Source: Neptunomonas japonica DSM 18939
Lineage (GTDB): Bacteria > Pseudomonadota > Gammaproteobacteria > Pseudomonadales > Balneatricaceae
Assembly: GCF_000422765.1 (NCBI RefSeq)
Contig: NZ_AUGR01000006.1
Span: forward strand, 124,001 to 188,000
Direction: 5' to 3'
DNA length: 64,000 nt
The first letter of the stretch is position 1; each line of letters begins with the position of its first letter. The translations under genes were made by a program, and so were the position numbers. Of the stretch, positions 1 through 64,000 are shown piece after piece. Below the pieces are notes generated by a model, which ran no database searches, was not told the DNA's origin, and saw only the letters and a program-made list of their open reading frames with translations.

Positions 1-88
1 GAACATCGTCACGATTTAATGTAAGAAGTGCGATACGGTTTTCGAGTTGTAATGTTGCATCTAAAAGCTGAGGAGTTTGCTTGGACAT
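1..88 (-). CDS. Enoyl-CoA hydratase/isomerase, N-terminal fragment (cut by window edge)
   Basis: Reading leftward from an ATG at 88, the 29 visible codons contain LENRIALLTLNRDD, the usual first beta-strand pair of the crotonase fold, just before the expected R-N-A-L substrate-binding stretch. An AGAGG-like ribosome binding site lies about 8 bases upstream. Crotonases hydrate or isomerise acyl-CoA thioesters, typically in fatty-acid or amino-acid breakdown. The catalytic residues lie outside the window, so the exact reaction cannot be read. The gene points away from everything else here and shares only its promoter region with the small gene at 245. Confidence 0.6.
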   Translation of the reverse strand, partial: MSKQTPQLLDATLQLENRIALLTLNRDDV

Positions 89-244
89 AATAAAGCCTCT
101 ATTTTTTATGTAAGAATACTTGAATAGAGCTTAAAAATTAAGGGATTTCCTTTATCTTTATTTATCGTCTCAAACAATCGTTTGATTGTTAAGTGCCATC
201 ATTTCACACATAATTATCATTATAAAAATAATAAGGCGTTGGTT

Positions 245-736
245 ATGAACGATACAATGAAAGGTATTTCAATACTGTCTGTAACCGCTATCGCTATTTT
301 TGGAGTGTTGAATCAGGATAATCAAGGCTTTGATATTGCTTTCTTGGCAGGTATTGGAGCTGAGACTGAGCAGTCCGCTTCGTTACAACTGCAGCAATCT
401 ATTCTCGCGGGTGTTGACCCCACAGAAATTCAGGAACCTTCAGCCGCAGGCGTGACTGAGAGAGCGAGAGGTGTTGACTGTTATCGTGGTTGGATCTCTA
501 TTGATGACGATAATATGGCCCTTGATCAACAGGCTTACATCAGTGCAGCCAATGAAAAAACGATGTATGTACGTATAGTTGACAGAAAACTTATTATCGA
601 AATTCCTAATAACAATAAAACGCTGGCCCGAAGAGCTGATAATGTTCCTGTAGAAATTGCAGTGGAGTTGGCTGATGTCGCTGTTATTAATAAACAGTGC
701 ACACGTAAAGATTTAATAATAACCGCATGGAAATGA
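245..736 (+). CDS. Small hypothetical protein with N-terminal membrane segment
   Basis: A 163-residue protein if the ATG at 245 is used; the frame is open further upstream but only from a weak TTG. Residues about 7-22 form one hydrophobic segment (GISILSVTAIAIFGVL) that could be a signal anchor. The rest is soluble with no motif I recognise; two cysteines (in VDCYRG and NKQCTR) could pair outside the cytoplasm. The C-terminal half alternates short hydrophobic strands, suggesting a small beta-rich domain. It stands alone, and a hairpin-like GC-rich stretch follows at about 739-765. Function unknown. Confidence 0.55.
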   Translation: MNDTMKGISILSVTAIAIFGVLNQDNQGFDIAFLAGIGAETEQSASLQLQQSILAGVDPTEIQEPSAAGVTERARGVDCYRGWISIDDDNMALDQQAYISAANEKTMYVRIVDRKLIIEIPNNNKTLARRADNVPVEIAVELADVAVINKQCTRKDLIITAWK

Positions 737-1205
737 AACGGGCGTTCAGAGAAGCTCCGCCCAAGCCAAACCGTTTTATTTCGACACTTTCCAGGCATCT
801 AAATAGCGTATGATTTCTTCCTTTTAGGCAGGCTTAAATAGTAAAAACGAAGAGGTGTATCAACCTTTTGCAGTGCTGATTAACCAACAATTGACCCAAA
901 TAATGAGCCTCTTTACCTTTCAATAAGGAAATAAAGGGCTAAGTTATTGATCTTTAAAACTAACAAACTATGATTCTAAAATAGGGATTGAATGTATTGG
1001 GCAAAGGATTGACTCTTTTTTATAAAAATCACGTCTGTCTTAATCATCCCATCTCTTTGAATTACAATGAATTATTGATGTATTGGCCTATTTGCTGAGA
1101 GGCTTATGTTTGCCTTTCTTTTAAGGAAGAGGGCAGCGAGTTATAAAGCCCCGGCCTTTATCGTTAACTGTTAGCCAGTGAGTACGGATAAAAGGAACTA
1201 TAAGT
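737..1205. other. Intergenic, no gene recognised
   Basis: AT-rich sequence with many stops in all frames. The first 30 bases can form a weak hairpin (GGGCG...CGCCC around 740-768) that may terminate the preceding gene. I see no RNA gene or repeat. Confidence 0.5.
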
Positions 1206-1337
1206 ATGAGCGACTCTATTCATAATGTGATTTTTGATGGCGATATAGATCGAGTTAGGTCTATTTTGAATACCGGTATCAATATTGAGACGAATAAGAG
1301 TGATGGTGATACACCATTCCTAACTTGTTGTACTTAA
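1206..1337 (+). pseudogene. Ankyrin-repeat gene remnant (43 codons)
   Basis: A strong ribosome binding site (AAAGGAAC) precedes an ATG and 43 codons that read as the start of an ankyrin protein. The segment GDIDRVRSILNTGINIE is a typical N-terminal ankyrin helix pair, and DGDTPFLTCC matches the start of the next repeat (usually DGDTPLLxAC). The frame then stops at TAA and I could not find a continuation in another frame, so this is a truncated decay product. Intact relatives usually have several repeats and bind partner proteins. It could be expressed as a 43-residue peptide, but a function is unlikely. Confidence 0.55.
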
Positions 1338-2008
1338 GTGGCGAACCTTCTTCACCTTGTTTTCAGGTTCCCGAAACCTGTATCGTTAGCTCATTATTTG
1401 CAGGGTGTGGCTGTATGATAGCTCCAATGGTGCTTTGCCGCGTTTTTGTATGTGTCTTTTTACGCTGTAGGGTGATGAGAGCCGCTTGATTTTTTTGCAT
1501 GCTGTTATTTTTTATTGGTCGTGTAAACGCTAGATCAATAAGGAATGTCAGCAGTGTATAAAGTGTGGTGCTAGGGAGAGGGTTTTAGTGGTTTATAATT
1601 TTGCGTTGTGGGTTGAAAACAACGCATAGGCTGATTAAATAACCCACCCACTACACATATCTAAGCATATGTATTAAATAGAAATATAAAAAATAAAATA
1701 CAAATAGATATTTTCTCACATCATGGGTGCTTTCTAACCCAGTTTCTTAAGATGTTCACCTGCTTAGGCTTTAATAATCAATTAGTTATTTATTGGCACG
1801 TTTTTCGCGATACATTAAGTAATTAAGTTGAGATTTTATGTCAACTTAAAAAGCCTAATTAAGGCATAAGAGTATATTTAGTGTGAAAAAAGATGAAAAA
1901 AGTGGGTAGTAAGCCATTTAGATTATAAAGTACTTATAGGGTTTTATGATAGTAATTAATGAAGAATATCTCTCATTAAATATTATTAGATTATAAAAGA
2001 GGTGTCTA
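1338..2008. other. Long AT-rich intergenic stretch
   Basis: About 670 bases with no supportable gene. It contains a small hairpin (CAGGTT...AACCTG at 1364-1380), increasingly A/T-rich sequence from about 1660, and presumably the promoter of the secreted protein at 2009. The composition is clearly more AT-rich than the housekeeping parts of the window, as expected for an accessory patch. Confidence 0.45.
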
Positions 2009-2713
2009 ATGAAAACAAAAAAAATAATGATATATATTAAAATTATATTTTTTTCACTATTTATAAGTATGAGCTTCTCGAGCTCGGTTCAGGCTACACC
2101 GATTGTAGTAGCAGTCGATGATCAAGCTCAGAGTAGCCCTCTACTTGAATTCCTTAAAGAAATAATAGCTGATGATCCAAGTCCTTTTACGAATAATCTA
2201 GTATCTAAAGCATTAGAGGATATTTTAAAATCATTCGAATTTTTATCTAAATTTATAGATAATGCAGCAGCTAATGCAGAAGAAAAATTAAAAAACGAGG
2301 TTGAAGCAGAAACAAAAAAAATAGAAGAGGAGTTGGAAGAAGCAATTGATAAAATGATTGATGATGCTATTGAGGAGGCTTTAAAAGATGACCCTGAAAT
2401 AGTAGATGATCTAGAAGTTGAGGTTGATATAGATTTTTCTATCCCTGATCCATTAGGTTTGCTAAACCAAATTTCCATAGGTTCATTCCCCCAAAAACTC
2501 TCTTTACTAACACCATTAGCATTAAGTAATGATACTTCAAATGATGTTGAATTTTCTCTTATAAATACGGTTACTTTAGGAGATAGCCGGAATGTTGATG
2601 TTCTCAGATTGAACAGCTCTAATATAAGGATATCTCAGATTCCTAACCCACCAATTATTCTATTATTCCTAGTTGGTTTCTTTGCGTATCTTGGGATGCG
2701 TATTAAGCAGTAA
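2009..2713 (+). CDS. Acidic secreted protein with C-terminal sorting-like tail
   Basis: 234 residues. A lysine-rich start and hydrophobic core (residues about 8-24, then SVQAT) form a clear Sec signal peptide, probably cleaved after QA. Residues about 88-140 are a strongly acidic, heptad-like helix rich in E, D and K that should form a coiled coil. The last 27 residues are built like a PEP-CTERM/VPxPx sorting signal: a proline motif (IPNPP), a 15-residue hydrophobic helix and a short basic end (RIKQ). The literal P-E-P motif is absent, so exosortase processing is only a possibility; simple tail anchoring is the alternative. AGAGGTG before the ATG fits as ribosome binding site. It is a monocistronic, AT-rich gene followed by a 15-bp hairpin. 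I do not recognise the family. Confidence 0.65.
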   Translation: MKTKKIMIYIKIIFFSLFISMSFSSSVQATPIVVAVDDQAQSSPLLEFLKEIIADDPSPFTNNLVSKALEDILKSFEFLSKFIDNAAANAEEKLKNEVEAETKKIEEELEEAIDKMIDDAIEEALKDDPEIVDDLEVEVDIDFSIPDPLGLLNQISIGSFPQKLSLLTPLALSNDTSNDVEFSLINTVTLGDSRNVDVLRLNSSNIRISQIPNPPIILLFLVGFFAYLGMRIKQ

Positions 2714-2727
2714 TATGCACAATCTAG

Positions 2728-2762
2728 TGCATCACTTGACGCTTTATGCGTCAAGTGATGCA
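2728..2762 (+). terminator. Perfect 15-bp hairpin after the acidic secreted protein
   Basis: TGCATCACTTGACGC at 2728-2742 and its exact complement at 2748-2762 are separated by five bases. There is no clean T-run on either side, so it may be a weak terminator, a transcript-stabilising hairpin or a protein binding site. The location 15 bases after the stop codon favours transcript 3'-end formation. Confidence 0.6.
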
Positions 2763-3131
2763 GATGTTATGTCTTTGCCTAGTTATTTAGCCTTCCGAAG
2801 CAAAGCTCTATTCCCAGTACACAGTATTCACTTTTAACTACTGGAGTGTTATCGGAGAGGGGTGCGATGCCGCCGTTATTGGTAATGATATAGATAAGCT
2901 CATTGCTCATTCGTAGTGCTTCAATATGCTATATTTTGGTATGCCCCGTTCCCATTTTGAAGACATTTTAGGGTTAACTTTTATAGTGCTGATAAGCTCA
3001 GATATACTGTGTTAATCATGATTGTGCTATATCAAATGAGTTTGTTGTATCGATTACGGTTAGCGCCTTAGATACGCCAATTTAGTGATGCTATTAGCGG
3101 CTACATCAAAAATTAAAATGAGATATTTACA
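2763..3131. other. Intergenic, possibly decayed coding sequence
   Basis: No convincing gene. On the minus strand 2779-2910 is a 43-codon open stretch with protein-like composition, and the frame next to it is also open upstream. This hints at a decayed minus-strand gene, but I cannot name a family. Confidence 0.35.
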
Positions 3132-4553
3132 ATGCCTTTTATGCCGCTGCTGTTAGCAGAGTTACCAGTGAATCAGGTAACAGAGGTAATCCCATATACA
3201 CGTACGGTCGATATTAAATCACCCGGTACGGGTGGTGTTGATGCTCACAGTGGGTCTGCTTACAGCCCTAATACTCAGAAGTTTATTGCGTTGTACGGGT
3301 CTGATTCACATAATGCAGCTAGAGCTGATAACGGCTACTTTGCTATTGATTTTAATCAATCACTGGCTTCGCTAGCCGCTCAAGATGTGAGTGAATGGAG
3401 CCCTCGTCCTGCTCAAACATGGGGCGATAACTCTCATTATCCAGTGGCAGTTTTTGAGGCAAGCACCAACGCTTTTAGATCTTATGCTGATGCAGGAAAT
3501 GATAACCCTACTGATAAAACTATAGGGCCGTATAACCCACCCAGCCACTCATACCACTTGGATGAGCAGGTTATCCAAAACAACGTGGGGCAGGATGTTT
3601 TAATATCCACTTATAAGACAACAGCTCACATGTATCTGCCAATAAACAAGAGCTATGCTCCTCAGCCTAGTAACCGTTTTGATCCTGCTAACCTAGGTTA
3701 TCGGGTTTTAATTGAGAATGGGGCGGCTAATAGACCTCAGATCCCAGTGATTAACTTGCATGATTATAGTGAAAGCTCTGCTATTGATGGTGCTCCGGGG
3801 ATGCACGTGAATGCCAAGAACTACTTTGGCTCTAGAAGTTGGGCATGGATCAATGGCCGTGAGTTTTACGCTGTTGAAGCTAATAACGGTATGGTCTATA
3901 AGCTATCGTCAACATTGGTCGGTAATGATTTTACGATTACTGATAAATCCACAAATTTAACAATATTCAGTAAATGGCCATACCATGTTCACCAGAAGCT
4001 CATACTAGTAGGGGAGTATTTAACAGCTTTCTATGAAACTGCGTTCCAATTACATATAGCCCACACGGCAGATATGAAGGAGGAAGCACGCAACCTTACG
4101 ATCAGCAAGGAGGCCTTGAATGCGAATGCTCCGGTCCTGTCAAAAGATGGCGTGACTTCTTTATGGGATATAGCGCCTAAAGCAAATTTCCCCGTTACTA
4201 AACTAAGCGATAGTGTAATCGGTATGATCATACACGATAAAAATGCACCCGCTGGGGAGCAAGGTCGGCTCATACTGTGGCGGGTACCAAATTTTGATGG
4301 CGCCACTTGGGATGGTATTGGTGATTTGGTAGATACCGGCTTAACCTTTGATTCACGTGGGAAAGGCTATAACTTTAACGTAGCGGCAATACGTGAGTAT
4401 TCTGATGAAGGGAGCGTATTTCTCAACTATGTAAATCTTCACTCGAACAGCTGGAACCTACAGGTCGCTAAACTGAACTCGAATTTAGATTCTTACTTTC
4501 TGCCAGCTGATACGCTAGTGCCTGTCATTGCACCAAAAGGAGCTACACGGTGA
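3132..4553 (+). CDS. Large hypothetical protein, probably beta-rich
   Basis: 473 residues with no family I recognise. No clear signal peptide is present; the N terminus (MPFMPLLLAELP) is only briefly hydrophobic. The sequence is rich in short beta-strand-like stretches, aromatic residues and N/D/G turns, which resembles beta-propeller or phage and surface fibre proteins. Repeated phrases such as GYFAIDF, YKLSSTL and LILWRVPNFDG could be propeller blades, but I could not align a regular repeat. The ribosome binding site is weak, so expression level is uncertain. The lipoprotein gene at 4582 follows after 28 bases on the same strand and the two could be co-transcribed. Confidence 0.6.
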   Translation: MPFMPLLLAELPVNQVTEVIPYTRTVDIKSPGTGGVDAHSGSAYSPNTQKFIALYGSDSHNAARADNGYFAIDFNQSLASLAAQDVSEWSPRPAQTWGDNSHYPVAVFEASTNAFRSYADAGNDNPTDKTIGPYNPPSHSYHLDEQVIQNNVGQDVLISTYKTTAHMYLPINKSYAPQPSNRFDPANLGYRVLIENGAANRPQIPVINLHDYSESSAIDGAPGMHVNAKNYFGSRSWAWINGREFYAVEANNGMVYKLSSTLVGNDFTITDKSTNLTIFSKWPYHVHQKLILVGEYLTAFYETAFQLHIAHTADMKEEARNLTISKEALNANAPVLSKDGVTSLWDIAPKANFPVTKLSDSVIGMIIHDKNAPAGEQGRLILWRVPNFDGATWDGIGDLVDTGLTFDSRGKGYNFNVAAIREYSDEGSVFLNYVNLHSNSWNLQVAKLNSNLDSYFLPADTLVPVIAPKGATR

Positions 4554-4581
4554 CGTTTGAAAAAATTACGGCGAGCAAAAA

Positions 4582-4938
4582 ATGAGAAAATTTAATTACT
4601 TTATAATTTTGGCAACAATCCCTCTATTGTTTGGGTGTTCCGATAAGGTTAATTCCTTAGAGGTCACCGCTACAGCGTATACTTCAAGCCCCCAAGAAAC
4701 AGACTCCACGCCTTCGCTTGCGGCATGGGGAAATACTCTTAAGTCTGGAATGAAATCAATCGCGGTTTCAAGAGACCTAATTAAAATGGGGCTCACCCAT
4801 GGTGTTGAGGTTTCAATTGATGGGATGGCAGGAAAATATAAGGTACTTGATAAAATGAATAAGAGATGGAAACGAAAAATAGATATTTATATGGGTAAAG
4901 ATATCAAAAAAGCTAAAGAGTGGGAAAAAGAAAGGTGA
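4582..4938 (+). CDS. Lipoprotein with 3D (double-psi beta-barrel) domain
   Basis: 118 residues. The N terminus has a classic lipobox: hydrophobic IILATIPLLFGC with the modified cysteine at residue 19. Residues about 27-110 match the 3D domain shared by MltA and YabE/YuiC-type proteins: VTATAYTSS at the start, a TLKSGMKSIAVSRDLIKMG strand pair, GVEVSIDGMAGKYKVLDKM, then KIDIYMG and KAKEWEKE at the end. The aspartates in VLDKM and KIDIYM correspond to the conserved Asp residues of the domain. MltA-type proteins cut peptidoglycan glycan strands, so a cell-wall role in the periplasm is likely. With only the barrel present, the activity of this short form is unproven. Confidence 0.7.
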   Translation: MRKFNYFIILATIPLLFGCSDKVNSLEVTATAYTSSPQETDSTPSLAAWGNTLKSGMKSIAVSRDLIKMGLTHGVEVSIDGMAGKYKVLDKMNKRWKRKIDIYMGKDIKKAKEWEKER

Positions 4939-5007
4939 CTATTCATTGGGTGAGCGAACCATTATAACAGGGTCCACTCACTCAGGCCGCTAATACTGCT
5001 GTGAGAG

Positions 5008-5931
5008 CTAAGCTTTTGCAGGCACCAGACGTTTCCAAAGTCGTCCATCAATGGCAGACAAGCCAAGTGCAATCAACCCCATTCCCACAAAATGAACAAT
5101 GTCCAAAACTTCGTTAAGATATAGGGCCCCCAGTAAAATAGCTGAGACAGGGACTAAAAGTGTAACCAGTAGCAAGTTAGTAGCACCTGCTGACTCCAGT
5201 AATTTGAAGTAGATGACGTAAGCGACGGCCGTTGATAATACAGCAAGCGCAATGATCGACATCCAAGCTTCTGCACTTGGCCCAGCAATATCGAGAGGCC
5301 CGTCTATTGTCAGCGCAATAGGCGCTAACACAAGCGCTGATGCTGTTACTTGTCCTGCTGCCGTTACAATGGGGCTTACGGCCATTTTCTTAAATCGGCG
5401 TCCATAGACACCCGCAAAGGCGTAAGATAGCGCAGCTGCCATGATGGCTACTTGCGCAAGTGTGTTGTCACCTTCACTTATAGCGGGCATCCCGATCATC
5501 ACAACCACACCCATAAAGCCGATCGCCACACCCGCAAGCTTCAAGGGTGTGGCACGCTCATCAGTCAGCAGCATACCCGCAACAACAACGGTGAATAAGG
5601 GGGTCGTAGCATTAAGAATGGATGCTAACCCAGATGCTATTTGAGTTTGACCCCAAACGATAAGAACAAAGGGAATAACATTATTTAATAACCCCATTCC
5701 TAAAAAGGCTGCCCAAACACCTATGCTTTTGGGTGGGCGTTGCCCTATGATCAATGCGATGCTCCATAACGCGATGGCTGCTATCCCGACTCTTAACGTT
5801 ACAATCGTTAGCGTAGGCAGGTCTGCAACCGCAACACCAACGAAGAAAAACGATCCTCCCCATAGTATAGACAATGCGATAAGCATTACCCATTCGCGAG
5901 TGCCCATTGAGGTGTTTATAGATGATTCCAT
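5008..5931 (-). CDS. EamA-family (DMT superfamily) transporter
   Basis: 307 residues from the ATG at 5931, which has a GGA ribosome binding site seven bases away; the frame also opens at an upstream GTG. About ten hydrophobic helices fall into two EamA repeats, with LSILWGGSFFFVGVAV in the first and the ALSYAFAGVYGRRFKK segment beginning the second. DMT carriers of this type move amino acids, metabolites or drugs across the inner membrane, usually outward by proton antiport. The substrate cannot be read. It is transcribed toward the lipoprotein gene (convergent) and is separated from the LysR gene by about 70 bases. Confidence 0.8.
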   Translation of the reverse strand: MESSINTSMGTREWVMLIALSILWGGSFFFVGVAVADLPTLTIVTLRVGIAAIALWSIALIIGQRPPKSIGVWAAFLGMGLLNNVIPFVLIVWGQTQIASGLASILNATTPLFTVVVAGMLLTDERATPLKLAGVAIGFMGVVVMIGMPAISEGDNTLAQVAIMAAALSYAFAGVYGRRFKKMAVSPIVTAAGQVTASALVLAPIALTIDGPLDIAGPSAEAWMSIIALAVLSTAVAYVIYFKLLESAGATNLLLVTLLVPVSAILLGALYLNEVLDIVHFVGMGLIALGLSAIDGRLWKRLVPAKA

Positions 5932-6060
5932 AGTGAGTTCCACACTTGTGCCTAAATGTTTTGAGTTAGCTTAGTGGGGTTCCTAAGTACAAACAATCTG
6001 ATTCTTGCGGACTCACTCATCCGTGCAAATATAGCTTTTTGAAAATATTAATAAGGTAAG

Positions 6061-6936
6061 CTATTTATTAGCAAACCACTGCTCAAGAAATTCTATGCAT
6101 TGGACAAGTTTTGAGGGTACAAAGTGTCGTGCAGGATATAAAGCGTAGAGCGTTAAATTAGGTTTTTTTGAATGCTCCAATACTTCAATAATTTCTCCCT
6201 TTTCAAGTGCCTCACGGCAAACAAAGTCTGGAATCAATCCAATACCTTGATTGCGTTTAATGGCTTCCATCATAAAAATCGTACTGTTAACCCGCAGTGT
6301 CCCGTTAATGGTGATACCGTCTTCAATGGGCCAAACATTCTTCCCTTGAAAATAGCTGTAAACAAAACAATTATGTTCTTTAAGGTCTCGTGGCAAGTGA
6401 ATAGCAGGGTGGTTATTCAAATACTCAGGCCCTACACATACTCGATACTTGAAGCAGGTGAGAGGGCGGCCAACGTAATTTGTATCGATTGGCCGGCTGG
6501 ATGCTCGAAAGCCTAAATCAAAACCCTGTTCAACCAGATCAACACTTTCATCCCCTAGGTGAATGTCTAGTTCAATGTCTGGGTAAGCCTGCATAAAATC
6601 TGCAAACAATGTTGATAGGTCGATGATGCCTAGCGCCATCGGAGCATTGATTTTTAATTTTCCACGTGGGTTCAGTTGAAGGTCTTGAACAAAATTGTCT
6701 GCTTCATCCAGTTTTTCTAGTATTTCCCTTGCTCGTTGCAAATACCCCACACCCACATGGGTCAGCTGAACATTACGTGTTGAGCGATGCAGTAAGCGAG
6801 CGCCCAATGCATCTTCAAGGCGGCTGATCTCCTTGCTGATCATGGATTTAGATGTGTTGGTTTGTTCGGCTACTCGAGTAAAACTTCCTAAGTCGGCCAG
6901 ACGCACAAATAGTTGAAGCGCTCGTAGTTTATCCAT
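6061..6936 (-). CDS. LysR-family transcriptional regulator
   Basis: 291 residues. Residues 1-60 are a LysR winged helix-turn-helix (LRALQLFVRLADLGSFTRVA...SKSMISKEISRLEDALG), followed by a substrate-binding domain from about residue 90 with strand motifs such as GKLKINAP and the end motif IIEVLEHS. It belongs to the large CrgA/DmlR-like subgroup. It is divergent from the GST-FrnE-tautomerase cassette at 7125-9067, with a palindromic candidate operator at 6979-7003 between them, so it most likely regulates itself and that cassette, perhaps in response to an electrophile or oxidant. Confidence 0.88.
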   Translation of the reverse strand: MDKLRALQLFVRLADLGSFTRVAEQTNTSKSMISKEISRLEDALGARLLHRSTRNVQLTHVGVGYLQRAREILEKLDEADNFVQDLQLNPRGKLKINAPMALGIIDLSTLFADFMQAYPDIELDIHLGDESVDLVEQGFDLGFRASSRPIDTNYVGRPLTCFKYRVCVGPEYLNNHPAIHLPRDLKEHNCFVYSYFQGKNVWPIEDGITINGTLRVNSTIFMMEAIKRNQGIGLIPDFVCREALEKGEIIEVLEHSKKPNLTLYALYPARHFVPSKLVQCIEFLEQWFANK

Positions 6937-6978
6937 AGAAGAGTTTTATCCAAGAAAAAAAATAAAGATAAGTCAAAA

Positions 6979-7003
6979 AACTGTTTCTACATAGGAAACG
7001 GTT
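6979..7003. promoter_or_regulatory. Candidate LysR operator between LysR gene and GST cassette
   Basis: Two 9-base arms, AACTGTTTC at 6979-6987 and GAAACGGTT at 6995-7003, form a near-perfect inverted repeat (one mismatch) around a 7-base spacer. Its centre has the T-N11-A form typical of LysR recognition. It lies 43 bases from the LysR start and about 120 bases upstream of the GST start. Confidence 0.55.
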
Positions 7004-7124
7004 GGTTCTCATTATAGCTATATATGTAGATAAACAAAAAGACCAAACTCTCCATGTCGTCGTTAGTTATCTTTCAAACGGCACACACTTAACTCAAGTA
7101 TTTATCAATAATGAGGAAAAGACT

Positions 7125-7733
7125 ATGTACACGTTATATTACTCTCCCGGCGCTTGCTCTCTGGCTACTCAAGTAGTTATTTATGAACTGGATCAAGCCG
7201 TTGAAATTATCGACAAGCAGCAAGTGAGTGATTTTAACGCTATTAACCCTGCTGGTATGGTTCCAGTACTCGTTGATAACGGAAAAACACTTCTGGAGGG
7301 CGCGGCTGTGATGCTATACCTGCTCAATAAACACCAAAACACTATGCTGCCCGCCATTGGTAGAGGTCGTGAGCAAGCCATTCAAAACATTATGTTTGCC
7401 AATGCCACCATGCACCCTGCGTATAATCGTTTATTTTTTATTGCTCAGAACATAACTAATGAAAAAGCCAAGCAATTAGCCTTTGATGCAGCTGCCCAAG
7501 CTATTACCGGTCTATGGGAAATTGTAGAGCAGCAGCTTGCCATGCAAGACTTTCTTGGCGGTGATCAACCTTGCGCTTCGGATATCATGTTGAGCGTGTA
7601 CTCTCGATGGGGGGCAAGCTTTCCTGTAGAGATCTCGTTAGGAAAAAACACTAATAAAATGCTGAATGCAGTACAGGCAATGGCGAGCTTTAAGCGTGCC
7701 ATTGATGCCGAACAGCGCCAATCAGCTGCTTAG
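7125..7733 (+). CDS. Glutathione S-transferase family protein
   Basis: 202 residues from the ATG at 7125, chosen because GAGGAAAAG sits just upstream and the protein then starts at the thioredoxin fold. MYTLYYSPGACSLA matches bacterial beta-class GSTs, with the conserved cysteine at residue 11. The cis-proline region is NPAGMVPVL and the glutathione-binding turn LLEGAAVMLYL. The C-terminal helical domain (about 90-200) is complete. Such enzymes conjugate or reduce electrophiles with glutathione in the cytoplasm. It heads a four-gene plus-strand cassette ending at 9067 with a DsbA-like protein and a tautomerase, pointing to thiol chemistry or detoxification. Confidence 0.85.
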   Translation: MYTLYYSPGACSLATQVVIYELDQAVEIIDKQQVSDFNAINPAGMVPVLVDNGKTLLEGAAVMLYLLNKHQNTMLPAIGRGREQAIQNIMFANATMHPAYNRLFFIAQNITNEKAKQLAFDAAAQAITGLWEIVEQQLAMQDFLGGDQPCASDIMLSVYSRWGASFPVEISLGKNTNKMLNAVQAMASFKRAIDAEQRQSAA

Positions 7734-7784
7734 AAGCTTACTCAGAACATCCACACAACATCATCTACGAAGAGGCAAATTTGC

Positions 7785-8177
7785 ATGAAAAATGCTGGTT
7801 TTACCGGAGATTTTGGCGCGAATGAGTTTGAATCAGTGATGGCTCTTGTACGGGACTATTTTGATGGTTTGCACCATGGCGAGGTATCCAAATTAAGAGC
7901 TATTTTCCATCCGGATGCGTATCTCAAAGCGCCGGGTTTGCGGCGTGGCCTTGAGCAGTGGCTCGATGCGGTTGCGAGTCGGCCAGTGCCTAGCGAGCAA
8001 GGGCAGCCTTATGATTTTAAGTTATTGTCGATTGAAATTATAAAAGACCAAGCAATGGTGAAACTGGAATGCCCGTTATTCGATCACTTTTATGTTGATT
8101 TTCTGGGCCTTCTTAAAGAGAACGGGCACTGGTTAATCGTCAATAAAATGTACACAGATGTACGAGAAGAGCTGTGA
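7785..8177 (+). CDS. NTF2-like (SnoaL/lumazine-binding-like) protein
   Basis: 130 residues with a good ribosome binding site (GAGGCAAATTTGC). The layout is that of the cone-shaped NTF2 fold: a first helix VMALVRDYFDGLHHGE, then LRAIFHPDAYLKAPG, and later strands VKLECPLFDHFYVDFLGLL and HWLIVNKMYTDV, which is the pattern of the putative lumazine-binding (DUF4440/Lumazine_bd_2) group. Members range from small isomerases and dehydratases to ligand-binding proteins; the activity here is unknown. The stop codon overlaps the start of the next gene by one base, so translation is coupled to the FrnE-like gene. Confidence 0.7.
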   Translation: MKNAGFTGDFGANEFESVMALVRDYFDGLHHGEVSKLRAIFHPDAYLKAPGLRRGLEQWLDAVASRPVPSEQGQPYDFKLLSIEIIKDQAMVKLECPLFDHFYVDFLGLLKENGHWLIVNKMYTDVREEL

Positions 8178-8839
8178 TGAAAACATTAAAGATAGAAATG
8201 ATTCATGATGTGGTGTGCTCATGGTGCCCCATCGGATATGCAAATCTTAAACAGGCGCTGAGTAATCTGGATGTAGAAGATGAAATTCTTTTTTTACCTT
8301 ATGAGCTTAACCCCGAGATGGGGGCAAAGGGCGAGAGTATAGACGCCCATCTCTCTCGGCGTTACCAATGGAATCAATCAACGCTGGGTGACTATCGCGA
8401 AAACTTACTAGCGGTGGCTAAGCAAGCGGGTGTTTGTATCGATTTTTCTAAGCGCAGCCATTATTACAACAGTAATAAAGCGCATCGATTGATACATTGG
8501 TGCGAAGGATATAACAAACAGCAGGCCATGAATAATCTGCTAATTGATGCTTATTTTAAACGCGGCTTAGATATCAGTAATACGCAAGTATTGTTGGATC
8601 TTGCTGAGCAACTAGGTTTGGATCGAGAGGAGGGGAGGCTGGCACTCAACGCGGATGATATAACTCAACAGCTGCAGTTGAAGAAGCAGCGTGTTCTGCA
8701 GCAGGAAGTAACCAGCGTGCCTGCTTATATTTTCAATGGAAGCAACCTGATCACTGGCTCAAACTCGGTTGAATATTTTGAGCAGGTAATAAGAGGGCTG
8801 ACTACAAATAATCAGCCTAGTTTTGATGTTGCAAGTTAA
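8177..8839 (+). CDS. DsbA-family oxidoreductase, FrnE-like
   Basis: 220 residues from the ATG at 8177, which overlaps the preceding TGA (ATGA arrangement); a GTG one codon upstream is the alternative. The CSWC active site is at residues 14-17 in DVVCSWCPIG, as in FrnE/YwbO proteins, followed by the helical insertion and the cis-Pro segment TSVPAYIFNG before a final LITGSNSVEYF, the usual FrnE ending. There is no signal peptide, so it acts in the cytoplasm as a thiol-disulfide oxidoreductase or a glutathione-linked isomerase. It is the third gene of the LysR-linked cassette. Confidence 0.85.
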   Translation: MKTLKIEMIHDVVCSWCPIGYANLKQALSNLDVEDEILFLPYELNPEMGAKGESIDAHLSRRYQWNQSTLGDYRENLLAVAKQAGVCIDFSKRSHYYNSNKAHRLIHWCEGYNKQQAMNNLLIDAYFKRGLDISNTQVLLDLAEQLGLDREEGRLALNADDITQQLQLKKQRVLQQEVTSVPAYIFNGSNLITGSNSVEYFEQVIRGLTTNNQPSFDVAS

Positions 8840-8866
8840 CCTAACTCACTAATAAAGAAGAAAACT

Positions 8867-9067
8867 ATGCCATACGTTAATATTAAAGTAACCGATGAAA
8901 ACGTCACTAAAGAACAGAAGCAGGCGCTCATCCAAGGTACCACTCAACTACTCGTTGATGTGCTTAACAAAAATCCAGCAACGACTTTTGTTGTGATAGA
9001 TGAAGTGGATACTGATAATTGGGGGATAGGCTTTGATCAGGTAACGATGCTAAGACAATTAGCGTAA
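8867..9067 (+). CDS. 4-oxalocrotonate tautomerase family protein
   Basis: 66 residues beginning M-P-Y-V-N-I-K-V, so Pro-1 would be the catalytic base after removal of Met. The helix TKEQKQALIQGTTQLLVDVL and strand TTFVVIDEVDTDNWGIG are typical of the family. The two arginines used by classical 4-oxalocrotonate tautomerase (positions 11 and 39) are absent, so the substrate is probably different from 2-hydroxymuconate. The end VTMLRQLA is shorter than in some relatives. Last gene of the cassette; a second, fused tautomerase in this window (58210) shares the xVVxDE...WG motif. Confidence 0.85.
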   Translation: MPYVNIKVTDENVTKEQKQALIQGTTQLLVDVLNKNPATTFVVIDEVDTDNWGIGFDQVTMLRQLA

Positions 9068-9262
9068 ACATAGAAGGCTGTTGATAGACAATCTTTGCAG
9101 GGGAGTTCAGGCAAGTTGCTTCCAATCTAGGCAGTAACATATAGGATTAAGCCGTGCGATGCAGATGGGCGGAGGTAGGGATGCCTCCTCGTTGAAGTTG
9201 CCGCATGATGCAGAAAAACTGCACTCCAGCCATAAACGTTAAATATATATGAAGATATAACT

Positions 9263-9721
9263 ATGAATAGTACTTTTTTTTACGCATCAATTATGTTCGT
9301 TGCAGGCCTGGGGATCCCGTTGATGGCAGCGTTAAATGGCGGCTTAGGCGCTAAGCTTCAAAGCCCTGCACTTGCGGCTACAATATTATTTTTAGTTGGG
9401 CTGGCCGTTTCAGTTACGTATCTTTTTACGGTGGAAGGGGCGTCTACGGGACTAACTAAAGCGAATATTCCATGGTACTTATACTTTGGCGGATTTTTTG
9501 TCATGTTTTACATTTTAAGTATTACGAGTGTCGCGCCTCATTTTGGTATTTCTAATGCAGTTTCATTTGTATTGCTTGGCCAGCTGGTGGCTATGAGTCT
9601 TATCGACCATTATGGGCTTGTTGGTGCTCTCCAATATTCTCTAAATTCCCAGCGACTGATTGGGTTGGCTCTAATGGCCGCAGGGGTATTTATGGTTGTT
9701 GGCCGCTCGACGAATATATAG
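9263..9721 (+). CDS. DMT-type membrane protein, DUF606/YdcZ family
   Basis: 152 residues with five hydrophobic helices. The first helix carries GLGIPLMAALNGGLGAKLQSPALAA-type sequence, the hallmark of DUF606 (YdcZ) proteins, which are half-size DMT permeases that work as dimers in the inner membrane. The substrate is unknown; some relatives export small metabolites. About 195 bases of non-coding sequence separate it from the tautomerase gene, so it probably has its own promoter. Confidence 0.8.
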   Translation: MNSTFFYASIMFVAGLGIPLMAALNGGLGAKLQSPALAATILFLVGLAVSVTYLFTVEGASTGLTKANIPWYLYFGGFFVMFYILSITSVAPHFGISNAVSFVLLGQLVAMSLIDHYGLVGALQYSLNSQRLIGLALMAAGVFMVVGRSTNI

Positions 9722-9839
9722 CTATCGTATTTAAGGGGCTGTTAGCAGCTCCGCTTTAAATTCTTGTTAGGTAACATGGTAATAATAACCGAATTTAATT
9801 CACGCTTATCAAGCGGGCGGTTGTAATTACTCACAGAAC

Positions 9840-10079
9840 CTAAGCACTATCAATTGCCATAGATGTCATAAGTCCATAGGCAGTAAATAAAATTATTATC
9901 CAAAAAATCAAACCTACAATGATGACTTTAAAGCCATCAGGGTCAATATCTTTATTGAACGGGCGATAAATTAAATAACCTAAACCTTTTATAAGTATCT
10001 CGACGATTACTTCAATAAAGATTCTAAATATGAATTTGAAAATTCCAGAAAATAATTCTCCAACAATTTCTCCTGACAT
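9840..10079 (-). CDS. Small membrane protein, conserved hypothetical
   Basis: 79 residues. An amphipathic, phenylalanine/isoleucine-rich N-terminal half (FSGIFKFIFRIFIEVIVEIL) is followed by a basic loop (YRPFNKD) and one clear transmembrane helix (IIVGLIFWIIILFTAYG). The resemblance is to small single-helix proteins seen in many proteobacteria, with no known role. It is convergent with the DUF606 gene and stands alone. Confidence 0.55.
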   Translation of the reverse strand: MSGEIVGELFSGIFKFIFRIFIEVIVEILIKGLGYLIYRPFNKDIDPDGFKVIIVGLIFWIIILFTAYGLMTSMAIDSA

Positions 10080-10355
10080 GACCGCTATTCCTTATTTGTT
10101 CGAATGTTACTTTAATCATTAAGCACCTCGAAAACATAAAAATACTCCGGTAACTAGCCAAAGAATGCTTGTAGTATAACGAGTAAAACAGGACCAAATA
10201 TCTGTTCAGAAAGCATAGTTAAGCCGCATATATCACGGCAACACGCACCGCTTTCTGGGAGATCTTCGCACCAATAAAGTGCAATAAATCAACGAAAGTG
10301 AACATGTACTGTTGTAGAGACTCGGCTCTATATTATGCATAACTTACAGTAACAC
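10080..10355. other. Intergenic
   Basis: Upstream region of the small membrane protein gene and the 3' side of the chemoreceptor gene. I see no gene or RNA in it. Confidence 0.4.
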
Positions 10356-10389
10356 AAAGGCGTAATAGCTTAGCTAAAACGCCTTTTCT
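10356..10389 (-). terminator. Hairpin terminator of the chemoreceptor gene
   Basis: AAAGGCGT at 10356-10363 pairs with ACGCCTTT at 10379-10386. Read on the minus strand, a T-rich stretch follows. It lies 15 bases beyond the chemoreceptor stop codon. Confidence 0.65.
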
Positions 10390-10403
10390 TAGTCGGATAT
10401 TTA

Positions 10404-12029
10404 TTAGGTAGTAAATTGTTTTACTTGGCTTTGTAATGAGCGCGACAGGCTAGCAAGTTGTTCGCTATTGTCGGCGGTTAATCGTGCGCCTCCATGTGTT
10501 TGGTCTGCAATGATAGAAATATTGTTTAGGTTGTGACTCATCTCATTGGCAACTGTGTTTTGTTGGTGAGCAGAAGAGGCAACAAGGTTATTCATCTCTA
10601 AAATTTCTTGTACGTGCTCTACTATGCTAACCAAATGTTGGCCGGCATTAGAGGCGCTTTTTATACACTTTTGTGCTTCCTCATGACTCTCAGACATCAT
10701 GTTGACAGCATTCTTGCAAGCTAGCTTTAATTGCGAATTTAGGGTGTTAATTTGGTCGGTAGACTCTTGGGTTCGCTTGGCAAGCGCTCGGACTTCATCG
10801 GCAACAACAGCAAAGCCTCTGCCTTGTTCGCCAGCGCGAGCCGCCTCAATTGCAGCATTTAAAGCGAGGAGGTTGGTTTGGTCTGAAATGTCTCTAATAA
10901 TGGACAAGAAGCTTTCGACATTATTCATATCTTCTTCTAGTTTTATAATATTACTAGCCTGATTTTCTAACTGTTCAGCGAGCCCATTAATTGAATTAAT
11001 GGTTTCAAGAACAATAGTTTTGCCATCTTGTGCGGCGGCTTCGGCATTTGTTGTAATGTTGGCGGTTTGTTGGCTATTTTCAGCAACATGCTGGGCGGTT
11101 TCTGACATTTTATTCATGGACGCAGCGAGTACTTGCGTTTCTTCGCTTTGCTGCATAACACCTGCGGATGTTTGCTCGGCCGTTGCCGCCATTTGTTCAG
11201 CAGAGTCCAGCATTTGATCGCTGGAGTGTCTCATTTTTTTAATAAGATCTTGTTGGATATCTAACGTAGAATTTATTATGCGGCCCAGATCTCCAAGCTC
11301 ATCTTGGCTAGAAGCATCGATACGTTTTGAGAGGTTGCCTTTGGCAACTTCTTTCATTGTATTACTCATGTTCAGAAGAGGGTGCGTTATTGAGCGTAAA
11401 ACAGAGATGGTAAGCCAGGCAATTAGGGGAGTGATCAGAGCTATAAAAACCAAAGATTCAAATAGTTTGTTCATAAACGTTTCGTTGATGTCATCAATAT
11501 AGACGCCAGTGCCAACGACCCAGCCCCAAGGCTTGAAGAGCGTGTATTTTGAAAGTTTTTCGGCAGGGATACTTTCGCCTGGTTTGGGCCACATATAATA
11601 CTCAAACCCAGCTCCATTAAGCTTGGCTCCTCGGACAATATCGATGAATAGGGGCTTTTTATCACTGTCTGTGAAACTAGAGAGATCTTTTCCATCTAAC
11701 TTGGAGTTAGTGGGGTGCATAAGCATGCGCGGTTGTAGGTCGTTAACCCACATATAATTACCATTGTCATAGCGCATCTCTTTTACCAAAGCTAAGGCAC
11801 TGCTTTGAGCCTCATCTTGGTTTAATAAGCCTTGTTGTTGTTGCTTTTGGTAGTGAGAAATAATATTAAATGCCATGTCTACGGCATTGCTTGATTGTAA
11901 TTTTCGTTCTGCAATGAGGCCTAGCTTTAGCTGCCATAAATCGTAGGCTTTAATTGATATGCATAAAGAAGAAAAAACCAAAATTATAAATATGAGCTTT
12001 GATTTAACAGTCATTTTGCGTACAAACAT
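10404..12029 (-). CDS. Methyl-accepting chemotaxis protein with Cache-type sensor
   Basis: 541 residues. TM1 at about residues 10-28 and TM2 at about 188-210 bracket a periplasmic single-Cache domain ([19 protein letters not shown], then [14 protein letters not shown], both typical of sCache_2). A HAMP domain follows (about 211-265, ending [13 protein letters not shown]). The C terminus is a full signalling coiled coil whose hairpin tip has the hallmark sequence [19 protein letters not shown]. No CheR/CheB pentapeptide is visible at the end (SQVKQFTT). It senses small ligands, often organic acids for this Cache class, and controls CheA. GGAG nine bases upstream supports the start. Confidence 0.93.
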
Positions 12030-12400
12030 TTAAGTCGACTCCACGCTGAAAGTTGTTGCTATATGAGTAATAACGTAACCAAGAATTTTATTGTAATTTT
12101 TAATTTACAGTGTGTTTTGAAGAAGTGTAGCAAAGCTTTATTTAATATGTTTTCAAATGCTGCTTTTAATTGTATCCAATTGTATCAAATGGGTTTTTGT
12201 CTTAAATATAAGACGAAAAGATTTTCTAACTAAGGTTCCATGATTAATTTGTAAATAAAAAGATACAGATAGATAGGCTGTTTATAAGAACTTCATATGC
12301 TGCTCTGTCTACGTGTTGCAGAAAAATCAGCAAGATTTGCTAAATGCCCAAGTGCTAAAGTTACTTTTATCACATTAATATCGTTGAAAGAGATGCAACT
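12030..12400. other. Divergent promoter region of chemoreceptor and AraC regulator
   Basis: 371 AT-rich bases between divergent genes. I see no coding sequence. Promoters for both genes should be here, but I could not pick convincing -35/-10 pairs. Confidence 0.4.
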
Positions 12401-13270
12401 ATGACAAATGAAGAACGGTTTTATCATCAACGTTTTGAACGTGTAATTGACTATATCTATGAAAATTTGGATAAACCGCTAGATCTTTATGTATTGGCTG
12501 ACATTGCTTGTTTATCGCCTTATCACTGGCATCGAGTCTATAAAGCGATGTATGGAGAAACGCTAGCTGGGACAGTAAAAAGGTTACGGTTACACAAAGC
12601 GGCAGGGTGGTTGGTCAATACTCAAAACAGCGTACAAGATATTGCTAAATCTTCTGGTTATAGCAGTGTTCAGTCTTTCAATCGAGCATTCAGTGATAGT
12701 CTCGGTTTGCCTCCTGCTCGTTATCGCATAGAGGGAAACCATCAAGTATTTAAACTTTCTAAAGATAGAGAATCTGTCTCTATTAAAGGTGCTGAAATGT
12801 TACAAGTCGAAATAAAAGAGGTTGAGGAATTACATTTGGTCGGTATTGAGCACACAGGTTCTTATATGGATATTGGTGGCTCGTTTGAAAAGTTATTTGC
12901 TTGGTTAGGTAGGAAGCAACTTATCTCTGAGCAAACGCGATCGTTCGGGGTTTACTTTGATGACCCAGATGCTACGCCAGAACAGGAGCTGCGCTCAGCG
13001 GCATGTGCTACTTTGCAGGGCTATAAAGCGAAAAGTTTAGACCCTGTCACTGTTCATACGATAAGCCGTTGTGAGTGTGCGGTACTTAGATATGTTGGCC
13101 CTTATGCAAATATGCATGCTGCTTACCAATGGCTATTTGGCGAATGGCTACCTAATTCAGGCAGGGAGTCTGAAAATGTCCCTGTATTTGAAGAGTATGT
13201 AAATGATCCTAGGACAGTATCGCCAAGCGAGCTGATTACTGATATTTACTTGCCTCTTAAGCGGGTGTGA
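12401..13270 (+). CDS. AraC-family regulator with GyrI-like effector domain
   Basis: 289 residues. Residues about 8-108 are a two-helix-turn-helix AraC domain (VIDYIYENLDKPLDLYVLA...SPYHWHRVYKAMYGET, then VQDIAKSSGYSSVQSFNRAF). Residues about 135-289 form a GyrI/SbmC-like ligand domain, with the GIEHTGSYMDIGGSFEKLF and AVLRYVGPYANMH motifs. This Rob/SoxS-plus-GyrI arrangement binds hydrophobic or cationic compounds and often controls efflux or stress genes. No obvious target is adjacent. A strong terminator follows. Confidence 0.88.
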   Translation: MTNEERFYHQRFERVIDYIYENLDKPLDLYVLADIACLSPYHWHRVYKAMYGETLAGTVKRLRLHKAAGWLVNTQNSVQDIAKSSGYSSVQSFNRAFSDSLGLPPARYRIEGNHQVFKLSKDRESVSIKGAEMLQVEIKEVEELHLVGIEHTGSYMDIGGSFEKLFAWLGRKQLISEQTRSFGVYFDDPDATPEQELRSAACATLQGYKAKSLDPVTVHTISRCECAVLRYVGPYANMHAAYQWLFGEWLPNSGRESENVPVFEEYVNDPRTVSPSELITDIYLPLKRV

Positions 13271-13285
13271 TTATCAGCAGCTGAT

Positions 13286-13312
13286 AAAAAAGGACGCTGA
13301 GGCGTCCTTTTC
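13286..13312 (+). terminator. Rho-independent terminator of the AraC gene
   Basis: AAAAAGGACGC, a three-base loop TGA, GGCGTCC, then TTTTCT: a compact GC hairpin with T-run, 16 bases after the stop codon. The A-run on its other side would also let it work for minus-strand transcripts. Confidence 0.85.
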
Positions 13313-13364
13313 TAATGCTTTAGCTCTGAGCACTATATTTGTAATTTATCTTCTGAAAATATCG

Positions 13365-13928
13365 TTAGTCAGCTATTACATTGAGGCAAGAAGCACTAAT
13401 GTTTTCATTAAAATATGCCATGCCTAGTGTGCTTAGGTATTCCATACGATCGGCCTTCATCAGATCTATTTCCGGTGCGCCGAAACCATTCTCCTGATAA
13501 ATACCGGCTAGGTAAGCCATGAAATTCTCACCCTCTTTGACGAGCAATAAGCTAGCCGCGCCTACATCAGGCTTTACTTGGGCGTTTTGTGCCTCTGGGA
13601 GTGTTACTGCAAAAACGACGGGTTGCTCATCGCCTTCAACCCGAACACTGCGGTCTCTTACGGTTTGCTCAGCCCAGTAAAAAGCAAGCTCTTTACTTTG
13701 CGTCAAAAAAATTGGTTCAATTGATTCTGTGTAGTTATTTCCGATAGTTGCCATGGTTTTTTTGGCGGCATCTTTCAATGCTCTATCACCAGAGCGTATC
13801 AAACCCTGCTCTTGGATTGAATCGACCAGTGCCGATGAAGTGCCGTGATACCAGGTATCGCTCGTAGTAAACCCTTGCTCGGTTAACAAGTTTTTAGCAT
13901 CTTTAAGAAAAGTAGGTATGTCAGCCAT
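13365..13928 (-). CDS. Putative ADP-ribosyltransferase-fold protein
   Basis: 187 residues from the ATG at 13928 (an upstream GTG is possible; neither has a strong ribosome binding site). The segment TWYHGTSSALVDSIQEQGL at residues 25-43 has the YHGT motif plus following helix that opens the catalytic site of diphtheria-toxin/PARP/KptA-type ARTs. IFLTQSKELAFYWAEQ at 73-88 matches the second conserved strand-helix with its Tyr (Y84), and VVFAVTLP is the next strand. A third-position Glu could be E153 or E163. I infer the fold from these motifs; activity is unproven. It has no partner gene and no signal peptide. It may modify a protein or nucleic acid, or be an inactive member. Confidence 0.5.
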   Translation of the reverse strand: MADIPTFLKDAKNLLTEQGFTTSDTWYHGTSSALVDSIQEQGLIRSGDRALKDAAKKTMATIGNNYTESIEPIFLTQSKELAFYWAEQTVRDRSVRVEGDEQPVVFAVTLPEAQNAQVKPDVGAASLLLVKEGENFMAYLAGIYQENGFGAPEIDLMKADRMEYLSTLGMAYFNENISASCLNVIAD

Positions 13929-14047
13929 ATTCAAAATCACTTAATCAGTTCGTGGTAGGGAGCAGGTTAGGATTCTAACGTAAAAAATCATTTGGTTCTT
14001 GCGTAGGGTGAGTTAGAAGTCATCTTATTAGAAACAATCCTACCCAT

Positions 14048-14078
14048 AAAAAAAGCGACACCTTAATAAGGGGTCGCC
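14048..14078 (-). terminator. Rho-independent terminator of aceA
   Basis: Read on the minus strand: GCGACCCCTT, a short ATT loop, AAGGTGTCGC and a run of seven T. It lies about 80 bases beyond the aceA stop codon. Confidence 0.85.
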
Positions 14079-14154
14079 TTCATGTCCAGTGATGGACTGC
14101 ACTCTGATAATGCAAGAGCAATTACCAGAGTACGTTGTTCTAAACTATTTCAGC

Positions 14155-15753
14155 TTAGCTGAACTGGTTAGAAGTGTTTTTCGCGCCGCCAGCTTTTAGA
14201 GCGTTTTCACCAGCAAAGTATTCTTTGTGGTCGTCGCCCATGTCTGAACCAGACATGTTTTGATGCTTAACACATGCGATACCTTGACGGATCTCTTTAC
14301 GCTGTACGCCAGCAACATAACCCAGCATACCTGCTTCACCGAAGTACTCTTTAGCCAAGTTGTCAGTAGACAATGCAGCAGTGTGGTAAGTCGGTAGAGT
14401 GATCAAGTGGTGGAAGATGTTTGCTTCACGAGCAGTATCGGCCTGGAACGTACGGATCTTATCATCAGCGCGTGCAGACAGTTCAGTTTCGTCGTATTCA
14501 GCGCTCATCAGAGCAGCACGGTCGTAAGCAGAAACGTCTTCACCTGCTGCAACCATTGCATCGAAAGCCTGTTGACGGAAGTTAAGAGTCCAGTTGAAAG
14601 AAGGTGAGTTGTTGTAAACCAACTTCGCATCAGGGATTTCTTTACGTACTTCGTTCATCATGTCTGCGATGTCTTGAACGTTTGGTGTTGCAGTTTCGAT
14701 CCAAAGTAGATCTGCACCTGCTTTGATAGCTTCGATGCTGTCAAATACGCAACGCTCTTCACCAGTACCCTGGCGGAACTGGTACAAACCAGAAGGCAAA
14801 CGCTTAGGACGAACTAGCTTGCCATCACGGTTGAAGCATACATCGCCTTCAGCCATGTCAGCTACGTCGATCTCTTCAACATCTAGGAAAGAGTTGTAAC
14901 GATCGCCTTGATCGCCAGGCTCTTTAACAACAGCGATTTCTTTAGTTAAACCAGCACCTTCAGAGTCAGTACGTGAAACGATAATACCGTTGTCGATACC
15001 TAGCTCAAGGAAAGCGTAACGCAATGCACGAATCTTAGAATGGAAGTCAGCATGAGGAACAGTTACTTTACCGTCCTGGTGACCACATTGCTTTTCATCA
15101 GCAACTTGGTTTTCGATCTGTAGTGCACAAGCACCTGCTTCGATCATCTGCTTAGCCATGATGTAAGTGGCTTCAGCGTTACCGAAACCAGCATCGATAT
15201 CAGCAATAATTGGCACTACGTGAGTTACGTGGTTGTCAATTTGGTCTTGGATAGTCGATTGTGCAGCAGTATCGCCAGCTTCACGAGCTGCATCTAGTCC
15301 ACGGAATAAACCGCCTAGTTCACGAGCATCAGCTTGACGTAGGAATGTGTACAGTTCTTCAACCAAGCTAGCAACGGTTGTTTTTTCATGCATAGACTGG
15401 TCAGGTAGAGGACCGAAGTCAGAACGAAGAGCAGCAACCATCCAGCCAGACAGGTACAAGTAACGACGATCAGTTTGGCCGTTGAAGTGTTTCTTAATAG
15501 AAATCATCTTCTGTTGACCAATGAAACCGTGCCAGCAACCTAGAGACTGAGTGTACTTAGTCTTGTCAGCATCGAACGCCGCCATGTCAGAGCGCATTAA
15601 GTCAGCAGTGTATTTAGCTATATCTAAACCAGTTTTGAATTTGTTCTGAGCACGCATACGAGCAACAGATTCAGGGTTGATCGTGTTCCAAGAAGAGCCG
15701 TTCGCTTCACGAAGCGTAGCAACTGCATCGATATCTTTTGTGTAATTTGACAT
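14155..15753 (-). CDS. aceA: Isocitrate lyase
   Basis: 532 residues from the ATG at 15753, preceded by an AGGA site; the frame is open to a TTG/GTG further up but the protein then carries an unlikely tail. It splits isocitrate into glyoxylate and succinate at the entry to the glyoxylate shunt. The active-site loop reads KQCGH (usual KKCGH) with the catalytic Cys. Other conserved blocks are PIIADIDAGFGNAEATY (metal-binding aspartates), ALQIENQVADEKQCGH and LVYNNSPSFNW. The length is that of the 530-residue Pseudomonas/Acinetobacter class rather than the 434-residue E. coli class. No malate synthase or AceK gene is adjacent. A divergent LysR gene and palindrome suggest its regulation. Confidence 0.95.
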   Translation of the reverse strand: MSNYTKDIDAVATLREANGSSWNTINPESVARMRAQNKFKTGLDIAKYTADLMRSDMAAFDADKTKYTQSLGCWHGFIGQQKMISIKKHFNGQTDRRYLYLSGWMVAALRSDFGPLPDQSMHEKTTVASLVEELYTFLRQADARELGGLFRGLDAAREAGDTAAQSTIQDQIDNHVTHVVPIIADIDAGFGNAEATYIMAKQMIEAGACALQIENQVADEKQCGHQDGKVTVPHADFHSKIRALRYAFLELGIDNGIIVSRTDSEGAGLTKEIAVVKEPGDQGDRYNSFLDVEEIDVADMAEGDVCFNRDGKLVRPKRLPSGLYQFRQGTGEERCVFDSIEAIKAGADLLWIETATPNVQDIADMMNEVRKEIPDAKLVYNNSPSFNWTLNFRQQAFDAMVAAGEDVSAYDRAALMSAEYDETELSARADDKIRTFQADTAREANIFHHLITLPTYHTAALSTDNLAKEYFGEAGMLGYVAGVQRKEIRQGIACVKHQNMSGSDMGDDHKEYFAGENALKAGGAKNTSNQFS

Positions 15754-15860
15754 GGTTAGTCCTGCTTGGTTTAAGGTAGTCACAAACTGCCTTGGTTAAC
15801 TTTGAAATAATTATATAGAAGGATTTAATATAATTGAAATAAATGTCAGTTATTTCTATC

Positions 15861-15875
15861 ATTCATAATATGAAT
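15861..15875. promoter_or_regulatory. Candidate LysR operator between aceA and LysR gene
   Basis: ATTCATAATATGAAT is a perfect 15-base palindrome with the T-N11-A form, 43 bases upstream of the LysR start and about 110 bases upstream of aceA. Autoregulation plus control of aceA is the natural reading. Confidence 0.5.
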
Positions 15876-15918
15876 ATTGATCTTGGTTAATTTAAGTACA
15901 TAAATGTAGGTAATAAAG

Positions 15919-16863
15919 ATGAATATTGACCACATTGACCTCAACTTGCTGGTTTATTTGGATGTGTTGTTACGTGAACGTAACGTGACGCGTTCTGCTA
16001 GCTTGCTGGGTATTACGCAACCGGCGATGAGTAACAGTTTGCGGCGTTTGCGAGAAGCCTTTGGCGATCCGTTATTGGTGAGAACCAGTGATGGAATGAT
16101 GCCTACTGAAAGGGCGTTGGCTATGCAGCCTGAAATACGCGGGATACTTGCCAGTATAGAGAAGGTGGTTGAGCCGAGCATTGAATTTGATGCAGCGTCT
16201 AGTGACCGCGTGTTTCGCATTATGACTAGTGATTATGGTGAGTCGACATTAATACCTCGTGTTTTGGAGGGGTTGGCTGTTCAAGCTCCGGGTGTTATTT
16301 TGGATATTCTGACACCTAGTGATATGAGCTTTTTAGAAGTAGAGCAGGGGCAAGTGGACTTAGTTATTAACCGCTTTGATAGTATGCCGCAAACTTTTCA
16401 TCAGGTGACGTTATGGCACGATACTTTTTCTTGTCTTTTTAGTATCGACAATCCAGTGGCTCAAGATTTTACGTTACAAAGTTATCTTGAATCGAACCAT
16501 GTTTGGGTGAGTAAAACGGGTATGGGAGCTGGGATGGGAATTACTCCCAAAGATACCACGCGATTAGGATGGGTGGATGAGGCGTTATTACGTATCGGTC
16601 ATAAGCGTCATATATCTGTTTTTACGCGCCATTACCAATCAGCCACTTTATTGGCAGAACAAAAAGAGCTGATTGTAACCATACCGACACGTGCCGCAAT
16701 GGCACAAAAAGATAACCCAAGGCTGGTGCTACAAGCTCCGCCTTTTGATGTTCCATCTTTTGAGTTGAAAATGGCATGGAGTCCATTATTACAGCACAAT
16801 CAGGCACATCAATGGTTGCGGCGATTGATTATTGAAGCGGCGAGGGTCGTAACGCTTCAATAA
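15919..16863 (+). CDS. LysR-family transcriptional regulator (divergent from aceA)
   Basis: 314 residues. The N terminus IDLNLLVYLDVLLRERNVTRSA with ITQPAMSNSLRRLREAFGDPLLVRT is the NodD/LinR-type LysR helix-turn-helix, in which the phrase DPLLVRT is characteristic. The ligand domain follows from about residue 90 and ends with a helix (HQWLRRLIIEAARV). Divergent placement and the shared palindrome point to aceA as the target, possibly in response to acetate or a fatty-acid metabolite; this is inference. Confidence 0.88.
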   Translation: MNIDHIDLNLLVYLDVLLRERNVTRSASLLGITQPAMSNSLRRLREAFGDPLLVRTSDGMMPTERALAMQPEIRGILASIEKVVEPSIEFDAASSDRVFRIMTSDYGESTLIPRVLEGLAVQAPGVILDILTPSDMSFLEVEQGQVDLVINRFDSMPQTFHQVTLWHDTFSCLFSIDNPVAQDFTLQSYLESNHVWVSKTGMGAGMGITPKDTTRLGWVDEALLRIGHKRHISVFTRHYQSATLLAEQKELIVTIPTRAAMAQKDNPRLVLQAPPFDVPSFELKMAWSPLLQHNQAHQWLRRLIIEAARVVTLQ

Positions 16864-16890
16864 TCAAGTAGTTAGCCGTAACCGATAAGG

Positions 16891-18054
16891 TTACTCCTCT
16901 GTGTAGACGGCTTCCATATTATATAACTCAGTGAGTACTTCCTGCGCTTCAGCATTGTTAGCATGTTCAGCGCTGATGGCGGGGAGGTCACAAAGATCGC
17001 GAGCAAAGCTAGCAGATTCTTGGCTGATTTCGCAGGCCTCACCATTGACGAACAGAACGGCTGATCCGTCGGTTCTTTCTCGGTATGCAAAGCGGCTTCC
17101 TTCAGCACGATACATCAATCCGCCATCTTGTAAATACTCGGTAAGCTCTTCTACTGAGTAGTGCTCGTTCTCTTCAGGTGTATCTGCTTGGTCAGCGTAC
17201 TTTTGTTCAGTCATGTATTGGCCGAACCAGTTTTCCAATAGCTCAGGCTCATTCAGATAGTTGGTCATGATAGACCTGACTTTTTCCATATCTGATTGGC
17301 GAATCAGTCCAGGACTTTTTTGTAGCGTTAGTTCAGGATCGCTATAGCGCGTTTCGCTTTTAAGCTGATCGCCTACAAAATCGGTGAATTGTCTCAAGAC
17401 ATCAGCATGTGATGGTGCACGAAAACCAACTGAGTAGGTCATGCAGTCATCAGATTCAGCTGTGCCGTTATGCCCGATACGTGGTGGGATATAGAGCATA
17501 TCACCAGGGTTTAGGAGGTAAGTTTGTTCGGCGTCCCATTCCGGTAAAATCATTACCGGTGTGTCATCACGACGTGGCGAATCTTCGCCATAGATACCGC
17601 CTACTTCCCAACGTCGTTGGCCTGTGGCTTGAATAAGAAAGACGTCATAGTTGTCATAATGAGGGCCTACGCCGCCACCTTTGGTGGCATAGCTAACCAT
17701 TAGATCATCAATGCGCCAGCTAGGAATAAAACGAAACTGTTTTAGTAATGCGTTGGCCTCAGGTGCCCAGTGATCGACTGCCTGAACCAGTAAGGTCCAA
17801 TGGCTATCTTTAAGGCTAGCAAAACGCTCACCTGAGAATGGCCCATTTTCTAATTCCCATTGTTCCCCTGTGGCATTTTGAATAACCAGTCGTGACTCTA
17901 CTTCTTCTTCGCAAGCCAGTCCTGCAAGCTCATCAGCGCTAACGGGCGGCTCAAATTCAGGAAAAGCATTACGAATCAGTAGAGGCTTTTTTTGCCAGTA
18001 GTCGCGCAGAAATGTTTCTACGGACATGTCTCCGAGGGGAAAGTTAGGAATCAT
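16891..18054 (-). CDS. roxA: Ribosomal oxygenase (50S L16 arginine 3-hydroxylase, cupin/JmjC type)
   Basis: 387 residues (E. coli RoxA/YcfD has 373). The JmjC-like cupin domain carries the Fe(II) triad H132-x-D134 in VGPHYDNYDVF and H195 in PPRIGHNGTAES. The N terminus QKKPLLIRNAFPEFEP is typical of RoxA, and a dimerisation/winged-helix part follows from about residue 230. RoxA uses 2-oxoglutarate and oxygen to hydroxylate an arginine of ribosomal protein L16. Its ATG overlaps the stop of the small gene at 18051, so it is co-translated as the last gene of trmJ-orf-roxA. Confidence 0.9.
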   Translation of the reverse strand: MIPNFPLGDMSVETFLRDYWQKKPLLIRNAFPEFEPPVSADELAGLACEEEVESRLVIQNATGEQWELENGPFSGERFASLKDSHWTLLVQAVDHWAPEANALLKQFRFIPSWRIDDLMVSYATKGGGVGPHYDNYDVFLIQATGQRRWEVGGIYGEDSPRRDDTPVMILPEWDAEQTYLLNPGDMLYIPPRIGHNGTAESDDCMTYSVGFRAPSHADVLRQFTDFVGDQLKSETRYSDPELTLQKSPGLIRQSDMEKVRSIMTNYLNEPELLENWFGQYMTEQKYADQADTPEENEHYSVEELTEYLQDGGLMYRAEGSRFAYRERTDGSAVLFVNGEACEISQESASFARDLCDLPAISAEHANNAEAQEVLTELYNMEAVYTEE

Positions 18055-18302
18055 CTTTTTAGTAACTCAACTAGCTCGATTGCGGCGCCTTCAAGCTCAT
18101 CCATAATTTTGCGTTTATCTTTGGCTGCAACAGCTGCAATGCGGTTGTTACCGATCACTTTTGCGCACTTTTGGATTTTTAATGCACAAGCTTGTATGCC
18201 GCCCAAGTTAGTTTCATAAGCGCTCATTTCTGCAGCGACGGCTTCGATGCCAGCTTGTAAGCGGCGTGCATCTTCTTGAAGGTTAGTTAGGTCTGTGTGC
18301 AT
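18051..18302 (-). CDS. Small helical hypothetical protein in the trmJ-roxA operon
   Basis: 83 residues from the ATG at 18302 (AAGGA upstream, a better start than the TTG-type codons higher up). Heptad-like helices throughout (LTNLQEDARRLQAGIEAVAAEM, then MDELEGAAIELVELLKR) predict a helical hairpin or coiled coil, with an AVAAKDKRKI basic turn. It overlaps roxA by four bases and begins four bases after the trmJ stop codon, so the three are one transcription and translation unit. Function unknown; small helical proteins in such positions may be ribosome- or enzyme-associated. Confidence 0.75.
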   Translation of the reverse strand: MHTDLTNLQEDARRLQAGIEAVAAEMSAYETNLGGIQACALKIQKCAKVIGNNRIAAVAAKDKRKIMDELEGAAIELVELLKR

Positions 18303-18306
18303 TACG

Positions 18307-19059
18307 TTAATCCTTTTTTTCTGTAGACGATAGATTTTCAATGGTTTCCTGCACCGAAGCTAGGATTCCTCGTAACATGCCAAGTTCAGCTTTCTCCGGG
18401 CGTGTCCGGTTGAAGTAGCGCTTTAGTTTAGTCATGGCGCGTCCTTCGTGCTGAGGGATAATAAAGTTGGTGGCTCTAATCACCGTTTCTAAATGGGTAT
18501 AGAACAGTTCCATCTCTTTTTGGCGAGGGTATTCAGATTCTGATCTTTCTTTTACAGGCGTCTGTGCTGCCATCCAAATTTCGTAGCTCAATAGTTGAAT
18601 TGCTTGAGCGACGTTTAGAACCGGATATTCTGGATTTGCCGGAATATAAACATGAAAGTTACACAACTGCAGTTCTTCGTTCAATAAGCCCATAGTTTCA
18701 CGACCAAAAACGAGTGCTACTTCGCCTTGTGTGGCTTCTGAAGTGATTTTTTCTGCACAGTTCCTAGCATCTAAAATGGGCAAATCAAATGTGCGGTTGC
18801 GAGCGCTGGTGCCGATGACTAATTGGCAATCAGCGATGGCTTCTTTTAATGTGCCGACGACCGTTGCATTGTCCAAAACATCTTTAGCGCCAGCCGCTCT
18901 AGAGTCTGCTTCTTCGCTGGGGTGTTCGCGCGGGTCTACTAGCCATAGTTGTGAAAGCCCCATGTTTTTCATGGCGCGTGCAGCCGCACCAATATTGCCA
19001 GGGTGAAATGTATTAATCAGTACAATGCGCACATTGTTAAGCTGGGTATTGGGAATCAT
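18307..19059 (-). CDS. trmJ: tRNA (cytidine/uridine-2'-O)-methyltransferase
   Basis: 250 residues. SPOUT methyltransferase with the family's opening VRIVLINTFHPGNIGAAARAM, the middle block ALVFGRETMGL and the knot-forming YPVLNVAQAIQLLSYE. The C-terminal extension (ETVIRATNFIIPQHEGRAM...) distinguishes TrmJ from TrmL. It methylates the ribose at position 32 of tRNA anticodon loops using SAM. Genes suhB or iscR, its neighbours in E. coli, are not present; here it heads an operon with roxA, so both ends of this operon act on the translation apparatus. Confidence 0.92.
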   Translation of the reverse strand: MIPNTQLNNVRIVLINTFHPGNIGAAARAMKNMGLSQLWLVDPREHPSEEADSRAAGAKDVLDNATVVGTLKEAIADCQLVIGTSARNRTFDLPILDARNCAEKITSEATQGEVALVFGRETMGLLNEELQLCNFHVYIPANPEYPVLNVAQAIQLLSYEIWMAAQTPVKERSESEYPRQKEMELFYTHLETVIRATNFIIPQHEGRAMTKLKRYFNRTRPEKAELGMLRGILASVQETIENLSSTEKKD

Positions 19060-19110
19060 AGAAACCAGACCATTAAAATTTGGTTGCTATTATAGAGGAC
19101 AGACCTGCTG

Positions 19111-19962
19111 TCACAAAGCGTCTATAAAGCGATTCAGATCATAAATAAATCGTTCTTTATGCCAAAGGTGCGGCGAATGGTCCGATTCAGGGTATATCAG
19201 CAGCTCAGAGTCTAAAATTGTATTAGTAACCCACTTTTGTAAATCACGGCTGTAGAACTGGCTTTCATCACCATAGATTAGCAAAGTAGGGCAGTTAATT
19301 TTTGGAAGCACTTCGCGGTAATCCTGCTGGGTAATGCTGATCCAGCACTGGGTTAAGAGATTTGCAGGTAGTTTTTGTAGGTGTTCTCGCATGTGTTGAA
19401 AACCACGTGAATTATTATCGTAGTTTTCGCGAGAACGACGATTATTACCAAACGCAATAAGCTCTAAAACACCTTCTGCAAAGTCTGTATTAAATCTTTC
19501 TATTAAATGATTGTTTTTTGTTTCGTTTAACGACCCGTAAACACCGTATTGCCATTCTTCGTCAGTCACCAGCTTAGGTGACTGATCAACAATACAAAGG
19601 CCATTTAAGCGATTTTGGCCATGACGACGAATGTATTCCCAAGCGGTGAGTGCGCCCATTGAGTGACCGATAAGTATGGCATCATGGACATCTAGTTGGC
19701 AAAGGAGTTCGTCCAAATCATCTGCCATGCGGGGGAGTGTCATATTGGTTTTTTCGTCATGGAGGTGATCACCATGACCTCGTGCATCCCAGCAGATAAC
19801 GCGATGGTTTTCTGCCAATTCAGAGGCAAACGGCAGCCACTCACGCACACTGGCAGTCCAACCGTGTAAAAATACTAAAGTAATATCCCCAGAACCAAGT
19901 GAGATATAGTGAATGTTAGTATTATCAGAAGTTTGCAGTGTTTCCATTTTGCCCGTAACCAT
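19111..19962 (-). CDS. Alpha/beta hydrolase
   Basis: 283 residues (an in-frame ATG five codons downstream is also possible). The oxyanion strand is LVFLHGWTAS, the nucleophile elbow LIGHSMGAL, the acid lies in LLIYGDESQF and the catalytic His in ESDHSPHLWH. It has no signal peptide, so it is cytoplasmic. It looks like a small-molecule esterase or C-C bond hydrolase, but the substrate cannot be read. It lies just beyond trmJ on the same strand with 51 bases between, and probably has its own promoter. Confidence 0.85.
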   Translation of the reverse strand: MVTGKMETLQTSDNTNIHYISLGSGDITLVFLHGWTASVREWLPFASELAENHRVICWDARGHGDHLHDEKTNMTLPRMADDLDELLCQLDVHDAILIGHSMGALTAWEYIRRHGQNRLNGLCIVDQSPKLVTDEEWQYGVYGSLNETKNNHLIERFNTDFAEGVLELIAFGNNRRSRENYDNNSRGFQHMREHLQKLPANLLTQCWISITQQDYREVLPKINCPTLLIYGDESQFYSRDLQKWVTNTILDSELLIYPESDHSPHLWHKERFIYDLNRFIDAL

Positions 19963-20136
19963 AGAGAAAAAACGAAAGCCTACCCTAACCGCTGAAGGCC
20001 GCTTTGGCTATTGTAATAAAGTGATATATTTTTTATTAATCGCAAGTTTAGCGCTTTTTATCAAACCATATAATGTAGATATATGGGGTCTCGGTAATGA
20101 TCGACTGGCTTTTTGATGGGGTATGAGGAGTAAGCA
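19963..20136. other. Intergenic upstream of the alpha/beta hydrolase
   Basis: AT-rich and non-coding as far as I can see. The open frame on the plus strand over 19913-20116 overlaps the hydrolase start and has no protein-like features. Confidence 0.4.
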
Positions 20137-20205
20137 ATGTTAGAACTTAAGTCAAACTGTGAGCCTAGCCCATCAGCCTGTTTCTTTAAAGTGTGTGACT
20201 ACTAG
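20137..20205 (+). pseudogene. DUF1272-type gene remnant
   Basis: A strong GAGGAG ribosome binding site precedes ATG and the residues MLELKSNCE, which match the first residues of DUF1272 zinc-ribbon proteins (MLELRPNCECC...). After nine residues the sequence loses the expected cysteine pairs and stops at codon 23. The start signals and first codons are preserved while the rest is gone, the sign of a recent deletion. Confidence 0.5.
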
Positions 20206-20248
20206 CTTTAGTTGAGAAGAGATACTTGGTTTCTATAATAGGGTTAAA

Positions 20249-20413
20249 TCAATTAGAGGCATGTATCATATTTAATTTGCGCCCCAGTATTTCGGTGTCT
20301 TTTAGCGCAAAGCGTGTGACTTGGTGAACGGTGGGTTCATCGTCGACTATAAGTATGGTCCAGCAGCTTTTAACTTTTTCAACTTGGATTTTTTCTTCGC
20401 TAAAAACTATCAC
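20249..20413 (-). pseudogene. Response-regulator receiver domain remnant (DUF3369-type)
   Basis: From a GTG at 20413 (GGGAGA upstream) 54 codons read into the start of a receiver domain: WTILIVDDEPTVHQVTRF contains beta1 and the acidic pair DDE, followed by ALKDTEILGRKLNMIHA. That arrangement, with the insertion between helix 1 and strand 2, is characteristic of the DUF3369/HD-GYP response regulators. The frame stops right after MIHAS, before the phosphorylatable Asp, so the gene is truncated and non-functional. The rest of the gene is absent downstream. Confidence 0.65.
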
Positions 20414-20742
20414 TGCATTCTCCCGGATGTCATTTCAGGCTGCGATGTGCCGCTACGGGTTCCATCCGAAATTAATGCTAGTCCCTTCTTAATAAGAGTG
20501 GTCATAAAATGAACTATAGTTTAAAAATTCAAGGCTGGTAGTAAATCGATAATTCATTTTGCGTTTGCATTTTGATTGGCTACCGGTATCACAGAGGTAA
20601 ATTAATGGTGAGTATCAGTAGATCGATAGCATGGATTAAATATTAGTTAGTGAATCGCTACTGAAGTAAAAATAACGTAAAATGCCGGCAACGTTATGTA
20701 ATGTCGGGGCTGCTGGTTCGGCAACCCATTTTTAGGATAAAC
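20414..20742. other. Intergenic, possibly further decayed sequence
   Basis: About 330 bases. No gene is supportable. It includes the promoter of the DUF6172 gene and the region beyond the receiver remnant. Confidence 0.35.
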
Positions 20743-21054
20743 ATGAAAAAAACATTTGTACTGTCGCACCCAAAAATTAAATATGCTCGTTTGATCGAAT
20801 CAGCTAAGAGTGATGCAAAGAAGTATGTGAGAAGAGAGAGAAATAAACAGTTACCAAACGGTGCTGATTATTGGGATTTCGATTGCAAATATGGCAATAC
20901 AGAGCAGGAAGCAAAAGTCATTCATCTGTCTGAAATCAACAAGTGCATTGATGAAGCAGAAAAGCTGCAGTTAGAATCATTTTATCTAGAAATTTTAGTT
21001 AAAGCTGCTACGCGTGAACGAAGTGAAGATTCAGACTCTGATTGGGATATGTAA
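20743..21054 (+). CDS. DUF6172 family protein
   Basis: 103 residues from the ATG at 20743 (AGGATAA upstream). The signature MKKTFVLSHPKIKYARLIE, then KKYVRRERNKQLPNGADYWDFDCKYG, is that of the DUF6172 family of small basic proteins in gammaproteobacteria. The middle is rich in K/R and the C terminus acidic (ERSEDSDSDWDM). The fold and role are unknown; nucleic-acid contact is conceivable from the basic helix. A YnfA-type membrane protein gene follows 24 bases downstream. Confidence 0.75.
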   Translation: MKKTFVLSHPKIKYARLIESAKSDAKKYVRRERNKQLPNGADYWDFDCKYGNTEQEAKVIHLSEINKCIDEAEKLQLESFYLEILVKAATRERSEDSDSDWDM

Positions 21055-21078
21055 GCTATCTATTACTAGAGAAACAAA

Positions 21079-21411
21079 GTGCTTGAGTTAAAAACCTTAT
21101 TTCTCTTTTTGATAACGGCTGTTGCAGAAATTCTAGGTTGCTACTTACCTTATCTTTGGCTAAAAAAAGATAAAACTATTTGGTTGCTGATACCTGCAGC
21201 GGCTAGTCTTGCGCTTTTTGCATGGCTCTTGTCGTTACACCCTGCGGCCGCAGGTCGTGTGTACGCGGCATATGGTGGCGTTTATATCTTTGTTGCTATT
21301 ATGTGGCTGTGGCTAGTCGATGGTATTAGACCCACAGCATGGGATGTTGTGGGTTCTATTGTCGCTTTAGCTGGAATGGCTATTATTATGTTCGCTCCAC
21401 GTCATAGCTGA
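21079..21411 (+). CDS. UPF0060/YnfA family small membrane protein
   Basis: 110 residues beginning at GTG. Four transmembrane helices, with the family markers [14 protein letters not shown] in helix 1 and [20 protein letters not shown] in helix 3, then [19 protein letters not shown]. These proteins are related to small multidrug resistance carriers and sit in the inner membrane; the physiological substrate is unknown. The gene converges with the oxygenase gene ending at 21426. Confidence 0.9.
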
Positions 21412-21425
21412 GTTAAGGCTTAGTA

Positions 21426-22229
21426 TCAGTAATTGAGTTCAGCTGGCTTTGCCGATCTGCCATAAAAGGTTTCTTGGGCGAACTCTGATAATGCAATGCC
21501 TGGTTGGGAGTTGTAGGCCAGCACAACAAGCATACGTGTTGTATCACCTTTCACTGGCGTCACGCGATGTAAAGAGTCTCTGCCGCGAAATAACACAAGC
21601 GCACCAGGTTCCATTGTTAATGTGGTTCCTTTAATTTCACCCTCTAGTATTGATTTAACCAGCGGGTAATTCATATCTCCTTGGCTTGAATTTCTGGCAT
21701 CCTTAACATACTCAAAAGCACCTCCTGCTTCAGGCTTTTGCACCAGCAAGGTGATGGCAAATGACGAGTTATCAAAGTGCCAGCCAAGCTCTTCATCAGC
21801 ACGAGCATAGTGCAAGTTAATGGAGGATAGGGGGTCTGCATATTCGTATAAAGACTCTTCATTTAGCACGTAACAAAGAAACTGGCGAAAGTCTTCAGCA
21901 TCGTAAACGCAGCGTAGTGGGGAGTCTTGCGCTATTTGATCGTCAGTAATACAGCCTTTACTTGAAAGTACTTGGTGATTCTGTGGGTGTTGTGTAGGAA
22001 AGTTATCATCAGGCGGAGTTAGATAAGCGCTGTGTGACTGTTGGCAGAAGTAAGCCAGGTGTTGGCTTGCTTCGCCCTCTAGTTTGATTTGTTGTATAGC
22101 GCTTGGAGTTAGAAAGTTATCCAGTACTAATACACCTTGCTGATCAAGCGTGATCTTACAGCGTTCTCTAAAAGTACTCTCGTTGAGGTTATAGTGTTCA
22201 GTATTAACCATCTCTTCTAGATTGCTCAT
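21426..22229 (-). CDS. Fe(II)/2-oxoglutarate oxygenase, BesD/HalD-like but with an HxD site
   Basis: 267 residues. The jelly-roll core carries the iron ligands H151-x-D153 in GWHFDNSSF and H221 in SLHRVTPV, with R232 placed to bind 2-oxoglutarate. The surrounding sequence (SINLHYARADEELGWHFD, then LLVQKPEAGGAFEYV, LFRGRDSLHRVTP) resembles the amino-acid halogenase group BesD/HalD. Those halogenases replace the Asp by Gly to make room for chloride; here Asp is kept, so hydroxylation of a free amino acid is the more likely reaction. No ethynyl-amino-acid genes are nearby. It stands alone. Confidence 0.75.
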   Translation of the reverse strand: MSNLEEMVNTEHYNLNESTFRERCKITLDQQGVLVLDNFLTPSAIQQIKLEGEASQHLAYFCQQSHSAYLTPPDDNFPTQHPQNHQVLSSKGCITDDQIAQDSPLRCVYDAEDFRQFLCYVLNEESLYEYADPLSSINLHYARADEELGWHFDNSSFAITLLVQKPEAGGAFEYVKDARNSSQGDMNYPLVKSILEGEIKGTTLTMEPGALVLFRGRDSLHRVTPVKGDTTRMLVVLAYNSQPGIALSEFAQETFYGRSAKPAELNY

Positions 22230-22308
22230 GAAAATATTCCTTGTAAGTATCTGCTCAAATCAGCCTGAACCTCTTCAAGCATAATGCCTTTATTTTGTGA
22301 AAAACGCA

Positions 22309-22679
22309 CTATTCTTGTGCAAATGGGTTAGGGCAGGTTTTATTAAGCGTTGTCTGTAAACTGATGCCTAAGAGCTTTATTGGTTTAGCTAAAGAGCCAA
22401 TTTCATCGTTGCGATCTAGCGCGGTTATTTTGGTGTCGAATTTCCCTTTACTAATGTTGGTAGCGGTGCTGGAAAGCTGGTGATGGGCTTAAGAATAAAG
22501 TGCTCAAGAATAATGGATAGAACGAGCGAAGAAAGGATGGTGCTGATTATTGCACCTAATAATGCATATAAGTTGAGTGTGCATATATCTTTGAGTGCTT
22601 TCTCTTTATTAAGCACCCACCGATAAGTCAATTGTTGTAGGTAAAGTGTAGTAAAAAAACGGGGCACATGCATTAACAT
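22309..22679 (-). pseudogene. HAMP-domain receptor remnant with frameshift
   Basis: Reading on the minus strand, a transmembrane helix (ALLGAIISTILSSLVLSIIL) leads to KPITSF. A one-base frameshift then moves to the frame reading SSTATNISKGKFDTK followed by ITALDRNDEIGSLAKPIK, a clear HAMP domain, ending LGISLQ...FAQE and TAG at 22309. The upstream end merges into the purB terminator, so the N-terminal sensor part has been lost. It is the decayed 3' end of a membrane receptor (sensor-TM-HAMP type). Confidence 0.65.
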
Positions 22680-22690
22680 GGCCCCGTTTT
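22655..22690 (-). terminator. Rho-independent terminator of purB
   Basis: AAAACGGGGC pairs with GCCCCGTTTT at 22681-22690, with an inner CATG/CATG pairing. On the minus strand it is followed by a T-run (GTTTTTTTAC) and lies about 40 bases after the purB stop codon. Confidence 0.85.
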
Positions 22691-22725
22691 GTATGTCTTT
22701 TCAGATGTAGATAGACAAAAAATAC

Positions 22726-24132
<1,407 letters not shown>

Positions 24133-24180
24133 TTATAGCGGATAAAAGACAAAAAATCTGTAATTAGCCGGATAGAACGC

Positions 24181-24846
24181 CTACTTCATGATTTTACGCA
24201 GAGAAGGGCGCAAACGAGAACGGAAAAACAGCAAGTGCCAGCGTTTCCCGCCTACTTGGCGCCACAACATAGCGGCGCGAATGCCTGCCAGTAATAAGGC
24301 ACGGATTCGTGCTGCGTTTTCAGCATTTTGTAAGTGACGTGGGTCGCCGGCCACTTGAATGCGAAAACTGAATGAACTGATGGTGTCTTGGTACAAGCTT
24401 GCAACGTTGGCAACCACATTAGAGTGCGTAAAAGAGGAAGGGTTATCTAAAGGATTTTCTTCTTCGGGGTTAAAGTAGCGTGCCTTTTCTTTAGTTTCGT
24501 CAATCCGTTTGCCCATCGTATTCAGCATATCTTGGTTTTTAGATAGCTTTTTTTCCAGCATAATCATACTGAGAACATAATTAGTGATGTTGTTGTTCTT
24601 AGTATCATTTTTCTTTTCAACCACATCATTGAGCGCTTTTAAGCCCATGCCGAGGTTAAATGGCAAGTCGTGAACACCGCCAAAAATATCCTCAGAAATT
24701 TTTGGGTTAGTTACAAACAGGCTATAAATACTGGTTTCAAGGCTATTTTGCGGAACCATGCCGCGGTTAGCGATTTGATCAACGAGGGATGCTGCCTGAA
24801 ACATAGCAGCTAATGCGACGGTTTGTTCATCATTCGCTCTGGACAT
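24181..24846 (-). CDS. hflD: High-frequency lysogenization protein HflD homologue
   Basis: 221 residues, mostly helical. The N terminus EQTVALAAMFQAASLVDQIA and the following ANRGMVPQNSLETSIYSLF are conserved in HflD, as are GLKALNDVV and the basic C terminus (RAAMLWRQVGGKRWHLLFFRSRL). In E. coli it is a peripheral inner membrane protein that binds phage lambda CII; its host role is unclear. It lies six bases downstream of mnmA and is co-transcribed with it and purB. Confidence 0.93.
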   Translation of the reverse strand: MSRANDEQTVALAAMFQAASLVDQIANRGMVPQNSLETSIYSLFVTNPKISEDIFGGVHDLPFNLGMGLKALNDVVEKKNDTKNNNITNYVLSMIMLEKKLSKNQDMLNTMGKRIDETKEKARYFNPEEENPLDNPSSFTHSNVVANVASLYQDTISSFSFRIQVAGDPRHLQNAENAARIRALLLAGIRAAMLWRQVGGKRWHLLFFRSRLRPSLRKIMK

Positions 24847-24852
24847 CTTTGA

Positions 24853-25959
24853 TTAAGCCTCTTTCTTACCCGTTGAGTCGATGGGACCGCCACCTAAACA
24901 AATATCATTATTATAAAATACGACAGATTGCCCCGGTGTTACGGCGCGTTGTGCCTCGTCGAAATGTACGATATATGTCCCATCATCGTGTTTTTCAAGC
25001 GTACAGTCTTGATCCGCCTGACGATAACGTACTTTAGCTTTGCAGCGATAGGGTGTTTCTGGAGGCGTACCATTGATCCAGAAAATATCACTGCTGGTTA
25101 GCCAGTCTGTAAATAACAGATCGTTTTGTATGCCTTGTACAGCAATCAATACATTACGATCCAGATCTTTACCCGCTACAAACCACGGCTCTTCTGGGTA
25201 GTTTTTCAAACCACCAATGTGCAACCCTTGGCGTTGGCCGATGGTGTAATACATTAAACCGGTATGTTCACCAATAACATCACCCGTATCGGTCTCAATT
25301 TTACCGGGCTGGGCAGGTAGGTACTGTTGCAAGAAATCTTTAAAGCGACGTTCGCCGATAAAGCAAATACCGGTGCTGTCTTTTTTGTTGTGCGTAATGA
25401 GGTCATGTTCTTCAGCTATTTTGCGCACTTCTGGCTTTTCTAACTCGCCCACAGGGAAGAGTGTTTTCTGAATCTCTTGTGAGCCTACTTGGTGCAAAAA
25501 ATAGCTTTGGTCTTTGTTGTTATCAAGCCCTTTGAGTAGGCTAGTTTGGCCGTCACGTTCACCACGGCGCACGTAATGGCCGGTAGCAATGTAATCAGCG
25601 CCTAATTCAATCGCGTATTCTAAGAAGGCTTTAAACTTGATCTCCCGATTACATAAAATGTCCGGGTTTGGCGTACGTCCTGCTTTATATTCAGCAAGAA
25701 AATATTCAAATACATTATCCCAGTACTCTGCAGCGAAGTTGGCTTTGTGCAGCACGATATTGAGCTTATCGCATACTGCTTGTGCATCGGCGAGATCATC
25801 CATCGCTGTGCAATACTCAGAACCATCATCCTCTTCCCAGTTTTTCATGAAAAGCCCTTCTACCTGATACCCTTGTTGGATCAGTAGAACAGCAGAAACA
25901 GAAGAGTCTACGCCGCCGGACATGCCGACAATTACTTTTTGTGGGGTTGTATTACTCAT
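24853..25959 (-). CDS. mnmA: tRNA-specific 2-thiouridylase
   Basis: 368 residues. The PP-loop [15 protein letters not shown] at residues 13-27 binds ATP. The catalytic cysteines are in [12 protein letters not shown] and in [12 protein letters not shown]; the final beta-barrel includes [18 protein letters not shown]. MnmA 2-thiolates U34 of Lys, Glu and Gln tRNAs, receiving sulfur from the Tus relay. It sits between a Nudix gene and hflD as in E. coli. Confidence 0.97.
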
Positions 25960-25992
25960 GACTCACTCAACACGTAAAACAAAAACATCAGA

Positions 25993-26436
25993 CTATAGCT
26001 GACGAACAAAATTTAAAGGAAAACGTCGATTATCCAGATAATCATCGATGCAAGCCAGTACCATCTCACTGCGTAGTGATTCTTTTTGTGCCAATAGCTC
26101 ATCACGGCTAAACCAGTGAGTGCTAATGATATCACTGTCTAACACGTAGGCGGCATCATGTGAGACGATTTCAGCGATATAACAGAGGCGGTGATAGGTC
26201 ACATCATTGGTCTTACCCTTGATGGTATACAAGCCTAATAAACCCGTAAGGGATATATGGCGGCCGGTTTCTTCGAGGGTTTCTCTAATAGCGGCGGCTT
26301 CAAACGTTTCGCCTTGTTCGACATGGCCTGCGGGCTGGTTAAACACACGCGTCCCGTCTGAGTACTCTTCGACCATTAAGAAGCGGCCGTTTTCCTCAAT
26401 AATAGTGGCAACGGTAGCGTGAGGTGTCCAGCTCAT
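25993..26436 (-). CDS. nudJ: Nudix hydrolase, NudJ-like
   Basis: 147 residues from the ATG at 26436, which has a GGGAG site; the frame extends upstream to a weaker start. The Nudix box GHVEQGETFEAAAIRETLEE fits the GX5EX7REUXEEXGU pattern exactly. NudJ removes phosphate from pyrimidine diphosphate/triphosphate compounds and HMP-PP; position ahead of mnmA is the same as for E. coli nudJ (ymfB), supporting the symbol. It hydrolyses nucleoside or thiamine-precursor diphosphates in the cytoplasm. Confidence 0.88.
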   Translation of the reverse strand: MSWTPHATVATIIEENGRFLMVEEYSDGTRVFNQPAGHVEQGETFEAAAIRETLEETGRHISLTGLLGLYTIKGKTNDVTYHRLCYIAEIVSHDAAYVLDSDIISTHWFSRDELLAQKESLRSEMVLACIDDYLDNRRFPLNFVRQL

Positions 26437-26518
26437 TTTACTCTCCCAAATCGGCTTTATTAAGGCGCACACCATAGCATTAATGTTATGATTTTTCTCA
26501 CGATAACGAGGTGTTGTG

Positions 26519-26983
26519 ATGTCAGACCAAGCAGCTAAAAATTTAATTGAAGTACAAACAGAAGATTTTTCGATAGGCGAACTCTACGATTGGCTTAAAT
26601 CAGATGATGCCAGTAGTGGTGCCGTGGTGACATTTACCGGCATAGTACGCGAACATGTTGAAACCCAGATGCAAGAGATGTTTCTGGAGCATTACCCCGG
26701 CATGACGGAACGTGCATTAGAACAAATAGTAGAACAAGCCCGTCAGCGTTGGCAGCTCGGTAATGTTGTTGTTATCCATAGAGTAGGGCGGCTGTCCCTG
26801 AATGATAATATTGTATTTGTCGGGGTTGCCAGTGGCCATCGTGTTAATGCTTTTGCCGCCGCGCAGTTCATCATGGATTATTTAAAGAAAGATGCGCCAT
26901 TTTGGAAAAAAGAGATAAATGCAGAATCCGAAGCCTGGGTAGAGCAAAAGACTTCTGATCTAGATGCCGCAAACCAGTGGTGA
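26519..26983 (+). CDS. moaE: Molybdopterin synthase catalytic subunit
   Basis: 154 residues (a GTG one codon upstream is possible). MoaE converts precursor Z (cPMP) to molybdopterin with sulfur from MoaD. Conserved parts: AVVTFTGIVREH, the long MFLEHYPGMTERALEQI segment, VVVIHRVGRLSLNDNIVFV, and the active-site lysines in YLKKDAPFWKKE. No moaD or other mo genes are adjacent. It would serve the molybdenum formate dehydrogenase whose operon ends this window. It is divergent from the nudix gene. Confidence 0.95.
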   Translation: MSDQAAKNLIEVQTEDFSIGELYDWLKSDDASSGAVVTFTGIVREHVETQMQEMFLEHYPGMTERALEQIVEQARQRWQLGNVVVIHRVGRLSLNDNIVFVGVASGHRVNAFAAAQFIMDYLKKDAPFWKKEINAESEAWVEQKTSDLDAANQW

Positions 26984-26998
26984 TGTGATTGTGAATTT

Positions 26999-27046
26999 CC
27001 CACGAGCATTTTGAAATACTGCTTGTTTATACGGTATGCTCGTGGG
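26999..27046 (+). repeat. Inverted repeat after moaE
   Basis: Eleven-base arms, CCCACGAGCAT at 26999-27009 and ATGCTCGTGGG at 27036-27046, are exact complements around a 26-base loop. There is no T-run, so it is a transcript-end hairpin or a structural element at the moaE/Gabija boundary. Confidence 0.6.
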
Positions 27047-27433
27047 TTAAATATCCGGCAGGTAGTCAGATTGCTGAAGCGATATTATCTGTTGATATGT
27101 TTTTCAATAGTACCACGCATGGCTGCTATCGACCCCAAGCTGCCGCTCAGTGGTTGATATCTCTACGTATAAGCAGGCTTTGTTTTATGAGTATGTATCA
27201 GTGTCTTTTTGCTAGTTCAGAAATCGCGCTCTTTTTACCACTACGAACTCCTCATTGTGCGCAGTTTATTCTAGAATTTTTGAAAAAAACCCTGCATTAT
27301 CTGTAAAGGTGCTGGTGAGGCGCTGGCCAAGTTAAAAATGCTGAGTATTAAAAATGTTATTTTCCTCAGTTCGGTGTTAATGCCTTCGTGTAATCTCTCT
27401 TCAAAAAATTATAACTATGAAAAGGATAACGTA
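27047..27433. other. Intergenic upstream of the Gabija system
   Basis: About 390 bases including the promoter region of gajA. The frames open at 27097-27306 and at 27338-27433 have no protein-like content; the latter is just the in-frame extension of gajA. Confidence 0.45.
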
Positions 27434-29290
27434 GTGTTTATTAGTAATCTTTGTGTAACGAACTATCGTTCCATTAAAAACTTTTCTATTGCTTTAAAGC
27501 CGAAAACACTAATAATCGGTGAAAATAACATCGGGAAGACCAATCTCTTAAGTGCTTTAGCACTTTTGCTGAATAATGAGATTGGAGGTTATAGAAAAAG
27601 ATCACTAAGTCTTGAAGATTTCAATTATGATGTTTTGCAAGAATTCAAGGAAAATGTCGCAGATATAACTATAAAGTCTGAAGATTTAATCTTTCCTACC
27701 ATCACTATCAACGCTACATTTTCTGATTTTAAAAATGAAGATGAAGAGGCTATTGTCAGTGAATGGTATGATAATGATACACATTCAACTGCCAGTTTAA
27801 AATATTCATTTTATTGTTCGATTTCCAATAAAACAAAATGGGTTGAATCTGTAAGAGAAAAACTCATTACTATACCTGCTGGGCTGCCTCCCGAAGATAT
27901 TGAAAAAGAACAACGTTCAAGAATAGATGGAGTAGACTTCCCTATCTCCGACTATAAATACAAAATAGAAGCCGGCCGTGGAAATATAAAACCTGACAGC
28001 TTTCAATTAGAACCGTTAAAAATTGATTTTCTAGATGCACTAAGAGATGCAAAAACAGAGCTTTCGGCATCCCGAGAAAACAGATTACTTTATCGTATTT
28101 TAAACAATAGAGATAATGCAAAATATGATGACATTAAGGCGAGTGCAGACGCCTTAAATAAATCCATAAGTGAAGGCGATGGTGAACTATATGATATTAA
28201 AAATGATATCTCAGAACTTCTGGAAATGCTTTCACTTGAAACTGAATCCAGTAAAAACAATATAAACTTTAGCTTTTCTGGGCTCGGAGTCACTGAACTT
28301 TTAAAGAAAATTAGCTTGGAGTATGGTGATAAGCCTATTGCTGTGGAGAATAATGGGCTAGGTAGAAATAATCTATTATATATGGCTTTAGTTTTGTCGC
28401 ATATTCAAGAGAAGTCTGGTGTGCCAGACTTTCGTTTAGTAGCAATAGAAGAACCTGAATCGCATATAAGTCCAGTTCTCCAAAAACACTTTGCGGAAAA
28501 CATAGAAAATAGCGAATTCTTTAACGAAAGTTCAAACAGGCAAGTGATCCTTACTAGTCATTCTACTCATATATCATCATATCTTAACCTGGAAAATACT
28601 GTAGTCATGTATAGTGATTCAGGCAATTTTAGGTCACATTATATATTGGATGGTATTGAAGATAATGCTGCTGGAAAGAAAACTAAAAATTATTTAAATA
28701 AGTGGTTATGTGCGACTAACTCGGTCATGTTTTTTAGCCGTAGATTGATTTTTGTTGAAGGTATTGCTGAAAAAATAATCTTACCTAAACTATTTGAGTT
28801 GCACTTTGGGACTACGCTAGAAAAGAAAAACTGTCAGATAATAAATGTAAATGGAGTGGCTTTCCGCAACTTCCTAGAAGTTGTTAATAATGGATACTAT
28901 ATAAAATCAGCTGTATTAACTGATAGTGATGCAAACACCAAGACTGGAACCCGAGCTCCGGGACTCAAGAAAGATTACGACAGCGATAATATTCTTGTAA
29001 GTATTAGCGAACAAACGACATTTGAAAAAGAGTTGATTTCAAATAATTCCACTGGCCAAGGAAGGACCAAGCTGAAAAATACTATAAAATCTACTAGGCC
29101 TTTAAAATTCAAAGAAATTGAAAATGATTTCACAAGTAAGCTAAAGGTTGATGATATTTTTTCAGTAATTGAGGGTTATAAATCTGAATTTGCTTTTGAT
29201 CTTTTGGGCGAACTAGGTAAACCAGGTGACTTTATAATTCCTAAGTACATTGTTGATGCTTTTGATTTTGTGTGTGGGGATGAAAAATGA
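27434..29290 (+). CDS. gajA: Gabija GajA: OLD-family ATPase with Toprim nuclease domain
   Basis: 618 residues from a GTG at 27434, chosen because AAAGGA stands seven bases upstream and the protein then starts directly at the ABC-type ATPase (FISNLCVTNYRSIKNFSI). Walker A GENNIGKT is at 29-36; the Walker B/D-loop AIEEPESHISP is at about 335-345, and LTSHSTHIS follows as H-loop. The Toprim domain begins near residue 435: FVEGIAEK with the catalytic Glu, and LTDSDAN with the DxD aspartates near 495. GajA nicks phage DNA when nucleotide levels drop. It overlaps gajB by four bases. The pair is AT-rich relative to its neighbours, as expected for a transferred defence locus. Confidence 0.88.
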   Translation: MFISNLCVTNYRSIKNFSIALKPKTLIIGENNIGKTNLLSALALLLNNEIGGYRKRSLSLEDFNYDVLQEFKENVADITIKSEDLIFPTITINATFSDFKNEDEEAIVSEWYDNDTHSTASLKYSFYCSISNKTKWVESVREKLITIPAGLPPEDIEKEQRSRIDGVDFPISDYKYKIEAGRGNIKPDSFQLEPLKIDFLDALRDAKTELSASRENRLLYRILNNRDNAKYDDIKASADALNKSISEGDGELYDIKNDISELLEMLSLETESSKNNINFSFSGLGVTELLKKISLEYGDKPIAVENNGLGRNNLLYMALVLSHIQEKSGVPDFRLVAIEEPESHISPVLQKHFAENIENSEFFNESSNRQVILTSHSTHISSYLNLENTVVMYSDSGNFRSHYILDGIEDNAAGKKTKNYLNKWLCATNSVMFFSRRLIFVEGIAEKIILPKLFELHFGTTLEKKNCQIINVNGVAFRNFLEVVNNGYYIKSAVLTDSDANTKTGTRAPGLKKDYDSDNILVSISEQTTFEKELISNNSTGQGRTKLKNTIKSTRPLKFKEIENDFTSKLKVDDIFSVIEGYKSEFAFDLLGELGKPGDFIIPKYIVDAFDFVCGDEK

Positions 29291-30762
29291 TTTCACTGAC
29301 CTATGCTGGAGCTGGAGGCGGTAAAACAACTAGCATGGTTGACTCTGTCTGTAGGAAGATTCCATATTTGAACTCAAACAGGTTTTTATGTGTCATTACA
29401 TATACTAATGACTCTGCTAGAGATATTAAGGAACGCTTGTCAAATAAAATCGATGTACCAAATAATGTATTTATTGGAACTATACATAGTTTTATATATC
29501 GTTTTGTAATCAAACCTCATATGGATGAAGGAGCTAATTTTTCTATCGTTAGTGAACTGGCAAGTAAGCATGAAGTGATGGTTGATTTAATTAAATGGGC
29601 AAAGGGTAAAATAGATGATCCCAGAAAAAGAGGTTATGTCGTAAACGCTAAGTGGGAAATTAAAAAAGCTGAGATGTATAAGCGATTGTTAGAATCACAG
29701 CTTATGACATATGACCAGTTAGTAAAAATATCTAAGGATCTTGTTTCAAAATCAAAAATCCGAAAGGCAATTTCTAGTAAGCTTCAGTACCTATTTATTG
29801 ATGAGTATCAAGATACTTATAAATGGCAACACGATATTTTTCTTAAAATATACAGCGCTAAAAGAACAGAATTATTTATTGTTGGAGATCCTAATCAGTC
29901 CATTTACGGTTTTGCATATGGAGCCTCTGAAAATAATGCAGTAAAACCAAAGAAGTATGAAGACTTTCCGATTTGTCAGGTAAAAAACTCATGCGATTCC
30001 TATACCGAAAAAACTGTTAATTACAGATCATCAGAAGAGATAGTTAATTTAGCCAATACGTTTAATCAGGCTTTTCAACAGACTTCAGCTAAGGGATGTT
30101 TTACACCTGTAAGAGCAATAGAGTCGTCATGTTCACAGGATATATATGATTCATTTAATGCTACAAGGGAAGCTTTAGGCCTGGTAGGCACAGTGTTCTA
30201 TTTATCTATGAATAAGAGCAATCTTTTGCCCTATGAGGCTAAGATCGATTCTTATAGCGGTTCTGTCTGTATTCGATTTATTGAGGCTAGTGTTTCACAA
30301 TGTATTGGTATGAGTATAAAAAAACTGTGTGAAGCCAATATGATAAGCCGAATACAATTTAGAACTTTGTCTGTGTTGGTTGGGAAGGAAGAGTGTATAG
30401 ACCTTACAGCAGTCAAAAGGGTCTTTTTAAGTAAGTTTGGTCGAGATTTATACTATTTAAAGCAAGAACTAGGGAATATTACACCTTCTACTGTCAATAC
30501 AGTGGATGGTAACAGAGCTCTTACGATTCATAAAAGTAAAGGTCTAGAGGCTGAGTCTGTCCTACTTATTTTAAATTCAAACAATCATCTAAACAAACTC
30601 CTTAAAAAGAAGTCTTTAATGAAATCGACTACTGACGATGATCTGAGGCTTGGCTATGTCGCACTTACACGAGCTGAGAAATTACTAGTGATTGCGTGTA
30701 AAGAGACAATTAGCCCCAGTAACAGGATTGCTTTAGAAAAGCTCGATGTAGCTTTCCTATAA
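29287..30762 (+). CDS. gajB: Gabija GajB: UvrD/Rep-like helicase-NTPase
   Basis: 491 residues (GajB of Bacillus cereus is close to this length). Superfamily 1 motifs in order: Walker A YAGAGGGKTT at residues about 4-13; Ia VITYTNDSARDIKERL; II YLFIDEYQDTYKWQ; III VGDPNQSIYGF; IV near VNYRSSEEIVNLANTF; V ALTIHKSKGLEAESV; VI RLGYVALTRAEKLLV. The helicase is compact, without the 2B-type insert of true UvrD. GajB senses DNA ends or NTP depletion and works in a GajA-GajB complex. The ATG lies within the gajA stop (ATGA), so translation is coupled. Confidence 0.88.
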   Translation: MISLTYAGAGGGKTTSMVDSVCRKIPYLNSNRFLCVITYTNDSARDIKERLSNKIDVPNNVFIGTIHSFIYRFVIKPHMDEGANFSIVSELASKHEVMVDLIKWAKGKIDDPRKRGYVVNAKWEIKKAEMYKRLLESQLMTYDQLVKISKDLVSKSKIRKAISSKLQYLFIDEYQDTYKWQHDIFLKIYSAKRTELFIVGDPNQSIYGFAYGASENNAVKPKKYEDFPICQVKNSCDSYTEKTVNYRSSEEIVNLANTFNQAFQQTSAKGCFTPVRAIESSCSQDIYDSFNATREALGLVGTVFYLSMNKSNLLPYEAKIDSYSGSVCIRFIEASVSQCIGMSIKKLCEANMISRIQFRTLSVLVGKEECIDLTAVKRVFLSKFGRDLYYLKQELGNITPSTVNTVDGNRALTIHKSKGLEAESVLLILNSNNHLNKLLKKKSLMKSTTDDDLRLGYVALTRAEKLLVIACKETISPSNRIALEKLDVAFL

Positions 30763-31496
30763 TTTGTTTAGCTATTTCATATATTTGATTTAAATTATGT
30801 TCCTTTAATAAAACGGTAACTTACAAAGTGGATTGTGATTGCAGAACCACATAATAAGCGCGTCCTTAAGCTCTGTTGCTACGCAGCCCTGCCTAAGATG
30901 TAAACGTTACCTCATCCTGTTAGTGCTGTTAGGGGTCTAACCCCTACGTAACTATAGATGACCGCTTCTGGCACTAAGAAGAAGTCAATAAGTGACTCAT
31001 CACACTTGTTATTAACCCACAATATTGCGTGTTATTACTGCAAACATGAGTGGTAATTAAAGGGTGGTTTTGTCTTATAAAGACTCAGTAGTTTCATGTG
31101 CTTTCTAAGAAAATAGCGGGCTTAATATCAGCAAGTGAGTGTTGTTTAGATAGTCCAACCCTTTAACCAAAATACCTTCATATTCGTTTTATCACGTTCA
31201 GATTTTTATGTTAATAATGCTTGATCGGAATTTCCTACCCTATAGATGATTAGAATACTTTGCCCTTCGCTAAGGCCTTCTAGTTCACTCAGATACTCTG
31301 TATTTAAGCTGAGCTTACAGATAGGTCCATTAATGCTGCTCGCCCATCGTTTAGCAACTCTTATTGGAATGAATGAGAAGCCGAACGACAAGCAGGTTGA
31401 GGAGTATGCGAAAGAGGCTACCACTTTCTTACTGTCTGCCATCTCTTAGTTTTGACGAGGTAAGCTAAGCTAAGCGAGTCTCTTTTGTTGCTCCAT
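30763..31496. other. Intergenic downstream of Gabija, possible remnant at 31320-31449
   Basis: 734 bases with no intact gene. It has a small hairpin TAGGGGT-CTA-ACCCCTA at 30930-30946. A plus-strand frame ending at 31449 gives a 40-residue helical C-terminal-looking stretch (LAHRLATLIGMNEKPNDKQV...), which might be the tail of a lost regulator, but no start or domain is visible. A minus-strand frame covers the same bases. Confidence 0.4.
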
Positions 31497-32486
31497 TTAG
31501 CTAGTTAAATGTTCATAGCTATCAACGAAACGTTTGTACTTATGTTGCCCGCAAGTATAAGTGGGGTATTTGGCAGGGTTATCATCATTTTGGCATGTCG
31601 GCACTACGCTCACTTTTGCATCAAAATCCAGATCGATAAAAAAGGGCACAGAATAACGTTCTTTACCGCTGGTATTAATGACTCGGTGGGTGGTTGATAT
31701 GTAGCGATCGTTGGTAAATGTTTGCACAAGATCACCAATGTTAACGATAAAAGTATCTTCTACGGGCGGTGCGCTAACCCATTCTCCATCACGGTTTTGT
31801 ACTTGTAAACCGCCTACCGAATCCTGAGACAGGATGGTCAGAAACCCATAATCGGTGTGAGCGCCTATGCCTATTTCTTCTAGAGAAATGTTACCTTCTT
31901 GCGGTGGATAATGAAGCAGGCGCTGGATGGTTATAGGCTTTTGTTGCAGCTTCTCAAAGTAGTTCGCTGGAAGTTCTAGGCTAAGAGCGATAGCGCTGAT
32001 GAGTTTACGGGATAAAGTCATCATTGCATCATGGTATTGCTCAAAGGTTTTTTTAAAGCCAGCAGGGCTTTGTGGCATTTGGTTTGGCCCAAAGAAGGGC
32101 GAGACAGTGGTTTCATTGAGACCAAAATCAAAACATTCTTTAAAGTCACGGGTGTTTTCTGGATCAACATTTTCGCTATACATTGGAATATAGCCGCGCA
32201 ACGTTTGTCCAGAGTTAACAATATTCAGCTGCTGCTTTTGTTCAACCGGTAGCTTGAAAAACGCCTCGGCCAGTGCGTAAGCATCTTTTATCAGTTGCGG
32301 ATCTACACCGTGATTCTTTATATAAAGAAACCCTATATTTTCACAAACGTAGCCAATCTCATCGGCCACTTTCATTGGGTCGCTGCCATCGATTAGCGAA
32401 GCAATATCGATAATAGGGATTTCACTGAATGTGGTTGATTTGCTTTCAAGGCGAGAGTCAATCTGGTTGGAGGAGGCTATAGACAC
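31497..32486 (-). CDS. Isopenicillin-N-synthase-like Fe(II)/2-oxoglutarate oxygenase
   Basis: 329 residues, starting at GTG (AGG at about -10). The family's N-terminal block IPIIDIASLIDGSDP and ENIGFLYIKNHGV are present. Iron ligands: HxD in GAHTDYGFLTIL and the second His in YISTTHRVIN; R-x-S (RYSVPFF) binds 2-oxoglutarate. These soluble enzymes hydroxylate or desaturate small molecules. It follows the tandem GlxA regulators with 89 bases between, as the last gene of the betaine transporter strand, and may process an amino-acid-like betaine breakdown product; this is inferred from position only. Confidence 0.85.
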   Translation of the reverse strand: MSIASSNQIDSRLESKSTTFSEIPIIDIASLIDGSDPMKVADEIGYVCENIGFLYIKNHGVDPQLIKDAYALAEAFFKLPVEQKQQLNIVNSGQTLRGYIPMYSENVDPENTRDFKECFDFGLNETTVSPFFGPNQMPQSPAGFKKTFEQYHDAMMTLSRKLISAIALSLELPANYFEKLQQKPITIQRLLHYPPQEGNISLEEIGIGAHTDYGFLTILSQDSVGGLQVQNRDGEWVSAPPVEDTFIVNIGDLVQTFTNDRYISTTHRVINTSGKERYSVPFFIDLDFDAKVSVVPTCQNDDNPAKYPTYTCGQHKYKRFVDSYEHLTS

Positions 32487-32575
32487 TGTGTAATACCTGC
32501 AATTTGTTGTTTTTATATGTGCTTAGTTTCACTGAAGTAGTGGTTGCACATATATAACAAAAGCGAAAAACAGTA

Positions 32576-33577
32576 TTACTGAAACGATGAATGTGTAAGG
32601 CGTAATTCGGAAGGGCGTTGGTTGAATTGTTCACGAAAACATTTACTAAAGTGGCTCTGTGAACTAAACCCCGTTGCCTGCGAAATATTGGCAATACTTA
32701 AGTGCGTTTCTTCAATCATTTTTCGTGCGTGCTGGAGGCGCAGATGAAGATAATATCGACCAGGGCTGGTGTGCTCGTGTTTCTGAAAAGCCGTTTCTAG
32801 ATTTCGTTGAGTTGTACCTATTTTGTTGGCAACTGTCGAGATTGGGTAGGGGGCACTGATGTGCTTTTCCATTAACTCCACGGCTGCACCCAAACAGGGA
32901 GATTTCATGCGAAGGGTTAGGTAGCGGCGGGTCGTTTGCATCTCTTCGCGACTTCGAATTCGTTCCTGTAAAAACTGTTGGGACACATGCTGGGCAAAAT
33001 CACGACCATGATCTTGGCCAATTAAGTAAAGTAACATATCTAATGTGGCAGTCCCGCCAGCGCTGGTTAGCAGATTATCCGTGATGGTATATAGGTTCTC
33101 TTGTAGCATAATGCTGGGATAAAGCTCGGCAAAGGTATTACAGTATTCAGGTACGAGCGTGCAGCTTTTGTCTTGTAATAATCCCGCCTTAGCTAAAATG
33201 AAGCTACCGCAGCTTAGTGCAGCTATACGGCCTTTACGACGGGCGATATTTCGCAGTAATGTAAAAAAGCGTGGATTATTGTAATCAGCAACATTTCTGT
33301 AACCACAGATAAAAATTAGATCACTCTGTTGGCATGAGTCTATGTCACCATTTGTTTCTATAGGCACGTTATTCGAGCTTTTTATGGCGCTGCCGATATT
33401 AAACGGTTCGACTTGGCATATTTGGTATTGATAGAGATCAGAGCCGTTAAGTACGTTTGCAACGCTCAGTGCTTCGATGGCTAACGCAAAGGAGGTGAGG
33501 GCAAATCCGGGTAGTAGGACAAAGCTAACCTGTATGACCTTTTTTTCTGCGGTATGCTGTGTGGTGTTCGCGGTCAT
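32576..33577 (-). CDS. GlxA-family regulator (DJ-1/PfpI plus AraC)
   Basis: 333 residues. An N-terminal DJ-1/PfpI-like domain (about residues 10-190) keeps the nucleophile-elbow cysteine in ALSCGSFILAKAGLL. A C-terminal AraC domain (about 235-330) has ISTVANKIGTTQRNLETAFQKH and SIANISQATGFSSQSHFSKCF. GlxA-type activators include GbdR, SouR and CdhR, which respond to glycine betaine, sarcosine and carnitine; that makes control of the nearby betaine genes likely. It is one of two tandem paralogues, 67 bases downstream of the other. Confidence 0.88.
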   Translation of the reverse strand: MTANTTQHTAEKKVIQVSFVLLPGFALTSFALAIEALSVANVLNGSDLYQYQICQVEPFNIGSAIKSSNNVPIETNGDIDSCQQSDLIFICGYRNVADYNNPRFFTLLRNIARRKGRIAALSCGSFILAKAGLLQDKSCTLVPEYCNTFAELYPSIMLQENLYTITDNLLTSAGGTATLDMLLYLIGQDHGRDFAQHVSQQFLQERIRSREEMQTTRRYLTLRMKSPCLGAAVELMEKHISAPYPISTVANKIGTTQRNLETAFQKHEHTSPGRYYLHLRLQHARKMIEETHLSIANISQATGFSSQSHFSKCFREQFNQRPSELRLTHSSFQ

Positions 33578-33644
33578 GTTTTTAACTCTTTAGTTATGTT
33601 TAATACAGTTTTATTGAGTTCGATTTTAGTGATGCCGCATGACT

Positions 33645-34697
33645 TTATTGATTGGTTTGCTGTCGGGCGATGCTGGGTGAAAACCCATAATACTTCTTAA
33701 AACAATGGCTGAAATGGCTTGTGCTCAGAAAGCCACAGGCTACTGAAACCGCTATAATGGAATAACTGCTTTGTTCTAGTAATCGCTTAGCGTAGGTTAA
33801 GCGTAACTCAAGATAGTAGCGGTACGGTGTGGTGTCTAAATATGTCTGAAACATTCTTTCTATTTGTCGGCGGGACATGCTCACAAAAGATGCCAATTCA
33901 TCTAAATGTATAGGCTCTTCAAGGTTAGAGCGCATGAGTTCCAGTACGCTTCGCAAAGCATTAGGAAACGCTGGGTTATCACCAGGCTGAGCCAGCACAA
34001 GTTCACCATCTTCGGCGATACGGTCACAGCTTAGGATATCTCTAATAGCAAGCACAAGGTCGCTGCCTTGTGTTTTTTCTATCAGTTTTAACATCATTTG
34101 CAGAGCGCTAGATGGCGTGGCGCAGCTGATACGTTTATCTTCGATAATTAATGCACTTGTGGAGAGCGTTACTTGGCTGAAGTGCTCCTGTATAAAAGCA
34201 TGACTATCTGGGTGAACGGCACAATCGCAATTATTAAGCAGGCCTGCATGGGCTAGGTGAACGGCACCATTCCAAATGCCACCAAGCGTGATTCCTTTTT
34301 TGTTAGCGACTTTTAGGAACGCCGATAGCCGCGTGTTTTCGTGCAGCGGTGACCTAAAACCGCCGCAAATAATTAAAATATCTAGAGCGCCTTTACCTTC
34401 CATAGGTATCTGCTCTAATGTCAGCTGAGCAGATACTTCGATTCCGAGATCGCTAATGACAGAATAGTTATTGGCATCGGCACTAATAGTCTGGTGCGAA
34501 TACAGTTCATTTACGTTAACAAGGTTGGCAGTGACTAATGTGTCGGCTGCAGCGGTGAATGCTAGCATCGAAAAGTTGTCTGCTAAAATAAAGCCAACGC
34601 TAAGGGGGTTATGCATTCGCTCACGAGTTGGTAATGCAACATGTTTTGAGTCCGTAGTAGGGGAGATCAAAAGATGTTTTTGTTGTGTGATAATCAT
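33645..34697 (-). CDS. GlxA-family regulator, second tandem copy
   Basis: 350 residues. Same architecture as its downstream neighbour: DJ-1/PfpI domain (about 30-200) and AraC DNA-binding domain (about 250-345; LDELASFVSMSRRQIERMFQTY and IIAVSVACGFLSTSHFSHCF). Here the nucleophile position reads GGIWNGAVHLAHAGLL, an Asn in place of Cys, so ligand chemistry probably differs. The two are related only at family level, not a recent duplication. A betaine-responsive role is inferred from the setting. Confidence 0.88.
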   Translation of the reverse strand: MIITQQKHLLISPTTDSKHVALPTRERMHNPLSVGFILADNFSMLAFTAAADTLVTANLVNVNELYSHQTISADANNYSVISDLGIEVSAQLTLEQIPMEGKGALDILIICGGFRSPLHENTRLSAFLKVANKKGITLGGIWNGAVHLAHAGLLNNCDCAVHPDSHAFIQEHFSQVTLSTSALIIEDKRISCATPSSALQMMLKLIEKTQGSDLVLAIRDILSCDRIAEDGELVLAQPGDNPAFPNALRSVLELMRSNLEEPIHLDELASFVSMSRRQIERMFQTYLDTTPYRYYLELRLTYAKRLLEQSSYSIIAVSVACGFLSTSHFSHCFKKYYGFSPSIARQQTNQ

Positions 34698-34778
34698 CTT
34701 TTTACCTCCTGTCGGTTGAGTTACTTGTCACGGTGTTGGTCATGATTATTTTATGGGTAGATGTGTTATCAGTAGTTA

Positions 34779-36113
34779 TTAGGTACTCATCAGCAGATCA
34801 AACAATTGGCTACAGTCATCAGCTTTTTCTAGAAGATCCACAGCAGTGATAATCTTTGCAATTCTTTGCTCACTGAAATTAACTGAAGCCAGTAATCGGA
34901 ATTTAGCTCTGAGCTCAGCTTGAGTCATTGCTGTATCAGGGTCCCCTTTTGCCTGTGTCACCGGGCTGGTCAGGCTAGAACCGTCTTTTAACTGGATCGT
35001 TACTCTAGATAGGATTTCTTGTGGGAATCGTGCTGATAGATCTTGCGCTTCAGTAATTTCAACCAGGCGACTAATCTGAAGAATATCCTCTGCCTGAATC
35101 GCATCCCCGGTAACCTCATTCGGGCCAACTTGGCCACGGCTGATTAATGCCGCCAATGGAAATGCTAGGCCATATTGTGCTTCGTCAGCATTTGCTGGGA
35201 AGTGCCCTTGTAATCGCATCGATTCATGAAAGGTTTCTACATTTATCGCTTCAATATTGGTTGCTATTATCTCTGGATACTGTGCCATCATCCCAGTAAC
35301 CGCTGTTAGTGATGGTTGTGCCCAGCGACATACCGGCCAAGGCTTAAAGTACTGTGCGTCTATCTCCCAGCGTTCTCCCAAATCGTTCCAGCAATGACTT
35401 ATCTTATTATCGGCTACTGTTTCTGCCGGCGCACCCGTAATACCCGCCTGAGCCATCAGCAATGCGTTTATTCCTGCATAGGCGCCAGCACCGTGGGCAT
35501 CACGTAGCATGGAAGGGGAGTCGACCAAACGCATCATAGGGCAACGTGGTCCAAAGTATTCTGCGATGCCTAGCGCGTGCTGAAATTGCTCCTCATTCAT
35601 ACCTAATAGTCGGGCCCCACCACACACGACTCCTAAGCCTGAAAAAGCACCAGAGGCATGGTATTCAGCGGCTGTATCCATTAATGCAACGCCGGCTCGC
35701 AGCCCTGTTTCATAAGCGATAGTGACAGCACTGAGAAACTCCTCACCACTGATATCCCGACCTTGATCACGACAAGCATCTGCGAGTGCTAATAGGGCAG
35801 GGACAACCGTAGCTCCGGCGTGTCCTTTGGAGGTGAAGTGACCTTCATGGGCATCTAGGCTGTCGGCACTGAAGCCTCCGGCCCATGCGGCTCCTAGAGG
35901 ATTAACTTTTCGATCATCAAATAATAGTCGGCAACTCAGCTTTGTCGCAGGGTAATTGTCGGCAGCATAGTTACAGATGTTGATAGTCGTTTGGTTGCTT
36001 TTGGCACCGGCAATAACACCGATAATATCCAATAAAGAAGTACTGACCAGATAACGAGTATGTTGTGGGACTTCTCTAAAATGTAAGTTTTGTACAAAGT
36101 TATATAGAGACAT
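34779..36113 (-). CDS. MmgE/PrpD family protein
   Basis: 444 residues, full length for the family. The opening helices (LYNFVQNLHFREVPQHTRYLVSTSLLDIIGVIAGA) and the sequence FSADSLDAHEGHFTSKGHAGATVVPALLAL match PrpD-type proteins, where the D/H pair lies at the active site. Further blocks: SHNAGVGVVCGGARLLGM-like FSGLGVVCGGARLLGM and KPWPVCRWAQPSL. Family members dehydrate methylcitrate or decarboxylate aconitate; other substrates are common. No methylcitrate genes are here, so a different polycarboxylate or imino substrate is likely. It starts only 38 bases past the proX terminator hairpin. Confidence 0.82.
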   Translation of the reverse strand: MSLYNFVQNLHFREVPQHTRYLVSTSLLDIIGVIAGAKSNQTTINICNYAADNYPATKLSCRLLFDDRKVNPLGAAWAGGFSADSLDAHEGHFTSKGHAGATVVPALLALADACRDQGRDISGEEFLSAVTIAYETGLRAGVALMDTAAEYHASGAFSGLGVVCGGARLLGMNEEQFQHALGIAEYFGPRCPMMRLVDSPSMLRDAHGAGAYAGINALLMAQAGITGAPAETVADNKISHCWNDLGERWEIDAQYFKPWPVCRWAQPSLTAVTGMMAQYPEIIATNIEAINVETFHESMRLQGHFPANADEAQYGLAFPLAALISRGQVGPNEVTGDAIQAEDILQISRLVEITEAQDLSARFPQEILSRVTIQLKDGSSLTSPVTQAKGDPDTAMTQAELRAKFRLLASVNFSEQRIAKIITAVDLLEKADDCSQLFDLLMST

Positions 36114-36150
36114 CGTATGTTCCGATATATCAGAAGAAAATACAGAGGAA

Positions 36151-36176
36151 AAAAAGGCACCTCAAGGTGCCTTTTT
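36151..36176 (-). terminator. Rho-independent terminator of the proVWX operon
   Basis: GGCACC-TCAA-GGTGCC with A-run before and T-run after, usable on both strands. On the minus strand it lies 30 bases after the proX stop codon and separates the transporter from the PrpD gene. Confidence 0.88.
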
Positions 36177-36205
36177 ACTGTCAATAATTTGCAGGGCAGA
36201 TGGAC

Positions 36206-37231
36206 TTATTTAACTGCGCGAGCAGCAGCTAACCAGCTGTCATAACTATCTTGATGAGCCGCAATCCATTCTTGTGCGTGGCGCTTAATGTCTTTCATGG
36301 ATTTTTCACCATTTTGCATTTTTAGGTTCTGTGCACTTTCATCGCTGGCACTGATCTGCACTAAAGATAAGAATTTAGTCGCTGCAGGATTTTCTTCAGC
36401 AAACTCTTTGTTCAGAACTGACTGGATTTGATCGACAGCGAAGCCCAGATTTTTACCATTGAAGCTGGTATTGGCGTCGTTGTTGCCATCTGGTAGGTCT
36501 GTATGTGGTACTTCAAGCCAAACCACGTCTTTATTTTCAACCAGCACGCCAGCAATCCACTGTGGTACCCATGTGTAATAAAGAATTGATTGCCCTTCCT
36601 TGTAACGAGTAATGGTATCTGCCATCAGTGCGAAGTAAGATCCACGGTTATGGCTAACAGTGTCTTCTAAACCATAAGCTTTCATATGATGATCGATCAC
36701 TAGCTCACAACCCCAGCCTGGATTACAACCGGTTAGATCTGCTTTGCCGTCGTTATCCGCATCAAATAGCTTGGCAATCTCAGGCTTTTTCAGGTCGGTA
36801 ATTTGAGTGATGTTGTACTTATCAGCGGTTTTCTTATCGATTAAGTAACCCTGCAATACTCCCGGGATAACGTCACCTGCTTTAACCAGAGTCTCGTCGC
36901 CGCCAGCTTTTTTATAGAAGGTTTTATGAAGCTCTTCCCACGCGTGAACACTGAAATCGGCATCTCCATAAGAAAGTGCCAACATCATGGTGGCATATTC
37001 AGTTTCTTTAGGCTCTTCAACTTCGTAGCCTAGCGCTTCCAAACCTGCGATCGCAATCTCGCCGCGAAAACGTTCTTCAGCAATGGTCGGGAAAATAGGC
37101 GTGATTTCTACGCCTTTACCCGGCATTGCTTCAGCAGAAGCGGTGCTTGTCATGGTTAGGGCTGTTATAGATGCCGCCGCAGTTAGTTTAAAAATAGTCT
37201 TAGACAGTTCTTTTAAGCGTGATTGCATCAT
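36206..37231 (-). CDS. proX: Betaine ABC transporter substrate-binding protein (ProX-like)
   Basis: 341 residues. A Sec signal peptide (about 1-32, ending STASA) precedes a type-F periplasmic binding protein. It has the ProX hallmarks HAWEEL, the GCNPGWGCE loop and YYTWVPQWIAGVL, the last containing the tryptophans that box the quaternary ammonium group in E. coli ProX. GAGGAAC upstream supports the start; a second ATG follows immediately. It delivers glycine or proline betaine to ProWV. The gene is last in the operon, which is also seen in E. coli proVWX. Confidence 0.93.
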   Translation of the reverse strand: MMQSRLKELSKTIFKLTAAASITALTMTSTASAEAMPGKGVEITPIFPTIAEERFRGEIAIAGLEALGYEVEEPKETEYATMMLALSYGDADFSVHAWEELHKTFYKKAGGDETLVKAGDVIPGVLQGYLIDKKTADKYNITQITDLKKPEIAKLFDADNDGKADLTGCNPGWGCELVIDHHMKAYGLEDTVSHNRGSYFALMADTITRYKEGQSILYYTWVPQWIAGVLVENKDVVWLEVPHTDLPDGNNDANTSFNGKNLGFAVDQIQSVLNKEFAEENPAATKFLSLVQISASDESAQNLKMQNGEKSMKDIKRHAQEWIAAHQDSYDSWLAAARAVK

Positions 37232-37304
37232 CGCTAGTTCCTCATTGTGTTTATTTTTAGTGAGTGTTTTAAAGTGCTACTTTTTATCTATTCAATTGCC
37301 TTAC

Positions 37305-38240
37305 TTATTTAGATTGCATGGTGCGATAGCTGCGTACTAAAAACCCAACCGGACCTGTTTCGTACCAATGAAGTGTGTTGCTCACACCTGCACGCTCGCC
37401 CATGGCTTGAGTCAGACGGTCAAGAAATATTGCCAACAGCACTAGGCCAACGCCACCTACCGTCGCAAGCCCCATGTCTAAGCGCCCGATACCGCGTAAT
37501 ACCATCTGTCCTAAACCACCCACAGCGATCATTGACGCAATGACAACCATCGATAGTGAAAGCATAAGAGTTTGGTTTACACCGGCCATAATGGTGGGTG
37601 TTGCCAGCGGTAATTGAACCTTAAGCAGCATCTGACGAGGGGTGCAGCCAAAAGCCCGTGCCGCTTCGATTTTGTCTGCGGGCACTTGGCGAATCCCTAA
37701 ATTGGTTAGCCGTACAAGGGGTGGCAGGGCGAAAATAATGGTGACCAGAACGCCAGGAACGTTACCGATTCCAAACAGCATAACGACAGGCACTAGATAG
37801 ACGAATGCAGGCAGTGTCTGCATGGCATCTAGAACCGGGCGAACGACCCGTTCTATTCGATCGCTACGAGCGGAAAGAATACCCAAAGGGATGCCAAATA
37901 CGACACAGAAAAACAGTGCAGTCAGAACAAGAGACAGTGTTGTCATCGATTCAGACCAGACTCCAATTAAGCCGAGGAAGGTCAGTGTGATGAAACAGAA
38001 AACTCCCATTTTCTTACCTGCTAACTGCCAGCCCATTAACGATGATAGGATGATGCCGATAGAGGGAGGAATTGATTGCAGGACTGTTTCTGACAGGTCT
38101 AGTACTTGGTCGATTGGCCAGCGGATTGCACGGAAGAAGCCGCGGAAGTTCTGCACCAAGTAATTAAGTATGCTTTCTACCCATTCTCCCAGTGGAATGC
38201 TGAGATACTGAAAAGGATCTAACAGGCTAAATTCAGACAT
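37305..38240 (-). CDS. proW: Betaine ABC transporter permease (ProW-like)
   Basis: 311 residues. A non-membrane N-terminal part (about 1-50, including [14 protein letters not shown]) is followed by six helices, and the BPD_transp_1 motif for contact with the ATPase lies in [21 protein letters not shown]. The usual [21 protein letters not shown] segment is present. The arrangement is the same as E. coli ProW, though the N-terminal extension is shorter. It sits between proV and proX. Confidence 0.93.
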
Positions 38241-38272
38241 TATAATTTACCTTAGTATTATTATTCTTTAAC

Positions 38273-39448
38273 TCAGTTATGGCTTAGCGTTTTCAGCATC
38301 AATTCTTTGGATATAACACCGCAAAAGGTGCCATTGCGTTCTATGACAGGGACTGGGTATTCAGAGCTAGCAACTTGCTTTACAACATCGCTAATCATGT
38401 CGTCACTGTAAACTGAATGATGCTGGTCGAATTGTTGCTCTATTAATGAGCTGGCGCTTGCTTGTGCATCAATAGAGACAAGCGGAACCACACCTTGCAG
38501 CTTATCGCTGTTATCCAGCAGGTAGCCAAATTGGTTGTTTGTCGGGTCAAAAGGTTGAACTGAACCGTTAATGCGAATTTTGCAGGCGCTTTTCTCGCAA
38601 GCAATATCACCAGCTTTAAGGATCTTGCTGACATCAACGCCTTTAAAGAAAGTTTCGACATACTCATCGGCAGGGTTGAGCATAATCTCTTTTGGTGTGC
38701 CAATCTGAACAACACGTCCGCCCTCCATAATGGCAATACGGTCGCCAATACGAATCGCTTCATCTAAATCGTGTGAGATAAAGACAATAGTGCGAGCCTG
38801 CTCCTGCTGTAGGCGAATCAGCTCTCCCTGCATCTCATGGCGGATTAAAGGATCGAGAGCTGAGAAGGCTTCATCCATTAGCAAGATAGTTGGGTCGTTG
38901 GTGAGCGCTCTAGCTAGCCCGACGCGTTGCTGCATTCCGCCGGATAGCTGGTGAGGATAACTGTCGCCATGCTCTCCCAATCCCACTTGTTGTAGCGCCT
39001 CTTGTGCTCTTAAGTTACGTTCTTTCTTTTCGACGCCGGATACTTCTAAGCCGAATGCTGCGTTTTCTATAACTGACATATGTGGCATGAGAGCAAAGGA
39101 CTGAAACACCATGCTCATCTCTTTACGGCGTACATCCAGCAGTTCAGCATCCCCAAGTACGGTAATGTCTTTGCCATTGAGTTCGATGCTGCCAGCAGTT
39201 GGCTCTATAAGACGGTTCAGCAGGCGAACCATCGTGGATTTTCCAGAGCCGGATAGCCCCATGATAACGAAAATTTCACCTTTCTTAACAGTAAAACTGG
39301 CATCAAAAACACCGACGGTCTGACCGGTTCTTTCAAAGATTTCATCTTTATTTGCGCCGTTTCGCAACATCTTCATCGCAGTCTCTGGCTGTTCGCCAAA
39401 TACTTTGTAGACGTTTTTAATCGACAGAATATCTGTGCTGTCTGTCAT
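38273..39448 (-). CDS. proV: Betaine ABC transporter ATP-binding subunit (ProV-like)
   Basis: 391 residues. Walker A GLSGSGKST at 64-72, signature LSGGMQQRV, Walker B ILLMDEAFSALDP and H-loop FISHDLDEA are all intact. The N-terminal KNVYKVFGEQPETAMKML is typical of ProV, and residues from about 275 are a CBS-domain pair, which in ProV/OpuA senses ionic strength or other cues. First gene of proVWX. The strand and setting beside a betaine demethylase suggest catabolic uptake rather than only osmoprotection. Confidence 0.94.
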   Translation of the reverse strand: MTDSTDILSIKNVYKVFGEQPETAMKMLRNGANKDEIFERTGQTVGVFDASFTVKKGEIFVIMGLSGSGKSTMVRLLNRLIEPTAGSIELNGKDITVLGDAELLDVRRKEMSMVFQSFALMPHMSVIENAAFGLEVSGVEKKERNLRAQEALQQVGLGEHGDSYPHQLSGGMQQRVGLARALTNDPTILLMDEAFSALDPLIRHEMQGELIRLQQEQARTIVFISHDLDEAIRIGDRIAIMEGGRVVQIGTPKEIMLNPADEYVETFFKGVDVSKILKAGDIACEKSACKIRINGSVQPFDPTNNQFGYLLDNSDKLQGVVPLVSIDAQASASSLIEQQFDQHHSVYSDDMISDVVKQVASSEYPVPVIERNGTFCGVISKELMLKTLSHN

Positions 39449-39680
39449 GCTACCCTCTGCATTTTTATGATTATTATTGAAGTCTATCGTGGTGACAGTC
39501 GTGCCATATCACAACAATATAAGTTTTCTCATGACTGTTGGTATGCCTATTAAGTTAAGTTCTTTGCTCGAAAGCGTCCAACGACATATTTAGCGTAAAA
39601 ACCATAACTTGTGGTTATTATTAATATGGCTGCGCAACCTACATCTCTCTTTAATAACCTCGGATGCTCATGAAATTGGT

Positions 39681-40565
39681 TTAGGGCGAATGATTAGCGC
39701 AGTTCCTAGAAAGCACAAAAGCAGCGATCAGGACCATCACTCCCCCTAAATAGGCTGATAAATTGAGCTGTTCCCCAATAAGAGATACTGCAATGAGAAC
39801 CGCCACTATCGGTTCTAGAGTAGAAAGCGTTGATGCACTAGCAGCGCCAATGAGTGGCGAGCCGCTAATAAAAGTAGCGATGGGAAGAATGGTGGCAAAC
39901 AATGCCAGCCCCAATGTAGCACTCCAGCCGCTTATCGACTGTGGCAGGTGAATGTGCTCGAGTAGACTGGCTATACTTAATGTTAGGACGCATCCGAACA
40001 ATATTGAGCATGCTGAAGCTAACGGGTTTTCAGGCTTTGCGTTGTGAGAACCATAAATAATAGCGGCGCCATAGCTGATGGCGGCAAAAAGAGCCCAGAG
40101 GATACCATTCAAGTCGCCTCTAAACTCAATGCCTGCAGCCAGCATCACACCTGACATTGCTAATGTCATGCTTATCAGTCGTCCTGCTGTGGCGCTCTCT
40201 TTGAGAAATAATATTGAGTAGAGAGTGACAAAGGCAGGGAAAGAAAACATCAGAATCACTGCTAAGCTAACAGACGTTGAATGGCTAGCGTTGTAATACC
40301 CCAATGCGGCACAGGCATAACCAACACCAATTAACATGCTTTGCAGGAATGGTTTTTTTCTTGGCAAGCGAATTTTCTTAATTTTCAACCAACCCAGTAT
40401 TAAAAGTGCCGCGATTAAAAAACGCGATATGAGCAACCCTACGGGGTTGGCACCATCGTTGTAGGCGAAGTGAGAGAAGAGTGGTTGCAGGCCGTAACTA
40501 ATGGCGGCAATCATCACTAAAATAAAACCCTTGCGATAGTCACGCAGATAGCATTGTTTCTGCAT
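39681..40565 (-). CDS. EamA-family transporter
   Basis: 294 residues from the ATG at 40565 (AGGA eight bases upstream); the frame opens further up at TTG. About ten transmembrane helices form two EamA repeats (MIAAISYGLQPLFSHFAY and GILWALFAAISYGAAIIYGS). Inner membrane carrier of unknown substrate; in catabolic clusters such proteins can export or import amino-acid-like molecules. Its start lies just beyond the terminator of the Rieske gene, so it has its own transcription signals or limited read-through. Confidence 0.82.
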   Translation of the reverse strand: MQKQCYLRDYRKGFILVMIAAISYGLQPLFSHFAYNDGANPVGLLISRFLIAALLILGWLKIKKIRLPRKKPFLQSMLIGVGYACAALGYYNASHSTSVSLAVILMFSFPAFVTLYSILFLKESATAGRLISMTLAMSGVMLAAGIEFRGDLNGILWALFAAISYGAAIIYGSHNAKPENPLASACSILFGCVLTLSIASLLEHIHLPQSISGWSATLGLALFATILPIATFISGSPLIGAASASTLSTLEPIVAVLIAVSLIGEQLNLSAYLGGVMVLIAAFVLSRNCANHSP

Positions 40566-40594
40566 TGAATGGTCCTGATAATAGGAGGAAGTGC

Positions 40595-40631
40595 ACAAAA
40601 AAGCCTCTGCATGCAGGGCAGGCAGAGGCTT
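40595..40631 (-). terminator. Rho-independent terminator of the Rieske oxygenase gene
   Basis: AAGCCTCTGC at 40601-40610 pairs with GCAGAGGCTT at 40622-40631; on the minus strand a run of six T follows. It is 15 bases after the stop codon of the oxygenase gene. Confidence 0.88.
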
Positions 40632-40645
40632 AAGAGAGGAAAGCT

Positions 40646-41857
40646 TTAGTCGTTAAGCTTTTGTTTCATGGTATCGCAGTACCAGTCTACAAACTGACAT
40701 ACACCGTTCTCAGCGATATCAGAAAATGGCCCTGGAATATATGAGGGCGAGCTGACCCCGCGGAATGTTTCTTCAACCAGTCTCTTGTCTTGGTCGTTAG
40801 TTGCTAGCCAAACTTTAGTGAGATTGTCTAGATCATAGTCGACACCTTCAATCGCATCTTTGGGCACTAGCCATTTAGTTGTTACGAGTGTTTGTCCCGA
40901 GTTGAGAGGCAGTACGCGAAAGCTCAGGGCAAAGTCACCAAGGAAGTGGTTCCAAGTGGATGGGTAGTTGAAATAAAGAAGGGCGCCAATGTCTTTAACA
41001 TCGGTATTATCGAGTCGGCCGTTAACAGCGGGCTGCCCATCCATTGTATAGCTGACCGCTTTAGCAGACAGCGGGATCCGTGTCATACGGTACTGGCCAT
41101 TTGTATCCATTACTAAACGGCTCGGTAATCCTGCTGCTTCGCATTTATCCCAATGTGCTACCAGTTCTGGATCATCATCGCCTCCAACGCCGGCAACCGA
41201 GAGATTTTCGACAAATGAATTGAGCAGTTCAGGATGATTGGCGTCGCAGTGGTAGCACTCACGGTTGTTTTCAAAAACCAGTTTCCAGTTTCCGTCTTCT
41301 ACTAAATTTGCTTCATGAGCTACTTTGCTGTTTTCAAGGTTATGCGGAGCGATAAACGGGCTTACATCTTTGCGGAATTGCTCAAAATCTGGCGCCTGCT
41401 CAGCGACACAAATGTATATGTAGCTATTAACGACTTCGCAATGTACGGGCATCAATCCATGGGCATCGTTGTTGAACTTCTCACCCATGTTACCAGCGAA
41501 CAATAGTTTGCCGTCTAGGCCAAAAGTCCATTTATGGTACGGGCAAACCAGTTTGGCTGTTTTCCCTTTAGCTTCTGAGCAAACGCGAGAGCCGCGGTGA
41601 CGGCAAGCGTTATGAAATGCTCTGACATTACCGGCGTCATCGCAAACGATAACTACGGGATAGTCACCCACTTGAATCGTCATGTATTGGCCGGCTTTTT
41701 CTATCTCGATAGTATGGCCGGCAAAAATCCACTCTTTGTGCCAGATCTGTTCCAGGTCTTGTTGGTACACATCTTCGTCGCGATAAATTTCCCGTGTCAG
41801 GGCGTGGCGCGGTTTACGCTGATTGATCAGCTCCAGAGTTTTAATTTTGCTGGTCAT
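40646..41857 (-). CDS. Rieske oxygenase, betaine demethylase alpha subunit (GbcA/Stc2/HpbB-like)
   Basis: 403 residues. The Rieske 2Fe-2S ligands are C85-x-H87 (CRHRGS) and C105-x2-H108 (CPYHKW). The mononuclear iron site is in FENNRECYHCDANHPEL, with H203 and H208 and a Glu at 200 as the bridging acid; this block is distinctive of the glycine betaine, stachydrine and carnitine oxygenase group. The product is the N-demethylated amine plus formaldehyde, with electrons from the reductase at 50851. In the hydroxyproline-betaine pathway this is the first demethylation. The substrate could also be glycine betaine or proline betaine. It is divergent from a LysR gene with a palindrome between. Confidence 0.9.
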   Translation of the reverse strand: MTSKIKTLELINQRKPRHALTREIYRDEDVYQQDLEQIWHKEWIFAGHTIEIEKAGQYMTIQVGDYPVVIVCDDAGNVRAFHNACRHRGSRVCSEAKGKTAKLVCPYHKWTFGLDGKLLFAGNMGEKFNNDAHGLMPVHCEVVNSYIYICVAEQAPDFEQFRKDVSPFIAPHNLENSKVAHEANLVEDGNWKLVFENNRECYHCDANHPELLNSFVENLSVAGVGGDDDPELVAHWDKCEAAGLPSRLVMDTNGQYRMTRIPLSAKAVSYTMDGQPAVNGRLDNTDVKDIGALLYFNYPSTWNHFLGDFALSFRVLPLNSGQTLVTTKWLVPKDAIEGVDYDLDNLTKVWLATNDQDKRLVEETFRGVSSPSYIPGPFSDIAENGVCQFVDWYCDTMKQKLND

Positions 41858-42029
41858 TGTGGTGCTCCCAAAACGCTACGCTGCTGTAGTCGCTGTTATT
41901 GTTATGCTTATACTGGTCTCGGCAGGTATATTGGCACTATAGTGTTTTCTCACAGTGCAGTGTGTAACTAAAATACCTGCTGACGTTGTTAGTCATTGTT
42001 GTGTCGTTGTCAGTGGCGCCAACACAGCA

Positions 42030-42048
42030 TGTAAGGGTATAACTTACA
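42030..42048. promoter_or_regulatory. Candidate LysR operator between Rieske and LysR genes
   Basis: TGTAAG at 42030-42035 and CTTACA at 42043-42048 form a perfect inverted repeat with a 7-base spacer, in the 285-base gap between divergent genes. It lies 95 bases from the LysR start and about 175 bases upstream of the oxygenase start. Confidence 0.5.
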
Positions 42049-42142
42049 AAATGTAGGCCTACCCAGATTTGAAATTTAGTGTATGGCTGGGGTTGAAACC
42101 GGTAAAGCGACTTTTTATTTAGAGAATTGAATACCTGAAGTT

Positions 42143-43147
42143 ATGGTTAAACATGTAGAGCCTGATCAGATCTTAGTAAAAATGCCTTCACTCCGAGCGG
42201 TGAAGTCTTTTGTTGCAGCGGCAAAGTATCAAAATTTCACTCGTGCAGCAGAAGCTCTTTGTGTTACGCAAGCGGCTATTAGTCGCCAAATTAGAGAGCT
42301 TGAAGCGTCTTTAGGTGTTTCATTGTTTAAACGAGCTGGGCGCGCCGTTGAACTGACAGAGGCGGGTACCATCTTTTATGATGCCGCCTATTTGTCTTTC
42401 GTTAACATAGCGCAGGCTGCACAGCGAATTCAGAACAGTGATAAGCGCAAGCAAGAGTTAACTATCTGCTGTTCACCCGCATTCTCAGCTTTTTGGCTTT
42501 CGGCACGCTTACCCGGTTTTTTTGCTGCCAATCCGGACATTGATGTTAGTGTTGTGACGACGAATAACTTTCTTCAGATGGAGCCAGGAGTACACCCTGA
42601 TATTTTCATTAATAAGGTGAGTGATCCCAGAGAAGGGTATCATTCAATTCCGCTATTTTATGATCTTATCTATCCGGTTTGCTCGCCGCTTTATTTAAAG
42701 CAAAACCCAGAGATTAATGATCTAGAAGTGTTGCAAAATCAAACCCTGCTTAACCTCAGTCCTTATGGGCGTTCACAAATTGCGGAGCATGTAGATTGGG
42801 GCGTTTGGTTTAGCTCCCAAGGGATCGATATTGATATCGGCCTAGGTGGGGATCGTCATGTGTTCAATGCTAATGATTACAATATGCTGATTCAGATGGT
42901 GCTTAACCATCAAGGTGTGTGCCTAGGGTGGCATCAACTAGTATCTCCTATGATCGAACAAGGCTGGCTAGTACGTATTGGTGAAGCTGAGGCCGTTTAT
43001 CGGGAGAAGTCGCACTACCTTACTTATTCTGAAAGTCGCCAAGATAACGAGGCATTTCGTACGTTTAAGGAATGGTTCCTTGGCTGTATTGCTGATGAGC
43101 AAACCTCTGTCGTTCCGCTAGAAAAAATAGCTAAAGCAAGCAATTAG
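42143..43147 (+). CDS. LysR-family regulator, GcvA-like
   Basis: 334 residues. The helix-turn-helix SLRAVKSFVAAAKYQNFTRAA with VTQAAISRQIRELEASLG is typical of GcvA-type LysR proteins, many of which control amino-acid or amine catabolism. The ligand domain follows from about residue 105 (KQELTICCSPAFSAFWLSARL). It is divergent from the Rieske demethylase gene and probably regulates it. It resembles the LysR protein at 52057 (same subgroup, similar motif CVTQAA(I/V)SRQ(I/V)R), suggesting both serve the same island. Confidence 0.88.
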   Translation: MVKHVEPDQILVKMPSLRAVKSFVAAAKYQNFTRAAEALCVTQAAISRQIRELEASLGVSLFKRAGRAVELTEAGTIFYDAAYLSFVNIAQAAQRIQNSDKRKQELTICCSPAFSAFWLSARLPGFFAANPDIDVSVVTTNNFLQMEPGVHPDIFINKVSDPREGYHSIPLFYDLIYPVCSPLYLKQNPEINDLEVLQNQTLLNLSPYGRSQIAEHVDWGVWFSSQGIDIDIGLGGDRHVFNANDYNMLIQMVLNHQGVCLGWHQLVSPMIEQGWLVRIGEAEAVYREKSHYLTYSESRQDNEAFRTFKEWFLGCIADEQTSVVPLEKIAKASN

Positions 43148-43227
43148 ACCCTTTGAAATAAATTTCGGCTGTTCTTCTTTGCTTGCTTTCTCGTGGCTAG
43201 TTGTTAGGCCAATACTACCGTTCATAA

Positions 43228-44334
43228 TTAGCCGAAACTCATCAGTGCAGTCTCGGTTGTGTTGATGTGTGGTTCTATCCCAAGACCAAAACCGCTCGGC
43301 AAACTCAGTTGCCCCTGTTTCACCGAAAGGCCATTGTCCGGATCATAATGGCCGTCGATATAGGGCGCAGCAACCCAGACCCCATCACATAGCTGAGGCT
43401 GTATTGTTGCACCAAGCTGCAAGCAGGCGGAAGCAACCAGATCACCCCCCCAGCTGTCATCTGATGTTATGGGTAAACCGGCAACGTGGCATACATCACG
43501 GATAGTTCTCATTTTACTGATACCACCCACTCTGCTTTGCTTCATACCAAAGCCATCGGCGGCGTTGTCTGAAATAGCTCGTAACAGTGTGTTTAGATCT
43601 TCAATCACTTCATCCAGATAGAGCGGGCGGGCTATGTGCTGGCGAACCGCTAGGCATTGTTCGTATGTCTGACAGGGTTGCTCCATGACAAAGGCCAGCT
43701 CTTTACATGCAAGAGACAAGTTAATAGCATCACGCGGTAGTAGCCCACGGTTAGCATCGACGGCCAATGTGCTGCCTGTTGCTAAAACTTCTGAAACCTT
43801 ATGTACTGCGGCTATATCTTCTTGAAGCTCTCTGCCACCAACCTTGAGTTGAAGTCTGCGAAAGCCTTGTGCTTGTTTTTCTTTGGCAATCTCTGCTGCT
43901 TCATCCGGTGAGGTCAGTCCGATTGCATAATAGGAAGGTACCTTTTCCCGAATCGCTCCGCCTAATAAATCACAAATACGCACACCATAGGTTTTCCCGG
44001 CAATATCCCAGAGAGCCATATCAATGGCTGACTTTGCGTAGAGGCTACCGCACAGTGCTTGATTCATCACATCATACACACGGTCAATCAATAGAGGATT
44101 CATACCGATTAGGTGAGGGCAGATCTCTTGCAGCGCAGCGCGGCCTCCCAACATATGTTGTGGTTGGTAGGCAGGCCCAAGTGGGCAGAACTCGCCATAG
44201 CCAATCAAACCGCTATCAGTGGTTATTCTAACGATAGTTGAATCAAGCGTTGTTAACTCTTGAAGGGCCATTTTATAGGGCTTACCCTTAATAGGTAATG
44301 GCCGATGAAAGACAGAGATCTCAACGATTTTCAT
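43228..44334 (-). CDS. hpbD: Hydroxyproline-betaine/proline-betaine 2-epimerase (enolase superfamily)
   Basis: 368 residues from the ATG at 44334 (AAGGAG upstream, start inside the end of the previous gene). Mandelate-racemase/muconate-lactonising-enzyme fold. The metal ligands are D193 in AVDANRG, E218 in FVMEQP and D241 in LYLDEV; general bases are K164 in LQLKVGG and K265 in GFGMKQSRVGG. The residues that hold the betaine in the characterised Pelagibaca HpbD, which I recall as Tyr56, Asp292 and Trp320, occur at the same numbers here (Y56 in GPAYQP, D292 in TSDDSW, W320 in CDGVW). It would invert C2 of trans-4-hydroxy-L-proline betaine or proline betaine. Translationally coupled to the gene at 44321. 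Confidence 0.85.
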   Translation of the reverse strand: MKIVEISVFHRPLPIKGKPYKMALQELTTLDSTIVRITTDSGLIGYGEFCPLGPAYQPQHMLGGRAALQEICPHLIGMNPLLIDRVYDVMNQALCGSLYAKSAIDMALWDIAGKTYGVRICDLLGGAIREKVPSYYAIGLTSPDEAAEIAKEKQAQGFRRLQLKVGGRELQEDIAAVHKVSEVLATGSTLAVDANRGLLPRDAINLSLACKELAFVMEQPCQTYEQCLAVRQHIARPLYLDEVIEDLNTLLRAISDNAADGFGMKQSRVGGISKMRTIRDVCHVAGLPITSDDSWGGDLVASACLQLGATIQPQLCDGVWVAAPYIDGHYDPDNGLSVKQGQLSLPSGFGLGIEPHINTTETALMSFG

Positions 44335-45439
44335 GCATATTCTCCTTAGGCGGTAGTAAGACCAGCTTGCCAATAAATTTCTTAGCCATAAAGTCTTGCT
44401 GAGCCTCTGTGATTTTTTGCAGTGGGTATTCATGTGCAACGAGAGGTTTTAATTCATCACGTTCAATATATTGGATCAAATTTTCGAAAACTGACCGGGG
44501 TTGGTAAGTACAGCCAAAAAAGCTTAAATCTTTAAGGTATAACGTTCTTACATCTAACTCGACTATTGGGCCTGCTATTGCGCCTGCTACCGTATAGCGT
44601 CCACCTCTGCGTAACAGGTCGAGTAGTTCCGCCCACTGATCTCCAGCGACGAGGTCAATCACGACATCCACTGAGTGATGCCCCAGAACATCCGTCATGC
44701 TTTCTCCTCGAGGGATGACTATGTCGGCGCCTAGTGCTTTAAGCTGTTCTACCTTTTCTGCGCCACAGATAGCAATGACTTTAGCATGACGCCGTTTAAC
44801 CAGTTGTACTGCAGCTGATCCAACACCACCCGATGCACCCGTAATGAGTACCGTTTCATTAGCTTTAACGCCAACTCTATCGATCATGTTTTCGGCAGTA
44901 GAGTAAGCGCATGGGAATGATGCTAGTTCAGCGTCAGTCAATGAGCTTTGTACCGCAAATGCCTCGCTTGCAGGGGTTTTGGTATATTGTGCAAACCCAC
45001 CATCACACTCAGACCCATAGGTAATGCAGCTGAACTCACCTTGTGAGGCTGCTGATTGAAGGTTACGTAACAGTACTCTTTCACCGATTCGACCAGGGTT
45101 TACTTGCTCACCAACAGCAACAATCTCGCCACAGCAATCAGCTCCTTGAATTCTTGGAAACTCAAGTGGGATACCAGACCAACTAGCGTCATCATCATCG
45201 GCTGTTTCAAATCCTTGTGCGGCGCCTGCATTGGTTTGTCCCGTTACGCCTTTTGAGTACCAGCCAATACGGGTATTGATATCAGTATTATTTACCGCGC
45301 TGGCGCCTACTCTGATCAGTACTTCTCCTTTATCTGGAGTTGGTACCGCTAAGTCAGTGCGGTATAGCAGTTTTTCAAGACCGCCGTGCCCTGTTAGAAC
45401 AACGCCTGTCATTTGATCCGGAATTTTATGGGTTGTCAT
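44321..45439 (-). CDS. Zinc-type (MDR) alcohol dehydrogenase/quinone oxidoreductase
   Basis: 372 residues from the ATG at 45439. The medium-chain dehydrogenase layout is clear: GroES-like N-terminal part with IQGADCCGEIVAVG, then the Rossmann motif VLITGASGGVGSAAVQLVKR. The catalytic zinc cysteine and histidine pattern of classical ADH is incomplete, so it may be a zinc-free NADPH:quinone oxidoreductase-type enzyme. The substrate is unknown. It overlaps the hpbD start by 14 bases, so both are made from one message; its role in the betaine pathway is therefore likely but not defined. Confidence 0.85.
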   Translation of the reverse strand: MTTHKIPDQMTGVVLTGHGGLEKLLYRTDLAVPTPDKGEVLIRVGASAVNNTDINTRIGWYSKGVTGQTNAGAAQGFETADDDDASWSGIPLEFPRIQGADCCGEIVAVGEQVNPGRIGERVLLRNLQSAASQGEFSCITYGSECDGGFAQYTKTPASEAFAVQSSLTDAELASFPCAYSTAENMIDRVGVKANETVLITGASGGVGSAAVQLVKRRHAKVIAICGAEKVEQLKALGADIVIPRGESMTDVLGHHSVDVVIDLVAGDQWAELLDLLRRGGRYTVAGAIAGPIVELDVRTLYLKDLSFFGCTYQPRSVFENLIQYIERDELKPLVAHEYPLQKITEAQQDFMAKKFIGKLVLLPPKENMHENR

Positions 45440-45673
45440 ATTACTTACCACGTCTTTATTGAGCGACGATCGCTCGTATGAATGATGAGACCCTAACTTG
45501 TGTTCATTTAACAGCGCGTATCAGGTCGTTACATTGGATATGTTGCCTATTACCCTAAAAAAAATGCATACTTCAAGCAAACTAAAAATAGTTAATCAGC
45601 AGTTTAGATTTATTGAATAACTAACGATGAGTTTACTTTTATAGACTCGCTAATTATCTGAGAAGGGTAGGCA

Positions 45674-46552
45674 ATGGATCCGTTACTTGATCTTGAGTTA
45701 TTACGTACATTTGTCATGGTGGTTCGCACCGGAGAACTGAAGAAAGCAGCCAAAGCTATCTACCGTTCACATGCGGCGGTTAGCATGCAGATGAAACGTT
45801 TGGAAGAGCAGCTAGGTACTAGTTTGATGGAACGCAGCAACCAAGGCATCCGGTTAACAGAAGCGGGAAAAACCCTACTCAGTTATAGCGAGCAATTTTT
45901 AAAATTGAATAATGCGACCTTGTCAGCACTAGCCGAAAAGGACCTTTCAGGACAACTTAGTTTTGGCATCCCAACAGACTATGCTCAGGACTTTCTTAAC
46001 TTTTTTATGCCGGTACTCACGCAAGAACTGCCCAACCTTGAAGCTAAAATAATCTGCGATCGTAGCCGAAACTTGAGAAAGAAACTGGATGCGGGGGAGC
46101 TGGATATTGCCATTGTTGCAGGCGAGGATGAATACCCGGATGAGATGTTACTGTGGAGTGAACGCTTGATATGGTCTGGACCGGCCTGTGCAAGGCTGGA
46201 AGAGAAGGAGGAGGTGCCGGTCGCGATACATGAAGATAACTGTATTGTTCGTGATCTATGCTTGGAAGGGCTGAAAAAAGCTAATATTCCATACAAGCAA
46301 GTGTTTGGTAGCCCGGTTCTTGAGAACGTTGCAACAGCTGTTCATGCAGGCTTTGCTATATCTCTGTTACCGGAATCATTGCTGATTCTAGATAAAACCA
46401 GAATGTTACCCGCGAATATTTTGAACAGTAACCTAGTGCTGAAAATGAATATGATTTACTCATCATCGGTTGATGCACAGGTATTAAAACGAATCTCAGA
46501 ATGCTTGTTGATCGCCTCTGGTATCCAGAAAAAAACACATTTAACCGACTAA
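45674..46552 (+). CDS. LysR-family transcriptional regulator
   Basis: 292 residues. The helix-turn-helix LELLRTFVMVVRTGELKKAAKAIYRSHAAVSMQMKRLEEQLG is LysR, resembling the LrhA/HexA-like subgroup. The ligand domain starts near residue 92 (GQLSFGIPTDYAQDF). AAGGGTAGGCA gives a ribosome binding site. It is divergent from the dehydrogenase-hpbD pair; a short AT-rich inverted repeat (AACTA-AAAA-TAGTT at 45580-45593) lies between and could be its operator. Targets: that pair, and possibly the operon at 46835. Confidence 0.85.
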   Translation: MDPLLDLELLRTFVMVVRTGELKKAAKAIYRSHAAVSMQMKRLEEQLGTSLMERSNQGIRLTEAGKTLLSYSEQFLKLNNATLSALAEKDLSGQLSFGIPTDYAQDFLNFFMPVLTQELPNLEAKIICDRSRNLRKKLDAGELDIAIVAGEDEYPDEMLLWSERLIWSGPACARLEEKEEVPVAIHEDNCIVRDLCLEGLKKANIPYKQVFGSPVLENVATAVHAGFAISLLPESLLILDKTRMLPANILNSNLVLKMNMIYSSSVDAQVLKRISECLLIASGIQKKTHLTD

Positions 46553-46834
46553 GTCGTTATGTAATCGGTATAGCCGGTAAGCCTGTCCCCATTTATCTTA
46601 TTAAACCCTCGCTTTGTAATCCTGTATATGCGGAGGTTGCGCTCCCATTTTTTGTGGGTTATCTGGCTCTCATAACCTGAAGTTATGTTTTCTGTGAATA
46701 AAAGGTTGATTGTGGAGTCCTGCCCCCCCTCGTTACCATTTTATCAAGCTGTTTTATAAACCAGATGAGTCTCTCTAAGATTTTCTAGTCTCTTAAAACG
46801 ACCATCAATAACAATGATAACGAAGGTGAGTTAA

Positions 46835-47821
46835 ATGCACTTCGAAGGGATTTATACTCCAGTAATCACACCGTTTAAGGAAGATTACTCTATCGACTAT
46901 GATGCTTACACAGCTCATGTTCAGTACTTACAGGCGTCTGGCGTTCACGGCTTGATGATCGGCGGTACGACCGGTGAATACTATGTCGAGACTCATGAAG
47001 AACGAGTTGCGCTGTTAAAGATCGCTCGTGAGATTTGTGGCGATAGTCTGCAGATTATCTTTGGTACTGGTTCGGTCAATCCAGATGCGTCGTTAAAGTT
47101 GGCTGAAGATGCCGCTAAGTATCAGGCGGATGTGATTTTGGTGGCAACTCCGCCTTATTCTTTACCAACACAACGTGAGCTGGCGCTGCATGCGCTAGCC
47201 GTGGATCGCGCCGCTGATCTGCCCATAATGTTGTACAACTACCCGGATCGTATGGGCGTCAATATGGAAGAGGAGTTTCTCGACCGTGTGGGGCGTTCTA
47301 ACAATTTCTGCGGTATCAAAGAAAGCTCCGGTGATATCAATCGCTTGCACATGCTGGCACGTGACTATCCGCATATACAGGTTGCCTGCGGTATGGATGA
47401 TCAGGCCTTAGAGTTTTTCGCCTGGGGAGCTAAAAGCTGGGTGTGTGCGGGGTCTAACTTCCTGCCGACAGAGCATCTGGCACTGTATAACGCCTGTGTT
47501 GTTGAAAATGATTTCAACAAGGGACGTCGCATTATGTCAGCCATGATGCCACTCATGCGGGTATTAGAGCAGGGCGGTAAATTTATTCAGAGCGTTAAGC
47601 ATGGCGTAACACTGGATGGCCGTGTTTCCGGTCAAGTGCGTAAGCCATTGCGCGGCCTGAATAAGGATGAAAAACAAGCAATGGCTCAAGTAGTCAAAAC
47701 GCTGAAAACAACCATTGCCGGTATCGCCGCTGAAACGCCAGAAGACACATTTGTGAAGACTATCAAAGCCAACATCAGCAAAACAAAAGCTGAAGTTGCC
47801 AGCACACAGGCGGGGGAATAA
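46835..47821 (+). CDS. DapA-family lyase, probable Pyr4H2C deaminase
   Basis: 328 residues. TIM-barrel class I aldolase of the DHDPS/NAL superfamily: GGTTGEYY at 43-50 binds the carboxylate, Y134 (MLYNYP) is the proton relay and K162 (GIKESSGD) forms the Schiff base. Superfamily members include DapA, N-acetylneuraminate lyase, KDA dehydratase and the Pyr4H2C (1-pyrroline-4-hydroxy-2-carboxylate) deaminase of hydroxyproline catabolism. Position before an aldehyde dehydrogenase and beside hpbD favours the last, giving 2-oxoglutarate semialdehyde and ammonia. Sequence alone cannot exclude other family reactions. GAAGGTGAG upstream; next gene starts three bases after the stop codon. Confidence 0.75.
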   Translation: MHFEGIYTPVITPFKEDYSIDYDAYTAHVQYLQASGVHGLMIGGTTGEYYVETHEERVALLKIAREICGDSLQIIFGTGSVNPDASLKLAEDAAKYQADVILVATPPYSLPTQRELALHALAVDRAADLPIMLYNYPDRMGVNMEEEFLDRVGRSNNFCGIKESSGDINRLHMLARDYPHIQVACGMDDQALEFFAWGAKSWVCAGSNFLPTEHLALYNACVVENDFNKGRRIMSAMMPLMRVLEQGGKFIQSVKHGVTLDGRVSGQVRKPLRGLNKDEKQAMAQVVKTLKTTIAGIAAETPEDTFVKTIKANISKTKAEVASTQAGE

Positions 47822-47824
47822 CGC

Positions 47825-49342
47825 ATGTCAGACCTGTTAACTTTGGAAGAATACAAAGCGATTGCTGCAGAGCTGAATCCGCCTGCCATGAGCTTTATCA
47901 ATGGTGGTTTTCGCCCAGCGCTATCGGGCAATACATTTGAAACTATCAACCCGGCGACCGGTGAGCTACTCGCTAATGTGGCTGCCTGTAATGCTGATGA
48001 TGTTGATTTTGCTGTTAGCAAAGCGCGTGAAGCCTTTGAAGATGGCCGCTGGAGTAAGCTTCATCCGGTGGCACGTAAAGAAGTACTGATTAAACTCTGC
48101 AAGCTGGTAAAAGAGAACAGCCGTGAACTGGCGGTATTGGAAAGCTTGGACTCAGGTAAACCGATTGCTGATTGCGAAGGTATCGATATCCCTGAGTTTA
48201 TCCATACGCTGACATGGCATGCTGAAGCGGCGGATAAAATTTATGACCAAACGGCACCGGTCGGTTCTGACGCCATCGCGATGATCGTACGTGAACCCGT
48301 CGGTGTAGTGGGGGCTGTATTGCCTTGGAACTTTCCTCTGCTCATGTTGGCGTGGAAGATTGCACCGGCGCTGGCGGCGGGTTGCACAATGGTGGTTAAA
48401 CCTGCCGAGCAAACCTCACTCACGGCTTTGCGCATTGCTGAACTGGCGGCTGAAGCGGGCTTGCCTAAAGGTGTGTTAAACGTGATCACCGGTGGTGGCG
48501 CTGAAGTGGGTGAGCCTTTAGGTCTGCATATGGATGTGGACATGGTGACGTTTACCGGCTCCACCGTTACTGGACGTCGTTTCTTGCGTTATGCCGCGGA
48601 CTCGAATCTCAAGAAAGTCGTATTGGAGTTGGGTGGCAAGAACCCATGCATCGTACTGGATGATGCCGAAGATCTGGACAAAGTGGCTGAGCAAGTGTGT
48701 GCAGCGGCTTTCTGGAACATGGGTGAAAACTGCTCTGCTGGTTCTCGTCTGATCGTTCAGGCCGGTGTAAAAGAGCAGCTATTGGAACGCATTAAAGCAC
48801 ATGCGCGTGATTGGAATACCGGTGATCCGCTGGACCCGACTAAGCAGTTAGGTGCAATGATCGATGCCGGACACTTTGCTAAAGTCAGCGGTTATCTGCA
48901 TGAAGGAAAATCCGCAGGCCATGACGTGGTGTTGGGTGGCGAAACCATGGATGGCATCTTTATCCAACCCACTGTGTTTGATGGTGTCAGCAATGACGAC
49001 AAACTCGCACAAGAAGAGATCTTTGGTCCAGTATTGTCGGTAATTACGGTTGCTAGTTATGACGAAGCGATTCAGGTTGCCAACGATACTGACTATGGTC
49101 TGGCGGCATCAGTATTCACGGCGAATGGTAAGAAAGCCCTGCGTGCTGCTCAAGCCATTAAGGCCGGTACTGTGACCGTAAACTGCTTCGGTGAAGGCGA
49201 CATTACCACACCGTTTGGCGGCTATAAGCAGTCGGGCTTTGGTGGTCGTGATAACTCCATCCATGCCCATGATCAGTACACCGAGCTGAAAACAATCTGG
49301 GTCGACCTGAGTGATGATGCTGTTGACGGTTGCGTTGACTGA
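47825..49342 (+). CDS. NAD(P)-dependent aldehyde dehydrogenase
   Basis: 505 residues. Catalytic C303 in MGENCSAGSR, E268 in VLELGGKNP, N169 in PWNFPLL and K192 in VVKPAEQT are all present. The overall sequence is most like the PuuC/gamma-aminobutyraldehyde and betaine-aldehyde group. In the hydroxyproline scheme this enzyme would be 2-oxoglutarate semialdehyde dehydrogenase, giving 2-oxoglutarate; being directly coupled to the DapA-like gene supports that, while the PuuC-like sequence leaves other amino-aldehydes open. A 10-bp hairpin separates it from the next gene. Confidence 0.88.
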   Translation: MSDLLTLEEYKAIAAELNPPAMSFINGGFRPALSGNTFETINPATGELLANVAACNADDVDFAVSKAREAFEDGRWSKLHPVARKEVLIKLCKLVKENSRELAVLESLDSGKPIADCEGIDIPEFIHTLTWHAEAADKIYDQTAPVGSDAIAMIVREPVGVVGAVLPWNFPLLMLAWKIAPALAAGCTMVVKPAEQTSLTALRIAELAAEAGLPKGVLNVITGGGAEVGEPLGLHMDVDMVTFTGSTVTGRRFLRYAADSNLKKVVLELGGKNPCIVLDDAEDLDKVAEQVCAAAFWNMGENCSAGSRLIVQAGVKEQLLERIKAHARDWNTGDPLDPTKQLGAMIDAGHFAKVSGYLHEGKSAGHDVVLGGETMDGIFIQPTVFDGVSNDDKLAQEEIFGPVLSVITVASYDEAIQVANDTDYGLAASVFTANGKKALRAAQAIKAGTVTVNCFGEGDITTPFGGYKQSGFGGRDNSIHAHDQYTELKTIWVDLSDDAVDGCVD

Positions 49343-49361
49343 GTAAACATCAGTATTGAAT

Positions 49362-49393
49362 CCGCATAGGTGCTAATGCAGGTACCTATGCGG
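49362..49393 (+). promoter_or_regulatory. Intercistronic hairpin between ALDH and FAD oxidoreductase genes
   Basis: CCGCATAGGT at 49362-49371 and ACCTATGCGG at 49384-49393 pair perfectly around a 12-base loop, with no T-run. It could protect the 3' end of the upstream part of the message or act as an attenuator inside the operon. Confidence 0.5.
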
Positions 49394-49412
49394 TTCAGAC
49401 AGGAACCGATTT

Positions 49413-50759
49413 ATGAGTAAAAGTATTCACGTAAAGCGCTTGCCTAAGGACCCTGGGCCTGCAGCTTGGAATAGCATATTGCCAGCAGCGACTGAGTATC
49501 CTCAGCTTAACGATGATATTTCTGCAGACTGGGTCGTTGTCGGTGGTGGCTTTACTGGCCTCGCTGCGGCTCGTCGATTAAGCCAGCTGGTGGGTGATGA
49601 GTCGATTGTTTTGCTTGAAGCAAACAATCTGGCAGATGGGCCAGCAGGGCGTAACTCAGGTTTTATGATTGATCTTCCCCATGACCTGAATTCTGAGACC
49701 TATGCCGGTGCTCATGAGCAAGACTTGCAGCAGATTCGTTTGAATCGGGCGGCCATTGATTTTGCCCGTGATATGGCACAAGAGTATGGCATGAGTCGTG
49801 AGGTGTTTGACCCCTGTGGCAAAGTAACAGCTGCAGGGTCTAGCCGCGGTGAGGAGCATATAGAAAGCTACCGTAAGCACCTTGAAACGTTGGGTGAAAC
49901 TTACAAGTTGATGAACACCAGCGAGATGAAAGACTGGACGGGTACTGAGTTCTATCGCCAAGGATTGTTTACGCCTGGTGCGGTAATGATTCAACCAGCA
50001 GCTTTTGTTCGTGAGGCCGCACAAGGTTTGAGTTCACAGGTAGTTTTCTTTGAGAAAAGTCCAGTCATTGGAATCGAAACCGGTGAAGTACACCGCCTGA
50101 ATACGCCTAACGGTTCAGTCAGAGCGAAGAATGTGATTCTGGCCGTTAATGGGCATATCCAGTCGTTCGGGTTTTTTCCCCGCCAGTTGCTGCACGTGTT
50201 TACCTATGCATCGATGACTCGTGCCTTGAGCAGCACTGAAATAAAACAGCTTGGAGGTGTGAGTGATTGGGGGGTATTACCGGCAGATCCGATGGGAACA
50301 ACCGTACGGCGAAGTTCTGATTTTATGGGTAGCGGGCACCGTGTGGTGGTTCGTAATCATGCAACGCTCAATCAGAATATGGAAGTAACCGAGCGCAATT
50401 TACGTAATGCGGCAAAATTACAGGACCGTTCTTTTGCTCGCCGTTTTCCTATGCTTAAGGGTGTCGATATTGAGCATCGCTGGGGTGGTAGGCTTTGTTT
50501 GTCTTGGAACTCGATGCCAGCGTTTGGTGAAGTAGAACAACGCATTTGGTCAGCGGCTTGCCAAAATGGCTTAGGTACTGTTAAAGGTACGCTGTCTGGC
50601 ATGATGGCAGCAGAGCAGGCCGTATTAGGTCAGTCTGATCTGCTGAGTGAGTTTTTAGAGCATCAGGCACCTTCAAAATTACCGCCTGAGCCGTTCCTTT
50701 CATTAGGCGCCAACATGTCGATGAAATGGAAAGAGTGGCAGGCCGGAATCGAACTGTGA
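49413..50759 (+). CDS. FAD-dependent amine/amino-acid oxidoreductase (DAO family)
   Basis: 448 residues. The dinucleotide-binding motif VVVGGGFTGLAAARRL lies at 41-56, and the DAO family's C-terminal HRWGGRLCLSWNSMPAFG resembles the OrdL/PuuB group. Such flavoenzymes oxidise N-methyl or secondary amines and D-amino acids. In the proposed pathway it could remove the second N-methyl group or oxidise cis-4-hydroxy-D-proline to the pyrroline; only one such gene is visible here, so one of these steps may be done elsewhere. It is in the same operon as the reductase downstream. Confidence 0.83.
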   Translation: MSKSIHVKRLPKDPGPAAWNSILPAATEYPQLNDDISADWVVVGGGFTGLAAARRLSQLVGDESIVLLEANNLADGPAGRNSGFMIDLPHDLNSETYAGAHEQDLQQIRLNRAAIDFARDMAQEYGMSREVFDPCGKVTAAGSSRGEEHIESYRKHLETLGETYKLMNTSEMKDWTGTEFYRQGLFTPGAVMIQPAAFVREAAQGLSSQVVFFEKSPVIGIETGEVHRLNTPNGSVRAKNVILAVNGHIQSFGFFPRQLLHVFTYASMTRALSSTEIKQLGGVSDWGVLPADPMGTTVRRSSDFMGSGHRVVVRNHATLNQNMEVTERNLRNAAKLQDRSFARRFPMLKGVDIEHRWGGRLCLSWNSMPAFGEVEQRIWSAACQNGLGTVKGTLSGMMAAEQAVLGQSDLLSEFLEHQAPSKLPPEPFLSLGANMSMKWKEWQAGIEL

Positions 50760-50850
50760 TTGTGCGTTTTTTCAACTATTCTAGCTATTACGAATATTGC
50801 AGCTAATAAAAATAATTTGGGCAGATTGTTAAGGCTGCCAGGAGAGGCCG

Positions 50851-51960
50851 ATGAGCGAATTTAATACCTCCGATTTCATGAACCCCATGATGACGCAAAC
50901 CTGGTCAAATGGTCGCCATGAAGTGCGTTGTGTCAAAGTCATTGCCGAAACGCATGATGTCACTACTTTCACCTTTGGAATGAACCAACCGGTGTTGTTC
51001 TTTTTCAAACCGGGGCAATTTGTCACTTTGGAGCTAGAGATCGATGGTGAGCGAGTGATGCGCTCATATACCATTTCTAGCTCACCTTCGATTCCATATA
51101 GTTTTTCGATTACGGTAAAGCGCGTGGCTGGCGGTAAAGTATCAAACTGGCTGCATGATAACCTTAAGTCGGGTGATCAGGTCGCGGTTCATGGCCCCGT
51201 CGGGCAGTTTAACTGTATGGACTTTCCATCAGAAAAAATACTTCTTTTATCGGGCGGTGTGGGCATCACGCCGGTGATGTCGATGGCACGCTGGTGGTTT
51301 GATACCGACTCTGAAGTAGACATTGTTTTTGCTCATAGCGCTCGAAGCCCTAGGGATATAATTTATTCACGTGAGCTGGAATATATGTCGAGTCGAATCG
51401 ATAATTTTCAGATGCATCTGATTTGTGAATCGACAGGGATTGGGCAAGCGTGGAATGGTTATCGTGGTTATCTTAACTATCACATGTTGAGTTTGATCGC
51501 CCCTGACTTTATGACACGAGAAGTGTTTTGTTGTGGTCCCGAGCCCTATATGAAAGCGGTTAAGTTGATGCTCCAGGGTGTTGGGTTTGATATGGATCGC
51601 TACCATGAAGAATCCTTTGGCGAGACACCGGTTAAGGATGTTGAGCTAGCAGAAAAACATGCTGATGCAGCAGAGGTTGAAAATTTACAACCCAAAGAGA
51701 TGGTACAGGTCAGCTTTACCGACGCAGGCCAATCGGTTGCGGTAGCGCTGGGTACTAATTTAAATGAGGCGGCGAATGAGGCCGGAGTAAATATCTCTAA
51801 GGCATGTGGTGTGGGTATCTGTGGAGCTTGTCGAGTAAAAGTCATATCCGGTGATTTTGAAATGGCTCAAAATGGCGGTATTAGTGAGGAAGAGATCGAA
51901 CAAGGCTATGTCTTATCTTGCTGTACGAATGTGATAGGCGATATAGAGATAGATTACTAA
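50851..51960 (+). CDS. Betaine demethylase reductase (FAD/NAD plus 2Fe-2S ferredoxin)
   Basis: 369 residues. An FNR-type flavin domain has RSYTISS at 71-77; the nicotinamide domain contains LLLSGGVGITPVMSM; a plant-type ferredoxin domain ends the protein with iron ligands C319, C324, C327 and C357. This architecture is that of GbcB and carnitine monooxygenase reductases, which feed electrons from NAD(P)H to a Rieske oxygenase. The partner is almost certainly the oxygenase at 40646, although 9 kb away and on the opposite strand. GGAGAGG upstream. It ends the plus-strand catabolic operon. Confidence 0.9.
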   Translation: MSEFNTSDFMNPMMTQTWSNGRHEVRCVKVIAETHDVTTFTFGMNQPVLFFFKPGQFVTLELEIDGERVMRSYTISSSPSIPYSFSITVKRVAGGKVSNWLHDNLKSGDQVAVHGPVGQFNCMDFPSEKILLLSGGVGITPVMSMARWWFDTDSEVDIVFAHSARSPRDIIYSRELEYMSSRIDNFQMHLICESTGIGQAWNGYRGYLNYHMLSLIAPDFMTREVFCCGPEPYMKAVKLMLQGVGFDMDRYHEESFGETPVKDVELAEKHADAAEVENLQPKEMVQVSFTDAGQSVAVALGTNLNEAANEAGVNISKACGVGICGACRVKVISGDFEMAQNGGISEEEIEQGYVLSCCTNVIGDIEIDY

Positions 51961-52001
51961 CCTGTTTAGTTTTTGCTAGAAGGGGCAACGACTACTTTTA
52001 T

Positions 52002-52024
52002 ACAGGGCTGAGGCCCTGTTTTTT
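52002..52024 (+). terminator. Rho-independent terminator of the catabolic operon
   Basis: ACAGGGC-TGAG-GCCCTGT followed by TTTTT, 42 bases after the reductase stop codon. It separates the four-gene operon from the LysR gene at 52057. Confidence 0.85.
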
Positions 52025-52056
52025 GTTAATGAAGTACGCTGTTTTTCGAGTAACTT

Positions 52057-52986
52057 ATGCAACAGAAACTGAGAGGCCTACCGTCGTTGACTGCGTTGCG
52101 TACTTTTGAAGTGGCAGCACGCTATTGCAGCTTTAAACAAGCAGCTGAGGAGTTATGTGTTACTCAGGCTGCGGTAAGCCGACAAGTTAGGCAGCTGGAA
52201 ACGCAATTAGATGTTGAGCTGTTTGTGCGTAGTCATCGAAGAGTCGATCTAACAGAGCAGGGCACTAAGCTGTTTCAGACAGTACATCGCTCGCTGGCAG
52301 ATATAGCGGCTATCAGTTACGAAATGCAGTCAGGCCCTCGCCTAAATAATATTAACTTGTATGCCACCAGTTCATTTTCACGGCTGTGGCTGGTGCCACG
52401 TCTTAATCAGTTACGTAGGGCGCACTCACAGGTCCATCTACATCTGATCAGCGTGGAAGAAAACCCCGCGATGTCAGACAAGTTTGATGCGGGTATTACG
52501 CTTGGATTGGAGGATAACAACGCTTACCAGTCTGACTTTCTGTTTTCGGAGGATGTATTTCCTGTCTGTACGCAGGTATTTCTTGAGGCTAACCCAACAG
52601 CCAACTCTATAGAAGGGTTGATGCAACTACCGTTACTTGAGCTGGATGCTAAGTTTTGGAATGCAAAATGGTGGTCTGCAGTAGACTGGTCGTTTTGGTT
52701 CGATCAGCAAGGCTTGGACTGTGCTGATGTAAGCACTGATATCTCTTTCAGCCATTTTCCTATGCTATTGGATGCGGTATTGCAGGATGTAGGAGTGGGG
52801 CTTAGTTGGCAGCATCTGGTGCAGGATATGTTAGATGATGGGCGGCTTATTCAGCCGGTAATAGAACGTTATTCAGCACCGGAAAGAAAGCATTATTTTG
52901 TTTGTCGTAAAGACCTAGCAGAAAAACCAGAGATGAAGTTATTACGCGCCTGGCTGCTCGAACAAACGGCTATTTTTAGAATGTAA
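52057..52986 (+). CDS. LysR-family regulator, GcvA-like
   Basis: 309 residues. SLTALRTFEVAARYCSFKQAAEELCVTQAAVSRQVRQLETQLDVELF is a GcvA-type helix-turn-helix. The ligand domain begins near residue 90 (NINLYATSSFSRLWLVPRL). It follows the terminator of the catabolic operon, with start 33 bases after it, and converges with the short-chain dehydrogenase pair. Similarity in subgroup to the protein at 42143 suggests related amine signals; no operator is evident. Confidence 0.87.
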   Translation: MQQKLRGLPSLTALRTFEVAARYCSFKQAAEELCVTQAAVSRQVRQLETQLDVELFVRSHRRVDLTEQGTKLFQTVHRSLADIAAISYEMQSGPRLNNINLYATSSFSRLWLVPRLNQLRRAHSQVHLHLISVEENPAMSDKFDAGITLGLEDNNAYQSDFLFSEDVFPVCTQVFLEANPTANSIEGLMQLPLLELDAKFWNAKWWSAVDWSFWFDQQGLDCADVSTDISFSHFPMLLDAVLQDVGVGLSWQHLVQDMLDDGRLIQPVIERYSAPERKHYFVCRKDLAEKPEMKLLRAWLLEQTAIFRM

Positions 52987-53065
52987 TAGCTTATTTTAAT
53001 AATATATATGGCTCGTTCGCTAGAAAAACCGCTAATGCTTATTACCGGTTTGTTGTTTGTACAGG

Positions 53066-53821
53066 TCAAAAAGGTAGAGGTAATTTGGCTGTTCTGCCGC
53101 CATCGATAACAAAATTTTGGCCGGTGATAAACCCTGCTTCCTCAGACACTAAAAAAGCGACCATGCTGCCTATATCAGAAGGCTCACCGGTTCGACCGAC
53201 AGGATGCATCGCGCGTAGGTCTTGCTTGGCTTGCTGCGGATCATCTTGGGAATTAATGTAATCATTACTCAGGTCTGAGTTAATCCAGCCAGGGGCAATG
53301 GAGTTACAGCGGATGCCATCTTTACCTAGGTCAATGGCCAAGGCGCGAGTGAAACCGTGAACGCCAGCTTTTGAACCACAATAGGCAACATGGTAAGGGT
53401 TAGCGCCGATGCCTTCGATAGAACCAATATTGATGATGCTCGCATTACCTTTGGCACGCATCTGACTCAGCACCGCTTTAGCAAGAAACACCGGTGCCCG
53501 CATATTGACGATCATCATACGATCCCAATTTTCTTCGTCCATATCCTCTATATGTTGCTCGAACATAAAACCGGCATTGTTAACAAGAATGTCGGTGCCC
53601 CCAAGCTCTGCAGCAACTGATGCGATCTGATAGGGCGCTTCAATCTCGCTCAGGTCTGATTGAATATAAAAAACCTTGGCGTTACTTTGTAGCGCTTCAT
53701 CAAGAGGTTGGCGTTGGGCTATTAATACCCGTGCTCCAGCGGCCAACAGTCTTTCGGTTATACCACGGCCGATACCACGGCCTCCGCCTGTGACAATGGC
53801 TAGCTTATCTTGTAGATTCAT
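53066..53821 (-). CDS. Short-chain dehydrogenase/reductase
   Basis: 251 residues from the ATG at 53821 (GAGGG upstream; a TTG two codons before it is less likely). Cofactor motif TGGGRGIG at about 11-18, NNAG in VNNAGFMF, catalytic Ser in NIGSIEG and Y-x3-K in YCGSKAG. The C terminus ends PGWINSDL...FVIDGGR, a complete classical SDR. Its start lies nine bases after the stop codon of the neighbouring SDR, so they are coupled. The substrate is unknown; NAD-dependent oxidation of a hydroxyl group is likely. Confidence 0.88.
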   Translation of the reverse strand: MNLQDKLAIVTGGGRGIGRGITERLLAAGARVLIAQRQPLDEALQSNAKVFYIQSDLSEIEAPYQIASVAAELGGTDILVNNAGFMFEQHIEDMDEENWDRMMIVNMRAPVFLAKAVLSQMRAKGNASIINIGSIEGIGANPYHVAYCGSKAGVHGFTRALAIDLGKDGIRCNSIAPGWINSDLSNDYINSQDDPQQAKQDLRAMHPVGRTGEPSDIGSMVAFLVSEEAGFITGQNFVIDGGRTAKLPLPF

Positions 53822-53830
53822 TATCAACCC

Positions 53831-54598
53831 TCACCCTGATACCGGTTTTGCACCGGTGACTTCTATGGTTTCACCAGCAATATAACGCGACTGATCTGAT
53901 GCGAGAAAAGCGATTACATCGGCGATATCTTCAGGTTCGGCAATACGCCCAAGCGGTACTGTTTTGTTAAGCTCTTCCACGGCCTTATCAGGATCAAGAC
54001 CGCGACGCTCAAACCCACTTCTAATCATCGGTGTATTGATCTCGTGGGGGCAGACTGCATTAACGCGTATTTTCATAGGCGCACAATCACGTCCCAGATT
54101 TTTAGTCAGTGCTGCAACGGCGCCCTTACTGGTGCAATAAGCAACGTGTGCAGGCCCAGGGTGAGTGCCCCAGACAGATGAGGTGTTAACGATTGCTCCA
54201 CCACCGCGTTTTTCCATATATGGGATGGCTGCACGGCACAGGAAAAAGACGGCATTAAGGTTAACGTCCATCGCCAGAGACCACATGTCATCAGTAGTTT
54301 CTTCAATAGTGCCCCGTGGAATGACGCCAGCATTGTTAAGTAAAATGTCGATTCCACCAAAGGTCTCGATCGTCGCCTTGATCAGCTGCTCGCAATAACC
54401 CTTTTCACGTAGGTTACCAGCAAAAAAGGCGATGTCGGCTCCTGTTGCACGTGCCTCTTCAGCGACGTCCCGGCAGCCCGTTTCATCCATATCAGCAATC
54501 ATGATACGTGCACCTTCGCTAGCAAAAAGTCTCACTAAAGTCCGGCCAACACCACCTGCACCGCCGGTGATAACGGCAATTTGATTTTCGAATCGCAT
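53831..54598 (-). CDS. Short-chain dehydrogenase/reductase
   Basis: 255 residues. Cofactor motif TGGAGGVGRT at 11-20, an acidic D after the second strand (MIADMDE, favouring NAD), NNAG, catalytic Ser in NTSSVWG and Y-x3-K in YCTSKG. It ends with an IEVTGAKPVSG tail rather than the usual DGG. It shares about the same length as the next SDR but is not a close copy. First gene of the SDR pair; the ureohydrolase gene is 220 bases upstream on the same strand. Confidence 0.88.
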   Translation of the reverse strand: MRFENQIAVITGGAGGVGRTLVRLFASEGARIMIADMDETGCRDVAEEARATGADIAFFAGNLREKGYCEQLIKATIETFGGIDILLNNAGVIPRGTIEETTDDMWSLAMDVNLNAVFFLCRAAIPYMEKRGGGAIVNTSSVWGTHPGPAHVAYCTSKGAVAALTKNLGRDCAPMKIRVNAVCPHEINTPMIRSGFERRGLDPDKAVEELNKTVPLGRIAEPEDIADVIAFLASDQSRYIAGETIEVTGAKPVSG

Positions 54599-54818
54599 TA
54601 TTTTTATCCTTATCTAGCAAAATTGATCAGTGTTGATGTGACTGATGGTGCCGTAATAATAGGGAAGGCGACAAACGATCTTTTAGGCAGGTTTAGGTAA
54701 CCTTAAGTTAAGTGAATGAGGTTTGATAGCAGGTGTGCCCACAGCGTGATAATCACGGAGTGGGCTAGATGTTTAGAAAGAGGTTAATTCAATTTCCATG
54801 TTTTACTTAAGGCGTTAT

Positions 54819-55796
54819 TTATTGTTTATTTTGGTCAACTTTCTCGGCTAGAAGGCATAGCATTTCCCACATTAGGGTGGCGCCCACTAACGCAGTTGCA
54901 CCACTTGCATCAAACGGCGGAGACACTTCTACTAGATCTGCACCGATAAGGTTTAATCCTCTTAGCCCACGAACCAGCAGCTGTGCTTCTACCGTTGTTA
55001 GGCCGCCGATTTCAGGAGTGCCGGTACCGGGGGCGAAAACTGGATCGAGACAGTCGACATCAAAGCTGATATAGGTTGCCTGATCACCGACAACATCGCG
55101 CGCAATTTCTAGTGCTTTTTTCACACCGAGTTCAGTGAACTCTTCCATGCGCATTACTCGAATACCTTGTTCTAGGCCCCAGTTATCGTCATTTTCGCTA
55201 TACAGGCCACCTCTTATACCAATCTGAACGATTCGTTTTGGGTCAAGGATCCCCTCTTCGATAGCGCGTCGAAATGGCGTGCCATGGGTATACTTGCAGT
55301 CACCAAAATAACGATCCCACGTATCCGTATGTGCATCAAAATGAACCATGCCTAAAGGGCCATGCTTCTTGGCCAATGCACGTAATACTGGCAAGCTGAC
55401 TAGGTGATCACCACCGGCACCGAGAGGCACAATATTTTGCTCAACCATCTCTGAGACAAACTGCTCAATCATGTCTAGCGTGGGCTCGATTTGTAGCGGA
55501 TTAACCGGTGCGTCACCAAAGTCTGCACACTTAGCGAGTTTAAATGGGCTTAGATTAAGCACAGGGTGCACCTTACGCATAAGAGATGAGGCATCACGGA
55601 TCTGTCGTGGGCCATGACGAGCACCGGCGCGATTAGTTGTACCGCCATCCCAAGGAATTCCGTATAGCCCGATATCGGCTTGAGGGGCTTGAGCGATGCT
55701 GTAATGGGGCAAGCGCATAAAAGTGGCTATACCCGCATAGCGAGGGACGGTTTCAGAAGCCAGAGGGCTAAAGCTAAGCTCTTGTGGGTGAGACAT
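54819..55796 (-). CDS. Ureohydrolase (agmatinase/guanidinobutyrase-like)
   Basis: 325 residues. The binuclear manganese ligands are H131 in GAGGDHLV, D154/H156/D158 in VHFDAHTDTW and D246/D248 in SFDVDCLD, so the site is complete. The N-terminal part with GIPWDGGTTNRAGARHGP is that of the agmatinase/guanidino-acid hydrolase branch rather than arginase. It removes urea from a guanidino compound such as agmatine, guanidinobutyrate or guanidinopropionate; which one cannot be told. No decarboxylase or amine oxidase partner is adjacent other than the SDRs. It is downstream of a LysR gene on the same strand. Confidence 0.87.
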   Translation of the reverse strand: MSHPQELSFSPLASETVPRYAGIATFMRLPHYSIAQAPQADIGLYGIPWDGGTTNRAGARHGPRQIRDASSLMRKVHPVLNLSPFKLAKCADFGDAPVNPLQIEPTLDMIEQFVSEMVEQNIVPLGAGGDHLVSLPVLRALAKKHGPLGMVHFDAHTDTWDRYFGDCKYTHGTPFRRAIEEGILDPKRIVQIGIRGGLYSENDDNWGLEQGIRVMRMEEFTELGVKKALEIARDVVGDQATYISFDVDCLDPVFAPGTGTPEIGGLTTVEAQLLVRGLRGLNLIGADLVEVSPPFDASGATALVGATLMWEMLCLLAEKVDQNKQ

Positions 55797-55893
55797 TTTG
55801 GTTCCTCAACTCATTTAGTAAAGATCTACTTTATGAATTGAGGTGTGTGCAATAAATGGCAAATGTTGCAGGTAAAGTTGCCTAAATCAGAAA

Positions 55894-56814
55894 CTAACGA
55901 GGATCGTACTTTTTAAAGGCGTTAAGTAATGTTTTGCGCAGCATATTAGGGCGCGAATCACGCTGTACAATGACTTTAAATGGCACTTTATAATTGAGTG
56001 TTTGGGGGAGCAGAGCACGCATTAATTGTTTGTCACTCCAAAGTACTGCGTAATGCTTTGGCAAAAAACCAACATACTGGCCACTAAGAATTAGCGTAGC
56101 GATACCTTCTACCTGATAAGAGGTAGCACTGGCTTTCAACTGTGGGAACTGCTTTTTTAGCATAACGGAGTGGGTGTATCCCGGGGCAATAAAGTCATAC
56201 TGGCTGACAGTATCTATATTGACTTGATCGTCTGGAACCTTGAACAAGGGGTGATTATGACCGCAGTAGAACAATGATGTTTCATTATATAAGTCATAGT
56301 ATTCCAGCCCTGGCAGGTCGTGATGTTGGGGAATAATACCTATATTGAAGCGTCCTTCTATAACGGCTCGTTCGACCTCATTTGGAGCGGCAACTTGTAA
56401 GTTGATTTTCACCCCAGGTTCTTGCTGATGAAATGCCCCTAGAATCTCAACAACAGGCGAGTTTGGGTCGGTAAGCATATTGTCAGTAAGGCCCAGCGTC
56501 ACTTCGCCAATCAGGTGGCTATGCAGGGCATTAACGTTAGCTCTAAATTTTTCTAGATCAAGGACCAGTTCCTGTATGGCTTCATAGACCAATCTGCCAT
56601 GGTCAGTTAGCTGAAATCCAGAACGGCCACGTTGGCATAGGTTCATATCAAGCCGGGCTTCTAGGTCGGACATCTGGCGGCTGATAGCTGAGCGGCCAAT
56701 GTTAAGCTCGACCTCTGCTGCTGAAAAGCCACCGCATTCAACAACGGTTTTAAAGATACGTAGTAGCTTTAGATCGATATCTGCAATTTGGCCGGACAGG
56801 CTGGAGCGTTTCAT
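55894..56814 (-). CDS. LysR-family transcriptional regulator
   Basis: 306 residues from the ATG at 56814; the frame is open from a TTG at 56841. The helix-turn-helix is DLKLLRIFKTVVECGGFSAAE with NIGRSAISRQMSDLEARLDMNL. The ligand domain is complete, with VTLGLTDNMLTDP near residue 100. It is tandem with the ureohydrolase gene and could regulate it, or the TRAP binding protein gene upstream; no divergent partner is present. Confidence 0.85.
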   Translation of the reverse strand: MKRSSLSGQIADIDLKLLRIFKTVVECGGFSAAEVELNIGRSAISRQMSDLEARLDMNLCQRGRSGFQLTDHGRLVYEAIQELVLDLEKFRANVNALHSHLIGEVTLGLTDNMLTDPNSPVVEILGAFHQQEPGVKINLQVAAPNEVERAVIEGRFNIGIIPQHHDLPGLEYYDLYNETSLFYCGHNHPLFKVPDDQVNIDTVSQYDFIAPGYTHSVMLKKQFPQLKASATSYQVEGIATLILSGQYVGFLPKHYAVLWSDKQLMRALLPQTLNYKVPFKVIVQRDSRPNMLRKTLLNAFKKYDPR

Positions 56815-56910
56815 AGAAAGGGCATCTGGATAATGGTACAAGCAAGGTTAACCGAAAAAAGCCCTGCAAGCATAGCTGGCAAGGCAATCCAGAAGTACTT
56901 AATAGCTAGA

Positions 56911-57921
56911 TTACACTTCGCTACGGCCAAGCAAACGAAGAATGCGATTAAGCTTATCTTTACCGCCAATACTCTCATAGTGTTTTGGCCATACAGCTGT
57001 TGTGGCTTTCTCTATCCACTCTTTTTCGCCATTTGCTGGATCGGTAATTATCATGCCTTTCTCAACCAATCGCTGTTTGATCCGTGCTTCATTTGCTGTA
57101 AGGAACTCTGCACTGTGCTTGGAGGCTGTTTCGCCTGCTTTAATAATAGCCTGCTGAACCTTAGGTGTTTGAGCCTGAAAAATGCTTTCACTCATAATTA
57201 AAGGTTCAATAGAAAAGATATAACGGATATTTGTTACATACTTTTGTACCGTATCGAACTTCATCGCATCTACTGTCACATAGGGGTTATCTTGCCCATC
57301 AACAACGCCTTGCTGCAGTGCTGTGAAGGTTTCAGCCCAAGACATAGGTGTAGGGTTACCTCCCCATGCTTTATAGGTATCGATCATAATTTCATTTTTG
57401 GGTACCCGCACGATAACCTGCTGCAGGTCTTCTAAGGTTTCAATTGGTTGTTTGGAGTTTGTTAGTACTCTAAACCCTGTATACGCCCATCCAACAATCC
57501 GCACGCCGGCATCATTTACGGTGTTTTCAATTAGCTCAGCGCCGACTTCTCCTTGAGTAAGTAGTTCAGCTTCTTCAAGACTTTGAATTACATAAGGTAA
57601 GGTGAAAACACCAACGCTAGGGGAGAAGGGCGTAACGTTATTAATAGCAAGAATAGAGAAGTCGAGTGTGCCAAGGCCAGTTTCAACAACGGTATCCTGC
57701 TCGCTACCCAGTTGGCTATTCATGAACAGGTGCCCACTGAACTCGCCGTTTGTATTGGCTTCTAGTTGCTCAACAAACTTCAAACCAAATGCATGTTGTG
57801 AGCTGCCTTCAGAATCGCCACCTGCAATCTTCCACGCTGTTGCAGCAAAACCGCTGCTGCTACCAAGCAGTATTGCAGTGGTTAAGGATATCGCTATGGC
57901 ATTATTATTTTTATACTTCAT
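56911..57921 (-). CDS. TRAP transporter substrate-binding protein (DctP family)
   Basis: 336 residues. A signal peptide (about 1-27, ending GFAATA) precedes a full DctP domain: SQHAFGLKFVEQLEANTNGEF, FTLPYVIQS, VRVPKNEIMIDTYKAWGGNP with the conserved ligand-binding Arg, then GVVDGQDNPYVT. GAGGTTGAT supports the start. It binds a carboxylate in the periplasm for the DctQM permease, but neither dctQ nor dctM is in this window. After its stop codon the minus strand encodes only a short hydrophobic stretch (WIALPAMLAGLFSVNLA), perhaps a remnant. It may work with a permease encoded elsewhere. Confidence 0.9.
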   Translation of the reverse strand: MKYKNNNAIAISLTTAILLGSSSGFAATAWKIAGGDSEGSSQHAFGLKFVEQLEANTNGEFSGHLFMNSQLGSEQDTVVETGLGTLDFSILAINNVTPFSPSVGVFTLPYVIQSLEEAELLTQGEVGAELIENTVNDAGVRIVGWAYTGFRVLTNSKQPIETLEDLQQVIVRVPKNEIMIDTYKAWGGNPTPMSWAETFTALQQGVVDGQDNPYVTVDAMKFDTVQKYVTNIRYIFSIEPLIMSESIFQAQTPKVQQAIIKAGETASKHSAEFLTANEARIKQRLVEKGMIITDPANGEKEWIEKATTAVWPKHYESIGGKDKLNRILRLLGRSEV

Positions 57922-58209
57922 ATCAACCTCAGAGTAATTTTATTATCACCAGAGACCTGTAGCGGAATAGCCGCCTTGTCTGACAAGTCTGAAACCATCC
58001 TGCGCTAAATACTCGAGTGATTAAATGCAAACGTTTTATTGTTTAGTTGCTGTAATTGGAAACAATGATGTGAATACAGGCCTGGCTCGGAGTTTAGCGC
58101 TATAGACAGAGCAAAAAACGTAGATGTAGCAAGCAAGTACTCGTGTAGATGGCTGTTATGATGTGCTTTGTGATGACCGCTGTCGCGGCCATTACTAATT
58201 ATTAAATTT
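57922..58209. other. Intergenic between tautomerase and TRAP genes
   Basis: Non-coding 288 bases containing the TRAP gene's promoter region. Minus-strand open frames here lie in the wrong frame or overlap the tautomerase gene and look spurious. Confidence 0.4.
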
Positions 58210-58605
58210 TCATAGTTTCGAAGCGGCTCGTATTGCTTGAGTTTTTCCATTGTAGCCCCATGAATTGGCCGGTATTTCATCAACTACTACATAGCAAGCT
58301 TCTTGTATTGTGCCAATTTCATCTCGTAACATTTTTATTGTTTCGGAAATCATATTGGTTTTTTCTTCTGAGGTATTGGTCCCTGCTGTAACCTTAATAT
58401 CTACATATGCACAAATAGGGTTTTCTGGATTTAAGGCTACAGAGTTAATTGCCCATTGTTGTGGGCTATCTTCTTGTATATGCACCGCGGTTACTTCTTG
58501 ACGTTTTCCCATAATGGTATTCATGAGTAAGGTTGTTTTTTGCTGAAGTTTACCTCTTTGTTCGTTATCTAATGTAGTACCTAGGCGTATGTTAATGTAT
58601 GGCAT
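58210..58605 (-). CDS. Fused double-domain tautomerase
   Basis: 131 residues made of two 4-oxalocrotonate-tautomerase units. The first starts with P-Y-I-N-I-R-L, so Pro-1 is present; the second begins CAYVDIKVTAGTNTSEEK and has Ala where Pro would be, so it is probably structural. Both end in the VxxxxxxxWx(I/Y)N/G turn (DSPQQWAINS, EIPANSWGYNG). Fused 4-OT proteins catalyse tautomerisation or dehalogenation of unsaturated acids in the cytoplasm. It lies 72 bases downstream of marR, with a palindromic operator in that gap. Confidence 0.82.
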   Translation of the reverse strand: MPYINIRLGTTLDNEQRGKLQQKTTLLMNTIMGKRQEVTAVHIQEDSPQQWAINSVALNPENPICAYVDIKVTAGTNTSEEKTNMISETIKMLRDEIGTIQEACYVVVDEIPANSWGYNGKTQAIRAASKL

Positions 58606-58646
58606 TTTTTGTAGTCCTATTTTTTATTAATGTTGTTATGTAAATG

Positions 58647-58660
58647 GTTGTATATACAAC
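58647..58660. promoter_or_regulatory. MarR operator upstream of the fused tautomerase
   Basis: GTTGTATATACAAC is a perfect 14-base palindrome between marR and the tautomerase gene. A near-identical site lies upstream of marR at 59123-59136, so both transcription units can be repressed together. Confidence 0.65.
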
Positions 58661-58676
58661 TATATGTGTGAAAAAA

Positions 58677-59099
58677 TTACTTTTCCTCCACAATGTTTTG
58701 TATTTTTCTTAGATTAGATACCGTTTGGGAAAGGTCATCTTGGCCGATGATGCTACTCATCAGTTTAGATAAGTTTTTGCCCGTTTGATCTAGTTCATCA
58801 TGAATTTCAATAGCTGCTTTTGTTGGGTAAATCTGAATTTCTCTGCCATCTTGGGCTGTCATTTTTCGTATCAGAAACCCGCGTTTCACTAAGCTGTCTA
58901 GGAAACGAGTTACTGTAGACCGAGAAAGGCTGAGTTCTTTTGCTAATTCGCGAGGCATTAAACCTGGCTTTGAAAGAACTGCACGCAACAAAAAGGCATG
59001 AGAGGGCGACAAATCCAAAGGTTTGTACGCCTCAGTCCAAATACGGGTTACAGTTCGTGCCAAAGCATTACTGTTAAAATATAAGCATTCTTCAAACAT
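58677..59099 (-). CDS. MarR-family transcriptional regulator
   Basis: 140 residues. A winged helix-turn-helix of MarR type: LSPSHAFLLRAVLSKPGLMPRELAKELSLSRSTVTRFLDSLVKRGFLIRKMTAQDGRE, with the wing D-G-R-E. N- and C-terminal helices for dimerisation are complete. MarR proteins usually repress themselves and an adjacent gene until a phenolic or acidic ligand binds. The two palindromes at 58647 and 59123 fit that model, making the fused tautomerase the target. Confidence 0.88.
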   Translation of the reverse strand: MFEECLYFNSNALARTVTRIWTEAYKPLDLSPSHAFLLRAVLSKPGLMPRELAKELSLSRSTVTRFLDSLVKRGFLIRKMTAQDGREIQIYPTKAAIEIHDELDQTGKNLSKLMSSIIGQDDLSQTVSNLRKIQNIVEEK

Positions 59100-59122
59100 G
59101 CGTATAAGGCTAATTTAATATA

Positions 59123-59136
59123 ATTGTATATGCAAC
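59123..59136. promoter_or_regulatory. MarR operator upstream of marR
   Basis: ATTGTATATGCAAC differs from the palindrome at 58647 by two bases and lies 24 bases upstream of the marR start codon, the expected site for autorepression. Confidence 0.6.
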
Positions 59137-59475
59137 TACTATTTGTAAGTAGGTTTAACTCAAGGTGTTGTCTCAGCGCTCTTTTTGTTGTTGTGTTCAT
59201 GTCGGATTCGCATTCAAAGAGCATTCAATCATGAGTTTAAAGCAGCTTGATATTAGGAGGTGGACTTTCCATTTAATTCGTTGATTTTTAATCAAGTAAT
59301 TTATTATTCAGCTTAAAAATGCATTGAAATAAGTGCTTTAGTATAGTGCTTTCTTGTGAGCAATTTATTGTCGCTATCTGTAGGTTCTTGCGCTGCTGAT
59401 TTTGTTTAAGCGATCGTTAATTCTGAGACAGAAAATAAGCAGTTACAAAACAATCATTTTTTAAGGTATATAAGA
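59137..59475. other. Intergenic between marR and the GNAT gene
   Basis: About 340 AT-rich bases with no supportable gene, RNA or repeat. Confidence 0.4.
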
Positions 59476-59985
59476 ATGACAATAAATTATCAGGTCATTG
59501 ATCAGCACCAATTAGCGTTTGAATACCTCGATACGCTTCAGGCATTGATGGAAAAAGTCATCAATCAAAACGCCGCGCCTTATTTGTATCCACCAGAAGC
59601 GGGTTTTTTTGAACGAATACTAGGGGGTGGATTCGTTAAAGTGATAGCGCTAGATGCAGGCCGGCTCGTAGGGTTTTCAGTACTAAGACTGTTGGATGCT
59701 TGGCCTAGTTACCTGAAAGAGCAATCATTACCCGCCGAACAAAGTGCAATGATTTTTTTTACTGTAGTAGACCCTGACTATCGTGGCCAAGGTATAAATA
59801 AAAATATGTCCCAACTTAGAATCGAATCAGCACAACAAGCAGGCATTAAATATTTGATATCAACTGTCCATCCTGATAACCATCCCAGTATGCGAAGCCT
59901 TAAAGCCATCGGCATGAGGCAAATAGCTCAGAGGCCGATGTTTCAAGAGCAGTTATTACGCAACGTCATGTTTAAAGAGATTTAG
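59476..59985 (+). CDS. GNAT-family N-acetyltransferase
   Basis: 169 residues. The acetyl-CoA binding block is IFFTVVDPDYRGQGINKNMS (the R-x-x-G-x-G/A pattern), followed by AGIKYLISTVHPDNHPSMRSLKAIGMRQI, the usual N-P-x-S-x-x-L-Y region with N879-type Asn. The N-terminal half is helical as in other GNATs. It transfers acetyl from acetyl-CoA to an amine; the acceptor is not readable. Its stop codon overlaps the end of the ATP-grasp gene by four bases in convergent orientation. Confidence 0.82.
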   Translation: MTINYQVIDQHQLAFEYLDTLQALMEKVINQNAAPYLYPPEAGFFERILGGGFVKVIALDAGRLVGFSVLRLLDAWPSYLKEQSLPAEQSAMIFFTVVDPDYRGQGINKNMSQLRIESAQQAGIKYLISTVHPDNHPSMRSLKAIGMRQIAQRPMFQEQLLRNVMFKEI

Positions 59986-61103
59986 GCCACAGTCGTTCTT
60001 TTGTTGTGGTCGTATTCTTGTATGTAAGCCATTGCCTTTTCTTCTATCAGTGCAGGGAGTGTTAGCTTGTACCTTTTGGCTGCACAGTAAATTACCAAAT
60101 AAATTAGAGTGTCGAAGGCTTCTTGTTGGCCTACATATGAAAGTTGGGTGATGATTTGCCAAACAGTGACACTATCGGGGAACTCTAATCCGGGTAAGCC
60201 ATTCACATCAAAAACTTTGAGCTGTCCTGACTCGTCTAAACGGCAGTCCATACGAGTGACATCACGTATATTTAAGGCTTTACATACAGATAACGCGAGG
60301 GCTGGAATTTGCGCCAAAATGTGTGCTTCGGTCACCATACTCATTCGCTTACTACCACCCCAGTCTTGCAGTCTATCGGTGCGGTCGAGCACTGATTCGG
60401 CCCCATTGTGATTGTCGGCTGTATAATAAGTTGATAGCAGTAGCTGCTCTTCGCCGCTATCAAATACTGCGACTGTTATATCATTGCCAGGTAAAAACTC
60501 TTCAACCATTACCGGATAGCCAAAATCCGCGCCCATTTGAGTTATTTTCGACGTTAGTGAGTTGATATCTTTAACGATGCAATCTTGGCTAATACCAACA
60601 CTAGATGACAATGCATCGGGTTTAACGAATAGCGGGAAGCTCATAGAGCGGGCGACAATGATGCTATCAAGCTCGGCCAACATAGGCTCACTGATTGAGG
60701 CAAAAGCAGGAATCGGTATATTGGCCTTTTCTAAAATAGATTGGCAATTATGTTTAAGCAATACATCACTTAAGGCTTGCCTGTCTGAACCGATAAAAGG
60801 CAGATTATGTTGATTCAATACATCAGCTAACCAAAAACAATGATCGCTATTAGCCGCTTCTTTTACTTTATATGCGTTAGCCCAAATGAGGCAGGGCTTT
60901 TGTTTGATTATATCAATGGCATCAAGTAGCGATTGTCGGCTATCGACTTCATACACATCGACGGTCGCACCTGCGCGTCGCAAAGAATTTAATACGGGTT
61001 GTTGGGTTTTGGGTGTTATAGCCCAGCCTAAAGGCCAAAAGCCAGTGCTGTTGATGATAGTAATGTTCACTGCACGTTCCTTGATATCTATCGGTAGATC
61101 CAT
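59982..61103 (-). CDS. ATP-grasp ligase, D-Ala-D-Ala ligase-like
   Basis: 373 residues. Domain order is that of the D-Ala-D-Ala ligase superfamily: N-terminal Rossmann-like part (NITIINSTGFWPLGWAITPKTQQP, with LPFIGSDRQALSDVLLKHNC), then the ATP-grasp with FPLFVKPDALSSSVGIS (Lys for phosphate, Ser loop) and VMVEEFLPGNDITVAV; metal ligands lie in RMDCRLDESGQLKVFDVNGLPGLE. The N terminus is unlike Ddl, and the gene is not in a cell-wall cluster, so a dedicated peptide or amide bond former is likely. Convergent with the GNAT gene (four-base overlap); shared function is not implied by this. Confidence 0.82.
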   Translation of the reverse strand: MDLPIDIKERAVNITIINSTGFWPLGWAITPKTQQPVLNSLRRAGATVDVYEVDSRQSLLDAIDIIKQKPCLIWANAYKVKEAANSDHCFWLADVLNQHNLPFIGSDRQALSDVLLKHNCQSILEKANIPIPAFASISEPMLAELDSIIVARSMSFPLFVKPDALSSSVGISQDCIVKDINSLTSKITQMGADFGYPVMVEEFLPGNDITVAVFDSGEEQLLLSTYYTADNHNGAESVLDRTDRLQDWGGSKRMSMVTEAHILAQIPALALSVCKALNIRDVTRMDCRLDESGQLKVFDVNGLPGLEFPDSVTVWQIITQLSYVGQQEAFDTLIYLVIYCAAKRYKLTLPALIEEKAMAYIQEYDHNKRTTVA

Positions 61104-61510
61104 TATTAAAATATAAAATCAGTTACATTTTAGGGTGTTTGTTTTTCCAATTTTGTAAGTATGACCTTTGCCAGTGTGCAATTATGTTACACACCTGTTT
61201 TGGTCGATTTTTTGTATAGCTCCCGTGTTAAGTCATGACACTGCTTTCATTCACGTGATGATCAGGCAGAGCAAAGTGAAATTCAGTGCTTTCCTATTAC
61301 TTCACGTTTACGAGCCTTTTGCAAAAGCGCGCATTATCAACAAACAGACTTATACCTAAGCTGAACCAAAATGGTGACTTTTTTAACTCGCTATGATGGT
61401 TTAATATTTGAATTTAAACGTTTTTATATTTCTTGTTAGTTTTCAATATATGTTTGGTTTTTTGAAGTATCGGGGGGCTGTGAATACAGAATTGAGTCTT
61501 GAAAGGCTTT
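61104..61510. other. Intergenic between ATP-grasp and formate dehydrogenase genes
   Basis: About 400 bases without a supportable gene. It holds the promoter region of the ATP-grasp gene. Confidence 0.4.
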
Positions 61511-61556
61511 AAAAAGGCAGGCCCGTATAAACTTATTAAAAGTCCATACAGGCCTG
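61511..61556 (-). terminator. Terminator-like hairpin after the formate dehydrogenase operon
   Basis: CAGGCC at 61518-61523 and GGCCTG at 61551-61556, extended by TGTAT/ATAC-type pairing, form a long-looped hairpin. On the minus strand CCTTTTT follows. It lies about 40 bases beyond the cytochrome b gene. Confidence 0.6.
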
Positions 61557-61594
61557 ATTTCTAAAGTGTCATGGAGAGTGCGGCGAGCCACGTG

Positions 61595-62611
61595 TTACTG
61601 CTTATCGCTTCCTTCATTCTTTACTTCGTGATACCAAAGGTCATGATGTTGCTTAGCCCATGTTTCATCAACATGGCCGCTTTTCATGCCCTCGAGTGCG
61701 CCTTCAGTACCGGCGGTACCGATGTAGATATGGCCGAACGAAGCGGCTATCAATAGCAGTGATACGGAGCCATGAATTAGGTTCGCAAGTTGCATTGTTT
61801 CGCGGGATTGGTCAAAGTTTGGGAAATCCATGACTAATCCGCTAATACAAACAACCAGGCCGGCTATTGTTAGCACCCAAAACCATGCTTTTTCACCACC
61901 GTTCATGTAGCCCGCGCTAGGGTGGGTTTTGCCGACCATGCCGCCGCCTTGCATAAACCATTTGATATCAGTGCTGTTAAAGAAGTTATGCTTCATCCAT
62001 TTGATGATCATGACTAATAACGCCACTACAAATATAGGCCCTAAGTAGTTGTGAGCTAGCTTACAGGCTGTGGCGTAGTTGCCCCAAAGCGAATCGCCTA
62101 ATGCGGCGCGTAGGAAGAACTTCCCGTAGAGCAGGGTTAAGCCCGAAATGGCCAAGATGATAAACAGTGTGGCAACCGTCCAATGCATGGCGCGATCAAA
62201 ACGCTTCCAACGCTCAACTGTGCTACCCGTACGGGGGGAGTCAAGCTTATTTTGTCCCACCAGAATATAAAACAAAAGCAGTACGGCAAGCGTGCCGCCC
62301 ATAGCATAGGCGCCTGCTGGTGTTACCCATTGGTTACGCCATTGCCGCCACTCTTCACCTTGCACATTGATGAGCTGATTGGCTTCTCTTGTTTGTGATT
62401 GTGTTTGTCCTGCTTCACCTTGTTGTATGGCTCTCCAGTATTCAGGGCCTGCAAAGCTCGCGACTTTTCTTTCAGCGGGCCTCGCTTCTGAAGAGTTGGA
62501 TGCTTGTGTTAGCCCAGAGAACAGCAGCGTGAATGCTAATGTGAGTGCCAGCAAGGGCAGCAGTAAGGTATGAAATGGCAGTGTAACACTGGGCCATTTA
62601 TGTGGAATCAT
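61595..62611 (-). CDS. Formate dehydrogenase gamma (cytochrome b) subunit
   Basis: 338 residues. N-terminal signal-like segment, then a periplasmic stretch (about 35-90) and a single helix before the four-helix cytochrome b561-type core: RFDRAMHWTVATLFIILAISGLTLL and NYLGPIFVVALLVMIIKW carry haem-ligand histidines, and HGSVSLLLIAASFGHIYIGT the last. FdnI/FdoI-like, it passes electrons from the FeS subunit to the quinone pool in the inner membrane. The extended N terminus is found in FDH3-type enzymes. GGGGGAT gives a ribosome binding site. The last gene of the operon. Confidence 0.92.
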   Translation of the reverse strand: MIPHKWPSVTLPFHTLLLPLLALTLAFTLLFSGLTQASNSSEARPAERKVASFAGPEYWRAIQQGEAGQTQSQTREANQLINVQGEEWRQWRNQWVTPAGAYAMGGTLAVLLLFYILVGQNKLDSPRTGSTVERWKRFDRAMHWTVATLFIILAISGLTLLYGKFFLRAALGDSLWGNYATACKLAHNYLGPIFVVALLVMIIKWMKHNFFNSTDIKWFMQGGGMVGKTHPSAGYMNGGEKAWFWVLTIAGLVVCISGLVMDFPNFDQSRETMQLANLIHGSVSLLLIAASFGHIYIGTAGTEGALEGMKSGHVDETWAKQHHDLWYHEVKNEGSDKQ

Positions 62612-62630
62612 AGATCCCCCTAATAATAAG

Positions 62631-62650
62631 GCGCCGGAGTGTTCCGGCGC
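62631..62650 (-). promoter_or_regulatory. GC hairpin between the FeS and cytochrome b genes
   Basis: GCGCCGGA-GTGT-TCCGGCGC, an eight-bp perfect stem without T-run, in the 61-base gap between the two genes. It may stabilise the upstream message or partly attenuate expression of the membrane subunit. Confidence 0.55.
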
Positions 62651-62672
62651 GTTAAGGGTTAAGAGCTAAAGT

Positions 62673-63293
62673 TTAGGCTTTAGGTTGCGTCGCATCATAA
62701 GCCAAGTCTGTTTCGTTCTGAAGTGTTGTTTGTGCCCACGCACCATCATTGTGACCTCGGTAGATCACACGCTCACGGAAGATATCAGACACTTCGGCAG
62801 CATCACCTGCCAACAGTGCTTTGGTGGAGCACATTTCAGCACACATGGGCAGCTTGCCTTCGGCAATACGGTTGGCACCGTATTTGGCTTTTTCTTCTGG
62901 GCTGTTGTCCTCTTCAGGGCCGCCTGCACAGAAAGTACACTTATCCATTTTCCCACGTTCACCAAAAGCAGCATCGCTCGGGAATTGTGGCGCTCCAAAT
63001 GGGCAGGCAAATAAGCAGTAGCCACAGCCGATGCAACCATCTTTATTGTGTAGCACGATGCCATCTTCCGTTTGATAAAAAACGTCAGTAGGGCAGACGG
63101 CCATACAAGGCGCGTCTGTGCAGTGCATACACGCAACCGAGATGGAGGTTTCACCGGGTTCGCCGTCATTAATAGTGACGACACGGCGGCGCTGGATGCC
63201 CCACTCAACGTTGTTCTCATTTTTACAAGCGGTGACACAGCCGTTGCACTCGATGCAGCGCTTAGAGTCACAGAGGAATTTCATTTTAGCCAT
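62673..63293 (-). CDS. Formate dehydrogenase beta (4 x [4Fe-4S]) subunit, FDH3-type
   Basis: 206 residues. Four ferredoxin clusters are coordinated by the Cys motifs in CDSKRCIECNGCVTACKNE, CMHCTDAPCMAVCPTDVF, CIGCGYCLFACPFGAPQF and the CTFCAGG...CAEMC pair. Without the C-terminal membrane anchor of FdnH, it is of the short FdoH/Fdh3B type. It carries electrons from the molybdenum subunit to cytochrome b in the periplasm. Sits 62 bases upstream of the cytochrome gene and 14 bases downstream of the alpha subunit. Confidence 0.95.
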   Translation of the reverse strand: MAKMKFLCDSKRCIECNGCVTACKNENNVEWGIQRRRVVTINDGEPGETSISVACMHCTDAPCMAVCPTDVFYQTEDGIVLHNKDGCIGCGYCLFACPFGAPQFPSDAAFGERGKMDKCTFCAGGPEEDNSPEEKAKYGANRIAEGKLPMCAEMCSTKALLAGDAAEVSDIFRERVIYRGHNDGAWAQTTLQNETDLAYDATQPKA

Positions 63294-63306
63294 AATCTGT
63301 TACCCC

Positions 63307-64000
63307 TTATGCGGTAGCTTTATTGATACGACACAAGGTAACTTTCGTTTCCTGCATCTGAGTGACTGGGTCATAACCGTATGTGGTGGCTGTATTGGCC
63401 GCCTCACCGGTCACATAAGGTGCAGCACCTTTAGGGTATTTATCGGTGAGATCTTTACCCTGGAAGTGGCCACCGAAGTGGAACGGCATAAACACCACAC
63501 CTTCATCAACACGACGAGTGACTAATGCTTTAACGCGAACCTTGCCGCCTTCAGCACCTTCAACCCATACATCGTCACCATCACGAAAGCCCATGTTGTT
63601 CGCATCAACAGGGTTTACTTCAACAAACATCTCTTGTTGAAGCTCCGCTAACCACGGGTTAGAGCGTGTTTCTTCACCACCGCCTTCATACTCAACTAAG
63701 CGGCCAGATGTGAGAATAATGGGATACTCTTTAGAAAGATCCTTGTCTTGAATTGATTTGTACAGCGTTGGTAGGCGGTACATGGATTCAGAGTCGTCCC
63801 ATGTTGGGTATTTGCTGACTAGGTCACGGCGTGGTGTATAGAGTGGCTCACGATGAAGTGGCACTTTATCGGGGAAGGTCCATACCACGGCACGTGCTTT
63901 AGCATTACCGAAAGGTGAGCAGCCATGCTTGATAGCGACACGCTGAATACCGCCTGATAGATCGGTTTTCCAGTTTTTACCTTCAGCTTGGGCTTTTTCC
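63307..64000 (-). CDS. Formate dehydrogenase alpha subunit, C-terminal part (cut by window end)
   Basis: The frame is open from the stop codon at 63307 to the window edge, about 231 residues. It begins inside the catalytic part (GKNWKTDLSGGIQRVAIKHG) and contains the molybdopterin-dinucleotide binding domain: YPIILTSGRLVEYEGGGEE, NPWLAELQQEMFVEVNP, GFRDGDDVWVEG and PFHFGGHFQGKDL. The catalytic (Se)Cys is outside the window. The operon order alpha-beta-gamma is as in FDH3/Fdo. It needs molybdopterin, to which moaE in this window contributes. Confidence 0.93.
   Translation of the reverse strand, partial: EKAQAEGKNWKTDLSGGIQRVAIKHGCSPFGNAKARAVVWTFPDKVPLHREPLYTPRRDLVSKYPTWDDSESMYRLPTLYKSIQDKDLSKEYPIILTSGRLVEYEGGGEETRSNPWLAELQQEMFVEVNPVDANNMGFRDGDDVWVEGAEGGKVRVKALVTRRVDEGVVFMPFHFGGHFQGKDLTDKYPKGAAPYVTGEAANTATTYGYDPVTQMQETKVTLCRINKATA

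Follow-up and report, generated by a model that had tools for sequence, protein, structure and literature searches.

A putative hydroxyproline betaine catabolic island with two conserved SDRs in Neptunomonas japonica

Neptunomonas japonica DSM 18939 carries a gene island that probably imports hydroxyproline betaine, a salt-protecting compound produced by other organisms, demethylates it and uses the remainder as food; we put the probability of this reading as a whole at roughly two in three. The island lies in a window of 64,000 nucleotides (contig NZ_AUGR01000006.1, positions 124,001 to 188,000). Judged from gene families and neighbourhoods, the best supported substrate is a hydroxylated proline betaine, the substrate class named by the first-pass annotation, and the island is most likely a larger and different variant of the known pathway with two conserved SDRs in addition. 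The hpb pathway was reportedly described in Nature in 2013 (Zhao) and in mBio in 2014, and HypD is said to have appeared in JBC in 2012.

The six enzyme genes first named are open, full length and all above Pfam curated cut-offs: the Rieske oxygenase (40646–41857, minus strand), the MR/MLE enolase-superfamily protein (MLE; 43228–44334, minus), the DapA-family protein (46835–47821, plus; Pfam DHDPS), the aldehyde dehydrogenase (ALDH; 47825–49342, plus; Pfam Aldedh), the DAO flavoenzyme (49413–50759, plus; Pfam DAO) and the Rieske reductase, a GbcB-type ferredoxin reductase (50851–51960, plus). The transporter adjoins them as claimed, at 36206–39448 on the minus strand, and consists of the betaine-binding protein ProX (36206–37231; NCBIfam ProX 463.5 bits, cut-off 215), the permease ProW (37305–38240) and the ATPase ProV (38273–39448). 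The proposed span of 40646–51960 was too narrow, the conserved unit covering about 34779–54598. Inside the proposed span, a zinc/quinone-type alcohol dehydrogenase (ADH; 44321–45451, minus; Pfam ADH_N/ADH_zinc_N) and two LysR genes (LysR 1, 42143–43147, and LysR 2, 45674–46552, both plus, the second divergent from ADH–MLE) had gone unmentioned; at its edges so had an EamA (DMT) transporter before it (39681–40598, minus; Pfam EamA) and, directly after it, LysR 3 (52057–52986, plus) and two paired SDR genes (SDR a, 53066–53827, and SDR b, 53831–54598, both minus). The enzyme set stood for its six members but overlooked the ADH, EamA, an MmgE/PrpD-family protein (PrpD; 34779–36113, minus; both Pfam domains above cut-off) and, above all, the SDRs. 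The ORF listing adds a GlxA/AraC-type protein (33645–34697, minus), a possible island regulator with homologues near related loci.

Three transcription units had been proposed, too few for the gene orientations, which give blocks at 41857–33645 (minus), 42143–43147 (plus), 45451–43228 (minus), 45674–46552 (plus), 46835–51960 (plus), 52057–52986 (plus) and 54598–53066 (minus). A terminator-like hairpin (52002–52019, plus) follows the DapA–ALDH–DAO–reductase block; because the 16 such hairpins found are close to the 15.3 expected from shuffles, it is the position of this one that supports it. A promoter scan returned 14 sites against 24.0 expected and is therefore uninformative.

A common core of ProXWV, EamA, Rieske oxygenase, LysR, DapA, ALDH, DAO, reductase, LysR and two SDRs recurs in two other genera (genomes G040 and G085). 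Identities to the Neptunomonas proteins are 78–81% for ProX, 87–90% for ProW, 74–81% for ProV, 57–60% for EamA and 73% for LysR 1 (these last two in the same place), 48–56% for LysR 3, 75–78% for SDR a and 79–86% for SDR b. PrpD belongs to the core in one of the two genera, with a 77% identical copy in the same place in G085 and none in the 35 kb viewed of G040. GlxA homologues (about 28–33% identical) adjoin PrpD in G085 and lie near ProX or the DapA–ALDH–DAO trio in several alphaproteobacterial clusters.

The Rieske oxygenase, a proposed (hydroxy)proline-betaine N-demethylase, is 50.3% identical to 3VCA, which we take to be the stachydrine demethylase Stc2, 49–52% to HpbB-type proteins and 42.9% to the genome's own GbcA. 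It joins Stc2/HpbB with moderate support (80/91), own-type GbcA forming a separate fork (98/96), and is by sequence nearer to Stc2/HpbB than to its own GbcA. Three Paracoccus loci from two species (L061, L068 and L073) carry a matching set: an HpbB–HpbC-type Rieske pair, MLE, SDR b, SDR a, DAO, ALDH, DapA and ProVWX. The closeness to 3VCA and the type of ProX would also suit plain proline betaine (stachydrine), from which the Rieske enzyme would take one methyl group and which the MLE would racemise, yielding proline, with DapA, ALDH and DAO serving something separate. We find this quite unlikely, since the DapA–ALDH–DAO block is joined to the Rieske gene in synteny across three genera and shares a locus with the MLE in 26 of the 80 sampled, and proline requires no DapA step.

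A second locus for glycine betaine demethylation is highly improbable. It would account for the reductase, which exceeds the NCBIfam GbcB equivalog cut-off (669.6 bits versus 500) and is 63–71% identical to the genome's own GbcB (71% over 194 amino acids in L001, 63% over a longer stretch in L129), but the Rieske oxygenase stays below the GbcA equivalog cut-off (497.5 bits versus 670) and groups away from its own GbcA, and breaking down glycine betaine calls for neither an epimerase nor DapA or an SDR. We rejected a glycine betaine duplicate because likely genes for that substrate lie elsewhere, GbcA/GbcB/FdhA-like on contig C18 and DgcA-like with its neighbours on C8. Methylamine use via gamma-glutamylmethylamide synthetase, a further candidate, gained no support in this genome: a type III glutamine synthetase model, used as a proxy, had five matches, none above its cut-off.

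We propose the MLE protein as a putative hydroxyproline betaine 2-epimerase of the HpbD clade. Its start is taken as the ATG at 44334, the first start offered being a TTG further upstream, and the ADH gene overlaps this start by 14 bases. The best PDB matches are 4E8G/4IZG/4J1O (408 bits) and 2PMQ/4H2H (343 bits). By a quick tree method the protein falls in a 94-row clade (SH-aLRT 100) with the solved HpbD-type enzymes 2PMQ and 4E8G, in a four-row subclade of its own outside those that hold these two structures. What we take to be the two catalytic lysines (K164 and K265) and the metal ligands (D193, E218 and D241) are kept in all 94 rows; they are also in 19 of 19 outgroup rows and so are not HpbD-specific. 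Trp320, presumably the residue holding the ammonium, is kept in 94/94 clade rows, whereas all 10 outgroup rows that have a residue at this position carry a different one, and D292 is present in 91/94. Among the NCBIfam families shown (the top 25 of 41 in the case of ALDH), the MLE, DapA, ALDH and DAO proteins passed no cut-off.

In both G040 and G085 the MLE–ADH–LysR block sits elsewhere in the genome, outside the island, which marks the epimerase as a separable module; LysR 2 (62–66% identical) stays beside ADH–MLE there, and in G085 a DddP-like protein (30%) comes next. ADH is found in 21 of 80 MLE loci, adjoining the MLE gene in several, and L005, L006 and L049 have ADH and MLE but, within the stretches covered, no trio. 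Such arrangements would fit a block with its own substrate that lies between LysR 1 and DapA by chance, an explanation compatible with our preferred one for the remainder of the island. We nevertheless consider it unlikely: trio-type DapA was found somewhere in the genome of 5/5 searched relatives with an HpbD-clade MLE (a comparison that covers MLE carriers only), MLE and DapA–ALDH share a locus in 26/80, and no epimerase of the proline-racemase family was found in the Neptunomonas genome.

A neighbourhood search for the HpbD homologue, one of the checks put forward in the first-pass annotation, covered 80 MLE loci. DapA and ALDH were present in 26 of them and the pair was missing in 54, absence of a gene referring to the stretch covered per locus. 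DAO accompanied the pair in 26/26, a demethylase candidate in 25 (MttB superfamily in 21, Rieske in 4) and the SDR pair in 18. Cereibacter (L008) and Leisingera (L007) resemble the island in MLE, SDR b, SDR a, DAO, ALDH and DapA, with ProVWX in L008, but differ in that an MttB-superfamily protein replaces the Rieske pair and the regulator is of GntR type. The Cereibacter MttB-superfamily protein does not reach the cut-off for trimethylamine methyltransferase (273.3 versus 525); among 31 DapA loci viewed, 11 contain MttB-superfamily genes 66–80% identical to it. If our reading of the island is right, this suggests that Rieske and MttB-superfamily demethylases are able to replace each other. ALDH accompanies DapA in most loci viewed. 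In contrast to the 5/5 relatives that carry the MLE, trio-type DapA is present in 11 of 369 gammaproteobacterial genomes (a class sample that includes N. japonica).

For the lower pathway, the proposed setting is supported in that DapA–ALDH–DAO relatives lie near hydroxyproline-epimerase-type proteins, but DapA and ALDH are not orthologues of the Sinorhizobium meliloti hydroxyproline enzymes. DapA is 24% and ALDH 26% identical to S. meliloti pSymB proteins that we take, from an unannotated record, to be HypD and HypH; at these identities we rejected a plain HypD/HypH pair, and the DAO had no match in the 30-kb pSymB hydroxyproline region. At E limits of 1e-20 and 1e-30, no HypD- or HypH-type protein was found in the N. 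japonica genome, nor in G148, which has the trio. Besides the trio, Roseovarius nubinhibens (G145) carries both a HypD- and a HypH-type protein. In Cereibacter johrii (G144), the sole Cereibacter genome searched, the trio is accompanied by a HypH-type protein beside a 27% identical DapA-family protein. Given this coexistence, the trio may not be a simple replacement. In L237, L239 and L240, relatives of DapA–ALDH have two-cysteine proteins of the proline-racemase family nearby, a neighbourhood that excerpts of an earlier study tie to 4-hydroxyproline epimerase function (eLife 2014, PMC4113996). The same excerpts state that cis-4-hydroxyproline supports growth of Rhodobacter sphaeroides 2.4.1 and R. 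nubinhibens ISM; we dropped this as support for the trio, because R. nubinhibens also has HypD-/HypH-type proteins and C. johrii a HypH-type one, so that growth says nothing about it.

The distance of the trio from the S. meliloti enzymes, its coexistence with HypD-/HypH-type proteins in R. nubinhibens and the MttB-superfamily genes in the DapA loci would also fit another quaternary ammonium compound, chiral at its alpha carbon but not derived from proline. An MttB-superfamily or Rieske enzyme would take its first methyl group, and DapA would act as an aldolase. We regard this as improbable, given the DapA–ALDH neighbourhoods in L237, L239 and L240 and an MLE of the HpbD clade that keeps Trp320.

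From the gene content, families, clades, synteny and linkage observed, we infer every reaction of the hydroxyproline betaine route and their order. ProXWV would import a hydroxylated proline betaine, and the MLE-family enzyme would invert C2 with both methyl groups still on the nitrogen; we assign this step to the betaine itself, as a search of the genome found no enzyme of the proline-racemase family. One N-methyl group would be removed oxidatively, as formaldehyde, by the Rieske oxygenase and its reductase. Uptake, the Stc2/HpbB-like Rieske pair and the HpbD-clade epimerase of the original pathway stand, but its second demethylation does not: none of the island genes explains that step, HpbA has no orthologue in the island and no match on the window's contig, and the best HpbA-like protein of the genome (44% identical) lies on C8 in an apparent DgcA locus. 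The second methyl group would be taken off either by an enzyme encoded elsewhere in the genome, for which the DgcA-like protein is a candidate, or by the DAO. The DAO, a proposed cis-4-hydroxy-D-proline (or N-methyl derivative) oxidase, would convert the D-configured ring to a pyrroline, which DapA would open and deaminate to 2-oxoglutarate semialdehyde, and the ALDH, as the proposed 2-oxoglutarate-semialdehyde dehydrogenase, would yield 2-oxoglutarate. The SDR pair would probably oxidise the ring hydroxyl and then re-reduce it, other C4 epimers entering the same route.

To our knowledge, the hpb pathway needs no SDR. SDR a is about 42–54% identical in alphaproteobacterial MLE clusters; SDR b has 3UXY as its best PDB match (272 bits) and is 44% identical to the SDR of an S. 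meliloti pSymA DapA/proline-racemase-family cluster. Among the best 25 of about 190 family models for each SDR, none named a plausible substrate. BDH2 is a 4-oxo-L-proline reductase and an SDR according to excerpts of its description, and we liken the island SDRs to it by function, an analogy drawn without sequence comparison. The SDRs might invert the C4 hydroxyl via 4-oxoproline (betaine), making more than one hydroxyproline betaine diastereomer usable, and the DAO, for want of a second demethylase in the island, might accept the ring while it is still N-methylated, so that DapA would free methylamine, not ammonia; we offer this combination tentatively and think it somewhat unlikely.

The island is like the hpb system in its HpbD-clade epimerase, HpbB/HpbC-like Rieske pair, betaine ABC importer and DAO–DapA–ALDH classes, but lacks HpbA and adds the SDR pair, ADH, EamA and PrpD; its gene order is unlike that of the Paracoccus pantotrophus hpb cluster, and the hpb cluster viewed showed no DapA–ALDH pair. 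With the S. meliloti Stc2 system it shares the Rieske oxygenase, here combined with an epimerase and with a lower pathway of the hydroxyproline type. S. meliloti pSymB hydroxyproline catabolism has the same superfamilies in the same proposed roles, whereas the identities are low, the DAO is unmatched and the Neptunomonas genome is without a proline-racemase-family protein. Titles and abstract openings of the open-licence literature on bacterial hydroxyproline betaine and Neptunomonas betaine catabolism describe no such island. Hydroxyproline betaine is present in marine plankton, namely in radiolarian holobionts, according to excerpts of one report (PMC11965087).

If our reading is right, the island would provide testable marker genes for hydroxyproline betaine use in marine Gammaproteobacteria, and would highlight an SDR pair for which the usual scheme of the pathway has no step. 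Either C4 inversion by the SDRs or methylamine release, if true, would add a new branch to betaine catabolism, with MttB-superfamily and Rieske demethylases serving as interchangeable front ends.

Hydroxyproline betaine, which would be imported, epimerised, demethylated and broken down to 2-oxoglutarate, is the best supported substrate class for the island, with a probability of about two in three; the odds of rival explanations partly overlap with those of this one. An ORF survey from about 33.6 kb onward placed genes for a GlxA regulator, PrpD, ProX, ProW, ProV, EamA and a Rieske oxygenase in the left part, all on the minus strand. After the Rieske oxygenase in island order come LysR1 (+), an MR/MLE-family gene (MLE; 43228–44334) and an ADH gene (both −, overlapping by 14 bases), and LysR2 (+). 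The right part, to about 54.6 kb, carries DapA, ALDH, DAO and a Rieske reductase (+), LysR3 (+), and SDR a and SDR b (−). The names LysR, ProW, ProV and GlxA were assigned by eye from translations, and all ten island proteins scanned passed the Pfam cut-offs for the families named. The G+C content is 46.7% across 33645–54598, compared with 41.4% leftward and 44.2% rightward within the window. To the left, two overlapping genes at 27338–30762 (+) give hits to GajA at 636 bits and to GajB at 270 bits and form a probable Gabija anti-phage defence system; at 31497–34697 (−), an oxygenase-like gene, placed by eye in the isopenicillin-N-synthase family, is in line with two adjacent GlxA/AraC-type regulators.

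The top solved-structure matches of the MLE were 4E8G/4IZG/4J1O (408 bits) and 2PMQ/4H2H (343 bits), which we take to be structures of HpbD, a hydroxyproline-betaine 2-epimerase. In a 113-row tree built with a quick method, a 94-row clade (SH-aLRT 100) contains the window MLE, 4E8G and 2PMQ, and a Paracoccus pantotrophus protein annotated as hpbD places beside 4E8G; the window MLE and three other rows form a subclade (96) apart from those that contain 4E8G and 2PMQ. Lys164, Lys265, Asp193, Glu218 and Asp241 are present in 94/94 clade members and also in 19/19 outgroup rows. Trp320, presumably the residue that holds the ammonium group, occurs in all 94 clade members and in none of the ten outgroup rows having a residue at that position. 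A Neptunomonas sp. locus encodes a 93% identical MLE. On a Paracoccus yeei plasmid (L005:7426–12102), an HpbD-clade MLE stands in a row with an ADH, a DMT transporter and a DddP-type protein that scores 849.8 bits against the DMSP lyase DddP model (cut-off 600).

Synteny with two other genera of the family, represented by genomes G085 and G040, redraws the extent of the island, which the first-pass annotation had set at 40646–51960. G085 keeps the order PrpD, ProX, ProW, ProV, EamA, Rieske, LysR1, DapA, ALDH, DAO, reductase, LysR3, SDR a, SDR b at 56–90% identity. G040 has the same set apart from PrpD, of which there is none within the 35 kb viewed; SDR b–SDR a directly follow ProX there, on the strand of the Rieske–EamA–ProVWX block. 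In both genomes LysR2–ADH–MLE (62–72% identity) sits elsewhere. Gene content and order in G085 and G040 thus place the core at about 34779–54598 without 43228–46552, and mark the epimerase block as a separable module located inside the core in Neptunomonas. Past 54.8 kb, the agmatinase-like, LysR4 and TRAP genes had no match in either of these islands; this separate small locus adjoining the island (54819–57921, −) encodes an agmatinase-family protein above the NCBIfam cut-off, a LysR protein and a TRAP substrate-binding protein (by eye). Within the genus, the island Rieske is present in G007 (96%) and was not found in G001–G006, genomes without the MLE that gave matches of 33–45% or none.

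We followed gene linkage in 80 MLE loci, a set rich in Rhodobacterales and Mesorhizobium that comprises the best of 570 confirmed stretches from a genome collection, using thresholds of our own. DapA and ALDH were present in 26/80, the Neptunomonas sp. locus among them; the other 54 lacked the pair in the stretch covered, many stretches being short. All 26 had DAO and 25 had a demethylase candidate (21 MttB-superfamily, 4 Rieske), with the SDR pair in 18, ProV in 14, ADH in 7 and HpbA in 2. Among loci of at least 19 kb, 20/48 carried DapA and ALDH, accompanied by DAO (20), a demethylase candidate (19; 16 MttB-superfamily, 3 Rieske), the SDR pair (16), ProV (12) and HpbA (2). Seven of the 25 SDR pairs in the 80 loci occurred without DapA–ALDH, and neither EamA nor PrpD exceeded our thresholds in any of the 80. 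DapA of the type found in the DapA–ALDH–DAO trio is uncommon (11/369 gammaproteobacterial genomes and 19/385 genomes in the class of R. nubinhibens, counting this genome and that of R. nubinhibens, respectively); it was present in 5/5 relatives in a search that covered relatives bearing an HpbD-clade MLE. Among 31 DapA loci viewed, some short, 11 had an MttB-superfamily gene at least 66% identical to the one in Cereibacter, and the window-type Rieske was seen in none.

A hydroxyproline-type lower pathway draws its main support from proline-racemase-family genes near relatives of DapA and ALDH, together with the rule, stated in eLife 2014 (PMC4113996), that neighbouring genes for DAAO, DHDPS and ALDH are a sign of 4-hydroxyproline epimerase function. 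In three loci of an alphaproteobacterial sample (L237, L239, L240), a proline-racemase-family protein with both cysteines (MCGH...DRSPCGTG; 59–61% to its S. meliloti counterpart) and several SDRs accompany relatives of DapA (46–51%) and ALDH (58–63%). In loci L011 and L083, they adjoin another member of that family, with DRCPCGTG and without the first Cys; PMC4113996 describes the second Cys as absent from characterised 3-hydroxyproline dehydratases. L239 (8498–17567) and L240 contain DapA, ALDH, an EamA-like transporter and a flavoprotein (both by eye), four SDR matches and the two-cysteine protein, and resemble a hydroxyproline cluster that includes several SDRs. By contrast, the identity of the island DapA and ALDH to proteins encoded in the hydroxyproline region of S. 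meliloti pSymB is only 24% and 26%, and the island DAO had no match there at E 1e-5; the HypD and HypH ORFs of that region were assigned by our reading of an unannotated record. The trio occurs with HypD- and HypH-type proteins in R. nubinhibens and with an HypH-type protein in C. johrii, which would speak against a simple reading of the trio; Rhodobacter viridis and our genome have the trio with neither type at the limits used. No proline-racemase-family protein was found in our genome.

The island Rieske shares 50.3% identity with 3VCA, which we take to be Stc2, and 49–52% with HpbB-type proteins, against 42.9% with the GbcA of its own genome; a tree groups it with Stc2/HpbB at moderate support (80/91). 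The reductase passes the GbcB model; set against the GbcB of the same genome, identity was 71% over 194 residues in locus L001 and 63% over a longer stretch in L129. The glycine betaine route of the cell is probably not this island, because contig C18 has a group of GbcA-, GbcB- and FdhA-like genes and, judged by eye, contig C8 encodes a DgcA-like protein, its ferredoxin-type partner, electron-transfer flavoproteins and a betaine transporter. The best HpbA-like matches in the genome were 44% (C8) and 32% (contig C23). In the relative G008, one HpbA-like protein (72%) adjoins MLE and a second (48%) adjoins an MttB-superfamily gene near the trio, so a dedicated second-demethylation enzyme probably exists in some relatives. 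At G008 L270:9978–20000, after the trio come LysR, a dioxygenase judged PhyH-like by eye, an MttB-superfamily protein, a DgcA/HpbA-like protein and SDR b.

All three genera have SDR a and SDR b in their islands, and in many alphaproteobacterial clusters SDR b and SDR a come after MLE. SDR b shares 44% identity with an SDR from the S. meliloti pSymA cluster (L015:8001–14894), where three SDRs accompany DapA, ALDH, an FAD-binding oxidoreductase and a proline-racemase-family gene. The hydroxyproline(-betaine) pathway as usually drawn is not known to include an SDR step, and one figure legend of PMC4113996 names no such step. The mammalian enzyme BDH2 belongs to the SDRs. It is reported to reduce 4-oxo-L-proline to cis-4-hydroxy-L-proline, and by analogy the SDR pair may shift the hydroxyl group from one face of the ring to the other.

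We judge the island to be a variant form of an already known pathway rather than a system of a new kind, and what makes it of interest is the SDR pair, the exchange of one demethylase type for another and the lack of a second demethylase.
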